From positions 4,783,194 to 4,847,193 of the forward strand of contig JAJEKV010000015.1 in the NCBI GenBank assembly GCA_021234155.1: DNA of 64,000 nt, in the 5' to 3' direction. The notes under the pieces are model-generated. The model worked only from the letters and a program-made list of their open reading frames with translations, had not been told where the DNA came from and searched no databases. This document shows positions 1 to 64,000 of this stretch, piece by piece (position 1 is the stretch's first letter; every line of letters begins with the position of its first letter). The translations under genes and the position numbers were made by a program. The stretch is from Isoetes taiwanensis (Eukaryota > Streptophyta > Lycopodiopsida > Isoetales > Isoetaceae).

Positions 1-1026
1 TCTTTTATGGTTGGATTTGGGGGTCATCTACAATGTCGAAAGTGGGCGAAGGATGATGATGATAATGGATTGAGCACACAAGAATCAAAGCTAGACACAC
101 GCAATGCCAATGTATCCTACTTCTTTTCTATATATGAGATATCTTATTTTAAAGTTAAATTACTGAAAATCAACCCCATCACAATAAAAGCTTTGGGTGG
201 CAAAGAGGGTCTGCCAAGAGGAATTTCCTGATTTCGGTTTCGTAAGCTTCTATTGCGTTTCATGGGGAATTGCACGAGTAGTTTCAACAAAGCATGTAAT
301 TGCGGTTGTGCCTTTGTGGTTAGAGGGTATATACCTTTTTGCATTATATATGTTGCTTCTTTTTGTAATGGCGTCAGAACATTGCACGTTCCTCAAGTAA
401 AGAATCACCGCGTAAGATAGTATAGGAGGGATAAGCTACGCCTCTCGTGATTCCTCAGATTTCTTCAACTTCTTCCAAGAAGGCGTCAAATATGCCATAA
501 AACATCTTATGCAAATGAAGGTAGTGACAACACATTAAAAAGGTGGAACTAGGAGTTGCCCTGCGGCTCCACAACTATAAAATATAGAGGCATTCTTTTC
601 AAAGAGAACTTGATTAGTGAAGCCAGAGGTGCGTGCTGATAAGTTATGTTGATTCCGATTTTCTATTGGGAGGGAAAAATGCCTATTTCTCGCTAAGGCT
701 CATAAACACAACTGCATTGTTGAGAACAAATCAGCCTAACTTTATTCTTCAGGTCATCAATAATTTGTCCAATGTGCAATCAACCTTCTTTAGATCTACA
801 TCAAATGACTAATTAGTTTTACATGGCAAAGACGTAAGATGTGGCTAGATGACATTATAAGATGATATAACATACCAACTTGATGCAGACACACCAACAT
901 TGTTTGCATGAACAACTGAAAGTTATTGTCACGTTATACACCCACGAAGGAATTCACAAGTGGTGGTAGTGCCAGCATAAAGAAAGGTACCAAAGCCGTA
1001 AAGAGGACATTAAATAATAATTACAA
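1..1026. repeat. Left copy of a dispersed direct repeat, part 1
   Basis: This stretch aligns over its whole length with 41632-42666 at high identity with many small indels. Shared landmarks are a GATGATGATGATAATGG run near 50 and 41675, and AAGAGGACATTAAATAATAA near 1002 and 42640. Short ORFs in both copies share residues such as NGLSTQESK and YEISYFKVKL, but they are short, differ in frame continuity and match no family I recognise. The alignment resumes at 6218, so this is the first half of an interrupted repeat. Confidence 0.75.
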
Positions 1027-2340
1027 CTAGGACCCAGTCCGGCGCTGCCTGCATAACTTACTATCAAAGATGACAACCAAGGAGGTTCTGCATACACTTA
1101 TAATAATACCTCCATGTATTTGAGAAGGAAACAAAGAGAGAAATAGAAGAAGGGGAGATGAGCATTTCATAGAAATGGCAATATAATTCAAATACATAAT
1201 TCAACACAAAGATGAGAGTTGCACACCATATGGATGTGGGTTACCAAGACTATTGAAAATGCAAGGATAAGTCTTGAAGCAATATTTAGTGTTTACGTGA
1301 ATCAGAATCGCGTGATTTATGCCTACGGCCTTGCAAAATTGCATGATGAAAGTTTTGCCTAAACATTGAGAGAAACGATCAGTTAAGGAGGACTGTGTTA
1401 AGTTGGAAAATGATTTTAACTTAGAAGAAAGATCATAATTTTGTCACTTTGGAGAATAACTAACCGTATGAAAAGGGCTTCCTCGTGAGTACTGATTTGT
1501 GAAACGCTTTTCAGGCATGTGGGGTGTTACGAAATGAAAGCTTACTTTGATTCTAATAATGACATTTAATATAGGTAAACAAAATCAATAAGCAAAGAAA
1601 GCATAGAGCTGCAAAATAAACACAAATTCAAAAACTGAGAATAATGTAATTTGATGCATAATATTTATCTCTCTCTTTTTGCTATTGTGTTGAGTTTTGG
1701 CATGTATACCAAAGCCTACATCACAAAAGAAGGGGAATTGATTCATCCTTTCAATCACATGATTAATTTATCGGGATAAACAATTGAATGCCAAGAACAC
1801 CTAAAGCATTACAATGATGCATATAATGCAGGCAGCAATGCTCTAGTTGTATAAGGCTTAGATTGTAAATAGCAAAACAAATGATCTAATAATGTTAAAA
1901 TATAAGTGTATAGCGAAGTTCCTAAATATATAAGACCTAATATTGTAGCCAGTAAAAAGTAAAATGACCCTATTGAATGTGATTCATTACATCTATAGAA
2001 GATTGGTTCTCGTGTCTCACTATGTACTTAGATAACATGGCTCAAGAAGGTGAAATTATAAAAGAATGAGGTAGCCATCAATTTAATGCACAAACTTCGA
2101 TGAGTGTATGAAACTACATCTAAATACTCCCAATGTAATGGAAGGTTTCGCATAAATCGTAGATCAATTTCCTATTAACTAATGCATCCCGGATATAAGA
2201 TCCGCGGCTAATCCTATTTGGCCACGCTTGCCTCCCCCTCGCTACGCTAAGTCCTTCAACCAAATATAATATGAAGCTAGTACATCACCTTCATGCCTAA
2301 GTCTTCTTCAAGAGTGACTTGAAACAAACGGGCCGATAGC

Positions 2341-2422
2341 TTATTGTAACAATTGTATTCATAAGTTGCAAGCCAAAGCAAAGATATACTTATTGTAACA
2401 ATTGTATTCATAAGTTGTAAAT
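2341..2422 (+). repeat. Short direct repeat (two copies, about 32 bp)
   Basis: CTTATTGTAACAATTGTATT followed by CATAAGTTG occurs at about 2341-2370 and again at about 2390-2420, separated by about 20 bp. Nothing else is visible around it. Confidence 0.6.
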
Positions 2423-3655
2423 AATTGTATCTCATAAGCGTCACTTGTATTTTCTAATTTGGAAGTTTGTTCTCATGGGCTGCTTGTTCTTAAATAATGC
2501 TCGATGAAAAATATGCAAAGAGAACTCTAGAGACATCGTGATGCAATATTTTATAAATGTGAATTTTACAAAAACTGGCTATGTTATAAGATCTTCTACC
2601 AAGATAGCCTCTACAAAAACACACTTGGGATTTCAAAAATTTCGACTTGTCGCCATATAGTTTGTTAGCGTGACATCAAGTTCATGAATAGAAATTAAAA
2701 TGACTCTAGAGACATAGAATATAGGCAAAATAACGCCACATGATGGCGGCTACTTTGTCTCTACTTGATTCACCATTTGATTCCTATAGTAAATGTAGAG
2801 CCCAATAAAGCCAAGCATCCCCCATAATGAAAAGGCATAAAGTTCATGTTAAGATTGAACCTAACTGCAGAATTCGAGCAATAGTATTTGTAGTTTGAGC
2901 CATGCTTGGTATCTCCTCCGCGAACAAATGAGAACAATAAATGGACAACTGAAGAGAACTCTATGGTCTTTCTCAAGTCATGCCTTTAATATTTCACCAA
3001 CCTCTTCTAACCCGTAATGCTTGGAATTATTACAGTAGCGAAGTGTTAATTACAATCGCTTCGCTTGTTCAAATTCAAAGAAGCCAAGAAACTGGGCACT
3101 GGCGACAATTATAAGTAATAGGGCCAATCAAGGTTTCTTATAGTCAATTTTAGAGAGATCATTACAAACTTTTGGAATGGGAAGATTTGTAAGAGTCTAC
3201 ACAGAGAAGAGTTCCGCAAAGGGAAGCAGGCAATGAAGGTTTTAAAAAATCACTAATAATATTTTCCAACAACTATTTTGCTCTTTAAACAGTTGATGCC
3301 ACCATACGCTCGCAATGATTTACGTTAACCTTCTATGAAAGGCATGGATCTTTCTAAAATCTCTTACCAAATTGCAGAAGAAGCGAGAAAAACTCAGAGA
3401 TAAGTGGCTGTATTAGGATCGGTTCATGCAGACCGATGTACCACATCGGTCCATGTTTTGAAATATGCACCCTTTCAAAGATAAAATAGTTCAGACTTTG
3501 CGTACCATTTCTCGTAAGAATTAACCGCCATAGGTGTACGCTACCAACTTTTACGAGTATAACTGCTAGGAATATTTTACGACTATCCTGGCTCCGCATT
3601 GAAAATAGTATTGTTATTCGACCGTGGAATTGCAGCAAAGAAGAAGAGGTGTATA

Positions 3656-3990
3656 AAAACCTAACTTACCAAGGATTACGATTTGAGAGTCGCAACCGCC
3701 ATATAGCCAAATCTCGCGGCAGATCATGCCTCTAAGAAGAAACTCCACGCCTATTTCCTTTAAAAATAGTACCACACTTCCTTTCCCAGCCTTTGAAACT
3801 CCCCATCAATCTCCTCAACGATTATGCATAAGATCATTTCTCTCAGATTGAAATAGCATGTGATTTAGATCTCTCACAAATTGAAAAGAAAAAGGTAAAT
3901 TGCGAAAACCTAACTTATCAAGGATTGATGGATTTGAGAGCTACAACCGCCATACCAAATCTCTCAGGCATTATGCTCCTCGCCAGTTGA
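3656..3990 (+). repeat. Direct repeat pair about 250 bp apart
   Basis: The segment beginning AAACCTAACTTACCAAGGATT near 3658 recurs near 3906 with the same order of landmarks (GATTTGAGAG, CAACCGCCATA, CCAAATCTC). Each copy is about 75 bp. There is no coding interpretation. Confidence 0.6.
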
Positions 3991-5447
3991 AATTCAATGC
4001 TATTATAGTACCACGACATGCAAATATTGTGGCATATTCCTGCAAGAAGTCGTTCACGATCTGTTGTAATCTCGCATGCAAATGCTTAAAATCCTCGTGG
4101 GTGTTTATCAATCACCGCATATTAATATCAAAGCAATGACAAAGTATTTCAAGCAAATCATCATCATCGACTTTTAGGTAGCTAAATATTTTAGACATTT
4201 AAATTGTGCATTGCATTGCATCATGATGAATCGTGATCCACAAATATTTCATGGTTAAATAGGAGCCAATTTAAGGCCAGTTGAATATTTCTATCTTTGG
4301 GTTTGCAAGAACTGAGTAAAAGGCATCTTGAATTTGATGCGCCAATGAAGATTATACAAGAGTAAACATATAAAAAGTAGAGATAGCCAGTACATCACAA
4401 AATTCCGTTAGCAATATGATGCCCTCGCTGGCCATATAATGACTATGATAAGCATTAAAAGGTTGAGCACACCTCGTAGTAGATAGGAGATTAACTAACT
4501 ATCTAACCATGTAGTAGCCAAGATGCAGAAATCACACGCAAATGCAATATACATAATTGCTAAACTTATTTATCTCAAGATCCTAGATGTTACAGACAGG
4601 AAAAGGCCCAAAAACATTTCGAAAGCACCCATAGTAATGCATCCTACATAAGAAGAGAATGAACTTCAAACTCTCAAGAGCAAATTCTATGCTCAATGCG
4701 CATCTTGTAAGAAGGCTTTTTGTTTTGGCTAAAGAAAAGATAATTAAGGCAAAACTTACCGTGCTGAGCCAGATGGCTAAACTAACATCTCTTCTTGCTT
4801 TCACCTTGCTACAAATGATAGAGGTTACATGCAAGGCCTTATCCAAGGTGTCGGGCTTACAGAGCAATAACAACAGGAAACATGATAGCCAACCATGTCA
4901 GACATTTTTTCAAGTACATCGACAGCCGGGAAGGAGGAAAACCACTCGCGCTAGGTATTTACTCGTAATTATTGAAGCACAAAATACCACGACATATCAT
5001 TTTCAAAGTTTTGAGACCCATGCAAACATCTGCTAATCGTGGAATCAAATGGAGGTTCACTTACATGCGTGATAAAGATACGCAGAATGAGTGTAAGGAA
5101 AAATTATAAGCATGAAAGTATTTGCAAAGAGAGCGCCTTGATTTGTTGAATAAACATAAAAAATACTCGCGGATGTGAACTCAAAAAGCAAAGGTTTACT
5201 CCGATAGAGCTTAATGCGTGTCCCTTTTGCATGTCTATGGGTTGGAAGAGTCAAGTAAGTGTAGTGTAGATGATACATTGTTAAAAGTAACAAACAATGA
5301 AATCACAAAAAGTGTTTTTTACCTTGTAATGCTTCATCCACGTGAAGTTTAGAATAGCCCAAGGTTCCTACATCATAAAGAACAAAATTGAGCTCCATTA
5401 TTCATATGCATGGCAAAACATAAGTTCGAGTATCTTTCAAGCACTAT

Positions 5448-5735
5448 CTACAATAAATAGAGATGTCAAGAATGAGGCATGCACATATTCAAGCATGAGT
5501 TAGTTGTTCCTATAGCCATGGTAAATAAGTGAACAAAAGCAACAAATTTGCAAATAATTCCCTCAAGATAGGGGTTCAAAAAGAAAACTACAATAAATAA
5601 AGATGCCGATGAGTGAGTGCAAGATGTAAATATATTCAAGCATGAGTTAATTGTTCTCAGAGTCACTAAAATAAGTGAACAAATGCAAATAATTTCGAAC
5701 ACTTCAAGATAGGATTCAAAAGAAAACTACAATAA
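5448..5735 (+). repeat. Imperfect tandem duplication, about 140-bp period
   Basis: Two adjacent units share ACAATAAATA(G/A)AGATG, ATTCAAGCATGAGTTA, AATAAGTGAACAAA, TCAAGATAGG and GAAAACTACAATAAA in the same order. A 78-codon minus-strand ORF spans both units and simply reflects the duplication. Confidence 0.65.
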
Positions 5736-6217
5736 AAATAGTTGAGCATGTGCGCCTATGGTATGATTTATAAAACCTATTTGCAAGAAGCCTCTATAGC
5801 TCGCCATTTATGAACCTCGTGAATTTACCTCATAAAATCCATGGAAACTTATTGCCCATAGCCGGGCGCCGCTCAATCAAATTTGTTGCAAGAAAAACCC
5901 ATCGATCCTTTCTTCCGCCATAATTATCATTCATGCATGCCATATATGCATGTAAAATTGAAGGGGGCTTAATCAAATGGGGCAAATTGATCTGTATACC
6001 AAAATCTGGAAGGGGCTTAACTTTAATGGGGCAAATCGATCCTGATTAGATTGAAAGGAAAAAATGAAAAAATCTTTAATCGTAGAAGTAAAAGAAATCT
6101 TTCATTTTTGAAAAATCGAATTTTTCCTACCCAAAAGCTACAAAACCTTAGGGAAATCTACTTAAAAAATTCCAATTTTTTCCTCCGAAACCGTAAAATC
6201 CAAATTTAAACAATAGA

Positions 6218-6790
6218 TTTGATGCAGCCGAAAATGGCAACCGTTGTCTAGATGTTAGATAATAGTTAACTAGATGAGAATGTTGATCCACAATACCAAT
6301 GAGTTTAAGTGAAAAATCATAAATTGCATATTAGGAGGTCAATAACATTAGGTCTCCCATTACTTTTAACACCATAGTAAGGTTTTCTCAGGATTCTGCT
6401 TTTACTTTCAACTTAGCTTCAAAATATCTTCAAAATGGAAGCATATTGAGCAAATATAACAAAGTTGCATCCCCAAAGAGCCTAATTTCGCAAGCAATGC
6501 ATATGGAGGTCAAAATGCTTGAGCACCTAAACTATCAAGCATAACCAATGCCTTTCTGATTTTCTATACCGGAAAGTATAAGATCTTTGCTCTCACCATA
6601 CCTACGCCTTTGTAGACTCTTAAACGCTTACTAACTAATGTTTTACTGTATGACCGGCTGCATTCAACATAAAATTGTAGAACAATTACCCTCGACATCC
6701 CCATCAAAGGAATAAGCCTGCAAATCACGTATCAAGTTCACATAAAATTTGTAGAACAATTACCCGACATCCACGCTGAATACCGCCAAG
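6218..6790. repeat. Left copy of the dispersed direct repeat, part 2
   Basis: This continues the repeat that starts at position 1 and pairs with 42667-43145. Shared landmarks include TGTCTAGATGTTAGATAATA, ATGAGAATGTTGATCCACA and GAACAATTACC. Similarity ends near 6790, just after GACATCCA.C.GCTGAATA. Confidence 0.7.
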
Positions 6791-7170
6791 AAATCTCTAA
6801 TATTGCCAAATCACTAACTACCCGCGGTCAAGTAGTCAGTTATAACAAGAATTTGAACATGAGTCTAGTCTTCATAGCGCAACATTACTATGGGCGCTAC
6901 TTCAAAATTTAGTATTTGACCCTACCTAGATTGAATATAATCTTCAACTCTATAGTAATTATGTCCAAGATATACTTACAAAGGTTCGGATTTCTGTTAC
7001 CTTCTCATGCTTGCTTGTGAGAATGCAAGGCCACTTTGTCATGCTTTCTAAGGATGTCATGTTTTCTAAGTGTGTCGTCAAGGAACTACATCGCTATCAA
7101 GTATGGCAGGCTGAACTTAAACATGAGCTGCTACTATCCGTTAATTTGATATATATATATGTATATATAT
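6790..7170 (+). repeat. About 360-bp direct repeat ending in a short (TA)n tract
   Basis: This stretch matches 14818-15180. Shared runs include TTGAACATGAGTCTAGTC, CTTCAAAATTTAGTATTTGA and TTGAATATAATCTTCAACTC, and both copies run into TTAATTTGATATATATATATG. A third partial copy lies at about 14354-14450. The two full copies bracket the family D retroelement. The copies differ at several CAG positions (for example CAGTAA against CAAGAA). Confidence 0.75.
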
Positions 7171-7399
7171 AGTTAAACCCCGCCTCTCCAAAATTTAAGC
7201 AAGAAGAACCTATTTAGTGAGGTAGGGGAATCGTGAGGATCCCTATAATTATAGGAACTTCCCCGCCAACTATACTTATGCTATATTGTTGAAAAACTAG
7301 GGAATTATGAATGTTAACAATTGCACGACATTAGTTCTCCCCGGGATAAGCATAGTTACGCCAAACTTGGATTCCAAGCGTGAAAAACTCCCCGCTTGA

Positions 7400-9650
7400 G
7401 ACTTCTATACACCGCTGTTCGTGAGCATCTCACGCCATACCAAATCCTTTAATTACAAAGGTCTTGATGAGCATATGTAGACCTTTTGTCACCGGAATTG
7501 ACTATTGTGAATATAGATACCTGTTATTTAAGTAGATTATGACGCTTTGGCCATAAGATATGGCCTACAAACATTTGCATGCCCAAATTTAGACTCTCGT
7601 AGCGGTAGTTTATCACGCTTGTCGCATCTCCCGGGTCTCATAAATCCCTAAGGAGTGGTCCAAAATGTTGATGCTCATGTTAAGGAAATTGACTCGACTT
7701 TCCCTTTTTACTTGTTTCTCAGATCGCTAGTGCAAAGATAATCGTCTCATCCTTGATTTCTAATGTACTTCATATTATAGATGTGGGGCGCCCCCATCGC
7801 GTGTTTCTTTAAAGCCGTACACTCCCTAATATAATGGCCGCTGAGGCCTATAAGGTCATCAATGGGACTGCGGTACCGCTAAAGGCTGCGCTCCACCCTC
7901 AAGTTCTCCCATGCTAACAAGCTTCATACGAACCTTAGCTCAAACCATGCTAAGTACGATTGCACCACGCCGCTTGCCGAGAAACCCATTGGTATGCCCT
8001 TTAATTTTGTTTCCATAATTTATCTCCCAGACCGCGAAGAAGCAATTTTGTGGCTAACCAAGAGTTTACATATATGAAGAATTTCGCCTATGCACCTCCA
8101 TTGTTTACGTAAATTGGACTATCATTCCATAATCGTCATTGTTTTTCTTGGTCTTATGTACTACATATTGAAATTTCGTTTTTCTTTGTTGATGTGACCG
8201 CATTCATGTCTCCGCCACTTTTGACATGATGCAACATATGCCTTCCTCTCCATCAATTGAATCACTTCGCACATCGGTGCTATATCCGCCACTTAAGACT
8301 TTATTATAGCCGTAGGTTACACGTGAAGATCATATATGGAACTCCATTAGCCATGAGGCCTTGATCTTGTTTTTCTCAAGAAATTCGCCTTGGCTAGTTT
8401 GTATTCACAAATCTCCGCCATATTTCAACAAAGGTGTTAAGGGCTTTAGCTACTAAAAAGAGCTTAGCCGCGGAAAAATAAGCAGGTCATGTGGGCACTA
8501 GTTATCCAACGGAACTGCTTTTATGTGCCTTGAATAATCGCTAAAAGGTATGGCAAATCAATTGTTCACCTCCCATTCTCCCAAAGATATGGGGATTAAT
8601 CTCCTTTATGGCATATTTTTAATGTCATTTGGCTTGCTAAGGACTTCCTCAAAATCATTGCTATTTAGTCTCGATGAGGGCTTGTTCTAATGAATTTGGG
8701 GCATATAAATGATGGATTATTGGTGGCCTTGTCCACCCTCGATATATACGTATTTTCAACCAACCATGTCATATTCTAACCACCGCTTGGCCGGTTGATT
8801 TGAAACTTTTTGTCAGGCCATATTGGCTTATAAAATCCCTTGCCAATTTGATCAAGCTTCTTCATAATCTCCACTATTAATCGGATTATGGTCCTGCTTA
8901 TCCACCACCGACACAGTTATACTTGTGGATCTCAAAAAACCGGACAATAGACTTGGCTACCCCCTTTTGAAGTTCCATTAGGGTAAAAGGTCTGTCTGAT
9001 ATGATTTAGACCAATCTTTTAACCAATTCCCCGATCGCTTTGCTATGCACAATGTGCGTGCCGGCAGTGATGTGCCCGAAATCTTTTAGATATATATACT
9101 TCTTAAAATTTGGGATTACCACAAGAACCGCGATTGGTTCTTTCTTCGAGAAAAAGTAAGTTTAGGCTTATAAAGCATGTGCTCTTGAGATTCTCATTAT
9201 CGTCCACCCCGACGTGAGTCTTGTCCATGATCTCGTTTTCCAGCTAGCATTCTTTATTGATAACCTCATGAAGCCTTTGCTGAATTTAATCTGTCGACAG
9301 CAACAGGAGAAGACTTAAAATGTATATATAAGTTCTTGTTGGAGTTCTATTACTTATATTGGCCCATCTACCTTGACTTTTTAATTGAGGGTCTGTCCGC
9401 CCACCTACCACTTAAACATATACACTTTCTGAATTAGTCAGGAAATATTTACCACATCACCGGGAATTATAAAAAATGGTTCGGAGGAAGCTTTTCTGCC
9501 TGAGCATTTACTTGGTTGTGGTTAACTCATGACGAGCGGCTATACCGGCTCAAGATATGCTTATAGTTCGGCACGAAGCCATCCTTTTGTAGATGTTAGT
9601 ATACTTGTATGTGACTGTTGTAGATGTAATACACTTTAAACTCAGAATAC
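7400..9650 (-). pseudogene. Decayed Penelope-like reverse transcriptase (family D)
   Basis: A minus-strand remnant homologous to the reverse transcriptase of the tandem array but far more diverged. Three blocks can be read directly. Around 7940-8010 is motif B, KLKGIPMGFSASGVVQSYL then AWFE, against KQTKGIAMGFACSPGWCN in the array. Near 7690 is VNFLNMSINIL against VDFLNVTIEII. At about 7560-7680 is CDKRDKLPLRESKFGHAN, then VCRPYLMAKAS, against YDKRLKLPFPTSKFIHAKGCRPY. A further block near 7450, LIKTFVIKGF, matches LIQAFIQKGF. The distance from motif B to the upstream ORF A stop (about 1.77 kb) matches the array (about 1.71 kb). Stops and frameshifts are frequent. The YMDD motif and N-terminal half could not be read with confidence. 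Confidence 0.75.
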
Positions 9651-9730
9651 TCTATGCTACTTAACCATCAAAGTAATGCTATATAACTCATAAACATATG
9701 TGGACTATTCTTACCATCAAAGCAGAGGTA

Positions 9731-10950
9731 TTAGAATGACAGTTTGTTCTGGAGCATTCCTTCCGTACGCTTGTGCTCCCCGGCTCCTTTGTTAACTGAA
9801 CGTTCAGTGTCAGTACCGTCATTGATAGCTTCATTGCACTCCTCGTGGGTGTTGCTGATTGTTATTGGTGTATTGGCACTGTTGGTCTTCTTAACAAATT
9901 TTGGTGGCATAATAATCTGCACCTCATCATCTTCCTCAAACTGGGTTTTCCTTTTGTATCCAGCCTTAGTTGCACTAGTGCCCACCTCTAATTTCATTGC
10001 ATCCTTAAGGAATTTGATTGGTTTGATTGTTTTCTCAATGATTTCCACTAGTTTGTAGTAGTCACCAAACTACGCCTTGAAGTCCACGTACTTGTCTTGA
10101 CATATCTTTACATCATTTTAGCATGGTTCTCTAACTGGATACCCTAAAAGGCAACGATCCTGCGGCGCATGGTGGTAGAGTTCATCATGCTATGAAATTG
10201 TGAGAACACAGCAGAAGCTAGTTTCATGGGGCCATATTTTATGCAAATTGTTCGAGAATATACCATACCCGCATGGTGAACCATGTGATATGATCACACA
10301 CCCACGACTCGCTGACTTCTTGAATTTTCACATTGCATTTGAGAATGGGTAATGGGTTTATACATTTTAACAATAAAAAGGGTCTCTTTTTCTTGGACGG
10401 TTTGCCCATTATGCCCCTTTTTGTCCAAGATCGTTGTTCTTGGTGCATTTCTTACAAAATTCGTGTTCTTAATTAGTATTAAAATGCGTTTTGCCAATCC
10501 TTAAGTTCATTTGCGTAATATTTTGTTCTATTTCGAATCTCATCTACTTGCCTTCGTTTTCCAAGTTACCGCAGGTGCCGGTACACCAAGGTTCCTTGTC
10601 TCCCATAAGGCATGGTTGCATTTGACCCAGCTACAACTCTACCGATAAGCGAGGATATTCTTGAGCAATTCTTTACTTGATTCAAAGAAGGTCAAAACTT
10701 TACAATCACATAGTCCTCGAGAGATACGTTTTGCTCCAGTTCATTAACAACTTCTTGGTACATTGCATTAGCCGATCTTGTCCTTGCTTTAGTCTGACCT
10801 TTTGTTTTATTCGGTTTGTTACTAATATCAAATATAGTGAAATTTTCAATGGTGCTTTTAGTTTGGGTTGGGTGCTCTTGGCGCGATATTTGGGTGTTAG
10901 CAACTTTAAGAACCATTAGCAGCCAGCTCAAAATTTTATGGAACATTTAG
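9731..10950 (-). pseudogene. Decayed ORF A homologue (family D)
   Basis: The C-terminal 105 codons (9731-10048) are open and align with the end of array ORF A. IIEKTIKPIKFL matches VLEKTIRPIKFL, MPPKFVKKT matches LPPTVYKKP, TPITISNT corresponds to NTIIDLSDS, and RTEGMLQNKLSF matches RTEGIQGSKIIF. Upstream at about 10240-10330 a frame with CDHITWFTMRVWYILEQF corresponds to GGIKWFDHAIWYLLNNL. Further 5' the reading is broken and only loosely alignable. The protein is of unknown function. It matters because the same C-terminal pattern survives between strongly diverged copies, so it was a selected coding sequence. The remnant may extend to about 11500. Confidence 0.7.
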
Positions 10951-12390
10951 CGAATCTAACTTCATCACAGGCTTCCTTGGAATGCGAGGCAACATCGCAA
11001 ACCTCATACAATTATTTCATGGAAGCCTCTCGGATCCACATGATTTCTTGTTGATGTTAAACACAGAAGCTGATGTTGTTAATGCCCTAAAAATGTGACC
11101 ATAGATGTGTATGTTTCATCAAAATGCCTCTTTCTTTAATATACTTGTTTGTGCATTCTCATCAATATGCAGTACTACTTGCAGCTTTATTAGGTGGGAC
11201 AATTGTTCCAATTTTCCATACATGACTTTTAACATGGACTTTCTATTTGGGAAGCCATGGATTCTCCTCTTGATTTCGTCACCATACTTGGTGGCGGCAT
11301 TATTACTTCATTTTCGGATCAGGCCAAGCAGTGATTTTATGGAAAATCATGCTTCAAGTATACGCTTCCATGGGCCGAACACTTCTGGCTTAAATGTTCA
11401 TACATCCGGTTTGCTAATTTCAATTATCACTGACCTAGGGGATCTCCGGGGACTTACGGTGGTCCATACTCTGTCGGAAATCAGGAATATGCTTTGCGCT
11501 TAGCCTTAAATTAAAACCTTAGCCTTAAATTAAAACAAAAAGCATTCGAGGCAAAGCCCTAGAACTATCGACCCTCGACAAAAAAGCTAGAAATCTTGAG
11601 ATCCCATATTTAAAACAACACACTTGTTGTTTGAAACTTGAAAGTAGAACACTCTGTCATATTAGTGGGTTTTAAAATAAACGCCATGTCAAACAAAAGA
11701 CAATATATTATTTCATTTATTCTTGCCATATTCGGACGGACATTTTTTGCCAGTTTAAGAACTAGAGCCAGCCCCTAAATACTTGCAAGTCATGACTTCC
11801 TAGTCAAATAAGATCGGGCCACATCTTGTTCAGACTTAGCCCCAAATTTGTAAACTAGCTCAATGCTAGAGAGGTTTTGCAGATCCCCTGTTTAAAGGCC
11901 AATCAAAATGATGTTTGACAGCGCGAAAAGAAACATATTATGATTTTCCAGGCAAATGCTTGGTTTCCTCATGCATTTTGAGCAGAATTACCCACATGCC
12001 AGTATCTTTTGCAAAATTAGAGCCTCATAAATGCAATGTACTATTTTATTGCTATCATGCTCAAGACATAAATTTAAGAAATGGCATGCTTATGAATCTG
12101 CCTCAAGGAGGCCACTTGCTTTTAAATGCCCAATTTCAAAACAAATGTGTAACAAGCATGTACGTATTCCTATTATTTCAAGCACGAAAGATGAAATAGT
12201 AGCATGAGTTATTGTGTTTATGCCAAAACCAAAAATACTTACAGTCATCACATAAGAGAGCAACTTTAAAAAGGCTGCCACTTAGGGGCCAGAACTTGGA
12301 CTGCAATATATCTCATATGGAATCCTGATGTTTTTCCAAAACTGGAGATCTACTTGCAGTATTAGCAAATGGATAAGTTTCTAGTTTGCT
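10950..12390 (-). other. Spacer between family D small-protein gene and ORF A remnant
   Basis: By analogy with the array this should hold the 3' part of an upstream terminal repeat, the repeat/body junction and the start of ORF A. I could not identify the hairpin plus CTGATAAG motif or a clear ORF here. A short direct duplication CCTTAGCCTTAAATTAAAAC lies at 11501-11535. The ORFs at 11105-11503 and 11915-12199 are on the opposite strand and unrecognised. Confidence 0.4.
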
Positions 12391-12394
12391 TTAC

Positions 12395-13572
12395 CTTTGT
12401 AGCATGTACCACTACAAACAAAAATTCAAAAACAAGACTACGAATTGCAGAAAAACTGCTCTCGGCTGCAACATATTTGCTTGTACGTTTGTTCCATAGC
12501 TTCCAAACCATCCAACATAAAAAGAAATTGGAGGAATGAGACTGGTTACCTGTAACCAAACAGACCAACATTAGCAAGAAAATTTGGTAATGAGGCAAGG
12601 GTTATCAGGTAAGCTATAGTCCCATTCGGCTCTTCGCCCTTCACCAATAATGCTTTCACATAAATACCTTTACATATACCAGTGGTATTGATCATACTCA
12701 GAAATTTATTAAGCCTATCTTTTATCAAAGAAGATTTAAACAGTTAACTACCACCACTTAGCCACTTGGTATCCCCATGAGGCATTTTTCCTTCCACTGT
12801 TAAAAACTCCATGATGCCCCAAGAAGTTTATCTTATGCTGCAGAAAGACAGAATTAGGACAACTTTGGGGTGTTTAACACATTACCCAATATTCCAGAAT
12901 GCAGTCATAAACGAAACTGTATAAATCCTTAACAGAATGTAAAAGTTGCCAAACTCCATAAGGATCTCATCCAGGGATTATGGTCAGCTGTGGTTTATGC
13001 TAAGACAACTTTTAAAAGCCTGGATTATAGCTGCTGGTGACCAGATTTACCGCTTCTACTTGGATCCAGGATGCCCCAAAATGTACTACCTGGTAGCCTT
13101 AGATAAGAGACATTGTGTAAACCTTATTTCTACGCTATATCTTGCACCTCTTCAAGGGGATTTCGTCCATACTTAAAGATCAGCTATGGTTTATGCTAGA
13201 GCAGCATTAAAAAGACAAAATATAACTACAAGTGACCTGGTTTAACTGGATTTCGTCATCAGTTGGTTCTTCCTCTTGTTCTTCCTCCTGAATGCCCTGT
13301 TGCTGCACCTCCATAGAGTCTGCAACCTCATTAATACTTGAATCCACTGCTTGTTTACTGCAACCTGCTTCAACACTTTTGGAGACGAATTTGTTCATGC
13401 CTACATCTTTTTTCTTGGCTGGGCCCTCCAGACCATATTTGTCAACAATATCCATGAGAAATTGTTTGGTCGGTTGTGCATAGACCTCCCCATGCTTTTT
13501 GCAAAGTGCATGCAGGTCTATGCCTGCTTTCTTTATCAGATCGATCATTTCTTGTCGTGTGCGCTTGCTCAT
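12395..13572 (-). CDS. Two-exon small acidic helical protein, family D terminal-repeat gene
   Basis: Exon 1 (13572 to 13237) encodes 112 residues starting MSKRTRQEM. The N-terminal half has two short amphipathic helices with a central LCKKHGEV and QPTKQFLMDIVDKYGLEG, loosely like SAP/HeH DNA-binding helices. The C-terminal half is glutamate-rich and ends EIQLNQ. The exon ends in CCAG|GTCACT. A likely acceptor TTACAG lies at 12550, and exon 2 (12549 to 12395) ends in AAAG|GTAAAG after a hydrophobic stretch LVFEFLFVVVHA. Homologues with the same split occur at 37050-37754 and three times in the array. The pattern LCKK.GEV.AQP.K.FL..IV.KY.L.GP is shared with the 37-kb copy. Function is unknown; nucleic-acid binding is a guess. 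The exon-2 reading frame is uncertain because the copies differ in phase. Confidence 0.6.
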
Positions 13573-13650
13573 TGTGCTGAGCGCCAGACAGACAAAGAGA
13601 AGAAGAAACAAAATACTCAGAAGTGTCTAATAGTGCTGGCACAGAACTCA

Positions 13651-14061
13651 AATGCCCGGTATGCATGCCAACAAGGCAAACTGCCAGTGGGCTTAGCCAT
13701 TCCAACAATATCAATCTGCTCTAAATTTGGCATACCCAGTCTACTTTGACGTTTGCATCTGGGCTTAAGCGTAACCTGGCTTTACCTCCAGGCACGATCG
13801 CCACTCTGCATCTATTCCAAATCGTCCTTCAAGATTCCTTCTCTATTCATCATGCCTGGTATGCATGCCGACTATGCAAACTGCCAGTAGGCCTAGTCTT
13901 TCCGACCATGCCAATCTGTTCTAACTTTAGCATACTTTGTCTACTTTAAAATGACGTTTGCATCTGGGTTTAGCATAACCTGGCTTTTGTCTCCAAGTAC
14001 AATCGCCACACAAAGCCGATTCCGGGTCGTCCTTCCAGATTCCTTCTCTGTTCATCATGAA
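13651..14061 (+). repeat. Tandem duplication, about 203-bp period
   Basis: Unit 1 begins TGCCCGGTATGCATGCC near 13650 and unit 2 begins TGCCTGGTATGCATGCC near 13853. Both continue through GCAAACTGCCAGT, GACGTTTGCATCTGGG, TAACCTGGCTTT and AGATTCCTTCTCT.TTCATCATG. The duplication lies immediately upstream (in the minus-strand sense) of the family D small-protein gene, so it may be a duplicated promoter or leader segment. Confidence 0.75.
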
Positions 14062-14817
14062 TCGGCAGTGGCAGATCTCCATATCCGGTTCCATATCAGG
14101 TTCGAGCCCTAATTTCATATAATTACTAGTATATCTCCAACCATGAGACGTATGTTAATGTATAACAATATTCTACGGTGCATTAGGCTACTCATATAGT
14201 TATAAAAATAATATATGGTGCATAAGGCAACTCATTTACGTGTTATGAAGCCACCATTTTATAACTAAATAACCTAGGAGACTAGGTTTCAGAGAAACAA
14301 CATTGCCATCTGAGACGGATGTTGCCACACAGATGTTGCCACTGGGTCCAAAATTATACTTACAAAGGTTCGATTTAAGCCACCATCTCACACTTGCTCG
14401 TCGAGAATGCAAGGCCACCTTGTCATGCATTCTAAGAATTTAATTTCCAAACCTTTGTTGCTCCGTCGATCCACTTCCATTAAACTGCCCTGCCGCCTAT
14501 GCATGTTTTCAAACTATGGAGATAAAAGGAAATATTACTTTGGGTGGCTAGGTCTCAAAAAGACCCTTGCCTTTTATTGCATATGCTGCCATTATGCCTC
14601 CAAAGTTACCAGAACCATGGCCTATTGTTTATCATTGTACCCCACCATAAGGTATGCCCTGTTACATATCTAGGCCACCAGACTTTTAGTGCTTATTACA
14701 AGATTTGGCCAATTCTAGAATTTATTCTTCAGCAAAATAGCTTATCAATGTAAGACGGCCTAGAGTTAAAGGCTACATGCAATTTTATACTCAACATTCC
14801 ATCAGGTAATCTCGGTT
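14062..14817. other. Intergenic, contains a partial repeat copy
   Basis: No gene recognised. Positions 14354-14450 are a diverged partial copy of the repeat at 14986-15070 (ACTTACAAAGGTTCGATTT, GAGAATGCAAGGCCAC, TTGTCATGC). Two similar sentences, ATGGTGCATAAGGC.ACTCAT and CGGTGCATTAGGCTACTCAT, lie about 40 bp apart near 14175-14235. Confidence 0.4.
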
Positions 14818-15154
14818 TGCCAAATCACGGAACTACTCCGTGCTGTTAGCTGTTATAACAGTAACTTGAACATGAGTCTAGTCTCATAGCAACATTACTA
14901 TGGGGCGCTACTTCAAAATTTAGTATTTGACCCCACTAGATTGAATATAATCTTCAACTCTATAGTAATTATGTCCAGTATTATACTTACAAAGGTTCGA
15001 TTTCAGCCACCTTCTCATGCTTGCTTGTGGAGAATGCAAGGCCACTTTGTCATGCTTTCTAAGGATGTCATGTTTTCTAAGTGTGTCAGGTCAAGGAACT
15101 ACACGTTACTGTTATGGCATGAACTTAAACATGAGCGTTACCATCTGTTAATTT
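14818..15154 (+). repeat. Right copy of the 360-bp direct repeat
   Basis: Pairs with 6790-7150 (see that entry) and, like it, runs into a TA tract, here 90 bp long. It lies between family D and unit F. Confidence 0.75.
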
Positions 15155-15155
15155 G

Positions 15156-15244
<89 letters not shown>
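15155..15244. repeat. (TA)n microsatellite, about 90 bp
   Basis: Nearly pure TA dinucleotide with one G interruption near its start. It bounds the left side of unit F, consistent with (TA)n being the integration environment of this retroelement family. Confidence 0.95.
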
Positions 15245-15248
<4 letters not shown>

Positions 15249-15661
15249 TAAGCTAAGTTTAGGGCTAGCCTTTGCTAGATTCCAGGTTTGAATTATTGTG
15301 CCTTGATAGTTGATAAATGTTTTTATATTTCTTCTAAATGATGTCATGTAGCTTGCCTTGGATTTCTTAAGTGCTGGTCATATGCTAGTTATATGTCTTT
15401 GATGGGCCTCTTCTCACAAGATAAGTCTTGTTATGGCCCTTTGGCAGGGGCTAGGCCCTCACCCTTGATTCCTTTTTTATTAGTGGTTGCATATGGATTA
15501 CCCAAGTGCATAATGTTATAGATGAATTTACTCATGCTGGATCCTAAGTTGTTCATTGACGCATCTGGGCGTTGCCTAATATTCGTATGACCCACTTTCT
15601 CAAGTATTATTATGTCCGTGGCAACCATTACATTAATTTTCTATAGGGAATACTCTATGGA

Positions 15662-16009
15662 ATGTGGGTCAGAAAGGCGGTTGGCGAAATGCTTTCTAAA
15701 CCTAGACAAATGGCGGATATGGATCGTGCATGGCTTGCAACAAATTTGTCTAACGAAATCATGCTTTGCAAATGTGTTGGCTTATTTGTTCATAGTGATG
15801 GCCCAATCCAGGTTGACGAATTTTTCTTACCTACCGTGATACATGTTTCGAAGTTATTTTGCAGAGTGCATCATAGCATGCACTTGACTGCGACAAGGGC
15901 GCATAAGTTAGGCACATGGTGGAGTTCAACGTTGGAATTCACAACATGTACGATACCAAAAATTATTCTGCAAAGTGCATCATGGCATGACTGCAACAAG
16001 GGCACATAA
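15662..16009 (+). CDS. Hypothetical ORF in unit F
   Basis: A 115-codon ORF starting MWVRKAVGEMLSKPRQ. The first 60 residues look protein-like (MDRAWLATNLSNEIMLCKC, then SDGPIQVDEFFLP). After VIH the composition degrades. It matches no family I recognise and nothing encoded in the array. It could be an exon of a captured host gene or chance. Confidence 0.25.
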   Translation: MWVRKAVGEMLSKPRQMADMDRAWLATNLSNEIMLCKCVGLFVHSDGPIQVDEFFLPTVIHVSKLFCRVHHSMHLTATRAHKLGTWWSSTLEFTTCTIPKIILQSASWHDCNKGT

Positions 16010-18749
16010 GTTTGGCACAATACCTATAGTGGTGGAGTTCAACATTGGAATTCCCAACATGTACAATGATGCTGAATATCCAGGCTAGTATTGTTGCTTT
16101 GTCATCCCAAAATGCATTCGATTTGTATTTGAACTATAAAATTGCTTTTGAGCTTCTGACTTGCATGGATTCGAACCCTAGTCTAGTTGCCTAAAAATTG
16201 TTTACTTACCATACAGACTAATAGTTTTCTGTAACAAGTAAAAGCTTATACATCATTAAATCTTTAAAAAAAAGGGAAATAAAAGGGGTTATTTGGCTGA
16301 TAACGGGTGCGTAATATAGCCATTCAACTTGTGATCGCAGTTTCAGAAGGGCTCCTTTGCGGCAGCCCTAAAGGTCGGAGGTTTATGGGCATCTCTCTCA
16401 AAGAAGCACCAGGGTCTAGCATCCTTCTTGTTATTCCATTTTATAGCCAGTATTCTTGTCATGGCAATCTTCAGACTCTGCTCTCTGTTTGAACAAGAAT
16501 GACCCAGGCATTAGGAGATTCATTCCAATGCTGGGAAGTAGCAGCAAATTGCCAAAAGGATTGGAGACCTCTGCCCAAATAATTTGTGCCTCTGTCTATT
16601 TCTCGATGAGGATGATGATACGGATAACGAAGACTTCCAAATTTAATCGGGTCTTTTATCATGCTTGTGGTCTTGCTAGTTTTATGCTCTTTAGACTTCC
16701 CATAGCTGGATTTAATGTAACTGTGGTGCCCGACAAAGATGATTCCCCGAGTCTTTCAAGCATTATCAACATGTAATTTGCAAGCATGATGCTATGGCTT
16801 ATGTTTATGTTTCATACATGATTTTCCCTACTTCTTTCTTGGAATTGCGCCCCTTTCCATTCGATCTCTAGTTGATTGTTATCCTTTTTTATCTTGGGTG
16901 GGTGGTATACCATGATGCATACTTTGCTTTCTTATCCAGGAGTATTTGCAGGCTTAGGCTTCCCCATTAATGTGGTAGGGTTGTATCTATGGGAGAATGA
17001 TATTCGATTCGGCCCTTGTGCTTATGATCTACAATTTTTCTTCCCATTTTTTGTCTACCTAAGCCTTGCTTGGCATATTGCTTAATTTATGCTTATAACA
17101 TGGTCGAATAATACATCCGCTTTGTTCGGATCTTGACACATAGTAGTGTGCTTGCTAACCGTAGTATTAATTGCTTGGCTACTCATGCGATTGTATATTG
17201 GTTTGACTCGATATTTGTACTATGACTTGATGTTGTATGGATACCTCTTGTTCGACTATTTGATTTTAGATTATTTGGCCTGCTTGTCTCACGCATCTGA
17301 TCCGTCATTTGATGGCAACAAAATAGATGTCCCGCTTTTATGCTTCTAGTTCTACTTAGATTTCCTTTGCTTGCATGGCACCTCTCATTTTTAAGCGGTT
17401 TATCATGATGGCTGGTTTTGGATGAGATCCTTGGGTATTTTATGTATTGTGAGGTTTAAATAATAACTCGAGACCTAGTTGGTAGTATAATTGCCAATAT
17501 TAGTGGATCTGAAGTTGTGATCCTTTAGTGCTCATTAAATGACCTTATGGAAATTCTCACGACACATAAACTCGTATCAATATGATTTCGCAAGTGGTTA
17601 AAGCTAATACTTATTAATTCTGTATGTTTTGTTCAAGCTTTTCCACCGCTCAAACGACCTACACTCTTTGTGGCTTCTTAGGTTACATTATTTTCTAACA
17701 TCCGCTCCCTAATTTAACACTAGTATGAACTGCTTCTACTTTAGTCAACAGTTTTCTCACTTTTACTAAAGTTCTCTATTCTTAAGATTTAAACTAATTT
17801 GTGGGTAAAGGGTTTAAAGGCCAAGGTTATTCCACGACTTACACCTGCTAGCATATGCATTTTTTACCCTTCTTAGGCTAACAAGTGCATTTTTGCTGCA
17901 GGTAACCGAACTACCTTCTCCCATGCATTGTGGATTTGGCATTAAGTAAGCATGCTTACGGATTCATTCTTCAAGCTTATGAACACAACTTTAATCTTGT
18001 TTCTGGTTTACCTCAATTTGGTAAGTTAGCAGTCTGCTTTGAGCAGCAGAATTCTTGTACAATATATGGTAATTAACTTTCTACTTGCATTACATCCTCT
18101 GAGTTGAAAACTGGAGTCACTATTGTTATCACTTGTTTTGGTGTCAGTTCATGACATTTCAATCTAGTTTTGTGCCATGTATAACTCATGATTAAATGTT
18201 GGCATCTGTGTCCAAGCATCTGATTCTTTAAGCTTTCTTAGTAATGCTTATTCCCCACATGTTTTTCTCATATTCCAAGAATTTAATGGTATGATTGAGT
18301 TGCAGTAAATCATGGTCCATGTTTTCCTTATTATGGTAAATTACGTTTGACATGATTATGTGATCTTTAAATTACTGAATGAGCAATCATAGTTTATTAT
18401 TCCTTGCATTAATTTTGCAGTCTGGCATGTTTTCTTTTCTGATTCTTCAAAGTTTCCAGAGGTTTTTGGGTATCTCTTTCAAATCAGATTTGTATTAAGT
18501 CCACTAATAAGGCAACCCGAGGTTGTAAAAGATGTATTATTGCATGGTTCACATCCGTAGTTCAATTGGTTCTACAGGTTCCTTTTCATTCACTTTCATT
18601 AATTATCTTGTTTAAGTTTCAGTTTAAATTACTCTAGTTTGCATCTCATAGTTCGTATAACATATGTAGGTGCGGCCCTAGGCTGTAAATTTTTAATTCA
18701 GTTTAAAGGTGATGCACCTTGGCATTAATTTAATTTCTTAAATCTCCAA

Positions 18750-18845
18750 GGCCTCCCCTTTTGGGGTCTGATAAGTCCAGCTTGCCTTTTAGTTAGTAAG
18801 GTTGGCTTGGATGTCTTAGCAAGTCAAAAGGATTTGTTCTGGCTA

Positions 18846-18846
<1 letters not shown>
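18750..18846 (+). ncRNA. Structured RNA motif at unit F 3' end (hairpin + CTGATAAG)
   Basis: A CCCC-TTTT-GGGG hairpin (18755-18766) is followed after one base by CTGATAAG (18768-18775). Then comes a possible second stem (TCC...GGA) and TGTCTTAG, whose CTTA can pair with the TAAG. (TA)n starts about 70 bp further on. The same order recurs at 38728-38804 and, reverse-complemented, at 18928-18984 and at the array junctions. The layout resembles a hammerhead ribozyme with closed stem I, but position 8 is A and no GAAA follows stem II, so ribozyme activity is not supported. Confidence 0.5.

Positions 18847-18922
<76 letters not shown>
18847..18922. repeat. (TA)n microsatellite shared by two convergent element ends
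   Basis: A pure TA tract of 76 bp. Unit F (plus strand) ends at its left side and the array (minus strand) ends at its right side, so two related elements meet tail to tail in one microsatellite. Confidence 0.95.
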
Positions 18923-18927
<5 letters not shown>

Positions 18928-18990
18928 GCTTTGCTTAACCTCCCCGAGGTCTAAGCTTATCAGGCCCATGGTCAAGCCATGGGGACCCTG
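18928..18990 (-). ncRNA. Structured RNA motif at array 3' end
   Basis: Read on the minus strand, a hairpin CCCATGG-CTTGA-CCATGGG is followed by C and CTGATAAG. Then comes a second hairpin with GCTTA/TAAGC and ACCTC/GAGGT pairs, a bulged G and a GGG loop, then AAAGCTG. ACAG upstream of the first hairpin can pair with CTGT downstream, closing a three-way junction. An identical copy lies at 26096-26158; the copy at 33273-33335 is altered at its CAG/CTG sites. Hammerhead-like in outline, but it lacks G8 and G12 of the hammerhead core. Confidence 0.55.
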
Positions 18991-19567
18991 TGAGAACCAT
19001 TTAGTAAATAGGAAGTAGTTAAAAAACATTTGCATTAGGCCATGCTGTGATTATTGCAAGCCATATTAAGTTTAGGTAACAGTATGCTTCTACCGAAAGA
19101 CATAGATGTGCTGTCATTTGTGCAAAACCTTCAAATAGAGTTTTGCTTCAGATATTCACGATTGTTTTTTAAAAAATTATCTTATTTGCTGAATATTATG
19201 AGCATGCAGACTAATTCCAGATTGTTTTCATTTGCATTTTATTACCTTACTATGCTTTTAAACAAGAATATGTTTGAATGTGACATTTAATCATTCTAAA
19301 CAAAGAATAGATGTGCTTTTAAATATCGAACATCCACAAGAATAATCATGCAGCAGCCTGGACCAAACTCAAGAAAAAGATCCTTCATTTTTCAAAATTT
19401 TAAAAGGCCATTATGGCTATCATAATATGCATTGTTATCTTGGAACCTATATAACTTAGGAATTTTCCGGAGAAAGAATAATAATACTCAACCCGAACGT
19501 AATCTTGTTTAAAACTATAGAGAAAGCAGAAGTGCAAAATCAGATCAGTTTTGAGAAAGGATCTTAC

Positions 19568-20651
19568 CATATGCACTTGTAGTAATTATAACAAACAGTA
19601 AAATAGAGAATACTGAAATTAAACTGATTGTTTCTTTGAAAACAAAGATAGTATAGATTCTTCAAGACCAAATCAAAAGCTTTTTGGGAAAAGAAGCTCC
19701 GGTTACCTGCATCCAACCAGTACCTAAGTTAGCTTGAAAAAGGTAAATAGGTAAGGGACGTCAGGTAAGCAGTAGAGCATCTTGGCTTTTCGCCCTTTGC
19801 CCAAGCAAATGTAAATATCTTGCTTGTGAGAGTAACAAAGTAGACGTAGAAATGTGCAGTAGTAAAATACGAAATGAAGTGAATCAAACATTGCTACAAG
19901 TTTAAGCAAACAGTATTATATTTTATCTAAAAGAACCTGATTAGCTTGTATGTCATCAGAATCTGAGTTGCCTTCAGAATCCTCGTAATCCTCTTGATTG
20001 AGTATGCTTGGAGTAGAATCAGTAAGGTTTACTGCCTTGTTGTCGTCAGCATTTCTATTGGGGATATATCTTTGTATTCCACCATTTTTTCTTTTGGCTA
20101 CAGCATTGACTACCTCAGATTCTAGTCCAGCCTTGTTTATCATCTCATTGAGAGTGGCTCTAGAAATATCTTTAGTGGCTGTTCCATCTGCCCTGCCATG
20201 ATCATTCAGCAGCCCTGCCTTCTTGAGGATGGAAACGAGCTCAGGTTTTGTAGCCCCATTGTTTGGAGAACCTTTAGGCCTGGGCATACTTGTATCAGAT
20301 GAATAATATAGAAAATCACTTTGGAAATTTAGTTTGTAGAGATCGTATATGAGCAAAGCCAAAATATTGCTTTTGATCAGTATCTTGATGCTGCTTTGCG
20401 AAATCTTCAAGCAGGAGGCATTTTTCACATCCACAGTCGGGTTGATACGAGTGCCCTTGGGCCAGAAAATTGCTGGTGAAGTGAAGATCAATTTTTTGGC
20501 GCTCAGAACAATCAAGATCTGTCGGTTCAGAACAGATTTTTAGATCTTGAAGGTTTTGCAGGAAGGTATCAATTTCATCGTGCTCAGCCGAAGGGCTAAC
20601 TTGCTCATCCCTTTCTAAAAACTCATAGTCATCGTCTCTTTCTATCCACAT
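19568..20651 (-). pseudogene. Small acidic helical protein gene, array copy 1 (two exons)
   Basis: Exon 1 runs from ATG at 20651 to 19937 (CAG|GTTCTT), about 238 codons. It has an acidic N-terminus (MWIERDDDYEFLERDEQ), a CGCEKC cysteine cluster, a Pro-Arg-Lys stretch (MPRPKGSPNN), then two helical modules: ELVSILKKAGLL, and ATLNEMINKAGLESEVV. It ends DSDDIQANQ. This copy is frameshifted near 20345, where copies 2 and 3 read through (GATCAGAAGC there, GATCGTAT here). Exon 2 (19706 to 19568) follows GGATGCAG, reads GNRSFFSQKAFDLVLKN in one frame with a hydrophobic tail, and ends ATG|GTAAGA. The helical modules are weakly SAP-like. Function is unknown; a nucleic-acid-binding accessory protein is a guess. 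Confidence 0.6.
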
Positions 20652-20832
20652 TTTCAAAAAGGAATAAAACAAAAATATAGACTTACCAGTTTATAGTGTT
20701 GTATGAATGAAATCATGATCTCAAAGCAGATGTACAGTCTTACAGCAGTTCCGCCTTGCTCAAAATCGTCCTGGAAATCCAAGCTTGGATGCGGCAGGGG
20801 TCGGGCTAAGCCGCAGGCTGATGCTATTCTTA

Positions 20833-20867
20833 GAACCCTAGTTAGTGTTTAGGTTATGAAACCCTAG
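20833..20867. promoter_or_regulatory. Telomere-repeat-like motifs upstream of the small-protein gene
   Basis: GAACCCTAG, TTTAGG and GAAACCCTAG lie within 35 bp, about 180 bp upstream (minus-strand sense) of the small-protein start. Equivalent copies lie near 28010 and 35197. Plant telo-boxes (AAACCCTA) commonly occur near transcription starts; some endonuclease-lacking Penelope-like elements associate with telomeric repeats. Either reading is inference. Confidence 0.35.
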
Positions 20868-21798
20868 AAAAATAGCGGATAGCCGTTTGATGCGTGTCGT
20901 CCAGTTCTTAACTCATTAAATGCCCTGTATTTTTAGCATACCATGCGTGTACTCCCAAAATGATTTACCCCCAGATACATGTGTGAAGTAAATGCCATAG
21001 TATGAACATCAAGGCACGATTCCACTTTTCAGTGTGTTTTTCCTTTAATTTTTTCTTGTCATACGAACTGACATGATTGTGTACTAGTGTCATAAGAAGA
21101 GAAAGGAAACTCGTGATGTTTTTTAGAAATGGTCCCAACAATTAGAAAAGGCCATTATCCATATGGCCAAGGAATTTCCTACGTGGTAAATTATGCTCAT
21201 GTATAATTTGCAAAGGTTTATGCCTTGCCTTTGCATTCTTGCTACAGTAATAATCCTTATGCAACAAAGGCCCTCCCCTAGTAGTTTCAAGTTTTGTTGG
21301 AACAAAATGCCAACTACCCACTATGTGCCAACTTCACATTTGGAGCAGACCTATAAATATGCCTCCTTGCCATGGAATACCCTTCGAAGTTTTTCATTGT
21401 AAGGACACAACTATGTGGTGGTATTAGTGTGCAAACAAATGCTTAGATCCTACTAGGATGGGTAATCAGATAGTGCCACAGTTCAACAAAACAATGGGCA
21501 ATTTTTATATGCTTTGGGCTTTTGCTACATGATTGCGAGATTGATTCACTAAACAGTGGGTCAGGTGTAGAAATTAAGCTCAACCTGAGATATTATTTTG
21601 TTATTTTCAACCTACTAGTCAAGAGTGGCCAAATAAATGCAGTGTATCCTTGCTGTGCTAATTATCTTACAGCCGAACATAGTGCATATATCAACAAGAA
21701 AATACACGCCTAGGTCCCACTACAATGGGTAGCAGATTGTGGCAAAGGAAAACCTAACAAAGGGATCTATGAATATATATTTATGTATAGATATATAT

Positions 21799-24031
21799 GA
21801 AAATTGGTCCTACCTCCTTCCGATGCAAGGAAATGGTCCCATAAATGGCAAGAAAGGGATCGGAGGGTCCCTATACTACCATAGGGACCCTCCTTGTCAT
21901 CTATAACAAATTTCCAAACTAATTGTAAGAAGATCAAATACCGTAAGATAGCGTAATAGTTGTCATGTTGGTCGGGCCTCGATATGTAGACCGGAAAATT
22001 TCCATCCTTAAGTGTTTTCATAGCAATCCTCCATACGCCATTGGCGTGAAACCCTTTTGAATAAAAAGCCTGTATTAATTCAAAGATATCCCGCGGCAGC
22101 TTTTATTGGGTTACTATGCACGATAAGAAAGGCATAATTTGGGAAACTATCATCACGCTGCATGCTTGATAGTATGGCCCGCGACCTTTGGCATGTATGA
22201 ACTTGGATGTGGGAACGGCAACTTTAATCTTTTATCATATCTAAATATTTCAAAAGTGCCGTGGTATTGGGTTGATAATCTCAATTGTAACGTTGAGAAA
22301 ATCCACTTTCTTACCTTTGTTCCGCCAAAGCCTGTTATCTTCCCCAAGCATGTTTAGGCCCTTAATTTTAAGATGTCCGAGATCATAGATTTGAAGGTTA
22401 CTTTCTGCTTGTATCATCAAGTCCCAAATATTTTCTCGAGGGTGTATACTATTTATCCCAAGCGGATCATCCATGTATCCGGGTCATGTGGTTAAAGGTC
22501 GGTAGCTTCTTCTTTTTTTTCCTGATTTTAATAACTCTAGTATGAAAGTGCATTCGAACCATGCTAAATATGCATTACACCAACCTGGACTACATGCGAA
22601 ACCCATAGCAATTCCTTTGGTTTGTTTCCATATGCAGTTTCCCATCTGTAGGTAGCAGCTCTTAAGCAACCAACAATTCAAATTTGTAAAAAGTTCCTGA
22701 TTAAGCAAGTTCCATTTTACTCCAGTTGGTTTCTTCTGGAACCACTTTATGTCTATTTCACCATTGCCTTTTATGTTATACCAGAGGTTTTGATTTTTCT
22801 GTTTTCTTCCTTGGCTATGCCAAACCATGCTAATAACGGAGCTGATTATAGAGCAAATTCCCAAATCACCTTCTATCGGTATGTTTTCGTAGCATTTAGT
22901 AATGTCAGCTACGAAGATTTCATGGATACTGCTGGGTAGATTACAAGTCAGATCGTAGATAGAGTTAATTACCCATGATGCTTTTACTTTTTCTTTGTAG
23001 AACATGTTATATTTTGCACATTCCTCCTGACAGATTACTGGCCACAGCTCAAGCATGCAGTTTAAGCCTGCAGCCACAATTTTAGCAGGTAGAGAGAAAA
23101 TTGTATTATGCGCGTTAGTTATCCAGCGATACTCATTCTTGTGGGCCTTAAATATGCCGAGGAGGTAAGGTAGTGTATCATTAAAGGGAGGCCAGAAACC
23201 TATGAATTCCTGAATTTCTTTTGCTGTCCGGGCTTTGATTTCATCAGCCCTTATTTCAATTTTACAGAAATCGTGGCTATCGAGCCTCTTGTAAGCTTCA
23301 TCTCTGATATGAGCTGGGCAGATAAAAGACGGATTGTTGCTAGCTTTGTCAATGCCTGCTACATAAAGGTTACTGTTTAACCATTTTATATTTTTCTGTA
23401 GATCTGGATCATTAATCATATATTTTTTCCGTTGTGTTCTCTCATTGTTAACATAATCCTTAGCCATTTGGGATGCAGTCGCAAATATCAAGTCCTTAGC
23501 ATTCTGAATTTTTCCTTCTGTCCAATCAAGTGTACTGTATCGATGTACAATAAAGAACAGCTCAATGGTTTTCTCTAATTCACTTAGAAAAATATTCATG
23601 GTGAATGGGTGGTCTGGTATATGATTCAATCCTATTGTTAACCACTCTCTCAAGGCTTTATTATGTACTATCTTGAGATCAGTAGTTCTCACATGCCCAA
23701 TTCTATGATCAATGAAACTGCTGAGATTAGGGTTTTTGCAAGGGCAAATCATTGAGTCTAAATCAGCAAAAACCAATTTTGGTTTGTATAGCATACTCTT
23801 CAGATTCTTCACAAACCTCCAACCAAATCTTGTTTTATTAATGATCTCATGTCCTTTACTTGGCTCAATTTTGCAGAGTGCTTCTTTGAAGGCTTCATCA
23901 ATCCTGATTTTGTCCATGGATTTAGAAAAAAATGTGAAGTGTACATACTTAACATCCTGTGTGTCTTTTATAGTATTGAGGATCCATCTTCCTTCGGCAT
24001 TTTTTACCATTACTCTTCTCTTTATCTGCAT
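21799..24031 (-). pseudogene. Penelope-like reverse transcriptase, array copy 1
   Basis: Encodes the polymerase expected to copy the element RNA. A 515-codon frame (24031 to 22484, true ATG start) holds, in order: IDKASNNPSFICP near residue 227, a conserved pre-RT block; LLGIFKAHKNEYRWITNAHN at 290-309; motif A FVADITKCYENIP at 373-385; and motif B KQTKGIAMGFACSPGWCN at 469-486. The frame breaks near 22500, where a T-run differs from copy 2. Motif C (YMDD) and the thumb region lie in other frames down to about 21860. No GIY-YIG endonuclease is visible after the thumb. In-frame upstream is TAA, then CTGCAG directly before the start, so a splice acceptor is also possible. Between this gene and the ORF A stop (24032-24289) there is only AT-rich spacer. 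Confidence 0.8.
21862..21893. other. Perfect 13-bp hairpin in the RT 3' coding end
   Basis: GGAGGGTCCCTAT, a 6-base loop, then its exact complement. In copy 2 (29036-29067) it is identical and encodes EGPYGSIGTL near the end of the reverse transcriptase frame. Family D has a weaker equivalent around 7240 (CCCTATAATTATAGG). It could be an RNA signal at the end of the coding region. Confidence 0.6.
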
Positions 24032-24289
24032 ATAAATCTGCAGTTACTAAATGGAGTAGCAGATAGGGTATCTGGTATGAAGTATAAGTCCCTGCTTTAA
24101 GTGACCAGGGTCTGTTTTTTAACGGGGAACACTCCCTTTGTACAAGTTATAATTTGGAAAACCATGTATATCTGTCTAGTATTAATCATACCAGGCAGGC
24201 AAGTCTCAGCAAACAAAGCATAAAAGTAAATATACAAGTAATAATTAAGTGCTATAGAAATTTGCATTTATGTAATATAAATACCTATT

Positions 24290-25903
24290 TCAGAATATGA
24301 TCTTGCTCCCTTGTATCCCTTCTGTGCGTGAAGAACCAGCAATGTTGCTTTTAGAAATGGATCCATCAGCTCCTCCACTAAGGTTGGAACTGTCACTGAG
24401 GTCAATGATTGTATTACTGTTAGGAGTGCGCGGCATCACTGGCTTTTTGTAGACAGTAGGTGGTAGGAGTATGTCCGTGTCATCTGGCTGCATGGGCTGC
24501 TTTCGTTTGGAGGTAGAAGCATCAAAATGGTTGCTGTTACTGGGTGATTTACCCATCAGAAATTTAATAGGTCGAATGGTCTTTTCAAGGACATCTGAGA
24601 GTTTGGTATTACCAAATTCCTTGTTCAGGTCAGCTGTTTGATCTTCAGCGTACCTCTTGGTCATATCAAATAGCATATTTCTGACCCTAAGGAAGCCTAT
24701 GTACGCTATAACAGCAGTGTGCATGGTATCAGTACGGAGCAATGCATTAAAGCGAACAAATCTAGCTGTAGCAGGAAGGGTAGGCCACACTGTTTCTAGG
24801 TTATTCAAGAGGTACCATATAGCATGGTCAAACCATTTTATGCCCCCATCCATGCAGTCATTTTTTCTTCTCGTGTATTTTTGGCAATTACATTTTATGT
24901 AGGGGCAATGTGTCCTCCAAATCTTCTTGATATAAAAATCATTTCTTTTTTCCTCAGACTTTGCCATATGGTCTTTCTGTCCCATCAGAAAACCATCCCC
25001 TTTATCACATTCTTTTCCGAAAAAAGCAGTGTTGAATGGGAGATCAATTTCAAGCCTGTCCACTCTTCTGATGAGATTATCAGCATCATAATGTGCCCTT
25101 TTTACTTCTTCTGGTGTGATTCCAGCCAGCTTTATCCAAGTATCCACATTTAATGGTGCAATAACTCCCAAATTTTTGGATTTCCATAGAGCATGGCCAA
25201 ATCTTTGTCCAAGAGATTCAACGAGTCTTGGGGATATAATAGGATAGCAGCAACAATTAGCAAGGTTCAACTGTTTTAGTTTGTAATCATCTATAGGATC
25301 AGAAGCTTGGTCACCAGTTGAGCAGTTGACCTGCAAATCAATGCCTAGAACAGTTCGTTTTTCTTCTTCAGTTAAGCCTTCTAGATCAAAAAGGCAATTG
25401 TCAAAGCAAACATTGATCAGGGCTTTGTGGACCCATCTAGCAAGATTTTTATTTATTGGTGGATTTGTGATTTTTACTCCATTTGCCTTTTCAAGTGCAG
25501 TTAAGCATTGGATGAAGGTGAGTACGTTGCTACTGTCCAATAGGGTGGCTTCGAAAACAGCAGTAGGGAGTCTAGCATAAGTGTCTTCAATTAAAGCCAG
25601 GCAGGTGTCGAGGTCATATTTAACCTCATTGAACTTTGATGCTAAGGCAAGAACATTGTTAGTGCCCAAAAACATAATTGCTGAAATATCACCTTCAGCA
25701 AGGTTGTTTTCCTTGAATATGAACCTTTGATGAAGTTCAGGCTTCCTAATGCATGCCAGCACCAATTGTACTGCTTTGTTTGGAGCTACCATGATGTTGC
25801 CTGAGTAACCAATCTCCCTAAGTTCATATAGCCAGTCATATCTGCTACTCAAGCGGTTGCCTGTCGGCTGGATTGTATCTTCTGTATTAGTATGATCAGC
25901 AGC
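24290..25903 (-). CDS. ORF A, conserved unrecognised retroelement protein, copy 1
   Basis: The frame is open from an AG acceptor (TATGTAG at 25904) for 537 codons and has no ATG for the first 37 codons, so it needs an upstream exon. The acceptor is at codon phase 0, matching the phase-0 donor that ends the small-protein exon of the preceding terminal repeat (27102), about 1.2 kb upstream. The N-terminal 350 residues look like a globular, mostly helical domain. A cysteine cluster C-P-Y-I-K-C-N-C...C follows, then the conserved WFDHAIWYLLNN. The last 100 residues are Ser/Pro/Asp-rich and look disordered, ending RTEGIQGSKIIF. Family D preserves the C-terminal pattern. It matches no domain I know. 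By position it could be a Gag-like or RNA-binding protein. Confidence 0.75.
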   Translation of the reverse strand, partial: AADHTNTEDTIQPTGNRLSSRYDWLYELREIGYSGNIMVAPNKAVQLVLACIRKPELHQRFIFKENNLAEGDISAIMFLGTNNVLALASKFNEVKYDLDTCLALIEDTYARLPTAVFEATLLDSSNVLTFIQCLTALEKANGVKITNPPINKNLARWVHKALINVCFDNCLFDLEGLTEEEKRTVLGIDLQVNCSTGDQASDPIDDYKLKQLNLANCCCYPIISPRLVESLGQRFGHALWKSKNLGVIAPLNVDTWIKLAGITPEEVKRAHYDADNLIRRVDRLEIDLPFNTAFFGKECDKGDGFLMGQKDHMAKSEEKRNDFYIKKIWRTHCPYIKCNCQKYTRRKNDCMDGGIKWFDHAIWYLLNNLETVWPTLPATARFVRFNALLRTDTMHTAVIAYIGFLRVRNMLFDMTKRYAEDQTADLNKEFGNTKLSDVLEKTIRPIKFLMGKSPSNSNHFDASTSKRKQPMQPDDTDILLPPTVYKKPVMPRTPNSNTIIDLSDSSNLSGGADGSISKSNIAGSSRTEGIQGSKIIF

Positions 25904-25909
25904 CTACAT

Positions 25910-26090
25910 ATAAAGAAGTTAGTAATGGAAGACTTATATTTACTACGATGCCTCAAGTCAAAATCAGAAGATACTCAAAGAGATGGACAGTTTAGTCCTA
26001 TTCCAACTATGTGTGGCTGATTACGTAAAGTAAAGTTCTCACAAGGGCCAGGACTAGTACAACCAGTTCCCTGAAGTCACAGATTATATA
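25910..26090 (-). other. Body 5' end and repeat/body junction
   Basis: About 180 bp between the ORF A acceptor and the terminal-repeat end. The junction reads (plus) CAGATTATATAAAACAGC; the equivalent at 33257-33271 is CAGATTATATAAAATGAC. The short TATATA at each internal junction corresponds to the (TA)n at the outer 3' end, so inter-copy joints look like collapsed (TA)n. Confidence 0.5.
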
Positions 26091-28969
26091 AAACAGCTTT
26101 GCTTAACCTCCCCGAGGTCTAAGCTTATCAGGCCCATGGTCAAGCCATGGGGACCCTGTGAGAACCATTTAGTAAATAGGAAGTAGTTAAAAAACATTTG
26201 CATTAGGCCATGCTGTGATTATTGCAAGCCATATTAAGTTTAGGTAACAGTATGCTTCTACCGAAAGACATAGATGTGCTGTCATTTGTGCAAAACCTTC
26301 AAATAGAGTTTTGCTTCAGATATTCACGATTGTTTTTTAAAAAATTATCTTATTTGCTGAATATTATGAGCAGTACAGCTAATTCCAGTTGTTTTCATTT
26401 GCATTTTATTACCTTACTATGCTTTTAAACAGTAATATGTTTGAATGTGACATTTAATCATTCTAAACAGCAATAGATGTGCTTTAAATATCGAACATCC
26501 ACAAGAATAATCATGCAGCAGCCAGACCCAAACTGAAGAAAAAAGATCCTTCATTTTTCAAAATTTTAAAGGCCATTATGGCTATCATAATATGCATTGT
26601 TATGCTGGAACCTATATAACTTAGGAATTTTCTGGAGAAAGAATAATAATACTCCAGAACTGAACGTGTACTGTTTTAAAACTATAGAGAAAGCAGAAGT
26701 GCAAAATCAGATCAGTTTTGAGAAAGGATCTTACCATATGCACTTGTAGTAATTATAACAAACAGTAAAATAGAGAATACGAAATTAAACTGATTGTTTC
26801 TTTGAAAACAGCATAGTATAGATTCTTCAAGACCAAATCAAAAGCTTTTTGGGAAAAGAAGCTCCGGTTACCTGCATCCAACCAGTACCTAAGTTAGCTT
26901 GAAAAAGGTAAATAGGTAAGGGACGTCAGGTAAGCAGTAGAGCATCTTGGCTTTTCGCCCTTTGCCCAAGCAAATGTAAATATCTTGCTTGTGAGAGTAA
27001 CAAAGTAGACGTAGAAATGTGCAGTAGTAAAATACGAAATGAAGTGAATCAAACATTGCTACAAGTTTAAGCAAACAGTATTATATTTTATCTAAAAGAA
27101 CCTGATTAGCTTGTATGTCATCAGAATCTGAGTTGCCTTCAGAATCCTCGTAATCCTCTTGATTGAGTATGCTTGGAGTAGAATCAGTAAGGTTTACTGC
27201 CTTGTTGTCGTCAGCATTTCTATTGGGGATATATCTTTGTATTCCACCATTTTTTTTTTTTTTGGCTACAAAGCATTGACTACCTCAGATTCTAGTCCAG
27301 CCTTGTTTATCATCTCATTGAGAGTGGCTCTAGAAATATCTTTAGTGGCTGTTCCATCTGCCCTGCCATGATCATTCAGCAGCCCTGCCTTCTTGAGGAT
27401 GGAAACGAGCTCAGGTTTTGTAGCCCCATTGTTTGGAGAACCTTTAGGCCTGGGCATACTTGTATCAGATGAATAATATAGAAAATCACTTTGGAAATTT
27501 AGTTTGTAGAGATCAGAAGCATGAGCAAAGCCAAAATATTGCTTTTGATCAGTATCTTGATGCTGCTTTGCGAAATCTTCAAGCAGGAGGCATTTTTCAC
27601 ATCCACAGTCGGGTTGATACGAGTGCCCTTGGGCCAAAAAATTGCTGGTGAAGTGAAGATCAATTTTTTGGCGCTCAGAACAATCAAGATCTGTCGGTTC
27701 AGAACAGATTTTTAGATCTTGAAGGTTTTGCAGGAAGGTATCAATTTCATCGTGCTTTTCACCGGCGGGCTAACTTGCTCATCCCTTTCTAAAACTCATA
27801 GTCATCGCCTCTTTCTATCCACATTTTCAAAAAGGAATAAAACAAAAATATAGACTTACCAGTTTATAGTGTTGTATGAATGAAATCATGATCTCAAAGC
27901 AGATGTACAGTCTTACAGCAGTTCCGCCTTGCTCAAAATCGTCCTGGAAATCCAAGCTTGGATGCGGCAGGGGTCGGGCTAAGCCGCTAGGCCGATGCTA
28001 TTCTTAGAACCCTAGTTAGTGTTTAGGTTATGAAACCCTAGAAAATAGCGGATAGCCGTTTGATGCGTGTCGCCCAGTTCTTAACTCATTAAATGCCCCA
28101 GATTTTTAGCATACCATGCGTGTACTCCCAAAATGATTTACCACCAGATACATGTGTGAAGTAAATGCCATAGTATGAACATCAAGGCACAGATTCCACT
28201 TTTCGGGCAGTGTTTTTCCTTTAATTTTTTCTTGTCATACGAACCGACATGATTGTGTACTAGTGTCATAAGAAGAGAAAGGAAACTCGTGATGTTTTTA
28301 GAAATGGTCCCAACACTAGAAAAGGCCATTATCCATATGGCCAAGGAATTTCCTACGTGGTAAATTATGCTCATGTATAATTTGCAAAGGTTTATGCCTT
28401 GCCTTTGCATTCTTGCTACAGTAATAATCCTTATGCAACAAAGGCCCTCCCCTAGTAGTTTCAAGTTTTGTTGGAACAAAATGCCAACTACCCACTATGT
28501 GCCAACTTCACATTTGGAGCAGACCTATAAATATGCCTCCTTGCCATGGAATACCCTTCGAAGTTTTTCATTGTAAGGACACAACTATGTGGTGGTATTA
28601 GTGTGCAAACAAATGCTTAGATCCTACTAGGATGGGTAATCAGATAGTGCCACAGTTCAACAAAACAGTGGGCAATTTTTATATGCTGGGCTTTTGCTAC
28701 ATGATTGCGAGATTGATTCACTAAACAGTGGGTCAGGTGTAGAAATTAAGCTCAACCTGAGATATTATTTTGTTATTTTCAACCTACTAGTCAAGAGTGG
28801 CCAAATAAATGCAGTGTATCCTTGCTGTGCTAATTATCTTACAGCCGAACATAGTGCATATATCAACAAGAAAATACACGTCTAGGTCCCACTACAATGG
28901 GTAGCAGATTGTGGCAAAGGAAAACCTAACAGTGGACGATGAATATATATTTATGTATAGATATATATG
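26091..28969 (-). repeat. Terminal repeat 2 (middle)
   Basis: Matches terminal repeats 1 and 3. It holds the structured 3' motif at 26096-26158, small-protein exon 2 at about 26735-26873 and exon 1 at 27102-27824. Confidence 0.85.
26735..27824 (-). pseudogene. Small acidic helical protein gene, array copy 2
   Basis: Exon 1 runs from ATG at 27824 to CAG|GTTCTT at 27102. This copy reads through the site where copy 1 is frameshifted (FGFAHASDLYKLNFQSDFLY then MPRPKGSPNN). It is broken near 27255 by a T-run expansion plus an extra AA (TTTTTTTTTTTTTGGCTACAAAGCA against TTTTTTCTTTTGGCTACAGCA), and near 27755 (CTTTTCACCGG against CTCAGCCGA). Exon 2 begins at 26871 after GGATGCAG. Between them the copies define one intact protein, so most lesions are recent or are sequence errors. 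Confidence 0.55.
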
Positions 28970-31190
28970 AAAATTGGTCCTACCTCCTTCCGGATGCAAG
29001 GAAATGGTCCCATAAATGGCAGTACTAAAGGGATCGGAGGGTCCCTATACTACCATAGGGACCCTCCTTGTCATCTATAACAAATTTCCAAACTAATTGT
29101 AAGAAGATCAAATACCTGTAAGATAGCAGAATAGTTGTCATGTTGGTCAGTTCGATATGTAGACCAGGAAAATTTCCATCCTTAAGTGTTTTCATAGCAA
29201 TCCTCCATACGTCATTGGCGTGAAACCCTTTTTGAATAAAAGCCTGTATTAATTCAAAGATATCCTGTGCAGCTTTTATTGGGTTACTATGCACGTATAA
29301 GAAAGGCATAATTTGGGAAACTATCACGCTGCATGCTTGATAGTATGGCCTGCAGCCTTTGGCATGTATGAACTTGGATGTGGGAAACGGCAACTTTAAT
29401 CTTTTATCATATCTAAATATTTCAAAAGTGCCGTGTATTGGGTTGATAATCTCAATTGTAACGTTGAGAAAATCCACTTTCTTACCTTTGTTCCGCCAAA
29501 GCCTGTTATCTTCCCAGTAGCATGTTTCGTCCTTAATTTTAAGATGTCTGAGATCATAGATTTGAAGGTTACTGCTGCTTGTATCATCAAGTCCCAAATA
29601 TTTTCTGAGGTGTATACTATTTATCCCAAGCAGATCATCCATGTATCTGGTCATGTGGTTAAAGGTCAGCGCTTCTTCTCTTTTTCCTGATTTTAATAAC
29701 TGTAGTATGAAAGTGCATTCGAACCATGCTAAATATGCATTACACCAACCTGGACTACATGCGAAACCCATAGCAATTCCTTTGGTTTGTTTCCATATGC
29801 AGTTTCCCATCTGTAGGTAGCAGCTCTTAAGCAACCAACAATTCAAATTTGTAAAAAGTTCCTGATTAAGCAAGTTCCATTTTACTCCAGTTGGTTTCTT
29901 CTGGAACCACTTTATGTCTATTTCACCATTGCCTTTTATGTTATACCAGAGGTTTTGATTTTTCTGTTTTCTTCCTTGGCTATGCCAAACCATGCTAATA
30001 ACGGAGCTGATTATAGAGCAAATTCCCAAATCACCTTCTATCGGTATGTTTTCGTAGCATTTAGTAATGTCATTCTTAAGATTTCATGGATACTTTCTGG
30101 GTAGATTACAAGTCGGATCGTAGATAGAGTTAATTACCCATGATGCTTTTACTTTTTCTTTGTAGAACATGTTATATTTTGCACATTCCTCCTGACAGAT
30201 TACAGGCCACAGCTCAAGCATGCAGTTTAAGCATGCAGCCACAATTTTAGCAGGTAGAGAGAAAATTGTATTATGCGCGTTAGTTATCCAGCGATACTCA
30301 TTCTTGTGGGCCTTAAATATGCCGAGGAGGTAAGGTAGTGTATCATTAAAGGGAGGCCAGAAACCTATGAATTCCTGAATTTCTTTTGCTGTCCGGGCTT
30401 TGATTTCATCAGCCCTTATTTCAATTTTACGTAAATCGTGGGCTATCGAGCCTCTTGTAAGCTTCATCTCCGATATGAGTCAAGCGGATAAAAGACGGAT
30501 TGTTGCTAGCTTTGTCAATGCCTGCTACATAAAGGTTCTTGTTTAACCATTTTATATTTTTCTCAGAGATCCGGATCATTAATCATATATTTTTTCCGTT
30601 GTGTTCTCTCATTGTTAACATAATCCTTAGCCATTTGGGATGCAGTCGCAAATATCAAGTCCTTAGCATTCTGAATTTTTCCTTCTGTCCAATCAAGTGT
30701 ACTGTATCGATGTACAGTAAAAAACTGCTCGATAGTTTTCTCTAATTCACTTTGAAAAACACTCATCGTGAATGGGTGGTCTGGAATATGATTTAATCCT
30801 ATTGCCAACCAATCCCTCAAAGCTTTATTATGAACTATCTTAAGATCAGTAGTTCTCACATGCCCAGTTCCCTGATCAATAAATCTGCTGAGATTAGGGT
30901 TTTTACAGGGGCATATCATTGAGTCTGTGCCAGCAAACACTAATTTTGGTTTGTATAGCATCTTCTTCAGATTCTTCACAAACCTCCATCCAAATCTTGT
31001 ATTCTTAATGATCTCATGTCCTTTCAGTGGTTCACATTTGCAGAGTGCTTCCTTGAATGCATCATCAATCCTAATTTTATCCATAGACTTAGAGAAGAAT
31101 GTAAAATGTACATACTTAACATCTTGTGAGTCTTTTAGAGTACTAAGGATCCATCTTCCTTGGCATTTTTACCATTACTCTTCTCTTTAT
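28970..31190 (-). pseudogene. Penelope-like reverse transcriptase, array copy 2
   Basis: The C-terminal 334 codons (30029 to 29025) are intact here and supply what copy 1 lacks. Motif B is at residues 80-97, motif C RYMDDLLGIN at 128-137, then KKVDFLNVTIEI at 183-194, YDKRLKLPFPTSKFIH at 207-222, and a helical thumb with FLYVHSNP and LIQAFIQKGF. The frame ends soon after the 13-bp hairpin. The N-terminal half (31084-30563 and 30467-30084) is split by frameshifts. It has real amino-acid differences from copy 1, such as FFTVHRYS against FFIVHRYS, with several synonymous changes between 30710 and 31140. That block differs from copy 1 by ordinary substitutions, unlike the CAG/CTG-centred clusters elsewhere. 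Confidence 0.8.
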
Positions 31191-31454
31191 CCGCATATAA
31201 ATCTGCAGTTACTAAATGGAGTAGCAGATAGGGTATCCGGTATGAAGTATAAGTCCCCTTTTAAGTGACCGAGGTCTCTGTTTTTTAACGGGGAACACTC
31301 CTTTGTACAAGTTATAATTTGGAAAACCATGTATATCTGTCTAGTATTAATCATACCAGGCAAAGTCTCAAAGAAACAAAGCATAAAAGTAAATATACAA
31401 GTAATAATTAAGTGCTATAGAAATTTGCATTTATGTAATATAAATACCTATTTC

Positions 31455-33077
31455 GAATATGATCTTGCTCCCTTGTATCCCTACGTGCGTGAAGAACCAG
31501 CAATGTTGCTTTTAGAAATGGATCCATCGGCTCCTCCACTAAGGTTGGAACCGCCATCCGAGGTCAATGATTGTATTATTTGTTAGGAGTCTTGCGCATC
31601 ACCGGCTTTTGTAGACAAGAGGGGTGGTAGGAGTATGTCCGTGTCATCCGGCTGCATGGGCTGCTTTCGTTTGGAGGTAGAAGCATCAAAATGGTTGTTT
31701 ATTCTTGGGTGATTTACCCATCGAAATTTAATAGGTCGAATGGTCTTTTCAAGGACATCCGAGAGTTTGGTATTACCAAATTCCTTGTTCAGTCAGGCCG
31801 TTTGATCTTCAAATTACCTCTTGGTCATATCAAATAGCATATTTCTGACCCTAAGGAAGCCTATGTACGCTTATAACAAAGAAGCAGTGCATGGTATCGG
31901 ATCACGAGCAATGCATTAAAGCGAACAAATCTAGTCAGAAAGGGAAGGGTAGGCCACACTTGTTTCTAGGTTATTCAAGAGGTACCATATAGCATGGTCA
32001 AACCATTTTATGCCCCCATCCATGCAAATCATTTTTTCTTCTCGTGTATTTTTGGCAATTACATTTTATGTAGGGGCAATGTGTCCTCCAAATCTTCTTG
32101 ATATAAAAATCATTTCTTTTTTTCCTCGAGACTTTGCCATATGGTCTTTCTGTCCCATCAGAAAACCATCCCCTTTATCACATTCTTTTCCGAAAAAAGC
32201 AGTGTTGAATGGGAGATCAATTTCAAGCCTGTCCACTCTTCTGATGAGATTATCAGCATCATAATGTGCCCTTTTTACTTCTTCTGGTGTGATTCCAGCC
32301 AGCTTTATCCAAGTATCCACATTTAATGGTGCAATAACTCCCAAATTTTTGGATTTCCATAGAGCATGGCCAAATCTTTGTCCAAGAGATTCAACGAGTC
32401 TTGGGGATATAATAGGATAGCAGCAACAATTAGCAAGGTTCAACTGTTTTAGTTTGTAATCATCTATAGGATCGGAAGCTTGGTCACCAGGTTGAGCAAT
32501 TGACACAAAATCAATGCCTAGAAACGATTCGTTTTTCTTCTTCAGTTAAGCCTTCTAGATCAAAAAGGCAATTGTCAAAGCAAACATTGACTGTGGGCTT
32601 TGTGACTGGTCTAGCAGTATTTTTATTTATTGGTGGATTTGTGATTTTTACTCCATTTGCCTTTTCAAGTGCAGTTAAGCATTGGATGAAGGTGAGTACG
32701 TTGCTACTGTCCAATAGGGTGGCTTCGAAAACAGCAGTAGGGAGTCTAGCATAAGTGTCTTCAATTAAAGCCAGGCAGGTGTCGAGGTCATATTTAACCT
32801 CATTGAACTTTGATGCTAAGGCAAGAACATTGTTAGTGCCCAAAAACATAATTGCTGAAATATCACCTTCAGCAAGGTTGTTTTCCTTGAATATGAACCT
32901 TTGATGAAGTTCAGGCTTCCTAATGCATGCCAGCACCAATTGTACTGCTTTGTTTGGAGCTACCATGATGTTGCCTGAGTAACCAATCTCCCTAAGTTCA
33001 TATAGCCAGTCATATCTGCTACTCAAGCGGTTGCTGTCGGGATTGATTGTATCTTCTTAGATTAGTATGATCAGCAG
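31455..33077 (-). pseudogene. ORF A, array copy 2
   Basis: From the same AG acceptor, the first about 170 codons (33026 to 32511) are identical to copy 1 until a frameshift near 32515 (AAACGATTC against AACAGTTC). A second segment (32506-32066) covers residues about 190-330. From 31455 to 32050 the sequence is dense with small changes at CAG/CTG sites, for example CAAAGAAGCAGTG against CAGCAGTGTG. These scramble the C-terminal frame although the DNA still aligns end to end. Compared with copy 1 this is a broken copy, or an accurately inherited copy with local consensus errors. Confidence 0.7.
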
Positions 33078-33267
33078 CCTACATATAAAGAAGTTAGTAA
33101 TGGAAGACTTATATTTACTACGATGCCTCAAGTCAAAATCAAGATACTCAAAGAGATGGACAGGTTTAGTCCTATTCCAACTATGTGTGGCTGATTACGT
33201 AAAGTAAAGTTCTCACAAGGGCCGGGACTAGTACAACCAGGTTCCACTCAAGTCACAGATTATATAA

Positions 33268-36158
33268 AATGACTTTGCTTAACCTCCCGAGGGTCTAAGC
33301 TTTATCGTGCCCATGGTCAAGCCATGGGACCACAATGAGAACCATTTAGTAAATAGGAAGTAGTTAAAAAACATTTGCATTAGGCCATCTTTGTGATTAT
33401 TGCAAGCCATATTAAGTTTAGGTAATAAAGATGCTTCTACCGAAAGACATAGATGTCTTTGGCATTTTGTGCAAAACCTTCAAATAGAGTTTTGCTTCAG
33501 ATATTCACGATTGTTTTTAAAAAATTATCTTATTTGCTGAATATTATGAGCAAATACTGACTAATTCGAGTTTGTTTTCATTTGCATTTTATTACCTTAC
33601 TATGCTTTTAAACAAAGAATATGTTTGAATGTGACATTTAATCATTCTAAACAGCAATAGATGTGCTTTAAATATCGAACATCCACAAGAATAATCATGC
33701 GGCCCAGGACCCAAACCCAAGAAAAAAAGATCCTTCATTTTTCAAAATTTTAAAGGCCATTATGGCTATCATAATATGCATTGTTATGTTTGAACCTATA
33801 TAACTTAGGAATTTTTCTCGGAGAAAGAATAATAATACTCCGAACTGAACGCGATATCTTGTTTTAAAACTAGAGAAAAAGCGTATGCAAAATCAGATCA
33901 GTTTTGAGAAAGGATCTTACCATATGCACTTGTAGTAATTATAACAAACAAAGAAAAATAGAGAATACTGAAATTAAACCGATTGTTTCTTTGAAAACAA
34001 AGATAGTATAGATTCTTCAAGACCAAATCAAAAGCTTTTGGGAAAAGAAGTCTCCTACACTACCGCATCCAACCAAGACCTAAGTTAGCTTGAAAAAAGG
34101 TAAATAGGTAAGGGACGTCAGTGTGAAGCAAAGAGAGCATCTTGGCTTTTCGCCCTTTGCCCAAGCAAATGTAAATATCTTGCTTGTGAGAGTAACAAAG
34201 TAGACGTGAGAAATGTGCAAGAGTAAAATACGAAAAATGAAGTGAATCAAACATTGCTACAAGTTTAAGCAAACAAAGATTATATTTTATCTAAAAAGAA
34301 CCTCGATTAGCTTGTATGTCATCGAACTGAGTTGCCTTCTTAATCCTCGTAATCCTCTTGATTGAGTATGCTTGGAGTAGAATCAGTAAGGTTTACTGCC
34401 TTGTTGTCGTCAGCATTTCTATTGGGGATATATCTTTGTATTCCACCATTTTTTCTTTTGGCTACAGCATTGACTACCTCAGATTCTAGTCCAGCCTTGT
34501 TTATCATCTCATTGAGAGTGGCTCTAGAAATATCTTTAGTGGCTGTTCCATCTGCCCTGCCATGATCATTCAAAGAAACCACTTCTTGAGGATGGAAACG
34601 AGCTCAGGTTTTGTAGCCCCATTGTTTGGAGAACCTTTAGGCCTGGGCATACTTGTATCAGATGAATAATATAGAAAATCACTTTGGAAATTTAGTTTGT
34701 AGAGATCAGAAGCATGAGCAAAGCCAAAATATTGCTTTTGATCAGTATCTTGATGCTGCTTTGCGAAATCTTCAAGCAGGAGGCATTTTTCACATCCACA
34801 AATGTTGATAATGAGTGCCCTTGGGCCAAAAATTGCTGGTGAAGTGAAGATCAATTTTTGGCGCCGTAAACAATCAAGATCCGCTTGGTTCGTAACAGAT
34901 TTTAGATCTTGAAGGTTTTGCAGGAAGGTATCAATTTCATCGTGCTCAGCCGAAGGGCTAACTTGCTCATCCCTTTCTAAAAACTCATAGTCATCGTCTC
35001 TTTCTATCCACATTTTCAAAAAGGAATAAAACAAAAATATAGACTTACCAGTTTATAGTGTTGTATGAATGAAATCATGATCTCAAAGCAGATGTACAGT
35101 CTTACAGCAGTTCCGCCTTGCTCAAAATCGTCCTGGAAATCCAAGCTTGGATGCGGCAGGGGTCGGGCTAAGCCGCAGGCTGATGCTATTCTTAGAACCC
35201 TAGTTAGTGTTTAGGTTATGAAACCCTAGAAAAATAGCGGATAGCCGTTTGATGCGTGTCGTCCAGTTCTTAACTCATTAAATGCCCTGTATTTTTAGCA
35301 TACCATGCGTGTACTCCCAAAATGATTTACCCTGTATACATGTGTGAAGTAAATGCCATAGTATGAACATCAAGGCACAGTATTCCACTTTTCAGTGTGT
35401 TTTTCCTTTAATTTTTTCTTGTCATACGAACCGACATGATTGTGTACTAGTGTCATAAGAAGAGAAAGGAAACTCGTGATGTTTTTTAGAAATGGTCCCA
35501 ACAATTAGAAAAGGCCATTATCCATATGGCCAAGGAATTTCCTACGTGGTAAATTATGCTCATGTATAATTTGCAAAGGTTTATGCCTTGCCTTTGCATT
35601 CTTGCTACAGTAATAATCCTTATGCAACAAAGGCCCTCCCCTAGTAGTTTCAAGTTTTGTTGGAACAAAATGCCAACTACCCACTATGTGCCAACTTCAC
35701 ATTTGGAGCAGACCTATAAATATGCCTCCTTGCCATGGAATACCCTTCGAAGTTTTTCATTGTAAGGACACAACTATGTGGTGGTATTAGTGTGCAAACA
35801 AATGCTTAGATCCTACTAGGATGGGTAATCAGATAGTGCCACAGTTCAACAAAACAGTGGGCAATTTTTATATGCTGGGCTTTTGCTACATGATTGCGAG
35901 ATTGATTCACTAAACAGTGGGTCAGGTGTAGAAATTAAGCTCAACCTGAGATATTATTTTGTTATTTTCAACCTACTAGTCAAGAGTGGCCAAATAAATG
36001 CAGTGTATCCTTGCTGTGCTAATTATCTTACAGCCGAACATAGTGCATATATCAACAAGAAAATACACGTCTAGGTCCCACTACAATGGGTAGCAGATTG
36101 TGGCAAAGGAAAACCTAACAGTGGACGATGAATATATATTTATGTATAGATATATATA
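33268..36158 (-). repeat. Terminal repeat 3 (5'-most in the array)
   Basis: Matches terminal repeats 1 and 2 but is densely altered at CAG/CTG sites from 33268 to 34345 and again around 34570-34910. From 34920 to 36120 it is almost identical to the others. It supplies the small-protein gene upstream of body 2. Its outer edge at about 36158 falls at the same point where the internal repeats join the RT 3' end. Confidence 0.85.
34302..35013 (-). pseudogene. Small acidic helical protein gene, array copy 3 (exon 1)
   Basis: Open from ATG at 35013 through the acidic N-terminus, cysteine cluster (GCEKC) and MPRPKGSPNN to KKWFL at about 34570. There CATTCAGCAGCCCTGCC of the other copies is replaced by CATTCAAAGAAACCAC and the frame shifts. 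A second frame resumes (LNDHGRADGTATKDISRATL) to the acidic C-terminus. The donor is altered to CCTCG at 34301. Exon 2 is recognisable near 34070 but scrambled. Confidence 0.5.
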
Positions 36159-37049
36159 TATCAAATTAACCTGCGGTTATGCACAAATTTAAATAGTGTT
36201 GGCCTATGGATGTATCCTAAGGTTTTTTTTGGAACTGAAGGAACTAGTAAGGGGACAATAGACCCTGGTGTGGCAGGAAAATATGTGAAGCAGATTGTAA
36301 TTATACAAAATACTTTTATGATCTATATCCTAAGGGGTAAAAATCCAGACTTTAGCAACATTTGTGGTAGTAGACCAGTATCGATCCCCTGATTCCTAAA
36401 AAAAAGGGGGTAGGTTTAGCATATTGCATGACCTTTAAGGCTATTGTAATGGATAAAATGATATGTTAACATGTGGGTGCACGGCAGTAATGTAAAATAC
36501 ACTTGTAGCCAAATTATAAAACTAAGTAACTTCAAGAGCAATGGTGAAGGTATGATTTTTTTAATGGTTATGCAAATAGGTAAATATTGTGGAATATGCT
36601 GGTATCTGTAAAGATCCACTTAGGGCTATCGAAATGGTAAAGGAACTTAGGGTAATTCTAGGGTTACTCTGGAATCGGAGATGGTAAGTTTTACAGGAGA
36701 AGGATTCCGGCACTCCGATGCATTATGGCAAATGGGGATCTGTACCGTTACAAAGAATATGAAACACTTGATGGAAACGCATGGCAGGATAAGGCACAAG
36801 TCTTGGTAATGCCGGATGCTCCAAATGTAGATCAATACAGATTATGGCTGGCCACAGATCAGTTTTGGCTAAGATAGAAGGATCAAAATAGAGCTACAGA
36901 TGGCGACTTAGCAAGATACCTAATGGGCGGCAGCAAAGGCATGCCAAGTAAGCCCACGAAAACAGCATATATAAATCGTTGTATGTGTTGATCAAGGCAT
37001 TCTGTCCGCTGCTAGTAGAGAAGAGCTATGGCGCCTCTAGAGAAGAGCT

Positions 37050-37754
37050 ATGGCGCCCCTGGTGGCCAAAGCCAAGCAGACCCGGCAGGATTTACTAAGC
37101 CTCATCAATGGTGCTGGCTTAGATCTGGCTGCCTTGTGCAAAAAAGATGGTGAGGTGCTGGCACAACCCAGCAAAGCATTCCTTAGCAGAATCGTGGAGA
37201 AGTATAACCTTGCTGGTCCGCTTGCATGCAAGGATGATGATGGAATCATAAAATACATTTCACAGGCTGCTGCAAACAATAAGAGTGCAACAGAGACTAG
37301 CGTGAGCAACGTGGCTGAGTCCATTGGGATCCAACAAGAACTTGAAACAGAGGAGGACGAGATTGAGTTGCTACTAAACCAGGTTCTCTATTAATTGCTT
37401 TTGGCTATTATATTTAGACAAGATAATGAGGCATACAGCCTTGGTGATCTGCAAAAAGCCTGGTTAATTCTGGGTATAAGTAAGTTTTTAGGTTCTAAAT
37501 TGGTGAAGGGCATTAAGCCATGTTGAGACCACTGCTTACCTGCTAATCCCTTTCAATGTTACCCAATTTTGGCTAATATTTGTCTGATTGGATTGCAGGT
37601 AACCGGTCTTACATCTCCAGTTTTCTTTTTTGAACTTTGGATGTTTGGAGACGATGGATTACATAAGGAAGAACATCTTGAACACAGCCTACAAACCACA
37701 CAAATATTTCTGACAGTATTTGTTTTTGTTGCACTATATCTTGTCGAAACCAAG
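37050..37754 (+). CDS. Two-exon small acidic helical protein, unit E
   Basis: Exon 1 (37050-37382) encodes 111 residues, MAPLVAKAKQTRQDLLSLIN onward. Helical modules LLSLINGAGLDLAALCKKDG and SKAFLSRIVEKYNLAGPLAC are followed by an acidic tail ending EDEIELLLNQ. The donor is CCAG|GTTCTC. Exon 2 (37599-37754) follows the acceptor GATTGCAG. It reads VTGLTSPVFFFELWMFGDDG, has a hydrophobic segment TVFVFVALYLVE, and ends CAAG|GTAAAC. Exon lengths (333 and 156) closely match the family D gene (336 and 155). An in-frame alternative ATG is not available upstream. A roughly 20-bp duplication (AGAGAAGAGCTATGGCGCC) spans 37017-37054, so there are two ATGGCGCC starts in different frames. Both exons are intact, so this is the best-preserved copy of the family. 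Confidence 0.65.
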
Positions 37755-38722
37755 GTAAACTCTGTGCATTTGTCATATGGAAAATATGTTCATGACACTG
37801 CTGTATGCTGGCTGAATGGGTATTACTGCTTGAAGCATGAAACAGTGTAAGCCTTTATTTCTGGTTTTTGAAGTTTAAATGGAAGGAAACATCAATCTAC
37901 ATATCGATCTGCCTTAATATGGGCTATGTTTTTCTTGCATTAAAATAGGTTATAATTGGTGAAAGTTTAGCATGCATACATTATGGCAGCACGCTGTCAA
38001 ACAGGATTAATGATGGCTTTCAATTTTCCTTTGTTGTAATTAACAATAAATTACTAGTAATATAGCATAACAATAGCAGCCTAGAATGCAAGAATATTTG
38101 TTCAGTATGAGCCTATGGACAGGTGACATCATATTATCTAGTAAAAGATGAAAGTGAGGATACGTAATTAATGGATCGTTGCTATTATAAACACTACAGT
38201 TTAGTTCTGTGCAGTAGATCTGACAAAAGTAATTGCCATGGTTGGCTTCCCATGGGTTGAAATTAAGGCCTATATCATCTGTTTAACATGAGACAAAAGA
38301 ACCAATATATGGTCGCCTTCAGCAATTTTCTGCTCCATATTGTCTCCATATTTTGAAATTATGGCTTATGGCATCTGCTTAACAGGAGACAAAAGAACGT
38401 TTATATGAATCTTGAGCATACAGTAGGTGTATTTGCTGATTGACTTATGGCATCTGTTTAACATGAGACAATTTATTTATTTATGTAATCAGTTAAATCT
38501 TGGATTTTAAACACATTGTAGAGTGTATGAATAAGAAATGGTGAAGGCTGGCATTAATGTCTGAGATATACACACATAATTTTTGGCTAAGGCAATGATA
38601 TTAAGGGTTGTTGAATAGGGTACCAATGCATTATATGGCATTAATGGTCCTCTTATGTGTTTTAAGTAAATAGAACAGATTAGATCTAAGTTAAAGGAAA
38701 AATATTTAGTATATGATCTCCA

Positions 38723-38802
38723 AAGTTCCCCCAGTTGTCTGGGGACTGATAAGTTCTTTGGCTTTTGGCTTTAGAATGTCTTAGTTTTATGGCTAAGGCC
38801 AA

Positions 38803-38803
<1 letters not shown>
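38723..38803 (+). ncRNA. Structured RNA motif at unit E 3' end
   Basis: A hairpin CCCCAG-TTGT-CTGGGG (38729-38744) and one base precede CTGATAAG (38746-38753). A possible TTCT/AGAA second stem and then TGTCTTAG follow, and (TA)n starts 50 bp downstream. The stem sequence differs from F and the array while pairing is kept, which suggests compensatory change and a selected RNA structure. Confidence 0.55.

Positions 38804-38877
<74 letters not shown>
38804..38877. repeat. (TA)n microsatellite at unit E 3' end
   Basis: Pure TA tract of 74 bp directly after unit E. The right flank begins CAAGAAATTTAATGCG. Confidence 0.95.
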
Positions 38878-38879
<2 letters not shown>

Positions 38880-38989
38880 AGAAATTTAATGCGTCCCACG
38901 GTGCATGTTCGAGTTTTAGCATGTTCCTATGCTGCAAGTTCTTGTCGTGCCCTACATTCTAAAAGAATGTCTTGAGAATACTCTAAATT

Positions 38990-39690
38990 CATAGATTCTC
39001 TAAGATTCTACCAAGGTTCTCTTGGAGGTTTCGTGGAGATTCCTCTAAATTTTATAAGATTCCCTCTACATTCCATTAGATTTCCGTAGATTTTCCAAGA
39101 TTCTATGACGATCCCCTTAGATTCCCTTAGATCCCTTTTAGATTTTATGAGATTGCCTTAGGTTCCCTTTTACATTATATGAGATTCAAAGAGATTCTAT
39201 AAAGATTCCCTTAGATACTCTAAGATTTCATCAACATTTTCCTAGATTGCCTTAGATTTTATGAAGATTCCCTTAGATCCCCTAGATTTTAAGAGATTCC
39301 CTTAGGCTTGTAAATATTTTTCTAGATTCTCTCACATTTTATGAGATTTTCTTAGATTCCGTTAGATTCTCCTAGATTCCTTTACATTCTAGAACTTTTT
39401 AGAACATTCTAAGGCTTTCTGGAACATTCTAAGACTTTCTAGAACATTCTGAGACTTTCAAAATATCCTAGAACTTTCTGGAAGTATTTCCCTAGATTCT
39501 CTTAGCTTCCCATGGATTCCTACATTCTTGAACATTCTAGAACCTATTAGAACAATTTGAAACTTTCTGGAAGAATTTTCATAGATTCCCCCCAGATTAT
39601 GTTCTAGAATTTTCTAGAATATTTTGGAACTTTCTAGAAGATTCTAGAACTTTCTAGAGCCTTCCAGAACATTCTAGAAAAACTAGTTAG
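38990..39690. repeat. Degenerate simple-sequence array (GATTCCCTTAGA / TTCTAGAACATT)
   Basis: The first half is built from variants of TTAGATTCCCTTAGATTYTATGA, the second from variants of TTCTAGAACATTCTAGAACTTT. TTCTAGAA is self-complementary, so the second half can fold on itself. No coding potential or fixed period is apparent. Confidence 0.8.
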
Positions 39691-39771
39691 AATGTTATAC
39701 TCCATTTTATCTTAACTGGATTGTTACCCTTAAGTATATTTGAAACATAAATTATTCATAGAATTAATGTT

Positions 39772-39836
39772 TGGTCTAGTGGTTAGAATGGGGGGCTGGG
39801 GGGTCAATGACCAGGGTTCAAATCCCCCACACAACA
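39772..39836 (+). other. tRNA-like sequence with Pol III A and B boxes
   Basis: TGGTCTAGTGG is followed about 45 bp later by GGTTCAAATCC, the arrangement of internal Pol III promoter boxes in tRNA genes and tRNA-derived SINEs. ATGTT and AACAT can form a five-pair acceptor-like stem, but the T stem is mispaired and the anticodon arm is a G-rich run. A SINE head or decayed tRNA is more likely than a functional gene. Confidence 0.45.
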
Positions 39837-39849
39837 TAAAAATTTTAAA

Positions 39850-40240
39850 AGCCTTTCCTTAAAGGATGAGCATTCAACGTGGTCAGAGGATCTTGGACCC
39901 GATCAAGGGCTTAGATCGCGTGCCATGTGGCAAAATCTAAAGCAACATGAGCCGTAGGATCCTAGATCGACGATCAAGATCAAGAACAACCTGGACCATA
40001 GGATCGATTACATATAATTCCCAAAGCCATGTGCACCGTAGGATGTGTCCTAAAGCAATGTGAGCCGTAGGATCTCGGACCGACGATTAGGATCAAATCA
40101 ACCTGGACCGTAGGATCGCTTACATATATAGTCTATACACAAACTCCCAAGCCATCCGGGCGTGAGGATACGCCCCAAAAGCCACGTGGGAGCAGGGATC
40201 TCGGATCAACGGTCGGATTTAGGAGGACAAACATAAGAAC
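39850..40240 (+). repeat. LTR-like region with repeated CCGTAGGATC motif
   Basis: (G/A)CCGTAGGATC or close variants occur near 39950, 40003, 40036, 40067 and 40109, alternating with GATC-rich and GATTAGGATCAA phrases. This resembles repeated upstream regions of plant LTRs, but I cannot define LTR ends. No ORF. Confidence 0.35.
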
Positions 40241-40251
40241 ATATATATATC

Positions 40252-40253
<2 letters not shown>

Positions 40254-40348
<95 letters not shown>
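40254..40348. repeat. (TA)n microsatellite, about 95 bp
   Basis: Pure TA after a short ATATATATATCAG. Unlike the tracts at 18847 and 38804, no hairpin plus CTGATAAG motif lies on either side, so no element end is assigned here. Confidence 0.95.
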
Positions 40349-40350
<2 letters not shown>

Positions 40351-40556
40351 AGTATTTGTACTATGAGGGAGTGTATGAAGTCGACTAGTAACTTCATAGG
40401 AAGTCAAAGTCAAACTTGTGCAAAGTCGACTGAAAGCTACAGCTAAGAACTTGAAGTCAAAGTTCTGGTTGCAGTCAGGACCTACTCAAATTCTGGATCA
40501 ACATACTATCAACTCTCTGTACATAAATTTCTCTTAGTTTCCTTCTAGATATTATC

Positions 40557-40925
40557 TGTAACGTTCCTAACCGACATGCCCTTAACCAACTGGGCAAAAC
40601 CGTCTAGACGTTTATGAGTAGTCGCTTCTACCCATTTATGCCGGTGTCTCGGGAACGCCCCACAGGCACATTCAAGGTTCGAATACTCGAGCGGTCTACC
40701 ATGGGCGGAAGCGTGGTGGGCCCATAACCCACAGGTCCCAAGATCGAAACTTGGCTCTGATACCAACTGTAACGTTCCTAACCGACATGCCCTTAACCAA
40801 CTGGGCAAAACCGTCTAGACGTTTATGAGTAGTCGCTTCTACCCATTTATGCCGGTGTCTCGGGAACGCCCCACAGGCACATTCAAGGTTCGAATACTCG
40901 AGCGGTCTACCATGGGCCCGTTACA
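40557..40925 (-). mobile_element. Miniature LTR retroelement (TRIM-like) with TSD TTATC
   Basis: Read on the minus strand: a 158-bp LTR (40925-40768) starting TGTAACG and ending CGTTACA, then GT, then a primer-binding site TGGTATCAGAGCCA (40765-40752) matching the 3' end of plant initiator tRNA-Met. An internal region of only about 60 bp follows, then a second LTR (40706-40557). The element is flanked by TTATC at 40552-40556 and 40926-40930. The second LTR lacks its first eight bases (TGTAACGG), and no polypurine tract is obvious. It encodes no protein, so it would depend on enzymes supplied in trans. It lies between two diverged 75-bp repeats (40484-40550 and 40931-41005). Confidence 0.8.
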
Positions 40926-41031
40926 TTATCCTACTCAAACTCTGTGTCAACATGCTGTCAACTCTCTATACATAAATTTGTCTTAGTTTCCTTCTAAATA
41001 TTATTATCAATGATATTTTTTTTAACATTTA

Positions 41032-41631
41032 TCACACTTATGTTAGAGTGGCTGTTTATGAAAGACTTGTACTATGAGGGAGTGTACAAAGTCGAATGTA
41101 ATGCATACTTACCGAGGTATAGAGTTCCCAAGTTTTTATAAGATTTCTAAGTTTACCAACATTCCATTAAAGGTTCTTTTCGTTACCAACAATCAAGGGG
41201 GCATATGATGATGAAGGGGCAACATTTAAACCACCTAAAATTCAAGTCTATTGACCTCTACAAAGCGGAATTACTTAAATTATACTTTATTAGAGCATTG
41301 CTTAGCAATGGGTACAAAGTGGAGCTACTTTAACATACTGGATTAGAGTGTTGCTTAGCAATGCATCCATTCAAAACTTATTGACAATGAAATTATAAAG
41401 AAATGCCTTAATGCCAAAATCGAACAGAATGCTCTAACCTAATGAACAATCATGGATGGTGTCATGAGAGGCATTAATGGTTGCTGCCACCACATCACAT
41501 GGCATTAAATGCAACCAATATAGGTGGCTAAACATGGGCCATTGATGCAGCACATTCAACGGCCGAAATCGATCCAGCTTAAGCTGCCCCCTTCTTTATA
41601 GAGATTTTGGTGTCGCCGCCTGAACCGTCTC
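41032..41631. other. Intergenic with LTR-like fragment
   Basis: CTTGTACTATGAGGGAGTGTA near 41068 repeats the sequence near 40354. GAGGGAG followed by TGT resembles a Copia-type polypurine tract and LTR start, but no paired LTR is found. GAGTG.TGCTTAGCAATG occurs twice near 41293-41362. CTTTATAGAG near 41596 could be a TATA element for the repeat that follows. No ORF. Confidence 0.3.
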
Positions 41632-43145
41632 GTGGTTGATTTGGGGTCATCTACAATGTCAGAGTGGGCAGATGATGATGATGATAATGGATTGAGCACA
41701 CAAGAATCAAAAGCTAGACACACGCAGTTCTACAATGTATCCTACTTTTCTATATATGAGATATCTTATTTTAAAGTTAAATTACCGGAAAAAATCAGAA
41801 CCTCATCACAATAAAGCTTGGGTGGCAAAGAGGGTTCCGTTCAAGAGGAATTTGATTTCGGTTTTGAAGCTTCTATTGCGTGTTTCAAGTGGGAATTGCA
41901 CGAGGAATAACAAAGCATGTAATTCGTGTTTGTGCCTTTGTGGTTAAGAGAGGTGGTATATATCTTTTTGCATTAGATATAGTTGCGCTCTTTTTAATAG
42001 CAAGTCGTTAAGCAACATTGCATGTTCTGTTAAAGAATCACTGCATGCAAGATAGTATAGGGAGGGATAAGCTACGATCTCAGATTCCTGCATTTCTTCA
42101 ACTTCTTCCAAGAAGGCGTTAAAATATGCCATAAACATCTTATGCAAATGAAGGTAGTGACAACACATTAAAAGGTGGAACTAGGGAGTTGCCCGGTGCT
42201 CCACAACTATAGTACATAGAGGCATTCTTTCAAAGAGAACTTGGATTAGTGGAAGCAGAGGTGCGGTTGATAAGTTATGTTGATTCGATTTTCTATTGGG
42301 GAGGGAAAAAAATGCCTATTTACTTGCCCATAAACAATAACCCGATTGTTGAGAATAGTCTGCCCCAACTTTATTCTTCGTGTCATCAATAATTTGTCCA
42401 ATGTGCAATCAACTTCTTTAGATCTACATCAAATGACTAATTAGTTTTGGACATGGCAAAAGACGTAAGATGTATGAGATGACATTATAAGATGATATAA
42501 CATACCAACTTGATGCGTAAGATTGACACCAACATTGTTTGCATGAACAATCCGAAATATTGTCACGCATGGCATACCCACGAAAAGGAATTCACAAGTG
42601 GTGGTAGTGCCGGCATAAAGAAAGGTATCAAAGCCGTAAAGAGGACATTAAATAATAATTACAATTTGGATGCAATGAAAATGGCAAAATGTTGTCTAGA
42701 TGTTAGATAATAAGGTTAACTAGATGAGAATGTTGATCCACACAAATACCAATGAGTTTATGAAAAATCATAAATTTGTGACATTAGGAGGTCAATAACA
42801 TTAGGTCTCCCATTACTTTTAACACCATAGGTTTTACGTGATTCGTTTTTACTTTCAACTTAGCTTCAAAATATCTTCAAAATGGAAGCATATTGAGCAA
42901 ATATCTTGAAAGTTGCATCCCCAGCAGCCCAATTTCGGCAAGCAATGCATATGGAGGTCAAAATGCTTGAGCACTGAAACTATCAAGCATAACCAATGCC
43001 TTTCGATTTTTATCTTTGGAAAGTATAGCATCTTGGTCAAATATTCACGCCTTTGTAGACTCTCTTAAACGCTACTAACTAATGTTTTACTTGACCGAAG
43101 CATTCAACATAAAATTGTAGAACAATTACCGACATCCATCGCTGA
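41632..43145. repeat. Right, uninterrupted copy of the dispersed repeat
   Basis: Pairs with 1-1026 plus 6218-6790. It demonstrates that the left copy is interrupted by 1027-6217. The start has a short ORF with STMSEWADDDDDNGLSTQ, which might be a degenerate exon; nothing longer is open. Confidence 0.75.
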
Positions 43146-46100
43146 ATAAGCACGCATATGATCGTGATTAAGAAGAATAAGCGGAAGCAAGTCCAGCCGC
43201 ATCTTTGCTTCCACACCCGGCTCTTCAAACATCATTAAAAATCTCTCTTACTGGCATCACGACAAAATGGTTTGCATTTCACAACCAATCTTGCATTAGG
43301 AACGCCAAGTATTCTTGCCCGAACCACGAACAACATGTGGAGTAATATGCAATGCACGTTAGTTATTAAAAAGAGAAAAACACAAGCAATGGAATGGACT
43401 AAAAATAGCATAGCGATTCACCTTAGCTAAATTATTGAAGCTACCAAATGTAACAAAACCATTCGCCAAAACCAGTGCTGGCATTCTCGGGTCCCGTGTC
43501 CAAATGAGGAGTAACATAAGAAGCAGCCATGCAACCTCACAAGCTTTTCTACATGTCTGCAAGAAGATAATCGGGTGTCAATTATGATGTGTTTTTCCAG
43601 TGGCAGTGTGTACAAATGTTGGAAAGCATTTGCTTCAAGATTGTGTCCACGCTATCATTAAGAATGTAGCAGGATTGCGATTGATCTTGTTCTGGATATG
43701 TCCAAAATTTGAAATGCCTGTTGTGGTAATAACAAACTCTCGAGATGCTGCATTTATTAGTATTGACACTGATTTCACACTCAGTATCTGATTTGTACGA
43801 GACAACAAATTATCATCTAAATAAATTTATTGTATATGATTTTCAAATACCCATATGCTTGCATTTGCTTCTTCTAGCATATACTTTCATATAAGAATCA
43901 GGACAAATTTGGTCCTGGGCATCTCTTGTACATATGTATCACCATCATCCAAATCAATCATTTGTATTTGATAGACTGAAGATGCACATAAGAGCAGAAC
44001 TTTTGAAACAATCTATATCTGCTACAATTCTTGCACCCTCTTCTTTCATTTGAACATGAAATGGGGAAGCATGCCTTTTCTCTTGCTTTGTTAAACGAAT
44101 ATTCGAGAATACATCCATAACTGAGAAGCAAAAGATAAGACTCTAGTAAATGCCATCACCAACCTTATATAGGACATTCCATGCCTTTATTACTTTGCTT
44201 CCAGAACAACAATACACTTAAATTCCCCTGTTTTTTACATGTGAGCCTCATAGAGATCCATTGATGCCATGTAATTAGCCATTAATCTCTTTGATGCCTA
44301 CACTAGCCGGTTCCTCGTACACATCCGGGGGTCCCTTATCCGCAAGGAATCCTTCCTCTCCAAGCGATCATCCATGATCTTCTCTTATAACCCGTTACCA
44401 GAAAAGAATAATCAAGAAAAGTTAAAAATTACTGCGGTGATCTTTGGCGGGGACATTTTTTCCAATTAACTCTTCAAGCAGCTAGTAGAAATCACCATTT
44501 GCAAATCGTCTTCCACCCACTTGTTTAACCTAAGCAAATGGATTAACGGCCGGAGAAGCGACCTTCACAACCAAGCAAAGAATGCGCTTGCGGGGAAGAG
44601 AATGTAATTGCATAGCATGTCCTAGCGTAAAGATGGTAGCAATCAATTTAACTGAAAGCACAATAAAACTACGAATAAACAAAGATGCGATGCAATCAAT
44701 TGAAATCTATGCACATACACTTAAAATCATTGGGGCAGCCACTTGTGGATCTAATGCAGTCCTAGTTTTGGAAGGCTACATAATATCTTTTTTTCATAGA
44801 ATAGCTGAACATCTTTGCAAAGTTTCAGCTATAAATATGAACATTTAATGCCCTACTCTATATTCTCCGCATCTCTCTTTGTGTAATGGCATCCGCAACA
44901 CATTTGCAATATATGCTTGAAGCAAGAGAACATAACTTGAAGGGCTTTAACTATGATGAGATTGAGCTGCGAATCAACTTAAGCTAGAGAAAGGCGCAGC
45001 TCAAATAGAAATCACCTACCAATAGATGAGCTGGTGTGTACAAAGCAACAAACGAGGTCTATTTTGCTAAGACCCATTCCATAATGATCGGCCTCATTGT
45101 ATCAAGCATGATAAACAATGTTTACAAAAGGACTCGTGAACGTGAGAATTTGTGACTAGAAAAAGACTTGTGTACTATTTATCTCATTTGCTATCTTCAC
45201 CTATCATTTTGTCATTTTGTCTCGCAAACAAAATGCTAGGGCAAACAAACAAATTCACATCTTCATAATTTACCTCGATTCAAGCCATGCATCCAAGCCA
45301 ATCCTAAAAATGTCAACAAAAAGTTAAATTAGAATGTAGAAAAAGCAGAGGAATTAGTAATGTAAGTCGAGAAGCGTTTTATTGGTGCAAAAATATACCT
45401 TTTTTTTTCTTCTTTAGAGTAGCATCAATGTCAAATGTAAGAAAAACAAAGGGCAATTTTTGCACCAATTAAATATTCATCATACAACGTAAGATGAAAA
45501 AGAAGGTACTCCATGATTGATCACCGGAAAAAAAAAAAAATAGTTAGCAAGATGGAAGCGAGTTGTTCATTACGCTTTCGTGAGATGAAAATCAAACTCT
45601 AAACTAGTCCAATCTAAAATCATATAGCCTACATTGGATATCAAATCATGGGCTGATCTAAAACAGAGAGGAACCAGAGAGGCGCATTCATAACTCGTAC
45701 CATACGGTTTTGCACGGATGGAGAGGGATTTGAACCCACAATGGTTGCATATCATTGCAAAAGTCCTCCTTCAAGCGAGACAAAATCAAGAACAAAAATT
45801 GCCAAAATCAGAAGCTCACCTACAAACAAATTGGGCAAAGGAATTCGACATCCAAAGCCTTGAATTTTTTCTCGGTGTTGGATCACAAAATGCCAAGACA
45901 ATGCGAGAAGATTGTTCTCAAATGCGCCCTTGATCTTCTTTAGCGAGAGAACCGAGACACCTTCCTTTACATTTTTCCCACGACGTGGCACGGATCGGAC
46001 CATACAATCTGCAAATCAAGGGCTTACATAATGCCACGCCGTCGGGAGCTGCAAAGCGAAGACTACCCGAGAACCATTCTCGCAATTCATCCCTAGCATA

Positions 46101-48432
46101 TGCTATCTTTGTTGATGCTAACCCCGATGAAAAAAACCAAACGCATTAAATTACATCAATCACGACCGGTTGCAAACATCTCCGAGACACATCCTCAAGC
46201 GGCAATCTTTGTGATGGAACTTGCACTTCATAGCTCTGAAGCAACAAACACAATGTCAACCCTCGAAATATTATAAAGAGAGTGCATGATGGGGCCGACT
46301 ACGAAGATAAAACCGAATGGATGGCGGACCCAATCTCTTATGTACTCCCTTGCGAGGCTAATTTCAATATTCAATAGTTGCTTAAGACTAAAAGTTGTTA
46401 ATCCCATTTAAAAGATCTTATATATGATGATAAAAAAATGGATATTGCACTCTTCGACTCATCCTTGATCAGCGATGCATAACCTTAATAAAGGACTCAA
46501 TCACTTACATTCTTCCCATTTTTGTATTAATTACTTACTCTAGAAAGAAAAGTTCCCACCACATTTGCAAAAGAAAGACTTACATGTGATGCCCAAAATA
46601 GACACTACTTCATTCTCCAGCTCATCCTTTGTCATTGTCATTGATGATATTGCAAGAAGCAAAAACAGGAAGATTTGGAGGCATATCGCCTAACAACATC
46701 GCAAGACAACACGTGGTGTTCATCAACAAGACAACACGTAGTGTTCATGTGCCCGCATAATATGTAGTCGAGGCACAAAAATAATATAATTATGAAGAAA
46801 TCAAAGACAATGTCATATAAACCATAAACCTTACAGTTTCCCACCAAAGCCGAAAGGCAGGCAAATATAAAACCGATGGGGATCTATGTGCTTCACCAAA
46901 TATATGAACAAGTGCTTCTTGGTGTTTTCGCGACCGGATCCGACAAAAGGGATGGAAGACCCAAAGAATGAGCGGAAACCTTCCAAACTCATGTAACACT
47001 GGCGGTCCTAAATGATCCCTCGAGCATAAAAAACATGAGCTTTTGAGACATCCGGGTCGCTGATACATAAAGCAATAGTGTGCAAAATAAATACCGTGCC
47101 CGGTTTAAATTGACGATATCAGAAATCGTGGCGGTATACTAATGGAAACGATGACCCACGACTAAATCGAGGCGTGAGTTGTTCTCGGCCCATCAGGTCT
47201 CTTCATCGATCAAAATTGAGCTTTTTTTTCGGAAGAGAGAACACAATAGATAGCCGCTCAAGAATTTGTTTTAGTTGCCCTTCAAGCATCCGCAACAACT
47301 TCGTAAAGTGGCCTTGCATAGACAATGGCACCCCTATGAGCTGCCGGAGTGATTGCGCACATTGCTTGCGTGAAGTGAGACTTATCAACATCAATCAAAA
47401 CCGATCATCACCGCTATAGACCTCGGGGATACTTCTCTCTAAAAGCACGCAATTGCTTGCCTGCAGACGTTACAAAGGGCCTTCAAATGCGCTCCCACGG
47501 TAACCAACACGGATGCCGCCAGTTCTTTACAAAGCTCAAAGAAGGAGCCTTGTCCCACTTTCTAGTATGAATGTTAAGAATGTTTCTAAATGCGCACGCA
47601 GTAACGAGAATGCAAAAAACGATCGCTCGAATCGTATAGTGACCCCAACAGTCGATTGGGTCACGGAATTTTCGAGCAACAATGCCACAATTTACGTGCA
47701 TGACCATTAATGGTAACCCTTGGATAAATCTAAAGAGATTAAATGCTCAAATAAACCAAAGTCCCAGATTAAATCACAAATTCTAATGGTATAGATCAAA
47801 GGCATCAAATAAGGGCCACGCTTGATCGGTCATTAATTTTTCTTGCCACCTCGGCATTTATTGCATTTAATATTCGAGGGCTAAATCTTGACCATTAATT
47901 GAAGACTTTTCGACGGTCTAGATTAAAAAGCCCCAAAGGAAAGGGCTTTTGATCCAAACCATCGATCTCAAACATGGGCGGTGGAGACGGCGACACCTCA
48001 ATGTCTTATATATAAGGGGTGCTTGGTGGATTGAGGTGGCTTCGTCAGGACCGTTGGATCTCACAATCTAAACCATCGGCATTTTTACACCTCCTGCGTC
48101 TAGATTCAAATAATTGTATATATATAATGTATATATATATATATATATATAATACACTATTTTTTTAAGGTAAACCCCCATTCACTCACATGTTATATGC
48201 GCCTAAACTATGTGACATCCCCGGCTTTGGAAGGAAGTTGGAAAGCTATTTGATCTTGTTTAGCTCTAAGCACATCCAATATTGAACTAAGTTCCTTGTT
48301 ACTAGCAGAGGGTAATATTTGAAGTGCAGCATCAACACGAGCGAGCCTTGCTGAACCAGAGACATGTTTTTAAATCCAATCTGAGAATGACATGCGTGAA
48401 ATCCTTGCCACAAAATCAGAAGTATGTCAGGC
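43146..48432. other. Unassigned region
   Basis: About 5.3 kb with no recognised gene or element end. The most protein-like frames are 47394-47203 minus (QCAQSLRQLIGVPLSMQGHF, then a Leu/Lys-rich coil) and 44582-44848 plus, but neither has a supported start, splice pattern or family. On the minus strand near 45690-45750 a TGGGTTCAAATCCCTCTCC phrase resembles a tRNA T-arm and acceptor, without a convincing cloverleaf. A-runs at 45527-45540 and a TATATAAGG near 48009 are the only other notable signals. Confidence 0.35.
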
Positions 48433-48645
48433 TCAAGGAGCAGCATGTCCATGAGAGACATCTACAGCAGCTGCTTGACTAACATGGACCAAAGGGATAT
48501 CAACAGATTTAGAAAGAGGTGGAAAGTGCTGCAAATCCACACTAGTATTAACAGGAACTTGATCAAAAGCAAGAGGATTGATGCGAAAATTATTTGTCAA
48601 GGTAAGAGGTGGCAAAGAAGAATGTATTTTCTGCACATAGGAAGA
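48433..48645 (-). pseudogene. ORF interrupted by the CACTA element (3' side)
   Basis: A minus-strand frame reads SYVQKIHSSLPPLTLTNNF onward to a stop near 48433. On the other side of the element, 60343 to 60264 minus reads MANPSLPASGSRSSTTVASK then LVDGGAP. Removing the element and one AGA target copy joins them, apart from one base. The style (SYVQ..SLPPLT) resembles the start of plant LINE ORF1 proteins, but this is a weak call. Confidence 0.35.
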
Positions 48646-48664
48646 CACTACAAGAGAATGATGG

Positions 48665-49110
48665 TTAAACGTCATAACATTAGTCAGAGAGCCTTTGTAA
48701 AATAGACAAGTGCCCAAACCATATTCCTGACGAATGAAGTGACGAGTTTTATCTGACGAATATTAGTCAGAATATTAGTCAGAAGATTAGTCAGAGTAAA
48801 AGTCATGTTATTAGTTATATGTTTAGTCAGTTTCTTAGTCAACAATTTAGTCAGATGACTAGTCAATGTAATAGACAGAATCTTATTTTGTTAGTCAGTT
48901 ACTTAGTCAGTTTATTAAATAGCTAATTAGTCAGCTAATTAGGTACGTAATTAGTCAATGTATTACTTAGATATTTAGTCATGATATTAGTCAGATACTT
49001 AGTCAAATCCTTAGTCAAAAAATTCGTCATAGAAATAGTTAGAATATGGGTCAATTATTAGTCGAGGCGGTTGGTCGCAATAGTCGGACAATCAACAAAG
49101 TTATTTGGCC
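48665..49110 (+). repeat. CACTA left subterminal repeats (TTAGTCA)
   Basis: More than 15 copies of (A/T)TAGTCAG or close variants, all in plus orientation, with a few GACGA variants near 48730. In En/Spm-type elements such arrays bind the TNPA-type protein and are needed for excision. Confidence 0.85.
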
Positions 49111-49423
49111 ACAATGACATTAGTTATTAGTCGTAATAACATCAAGATATAATTCTATTAACATTCGTTACAATACACATAACAGCAATTAATATTTGTT
49201 ACAACAGATAAAATCGAATAAAATGCAATGACATTTGTGAACAACAGATACAATAAAATAAAAGGCAAAATATAAAGATAAAGACTTGATTACAAATAAG
49301 TAGTCATTACAAGTAGTCAAAACTTAAGACTTGATTACAAATCAGGAGTCATTAAAGATAGTAAGAGCAAAGTGTTAGAAACACATCAAAACTTGAAGAG
49401 TTCACATCTTGCGAGTACTCATG

Positions 49424-52240
49424 TCAGCCTCTTGTCTTTCGAAGTGACTTATATTGCGCAATGTTCCGTGCAATAGTCCCATCTACAAATTCAGAACCCA
49501 AATTTCTGCTAAGTCCTCGAGTCTTGCTCTTCTTCCCTTTTTTTGTCGATGTGGATGCATTATCACTTCTCTTGCTGCCCTCCTCCACATCATTTCTCTT
49601 CTTCATAATCATCTCTTCCATACTCCTTGCACTCTCCAATCCCTTCTCCATAACTGCGTCGTAGAAGGCATCAATGTCAGCAGCATCTTCATGTGGCAAA
49701 TCAGGAGCATCTACACGACAATTTAACTCCACCGCAATCCCCACATCATCTTCCACATCTTCCACTCTAATCTCCTCTACTCCTTCCACTTCTTGCTCAC
49801 CTCCATCAATTACATGGGCATTCTCACCTTCCCTCAACGACATGGGTGGCTCGCCTTCTAGATCCACATGAGCTAGTGCTTCTTCTTCCCTTCCTTCGAT
49901 CTTGAAATGCCTTGGTGTTTGCTTCCTAAAACGTAAGTTGTTTAAGATGAGAGACGAATATATCAGAATGCTACAAAGTAGAAATTACCTTCAATTGTTT
50001 TCTTCTTCGCTGCTTATTCTTCCTCTCGCCCTTCTTCCCTAAGAAATGCAACGCCAAACTACAAAAGAACAAAAAATCAGAAATTTTGAGCTCTCACATT
50101 TGATCGAAAGAACAAAAAATCAGAAATTAGAACTAAACAAAACGAATACAAAAGCTTACATTTCCGTGAATTCTCCCTTCGGCAATTAGAGATTCTCGAT
50201 ATGCCCCTCATGATCTCTTCTTCTTTATCACGCCATAGTTGTTGCGTAAGGGTAAGCACCCCAATCTCTTCGAACTACATAAGATAAAAAAATAGAGTTA
50301 GTCAAGAAAAATCTTTGATCCAATCTTTGTTAACATATCGTTCTTCTCATCTAAATTCCGAGGGGAGATATTAGCCATTGTCTGATGCAATGAGATTAAG
50401 TAAAGTAAGATTTCCAAGCCAACTTGAAATTCTGCCAGTTAACATGTTAGAAGACAGATCCAAAGAACTGAGACTTTAGTTACAGTCCACTGTGGCAAAA
50501 GCTTTGTGCACGGGAAATTCTTGCATGGCCAAAAGTACAGGTTAAGAATATGGAAATACAGCCTTACCTTGTAGCAGACTCTTGCTATAAACCAGCACCA
50601 TTTGTTGTGAAACCATTTATGAATAAAAAGGGAAGATCTATGGAGTATGCAGAATTCTGCCAGCTGAGTGGAGAACCTCAAGCAGATGATCTTGGGCCAG
50701 ATATTTTTTTGAATAATAACTCTTCTGCTCAAGTTCATACGCTGACTGGTGCAGCAGAGATAGGCAGGTCGGTAAGAGACTCATTATTTAGAGATTGGCT
50801 TGAAAGGAGAGGGGCAGTGTGATGATGCTTGAACACATAAGTAAGGCATATGGAATGCATACTGTGACACGAGATAGGCAACCTAAGCTCACACATATGG
50901 GATCTCATGGTCTCTTTTGAGTTTGGCCAATTTTCTTGGGCTGTCCGCAGAGAATCCACTTGCGGAAGCTGACAGGAGTTCTTTGCACATTTCTGTAGCC
51001 TTGTACGCGAGGATCTGAGCTTCCATTACTAAAACATTTTGGATTATATAAAAGACAAAAAGCTTTAGGGAGAGGACAGCAGAAGCTAGTAAATGAAGAA
51101 TGAAGCATGTTATTTGCAAAGAAACATGGTATTCAGTCAATGTATTTGCAAAGAAACATAGTACTTACATAATCCGGCAAATGATTCCAAAGATGTCCCC
51201 GCCCGCCCCTTCTTTTTCGCCATTAGGTTTTCTTTTTTGCCACCGCCTTTTTCTCAAGCAGGTGACGTGGCTTCTTTTTATCTCGCAAGAAATCTGTCCC
51301 CACAAAAGATCTTTAACGTGGTTTGGGGCTATTTTCTTATTACTCCTACGCAACCAATCCCTACACAACATGACAACAATGTTAAATAATGAAGAAAAAA
51401 ATAAAACATGATAAAATACAATAGTAGCTTACTTCCAATGATTGAATATTCGAAGCTGCCCTCTTTAGTATATCGTAAGCAAATAAACCTTTACCAAAAC
51501 GCTTCCCATGTGTCTCACTAGTCTCTTTTTGGAGATCTCATCCACCTTCTTCCAATCTTTATCAATCTCTCGTACAAAATACTTTCACCGCATGGCCGAG
51601 GGGTCAGCTTCCATGTCCGTCCATTCTCATCTAGATGTATCTCCCCTCCTTGCACCATAGTCACCTATAATATACAACTAATAGTTATTAATAATAATGC
51701 ACAATAAAATATAATAATATCTTGTCCAACAATGCATTCACAAAATGCAAATAAGCATCTACCTTTTCCTCTTTAGGAAGACGAATTAAAAGTAACTTCA
51801 TAATCTTCATTTGGCTCCTCGTCCCCTCATCACTTGGCGCTATCATCCGCTTTTTCATCTTCTTCTTCATTCTCACTTGTCGGGCGCATTAATGGATCTT
51901 ACACTCGTGGATTTCTCACCTGCGACAACAAATGAAAGGACAAAAGTTAGCAAGTGCATCTTTAAAACATGAAGTGGTTCACCAAATACCTTGATCTTCT
52001 CTCGGTTTTTGGACAAGCCTGAACCTCGCCCTTCCATTAGAGGTCCGGCGACGGAGTACCAATATGTGCAAGCCGCTTGTCAAGGGCTGCCTTAAATTTA
52101 ATCAAGTCTGAATGCTCCATTTCTCCAACGATTCTAGTGATGTCCATAGAATCCTCTTCCTCACTATCCTCATGTCTTGTTCGTGGAGGTTTCCCCGCTT
52201 TTTTGAGCTCTCCCTTGGAGCCACTAAAACCATAAGCCAA
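49424..52240 (-). pseudogene. Divergent CACTA gene, TNPA-like position, exons uncertain
   Basis: A series of minus-strand frames runs away from the TNP2 gene. 52240-52037 encodes MAYGFSGSKGELKKAGKPPR with the helical DITRIVGEMEHSDLIKFKAA. 51640-51440 contains IDKDWKKVDEISKKRLVRHM, resembling the short helical domain of plant Ptta/En-Spm second-ORF proteins. 50300-50077 includes QQLWRDKEEEIMRG, and 49867-49424 is an acidic then basic 147-residue tail (STKKGKKSKTRG). Splice junctions could not be assigned with confidence and frames are broken. Location beside the subterminal repeats fits a TNPA-like DNA-binding protein, but family assignment is inferred. Confidence 0.4.
50460..50822 (+). pseudogene. 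PIF/Harbinger-like DDE nuclease fragment
   Basis: A plus-strand frame reads LWQKLCAREILAWPKVQVKN, then MEIQPYLVADSCYKPAPFVV, then KPFMN. This matches the block around the second catalytic Asp of Harbinger-type DDE nucleases (pYLlgDsaY..aPf). It ends AAEIGRSVRDSLFRDWLERR before a stop at 50822, like the C-terminal end of that domain. Only the 3' third is present, and it interrupts the divergent minus-strand gene, so it is a nested or captured fragment. Confidence 0.55.
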
Positions 52241-54210
52241 TAGTTAGATTAAGAAAAAGTCCGGCGAACAAATAAGTGGACAAGATAAGTGCATCCGAAG
52301 GATAAGTGGACAAGATAAGTGCATATAATCTTGAAGGAAATGACTTAATCTTGTAAGTAAAAGCCTCCAGCCAGTTTTTATCGTTACTAGATAGTTAACT
52401 TTGCGTAAGACTTCTACAAGCATAGCCTCATGTGCTCTCTTCAAACATTGCACCTCGATGGTTTTTCTTAACATGCTATCGAAACAAAGGATGCGCCATA
52501 TTCTTCTAGCGTAATATATGCGAGATAAGACACCAAATTAAACAAGATCGGCCGAAGCCTGGTGCCTTTTCCTCGACTCTCTTTTTACTTACCATTACCG
52601 CAACTCAGTCAGTATTCCTTATGCTTCTCCTTATCATCTCCTCGAAAATCTCAACTTTCCAAAAGCCGGGCCTATTTGTAAGTGTGTATTTTTATTTAAA
52701 TTAGAGTTAGATAGTTTACCCCGATTGGGTTTTGGTATGTGGCATTAATTCCGCAGCTCAAATCTCGTGGTTATTTCTCCTGCCTAAATGGAGCTACATC
52801 CATATCTCATAAGCTTACGGAATTGTGGCGGCTGTATGTGAATGGCATGCTATTGAAGTTTGCAACACACCTTCTGAAGAATTCCCATATGGTCCACTAG
52901 AATTTTCCAGAGGTCGGTCAGGCACTAGGTAAGCTCATTTCCATATCTCCAAAAGCCTGCCAGTTAAAGATATATAATACTAAATTGACTCCATCGTTGA
53001 TGCCAGTTAAGGAACGGGTCTTTTTCATAGTGTTCGTGAAGCAGATAATACAACACTTAGAACAGCAATCTTGAAGAACTGAGCTCTGGATCTAGATCGA
53101 ATGCATCCATACGAATCGCGAGACCTCTTATTCATTGGGTATTTCTTCAATGAAAGAGATGGAAGGCGCGCTGGAAGGGAAGGCAGATAAAAAAAAAATA
53201 ACTTAGGGTTAAAAAATGCTTACTTATTACGTCTCCCTCTTTCTCTTTCTAGCTTAACCTTGCTCGGTATTCTTGCTCGAAGATTGGGCCTGCCTCTCTC
53301 TCTCAAGCTTAATCTCGATCGTAGCCTCGATCTCCATCAAGAAAGCAAACGCCGGTGAATTTGGCATATGGATTATTTTAGGTAAGAGAAAATGAAGATT
53401 AAAGAACGCCACTTTTTTATCCCCTTTTTATTTTTATCCCCTTTTTTTCCGACGCTTTATTAGACACCAAATTCGTCACTATCCATTCTATTACAGTTTT
53501 ATCACTACAACTATTGAAGTACTTATATGTTATTCTAATGGGTTTGACAAATATAACACACTGGTTTTATGCATCAAGCCAAGCTTTTGCATAAATATGT
53601 TCACAAGATGTTCCCCATAAGGCTAACTAGCATTACATGTTCCCCATAGTTGTACCAAAGTTGTGCCATTCTAGTGTAAAGAAAATTGCACTAGGAATTT
53701 GTAATTGGCTGGCATGCTTGCTTTGCAAATTGTCCCCGCGACATGCCATGCCACCTATGTATTATGTAACGTCACCGTTGATCAACAAAATACCTAGTTG
53801 CTAAACACGTGTCCAATATTAAAATGCTTGTATTTTATTATTGTTATATATGTGTGTTCATTGTTAAAATGCTTGTATATTTTTTATTGTTATGTGTGTG
53901 TTAGTGGGTTATGTACTATTGGGTTTTTTGGTGTGGCTTATATTCCGCAAGACATTCAATGACTCCGCCATGAGCACCCCAAAGGCCTCCGCAATGAATG
54001 CATCCGGGCACCTCCGAAAGCAACCTAGCAACTCCGCTTATGAGCACCTCCGAAAGCATCCCAAAGGGCTCCACTTCGTCGACCAATAAATCTTCAACGC
54101 CGCCTATTGATGAGCTTCGAGCATTAAGGTTTTGATCTCTCTAACTCTTTCTCTCTCATTTTGGTTTGGGCAGCCATTTGATCACTTGGGTATTTATCTT
54201 TTGCCTATAG
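52241..54210. other. CACTA central spacer
   Basis: Between the divergent gene and the TNP2 5' exon. It includes a short tandem duplication GGACAAGATAAGTGCAT (about 52275-52322). It should contain the bidirectional promoter region, but I see no diagnostic element. A plus-strand frame with repeated EHLRKHPKG / GHLRKQPSN near 53990-54090 may be a decayed leader exon. Confidence 0.35.
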
Positions 54211-54580
54211 AAATGAAACTTCTTCATCTTCCGCATCAAGAAAAAGACAAGCAACAAAAACTTGGCTTCGAGATGATCCATTGGAGCGACTTGCTAGGCA
54301 GTATGACAACTGTTGGTGCAAACAATGCAAAGGCACTAGCAGAAGAATGTATACCACGAGACGAGATCACAAAATGAAGTACGGCTTGATGCCAAATGCT
54401 CCACCTCCGTCCGACCTTGAGTTAAATGCACGACAAGAAGCAGATGAGGTAAAACTATGTATTACGCATTTCTATTATTTATTTCGTACAATATTCTAAT
54501 CCTCTTTTAATATATACGACTTGTCATAGTATTTGGACATGCTTCACAAAAATCCGTAACTTGTCGGAGACATAGCCCCC

Positions 54581-55422
54581 GTGTCATCTAGATCATCGAG
54601 TCCGCCACCCCGGTATTCTAGAAGTTCTAGTTCTAGTTCAAAAGAGACTCGTGAAGTTGAGAGAGGTCGCGACGAGGGGAAGTACAAGGCTACAAAACTT
54701 AAGAACCATTTCAAGAAAAGCTTGCATAGCCTTGTTCATGCATGTGAAACAAAAGACTACATGGTCGAACAACTCCCCCCCTCACCTTAGAGCCTCTATT
54801 GTTCCATTTGTTCGATCATCCCTAGGCTGTTGGGAAGGGAACCTCCCAATGTTGAAAGAGTTTATATATTGGGGTCACAAGTACATGATTGCACCTTCTT
54901 TAGAAATACCGGTAAGCGGAAGGGGTTTGTACATAATGGAGCACGGAAGGTCCCATCCGACACTCGACGTGTTGATGGTGTTTGGCGGACCAAAGTATCC
55001 TTGGGGTTTATGGCATAAACTTGCTTTTTTATGCCTAGTATGTCTACTTATGCCATGGCATTGAATGCGCATCTTTGAGTGAGCAGAGATTGTGGAGAAC
55101 ATACCCCACGCGCTAGGCGCCGATATACATTGATGGATCTACCAAGTGTTCATGGAAATATTGCAAAACTTATAAATAGCTCTCGTGGTCATCCCAATTA
55201 ACAAATGCGTAATTTGAAGAGACTACGTAATATGATCCGTGTTACATGAATGGGTATGTTGGACCGCATGTGAGAGTTTGTGCCATACGCAACCTCCGTC
55301 CTGGAGAGGAATTGTTTGTCAACTATCCTTTCAAAAGAGAGACCCCAAGGCGAGTAGAACGTAAGAAGCGTGGTGAACCAATTGTTGTGCCCTATGGAAG
55401 GAAGCGTTGCCTAGATTCATAG
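54581..55422 (+). pseudogene. SET-domain fragment inside the CACTA element
   Basis: The interval between the first TNP2 exon and the main transposase exons carries a different protein. A Ser/Arg-rich leader (SSRSSSPPPRYSRSSSSSSK) precedes a block with NTGKRKGFVHNGARK near 54900. GNIAKLINSSRGHPN follows at about 55150-55195, then VCAIRNLRPGEELFVNYPF near 55275-55335 and a basic tail ending RKRCLDS and a stop. GN..(K/R).IN.S...PN followed by GEELFV.Y is the signature order of SET lysine methyltransferase domains. Frames shift at least twice. It may be a captured host gene fragment, or an exon of a CACTA-specific protein. Confidence 0.5.
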
Positions 55423-58400
55423 TGATGTAGCATTGCCATTTAAACAAAATGATGAATATTTTGATTTTTTATGGTTTATGGGCTTTGATGATGTTAATCA
55501 TGTAGTTATGTTGGTTAATGGTTGTGCCTAGATTATAAGCATGTAGCATTTCCATTTAAACGAAATGATGAGTATTTTGATTTTAAATGTTTATGATTTT
55601 GATAATGTTAATTACGTAGTGACATTGCTTAATCACATAGTGATAATCATGTATAGCATGTTTTTTCTACATGTAGCATGTTTATAATCTTATTTCCAAT
55701 GCATGTTCCTCTTATCTTTTTCTTTTTCTTTTTCTTTTTTTATCATCACATGTATAAATTCCCACAAACAAATAAATTTGACTTGTGAATTTGCGATTTG
55801 CGATGATGGGAATGAAAACTCATGTCTTTGAAAAGTGGCTTTCATGCTGAGAGTGGTTTGATGGAAGCTATACAAAATTACTTCCCAACCAATAACTCTA
55901 ACAATGATGCAAATGGTGATGATGAGAGACCTATCACAGTTCTAGAGAAAGAGACCAGCAAACCACTATACCCAAATGGAAAGATATCGCGTCTCGCCGC
56001 ATGCATACTCATCCTCAACCTACAACACAAATTTAACTGGAGTAATAATAGTGTAGACGATCTTCTCAGGTTAGTAATTTGGTTCGAGTTACAAGTTTTC
56101 GCTCATTTTTTTTTTTTCTCACTTGATATTTCTTTTTTTTTTTTTGTTTTAACAGGTTTGCTAGTCCGACTATATACTTCCAAGTGATCATTGTCTTCCA
56201 AAATCAAGGAGGGACGTTAAACAACTTTTGCAAGAACTAGGTTTGCAATACAAATGCATTCATGCATGTGTAAACGATTGTATACTCTTTCGCAATGAAT
56301 ATAGTGAGATGAATGTATGTCCCAAGTGCAATGAGCCACGATACGATGAAAAAGCAAAGTCTAAAGTGCCAAAGAAAGTCTTGCGACATATGCCAATCAT
56401 TCCACGTCTTCAAGTTATGTTTAAGTGTCCTTCTCTAGCCCAATTCATGGACTTCCATGCAAAACATCAAGCAATGATGGTGTCTTGAGGTATCCAACCG
56501 ATGGTGAGGCATTAAAACATATAGAAGACAAATGGAAGCATTTTAAGGAAGAGCCTAGGAACGTTCGTTTGGCTTTGGGCATGGATGGTGTTAGTCCATT
56601 TAGCACATTGTCGTCTACTTATAGTGTTTGGCCTATTGTTGTTATAAACTACAATATACCACCTTGGATGGCAACCAAAAGCAGCCATTTAATGCTCACA
56701 ATCGATAGTTCCGTGTAAATATCTCTACATAGCATTGCAACTTGTCTTTATATAGGTTACGGTTTTTGGATTTATATTTGAATAATATATATATTTAGGC
56801 AAATACCAAGTGAAGGATATGAATGTGTACTTGGAACCTCTTGTGGAGGAACTTGACATTTTATGGAGGAATACGATGTATGATATTTCGAGACAACCAC
56901 ACAATTTCATGTTTCATGGTATATTATGTTTCACTATTCATGACTATCCGGACTTGGTGTTAAGGTCGTATAATGTTGTCATTCATATTCTTATTTTTAG
57001 ATTATTTTCTAATATTGTAGGATTGAATTACTTTGCAGGACTGCAAACTAGTGGAAAATGTGGATGTCCATCATGTGGCCAAGAATTAACATCTTATAGA
57101 TCAAAGCACCTATCAAAGATGATATACACAAACCACAAAAAATATTTACCATTGGATCATGAGCTTCGTCGTGGTGATACATCTGCTGTGCCTAGAAGAA
57201 GAACTCCACATGATTGGTTGCAAACATGGAATGATCATGGCCTAAACAGTTCTGCACCTCCACCTGGCATGAAGAGACTATCCATCTTATACAAGTTGGA
57301 ATACTGGTCTGAATTGAAGATTGCACATCTATTGGATCCTATGCATATTTTTAAGAATGTAAGCCATTCGCTTTGGCGACATCTTACAGGAGATTGGGAG
57401 ACTCTTAACGCTAGAAATGATCTAAAGGATAATAACATCAAAACAGAATTGTGGCCTATCATAGAAGAAGGCAAAACTCCTCGCTTTCGTCGAGGTCCGT
57501 GGGTATTAAAAAGGGATGAACTCAAACAAGTGAAAAATTCTATTAAAACTCTTCGCACTCCAACTGGTCATGGCTCCTCCCTAAGAAGGGCATTCACAAA
57601 AGATGGAGATCTCACCGCTTAAAAGTCGATGATTGGCACAACTTTCTACTGTGTATTTATACTATAGGATAAACAACATTGACAACTTGTATGTATGACT
57701 AATCAAAATTTTTTGTCTCTGCTTCTGATATATTCTCCCATGTGCCTTAGAGAATTGCCTCACGCCTTCTATTCTAAGGTCATATATAGACTTCGCTTAG
57801 CTTTTCTAGGTGGGTGTCTTCTAAGGAGATTGTAGTTGCGGATATTCCCACCATGGAGATAGAGATTGCAGAGATATTATGCCGCTTAGAACACTTATTT
57901 CCAACTAGCTTTTTGACCTTCCAAATGCACGTAGCTAGTTGAATAAGTCACACATTGGCAATTACACATACTAAATGTGATCATCAAAAAGCACTTGTTG
58001 GTGCATTTGCCACAAGAGATTTTGCTCGTGGGTCCAAACCCCTCTAGATGGATGTTCTTTTGGAGAGATATATGAAGGTCTTAAAAGGATTTGTGCGCCG
58101 GATGGCTAGGCCCGAGGGATGTATGGCGTAAGGACACCTTGTTCAAGAGACATTATTTTTTCTTAACGGATGCCACAACATCAATAGATCCAAATGCACC
58201 AAAGATTTGGAAGAAGGAGGCTCTGATTGGTTAGAAGGTGAAATTTTACAAGGTCGGGGTAAGCAACGAAGGTTAAGTGATCGAGATGTTTGAAGGCATC
58301 AACAAATTCGCATTGAACAATGCGAGATGGTCTCACTAGGTGGGTGGAACTATATAAAGTTGAAAAGGCACAAAGAGATAGTGATAGAAAAGCATATGCT

Positions 58401-58587
58401 GCAAGGAATCGTCGAGGACGTCATAGGAGAGTACAATATCCTCCAGAACTAAGGCCCATGCCGGAGAATCCCCCCTTGGTGGCTATCCAAAAGCTTTGGG
58501 AGGCCAAGGCAATGGAGAAAAAATACAAGAAGATGATCTCAACATTGCTCTTGGGTGTAACAGACGAGAAAGTCCGAATTTGTTATT

Positions 58588-58631
58588 TATTATTGTTATT
58601 GTTATTGTTATTGTTATTGTTATTGTTATTG
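58588..58631. repeat. (TTATTG)n microsatellite
   Basis: About seven TTATTG units inside the CACTA element, at the end of a plus-strand frame (58320 onward) whose poly-leucine run it creates. That frame contains RKAYAARNRRGRHRRVQYP and may be part of an additional plant-transposase domain. Confidence 0.9.
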
Positions 58632-59729
58632 CATTCATAATATGTATTGACACTTGAGTTTTTATTCAATTTGCGTGCTAGGTTCCATAATTCTATGTGG
58701 GCCTATGGTCAACATTTTCGAATTGATAGCATTGACAAAGCTCGTGTCACTTGTGATTCTCGAATAATTGCCTCATTTGACCAAAAAGTCGAGCAAGCGC
58801 TAGAGATGATAATCCCTGCTTGATGGAGAGCTTGAATATGTCTGAAGTTATTACGATATTATTGATGTGGATTTTCGTTCATTTCGGCATGCACCATTCT
58901 AAAAGCGAAATGGTTCAAGCCTCTATACCGCTGGAAGAAATCAAACAAAGGCGCCACATCCATCTGGTTTTTTTGAAGTTGATTCCACGCATGTATTAGT
59001 AGATGTAAGTGAACCGTTTGTGTATCCACAACAAGTTCAACAAGTATTTTTCCATGTCAACCCTCAAAACAGTACATGGTGGATCGTAATCCCTACAGAA
59101 CCAACATCACGTCGACACGTTCCTAATATAACCCTTGAGGAAGAAGAGGAGGAACATGAGGAAGATTTAGAGCATAGCCAAGAATTGGAATTTGTGGAAT
59201 GTGAGGAAGATATAGAGCATGAGCAAGAATTGGAATTTTTGGAGACACAAAGTCTAGAAGATTATGAAGCTCAAAGACAAACCACCAATGAAGAATTGAG
59301 ATCACCAATGCACTCCCCAATGGCAGAAGATTATATTGAAGAGGAGGAAGACGTTGACCTTCAAATGCCAAATATACGACGAAGGCTGCTTTTACAACTA
59401 GACGATGATGAATGGAATGACATACAAGATGATATCTTGGATGAGGATTTCATATGATTTTAGACTAGCTAGAGATCATATTTCAAACTACTGTGTTCTA
59501 TACGTATCACAATTTACTTTTTGTTTTTAAGCATGTATTTCCTAGTGCTCGAATTATTTTTACATTCCTATATTGTTTTCATGTTTAAAGTTACATTGAT
59601 AGAAGAAAAAAAAAATTCCTTACAATGGAGTTGTTGAACATGTTCTCACACTAGAAAACACACTTGGGATAATTATAAGTGGTAAACATGATATTGGATA
59701 AAGGAGACATGATATTGGAGAATTGATAT

Positions 59730-60240
59730 CATATATGACGAATGTTCTGACGAGTATATAATGTTAGTCACTATATAAGTCATTCAAGTAATCACAATAT
59801 TAGTCAATATATTAGTCAGATTCTTAGTCACTTGCTTAGTTCAACTATTAGTCAGTAATTTTAGTCAAATTTTTAGTTAGACATCTCGTCAAACAATAAG
59901 TCAGTGTATTAGTCAACATATTAGTAATATTTTTAGTCACCCTTATAGTCAGACTATTAGTTATGAATTTTAGTCAAATTGATAGTCAGCCATTTCGTTA
60001 GAAAAAAAACGTCAGCATGTTAGTCAATGTAATAGTCATTACAATCAACACTTTAATAGTCATGATTTTAGTCAAATTATTCGTCAAATAAATCGTCAAT
60101 ATGTAATTAGTCAGCATGTTAGTCAGCTATTTAGTCAGAGATAAACGTCAGTTTTTTTCGTCATGATATTCGTCACTATATTCGGTAGATAGACATCTCA
60201 TATAGAGTTTTCGACCCTCTGACGATTTAACTGACTCTTA
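59730..60240 (+). repeat. CACTA right subterminal repeats (TTAGTCA, same orientation as left)
   Basis: About 15 copies of TTAGTCA or variants lie mostly on the plus strand, the same orientation as the left array. Only the outermost CTGACGA/CTGACT copies near 60217-60235 are inverted. See the separate finding. Confidence 0.85.
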
Positions 60241-60263
60241 GTAGTCATTCTCTTGTAGTGAGA

Positions 60264-60343
60264 GGCGCACCACCATCTACCAATTTAGATGCCACTGTGG
60301 TTGAAGAACGCGATCCAGAAGCTGGCAAACTAGGGTTTGCCAT
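60264..60343 (-). pseudogene. ORF interrupted by the CACTA element (5' side)
   Basis: ATG at 60343, reading MANPSLPASGSRSSTTVASK then LVDGGAP up to the target site. Continuation is at 48645-48433; a single-base difference prevents perfect joining. Confidence 0.35.
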
Positions 60344-61526
60344 AGTATCCGAAATCTGGAAAGCCCCAATCTGACTCAGCTAGACTGAACAAAGATATAA
60401 AATCTATGCATCAATGGAAAGATCACATTATCACTTTCCAATTGCATGAAAAAACACCCGAATCCGACAATCAAATACGAAATTATGGAGAAAACTGCAT
60501 CAGGATCACATGGCGCCCATCACAGCTCCCATCTTTACCATATTCATAATGGTTCGCCATCATTTTCGAAAAGCATTTATGCCAACGCCAACACTTGGAC
60601 CAACAAAAACTCGTACAATTACTACAGTTAGTGGCCGGATTTTATACTAAGGAAAAATGAACAAATTAGTAAGCGTAGCATACAAAACAATGCCATATAA
60701 AAACACTTACCTAATTTAACATTGTTAACAACATCTATAACAATACCAATGCTTGGACCACACTCACACAGCTAATAGAACTAATGACATGATTTTGTAC
60801 CCATATTAATGCATGTTCATAGCACATTGTATCTTTAGAAATTATAATAGCCATGGAAGCAAAAACTCTGATCCCCACTTTGGTCATACATTTTATATGC
60901 ATCTATACTCTTATATCTTGTTATTTCCATGCCAACATCTTTTGTAATGCGCGCAGTCTGTAATCAAGTGATAGATGATGCCCTACAAGATATAATCACC
61001 ACTGAATCCATCATTTGTAGCCATACTTAAGCAATTTTCTCATCGTTCCTTCAGAACAATGATTTGTATTATACCACATATGAGAGATATGTCTGCCTGC
61101 TAATTTGTTATGAAAGCACATACACCGCCACTAAACTTCGTCATCAACCTCATAGAGTGGTAAATGGCTCTAAAGATATTTCCAAGTACAAAGGACATTG
61201 CTTTTCCTGCATTTTACAGTAGCTCTAAAAACTTCCAATTTGAAAGGGTTCTTGCCAACGTGGTGCTTTTTGCTAATAGTCTCGGAAAATGCAAGATGCT
61301 TACCGAAACAATCCTCATTGAATGAAAACATCCATCCCATAACTTTTCTAACTCCTTTCTACATCGCACAAGAAATCTAGGCATATGATAATAACCAAAC
61401 TGCCTTTGCAAGCCATATGGCATATTCACCCGATGCACTTCATGAGCTAAGATTCTTGCCTTGTTCGTCAATAATAAGAATCTTAAATTTCTTATGCTTA
61501 TTTATCTTTCCAGCCTTATCAATCTT
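60344..61526. other. Intergenic, nothing recognised
   Basis: AT-rich sequence with only short ORFs. A minus-strand frame at 61471-61214 (NMPYGLQRQFGYYHMPRFL) looks protein-like but is too short to assign. Confidence 0.35.
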
Positions 61527-62490
61527 TTTTTTTTTTTTGAAGAACTGTGTCATCAATATATTAAAAGAATGGTAATGTTACAAAGCAAGTGAGGAGGAAG
61601 GAGAACTGCCCCAAAGAGACAGCGATACCTCGACGCTCCACAACAATCTCACAGAAAAACTGCAACTCTACTGCTGTACAAATCGACCATCACCATCTAC
61701 AACACCCAAGAAGTCCCACCAAATGGCAAACTTCCGCTCTACTAATCCCGGAACACCGAAAAGCTTTGAAATAGCTTGTACCGAAGTCGAGGAATCGAGA
61801 GGGTCAGTCTGCCAATATCCCGAAGATCCACAACCGCCGCCCAAATCAGCCACACCAACCAAGCCACACACGGATGCAGGCTTTGCTGCTTGCGCGCAAG
61901 AGCGGCCAAGCACCGTGATACACATGAAGGCGAGAATCTGGCGGCTAGTCAATCTCACCTGAAGCAGCCCCGGCCCAATCCCGTGGGTAGTGAGGGCATA
62001 AAACCGCATAATGCTCCACGCTTCTCAACGATGAAGGTCACAACAAGGGCAGAGAGGGATCACACCCGGCCTAAACGGACTCACAAGGGCATTCACCCTG
62101 ATACAACGGTGCACCACCTGCCACAGAAGCACCCTAACCTTCGGTGGGGGAAGTGAGCTCTATGTCCACATCCAAACCGAACGCCATCGAGAACCCGGAT
62201 GCTGCAAAGACCACTTGCCTGAAGGGGGCAGAGTGTCATGAATACCCGGCACCCGGTAACAAGACCGCATAAAACAAGAAGACACAACATCCGGATGAAC
62301 CTTCCAAACCTGCACCACCACATCATCCTGAAGGACTATAGGTATGTGTCGCAGAATACTCCCCGCCACTTGTTCCCAGATAGCCTGGTCACTACCCCTC
62401 AGGCGAAATTGAGCCCGAAAGAACTCCCACGAAGCTAGCTGACCATCCCAGTACCAATCCTCCAAGGTATATATCAAATGCCATCTCTAA
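61527..62490 (-). mobile_element. 5'-truncated LINE 3' fragment with poly(A)
   Basis: On the minus strand the fragment reads LEDWYWDGQLASWEFFRAQF, then (with frameshifts) a histidine/cysteine-rich stretch, a Gly-rich GCGSSGYWQTDPLDSSTSVQ and SKLFGVPGLVERKFAIWWDF. It ends in a 15-base A tract (T-run at 61527-61541). WDGQL.SWE.FR..F.L resembles the region downstream of the reverse transcriptase in plant LINEs. The poly(A) end and missing reverse transcriptase fit a 5'-truncated insertion. No clear target duplication was found. Confidence 0.55.
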
Positions 62491-63242
62491 TTATACTTGA
62501 TTGAGTAAATCTGTGATTTCTCTCCATCTGGATCATACGATTGAAGCATAATAATAAGGCCGCAACCTACACAATTCTGAAATTAGATGAAAACATAAAA
62601 AATAAAGATATAACAAATAAAGAAATATACAAAGAAATTGGAATACACGTGTTTCTGGAGGGAATAGAGTTCCACCAAGACGTTGAATCTGCAATGAATA
62701 TCTTGAGCATCCCTGAAAACTCCTTCAAATCCAGAGCTTCAATTTGGATACCTATGTTAAACTCTTTAGCATCCTTCCAAACATCAAATTTGCCCAGTGC
62801 CTTTCCATCCTTCTTTTCAAAGTTATTGCTACCATCTTTCCGTCATCAATTTCTAGTAAAGGACTACATTTTAGAATTGTTTTTGCATGTGGACTTTTCT
62901 TATTTGTTGCAGGGTCTGCCGTAATTACTATAGCATCCAGTGAACAAGTATTAGGCGAAGGCAACAAATGTATTACTATATCATCCTCCCTACAAGTGAA
63001 TGTACTACTATGGGAGTAGCAACACAAGATTTGCTCACAATATTGTTGTTAACGGCAACACGCTCAGCATTGTGGCTAAGTACATAATCAGAGGCATGGG
63101 TAGAGGCAGTTTGTCCACTATTTAGGAATATTGCTAACAACATTACTTGGAGTTTCTGCCAATTGCAGCAACGCACCTAAAAAACTACAAAGAATTAACA
63201 TAATGAACGCATGAAGAAAACATACCTCTCTACCACGATCTC
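62491..63242. other. Intergenic, nothing recognised
   Basis: Short overlapping ORFs on both strands near 62541-63019 without recognisable domains. Confidence 0.35.
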
Positions 63243-63640
63243 TGTAACGGTTCGACGTGCCATTAACCAACTGGGCAAAATCGTCTAGATGTTTATGATT
63301 AGTCACTTCTATCGATTTATGCCAATATCTCGGGAACGCCCCATAGGCAACATTACTAAGATCTTTCGAACGGTCTCTCACGGGCCCGTCACAACTTGTC
63401 CCACTAGACCTATGTTCGTCCTCGAGCATCATAGTACCATCAAGAACCTTTACAAGATGGACCCCATACATATGGGCACCTTAATGTACCAAATGTAATG
63501 TTCCTAACTGATATGCCTTAATCAATTGGGCAAAACCATCTAAACATTTATGAATAGTCGCTGCGATCCACTTATGCCAGTGTCTCCAGAACGCCCCACA
63601 AGCACATTCAAGGATCGAATACTTGGCTTGGACTGATCTC
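63243..63640 (-). mobile_element. Diverged TRIM-like element related to 40557-40925
   Basis: 63243-63393 is an LTR-like unit (TGTAACGG...CGTCACA) sharing AACTGGGCAAAA.CGTCTAGA, TTTATG and CTCGGGAACGCCCCA with the element at 40.6 kb. A second, truncated copy starts at 63494 (TGTAATGTTCCTAAC). The roughly 100-bp internal region differs from the first element, and its primer-binding site is decayed. No target duplication is seen. Confidence 0.6.
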
Positions 63641-64000
63641 TTGTGTGCAGGGAATAAATTACTAATCCAATATTTCTTATTAGCCAAAATGGCTTTAGCT
63701 AAACTTTTCCGAAACTAATTCTAAAACTATATGTGATTTAGCTAATCTCTACAAATTTTTCCTCTCATATTTTCTGTTGTTTACTAAACTAACCTGAAGT
63801 TCATTCAAAAAAATTCTATAGTATGGACACGGAAAGTGTTAAGCTAAAGTTATTATACTTTTTCCTAATTGTTTTCATTCGCTTTAGTCAATTTCTTTCT
63901 GGACGGGAACTACTTATCTAAGCCTAGATCTAAAATTGTTCCATGGATGTTGGAAAAGATATTACTACTCATATCTTTATTATTATCTACTAGAATTACT
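63641..64000. other. Intergenic, nothing recognised
   Basis: AT-rich sequence to the window end with no ORF, element end or repeat recognised. Confidence 0.4.

Follow-up and report, generated by a model that had tools for sequence, protein, structure and literature searches.

In a 64,000-nucleotide stretch of the Isoetes taiwanensis genome (GCA_021234155.1, contig JAJEKV010000015.1, positions 4,783,194 to 4,847,193; hereafter the window), three long coding repeats alternate with two bodies that carry a putative reverse transcriptase (RT). What kind of element this array represents, and how its copies come to share their boundaries, are the questions addressed here.

Organization of the array and its neighbours

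Self-comparison of the window confirmed the head-to-tail alternation of three repeats and two bodies described in the first-pass annotation, with edges within a few bases of those given there. The array (18917-36157, TR-body-TR-body-TR, where TR denotes a terminal repeat) is coded entirely on the minus strand and is composed, in sense order, of the 5'-most TR1 (36157-33261), body a (33260-28969, containing ORF2 and RT with broken frames), the middle TR2 (28968-26085), body b (26084-21799) and the 3'-most TR3 (21798-18917), the TRs being delimited by self-comparison and boundary listing and the bodies by self-comparison and the ORF list. Repeats of 2882, 2884 and 2897 bp are thus interleaved with bodies of 4286 and 4292 bp. 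Body b ends in a GGGUCCC...GGGACCC hairpin and GGAAGGAGGUAGG directly ahead of the TR (21809-21908, minus strand; boundary listing and folds), and a (TA)n tract (18847-18922) occupies the outer 3' end of the array.

The overlapping segments 18917-28968 and 26085-36157 were 95.3% identical over 10152 columns, and the outer repeats (18917-21798 and 33261-36157) were 94.8% identical. The two units differed at 351 of 7219 columns in a clustered manner, with 54.6% of neighbouring differences separated by no more than 3 columns and identical runs of up to 444 columns. Divergences of 0.019 (TR2-TR3), 0.049 (bodies), 0.048 (TR1-TR2) and 0.042 (outer TRs) fit no simple history cleanly and are confounded by possible assembly error. 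The assembly was built from nanopore reads with miniasm, racon and pilon, so some of the broken frames may be assembly errors.

A relative of the array, a solo TR, the junction RNA structure described below and the (TA)n flanks were overlooked in the first-pass annotation. The solo TR (36157-38803, plus strand) belongs to a related subfamily and stands head-to-head with the array; it starts with ATATCAAATTAACC, contains a putative leader exon (37050-37382, plus strand) and ends with a hairpin and CTGATAAG, followed by (TA)n (38804-38877). The relative is a diverged and decayed second element (6803-15178, minus strand), recognized by self-comparison and its ORFs, with a TR start at 15178, a leader ORF (13626-13237), remains of ORF2 (10614-9734) and RT (9328-7492), and the TR start repeated at 7171-6803 (88.5%); model R1 of the junction RNA found no match in it. 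Between two (TA)n runs lies what is probably a decayed solo TR (15245-18846, plus strand), a weak assignment that draws on a hairpin-CTGATAAG at 18768; a decayed leader-exon end was noted by eye near 16566-16650.

Distribution and boundaries of other copies

Seven other loci, on other contigs or far away, were fetched whole and all had TR/body boundaries identical to those of the window, bearing out the first-pass proposal of a plant element family whose terminal repeats are long and coding, and showing the family to be dispersed. The TRs span 2.6-3.3 kb and the bodies about 4.3 kb, arranged as TR-body-TR or as head-to-tail arrays at dispersed sites. Between one and three bodies of a single family were present at each of these loci, to which locus C1072 adds a chimeric fourth, its last body belonging to a different family. 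With the window included, terminal repeats were present at 8/8 loci, as is typical of the tandem and pseudo-LTR (pLTR) organization of Penelope-like elements (PLEs), and at least two bodies at 5/8, a share that gives no rate for arrays since four of the seven other loci had been picked for a tandem-like spacing of matches. The RT family is abundant, with 63 matches (41 of them stop-free) among those scored of 4693 candidates.

Outer 3' ends lay in (TA)n at six of the eight loci, the AT-rich setting known for PLE insertions, within which target-site duplications cannot be discerned; the other two (C756 and C1031) were without pure (TA)n. Likewise, outer 5' ends coincided with the TA-rich TR start at 6/8 loci, the copies at C756 and C963b beginning inside the TR. 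A TA-rich TR-like start was also found within about 150 nt downstream of the RTs of more distant subfamilies (5/5).

The reverse transcriptase and its class

The RT of the window is split between the two bodies. Body b holds the conserved N-terminal part as far as motif B (22487-24025, minus strand; ORF 22484-24043), after an acceptor-like GCAG|, whereas body a holds the C-terminal part from motif A to the thumb, including R-Y-M-D-D (29028-30083, minus strand; ORF 29025-30083). The frame of the body b RT stops near 22487. The Pfam family RVT_1 matched the piece at 29025-30083 weakly (E 0.00098, under the Pfam cut-off) and did not match that at 22484-24043; among 13 RTs from the genome it was matched by 12 (lowest E 1.3e-5; 21.7 bits in the only score reported, below the cut-off of 29.6). 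The motif A aspartate was invariant and motif C read [IM]-DD across the 13 RTs, consistent with a putatively functional RT domain, as expected of PLEs. Its motifs (K-A-H-K before motif 2, GIPMGF...SPxWCNxYL..FE, R-Y-[IM]-DD and FLN) are of a kind that we take to be PLE-like. A conserved start Met was absent from RT, and both RT and ORF2 appeared to be under purifying selection (dN/dS 0.09-0.13 and 0.09, respectively, in unsaturated comparisons). Scans of IMG/VR (viral) and GTDB returned no relatives, and comparison with a single Gypsy-like pol ORF (L020) gave no match, which for one sequence says little.

The endonuclease of canonical elements was sought as GIY-YIG (PF01541): with 150 of 263 candidates scored, 121 genome matches were obtained, none inside the eight loci, and the 13 RTs had none at E<=0.1. 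The arrays therefore do not belong to the canonical Penelope branch, while the endonuclease-deficient branch, of which Coprina is a member, needs no such domain. Placement in the latter branch is most likely. Endonuclease-bearing PLEs were considered as a yardstick, and no RT was seen by eye in any of eight GIY-YIG loci cut out; three of these carry helicase ORFs that are presumably Helitron-like. No telomeric tandem was found in the window, which has six isolated telomere-like heptamers and flanks of (TA)n.

Probable leader exon, ORF2 and predicted splicing

An ORF conserved across element copies lies in the TR. In TR3 it comprises 117 aa from the first Met to AATCAG|GT, in phase 0 (19937-20287, minus strand, limits inferred; ORF 19916-20539). 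Body b encodes ORF2, a putative exon of 537 aa with a conserved stop (24293-25903, minus strand; ORF 24290-25903), preceded by an acceptor-like TGTAG| and, in most aligned rows, with a donor-like site after the stop. The leader donor, the ORF2 acceptor and the RT acceptor are every one in phase 0, the 22 leader donors having been collected by a script that discarded any site lacking a GT directly after it. The repeat ORF is thus probably a 5' leader exon spliced in frame across the TR/body boundary to ORF2, and the same exon is perhaps also spliced in frame to RT. Of the two accessory proteins proposed at first pass, the one in the body has its ORF, whereas the splice-like sites and their phases suggest that the repeat ORF is probably not a stand-alone third protein. 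Pfam detected no known domain in three leaders and two ORF2s; a SAP-type domain suspected by eye in the leader was dropped, the best Pfam match being to an unrelated family below the cut-off (E 0.022).

A conserved RNA fold at the TR/body boundary

The TR/body boundary is spanned by a covarying four-helix RNA fold, J. At the junction of TR2 and body b (26035-26165, minus strand) it consists of P1, which pairs TR with body, P2, (C)CUGAUAAG, P3, the UAUAUA of the boundary and P4; at TR1 and body a (33209-33342, minus strand) the minimum-energy fold partly departs from it. In an alignment of 11 sequences, six of them from one family and one of them the source of the structure, 93.2% of cells were paired, against 32-48% after sliding by 1-3 columns. 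Both partners had changed in 16 pairs (8.8 in shuffles, of which 0/500 were as high), while further pair types, one of five measures, did not exceed shuffles (73/500).

Since one strand of P1 comes from the TR and the other from the body, only internal junctions carry the whole of J. Its 5' half (P2 and P3) recurs at the outer 3' end of the array, followed by (TA)n (18917-18997, minus strand). The loss of P1 at outer ends rests on the flank being unrelated sequence; in a model-fitted alignment of six outer ends, 53 of 72 P1 cells and 18/18 P4 cells were paired, in a fit that forces pairs into the flank, makes no clean negative control and lends this loss no support. No Rfam family accounted for J in window positions 1-44000 or at three other junctions. 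Many PLEs, though not all, have a hammerhead ribozyme in the repeat. A hammerhead, suggested by CUGAUAAG, which differs from the hammerhead core CUGAUGA, was rejected after no match at E<=5 in the same sequences. Sub-threshold matches to Thermales-rpoB on the opposite strand of L028 (E 0.0014; 24.8 bits, cut-off 77.3) and to GlsR14 at L027 (E 0.031) were treated as chance.

Comparison with known elements

The canonical Penelope/Poseidon elements Anolis PAc and Adineta vaga Pen2a, as described in two reports (PMC11167929, PMC3846280), resemble the array in their tandem or partial tandem loci, terminal repeats with a 5' coding end, AT-rich targets and structured RNA near the pLTR-ORF junction; at least one canonical family has an intron, and the array would share their internal RT start on the reading proposed below. 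In contrast, the pLTR of Pen2a_Av is short (218 bp, with the first 12 codons) whereas the TR of the array spans kilobases and holds the whole leader exon, and a single ORF with RT and GIY-YIG stands against an extra ORF2 and no GIY-YIG. Also unlike canonical elements, the array had no hammerhead by Rfam in its junction RNA. In the Anolis element, according to PMC11167929, tandems form, AT-rich DNA is preferred and reverse transcription begins at an internal stem-loop close to the pLTR-ORF junction, but the start site lacks homology to the cut DNA, and insertion persists when the hammerhead is mutated; in the array the start would be homologous. The analogy is therefore loose.

Endonuclease-deficient PLEs include Athena, Selaginella and conifer elements and (PMC12477314, PMC9033089) share with the array an RT without GIY-YIG and, in Selaginella, a lycophyte host; they are reported at telomeres, whereas the array lies at (TA)n and has LTR-like TRs. 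Some also possess a second ORF, and the terminons of bdelloid rotifers likewise terminate 3' in an RNA fold that passes directly into target-matching repeats, but with a hammerhead fold, a telomeric target and far larger units (PMC6431247).

Proposed mechanism and alternatives

The reading that we favour, with moderate confidence, is that of an abundant plant retroelement family from the endonuclease-less Penelope-like branch, in which reverse transcription would start internally at J and TA repeats would serve as insertion sites. A TR promoter would drive an RNA whose leader exon may be alternatively spliced to yield a leader-ORF2 or a leader-RT protein, and RT would bind the unspliced RNA at J. 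A free 3' end within a TA repeat would act as primer, with copying beginning within the RNA at the UAUAUA of J; the 3' end of each new copy would therefore be the TR end. Copying would proceed upstream and would stop, or be resolved, at the point of contact between the TA-rich 5' end of the TR and the opposite flank of the TA tract. An array RNA would give TR-body-TR, a start from the first junction a solo TR, and use of the TA-rich TR 5' ends of resident copies as targets would produce tandem and head-to-head clusters.

The strongest competitor, somewhat less probable and still a substantial possibility, is that a single TR-body-TR inserts and its TRs later cross over unequally to give the arrays, with solo TRs as reciprocal products and J acting only in RNA processing. 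Direct-repeat recombination yields exactly TR-body-TR, TR-body-TR-body-TR and solo TRs, the one at 36157-38803 being consistent with it. It also predicts bodies no more divergent than the outer TRs, whereas the values were 0.049 and 0.042, with 0.019 for TR2-TR3; this small excess could be assembly error and is not decisive. Nor is the change of family in the last body of C1072, which points to joins of different copies.

A new retroelement lineage outside PLEs, with an RT merely resembling theirs, appears unlikely. The RT profile matched nothing in the PDB up to E 10, the RVT_1 matches are weak, and one of two RTs gave a sub-threshold NCBIfam match to group II intron RT (E 0.0042); ORF2 and leader are without a recognized domain, GIY-YIG is lacking and the junctions tested had no Rfam hammerhead. 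Against this stand tandems, 5'-coding terminal repeats, introns, AT-rich targets and structured RNA between TR and ORF, all of them PLE traits reported in PMC3846280 and PMC11167929.

It is very unlikely that strand transfer produced the TRs as true LTRs in an LTR retrotransposon-like element with an unusual RT. The TR-body-TR layout with long direct repeats at both ends and the solo TRs, both shared with LTR retrotransposons, and a purine-rich GGAAGGAGGTAGG immediately ahead of the 3' TR agree with it, but in several of 12 folds the purine run forms one arm of a hairpin, and Pfam found no RNase H, integrase or protease in six window ORFs, 13 RTs, three leaders and two ORF2s. Inspection by eye of the boundaries of six arrays revealed no TGG in the first 10 nt beyond the TR and no TG...CA ends, and neither a tRNA primer site nor such ends were seen when one solo TR was included. 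A local duplication of a segment of unrelated sequence, or an artefact of assembly, agrees with the clustering of differences between copies but is refuted as the main explanation by the recurrence of unit and boundaries at 7/7 other loci, and its probability is negligible.

Implications for the family and its host

On the favoured Penelope-like reading, the array bears on the origin of PLE tandem arrays and pseudo-LTRs. The repeat boundary coincides with a conserved fold in which the outer helix forms between repeat and body, so that only the interior of an array or the 5' junction holds the entire fold. This offers a testable handle on internal initiation; with many copies free of stops, expression and biochemical assays are within reach. 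The word Penelope does not occur in the main text of the host genome paper. It is conceivable, albeit doubtful, that the family represents an undescribed major branch of lycophyte retroelements: an endonuclease-less specialist of TA microsatellites, with LTR-like repeats whose shared leader exon is alternatively spliced to two proteins, a new and perhaps catalytic class of junction RNA that sets the RT start, and body inheritance dependent on arrays. The element would show how an endonuclease-less retroelement can live away from telomeres by means of TA microsatellites, and its family may make up a large class of repeats in the genome of a lycophyte.

Architecture of the window array and its neighbourhood

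The alternating layout of terminal repeats (TRs) and bodies, TR-body-TR-body-TR, proposed in the first-pass annotation for a putative Penelope-like element (PLE) was borne out by self-comparison of the window, in which 18917-28968 aligned with 26085-36157 as a single long match (10152 columns, 95.3%) and 18917-21798 with 33261-36157 as a second (94.8%). The ORFs that it had named are likewise present, the minus strand being the coding one. The array (18917-36157) comprises minus-strand TRs of 2882, 2884 and 2897 bp, carrying the leader ORF, and minus-strand bodies of 4286 and 4292 bp, carrying ORF2 and the reverse transcriptase (RT). K2P distances among the TRs were 0.019 (TR2-TR3), 0.048 (TR1-TR2) and 0.042 (TR1-TR3), and 0.049 between the bodies; differences between units are clustered in dense patches separated by long identical runs. 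The window lies at C963:4783194-4847193 of an assembly that is probably the published one of Isoetes taiwanensis, described in the excerpts of its source paper as 1658.30 Mb in 204 scaffolds plus 909 unplaced contigs (1113) and as a nanopore assembly produced by miniasm, racon and pilon (PMC8566536). Such an assembly may retain indel errors in repeats, so that the broken frames of the window copies call for caution.

A decayed relative runs on the minus strand from 15178 down to about 6803, with leader ORF, ORF2 and RT remains ordered as in the array. Its ORF2 and RT were matched by tblastn (E 2e-9 and 1e-24, respectively) and its leader was not; a second copy of its initial 370 TR bases lies past the RT (88.5%), and a probe from its TR start found itself and a pair on contig C1050, 7.8 kb apart. 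At 36157-38803 lies a plus-strand solo TR that has a leader exon of its own and is bordered on the 3' side by (TA)n; it meets the array head-to-head within a TA tract. The stretch 15245-18846 is probably a decayed solo TR. The region looks like the outcome of repeated insertion into TA tracts brought by earlier copies. A further repeat, contiguous at 41633-43148, has a left-side copy in two parts (8-1032 and 6230-6782), the split of about 5.2 kb pointing to a further insertion. By eye, an ORF at 56786-57622 (+) resembles a CACTA (En/Spm) transposase fragment.

Copies elsewhere in the genome

A search of 1,658,258,908 bases (1110 contigs) with an RT probe of 501 bases found 43 matches, several of them about 7 kb apart on one contig. 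Seven of these loci were fetched, C1072, C1034, C963b and C756 for tandem-like spacing of matches and C1031, C923 and C1067 for sequence closeness, and self-comparison of each recovered the repeat/body layout claimed for the window in all seven. C923, C1067 and C1031 (interrupted) have one body, with TR-TR distances of 0.078 in C923 and 0.065 in C1067; C963b and C756 have two, like the window array; C1034 has three and is flanked on either side by a TA run (at 2716156 and 2741641). The C1072 array consists of three bodies belonging to a single family plus a fourth, which passes into another family at 6049817 (about 1818 of the excised sequence L012), where an ORF2 match of 62.6% gives way to an RT match of 48% identity, indicating that arrays can be chimeric.

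Boundaries recur across these copies. A pattern search placed the TR start, TATATATCTATACATA..TATATATTCA..GTCC or a near variant, at 13 places in six loci, nine of them internal starts preceded by the body end AGGTAG; the start in C1072 is without the CTATACATA part, and its outer and internal starts agree. The TR ends as hairpin-N-CTGATAAG-hairpin followed by TATATA, and the body opens with ATCTGTGACTTC; both occur in variant forms as well. Outer 5' ends coincide with the TR start at six of the eight loci, window array included (C963b and C756 begin within the TR), and outer 3' ends lie within (TA)n at six of eight, the exceptions being C756 and C1031; the outer 3' end of C1072 is part of another family.

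A full-length RT query returned 4693 first-look candidates, of which the best-scoring 63 (E below 1e-243, identity 49-100%) included 41 stop-free copies, a proportion that, coming from the top of the ranking, is no rate for the family. In more distant subfamilies, all five RT 3' flanks read (one copy each) showed a hairpin, a GG[AT]GGTAGG end and a TA-rich, TR-like start; the window solo TR at 36157-38803 begins with ATATCAAATTAACC, the body|TR junction sequence in three of these five (C919, C11 and C1081). In C1081 a 132-base (TA)n tract sits on the body|TR boundary itself (L049 107-239). Twelve body ends (window 21809-21908, L047-L051, L014, L018, L021, L026, L027 and L010) carry a GGGUCCCUAU...AUAGGGACCC-type sequence before the TR start, as a variant in L018, together with a GG[AT]GGUAGG run; a GGUCCC hairpin appears in most of their minimum-energy folds.

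A predicted RNA fold at the TR/body junction

The TR3'|body junction of one window copy folded with a z of -2.9, and minimum-energy folds of 17 junctions shared an outline in most cases. In an alignment of 11 junctions from four families, made without fitting to the structure, pairing held in 93.2% of cells versus 32-48% with slid partners, and both partners had changed in 16 pairs (mean of shuffles 8.8; none of 500 as high), with a covariation score of 0.330 versus 0.191 and 34 further pair types, not above shuffles (31.3; 73 of 500); the slid and shuffle controls are generous, since six of the 11 sequences belong to one family and the structure was taken from one of them. A model built from this alignment recovered junctions outside its build set, among them some from two additional families that the pattern search had picked up before; it also yielded antisense matches and found no match in the decayed window element. 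Helix P1 paired in 193 of 203 cells in a fitted alignment of 18 junctions taken as internal (six families; one of them, L027 2151-2315, is only presumed to be internal). Since one strand of P1 comes from the TR and the other from the body, selection evidently worked on molecules holding both.

Gene model and proteins

In the families listed, the leader ORF ends in AATCAG|GT or AACCAG|GT; the 22 donor sites give no rate because only sites with GT next were retained. ORF2 begins directly past TAG in 8/8 rows listed and the RT directly past GCAG in 8/8 sequences listed, with no conserved start Met in the RT alignment. All three sites are in phase 0, which allows in-frame joining of the leader to either ORF2 or RT. 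Judging from these sites, the leader exon would be spliced to either one, and intron 1 would run across the TR/body boundary. A donor-like GT lies a few bases past the ORF2 stop in seven of eight rows; splicing from it would leave no obvious way to read the RT, which makes a leader-RT join the simpler route. Between ORF2 stop and RT acceptor (window 24040-24290, minus strand) is a pair of short hairpins, the first GGGAGTGTTCCC-like and the second CCCTG...CAGGG-like, which by eye seem to recur in the same gap of L014, L018, L021, L025 and L028, with varying folds.

RVT_1 was matched weakly by 12 of 13 RT sequences, and group II intron RT was matched below threshold by one of two RTs (E 0.0042). 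RT dN/dS was 0.09, 0.11, 0.13, 0.10 and 0.10 at dS of 1.26, 1.02, 0.27, 1.02 and 3.2, several near saturation, a further three of the eight comparisons being saturated; ORF2 gave 0.09, with one of two comparisons saturated. ORF2 and leader had nothing above cut-off in Pfam, nor had ORF2 in PHROGs, NCBIfam or PDB. With 150 of 263 candidates scored, GIY-YIG had at least 121 matches in other parts of the genome and none in the eight loci. Of eight GIY-YIG loci excised, three (L031, L032 and L034) have GIY-YIG ORFs adjoining ORFs that we take to be Helitron-like helicases.

Proposed mechanism and relation to known elements

In the Anolis PLE, as described in the excerpts of PMC11167929 compared, reverse transcription begins within the RNA at a stem-loop slightly past the pLTR-ORF junction; targets are AT-rich, its own ORF-pLTR junction among them, and loci are tandem; a hammerhead lies at the same junction, and hammerhead mutants still insert in vitro. 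The family studied here likewise combines a predicted RNA fold where repeat meets body with TA-rich targets, and its grammar is similar, with copies that end inside the junction fold and TA-rich TR starts as possible targets. The simplest model is probably internal initiation at the junction fold, TA repeats serving as primer; array RNA would then yield TR-body-TR copies, and first junctions would yield solo TRs. Recombination between TRs could also make both arrays and solo TRs.

PLEs already offer examples of repeats that extend into an ORF, and of tandems, introns, AT targets and junction ribozymes (excerpts of PMC3846280 and PMC11167929). We regard the family as a variant, probably of PLEs, and do not claim a first description, key PLE papers lying outside the comparison. 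Features without a counterpart in the portion of the PLE literature searched are long TRs with a whole leader exon, a conserved ORF2, a covarying non-hammerhead junction RNA, and TA specialisation without GIY-YIG.
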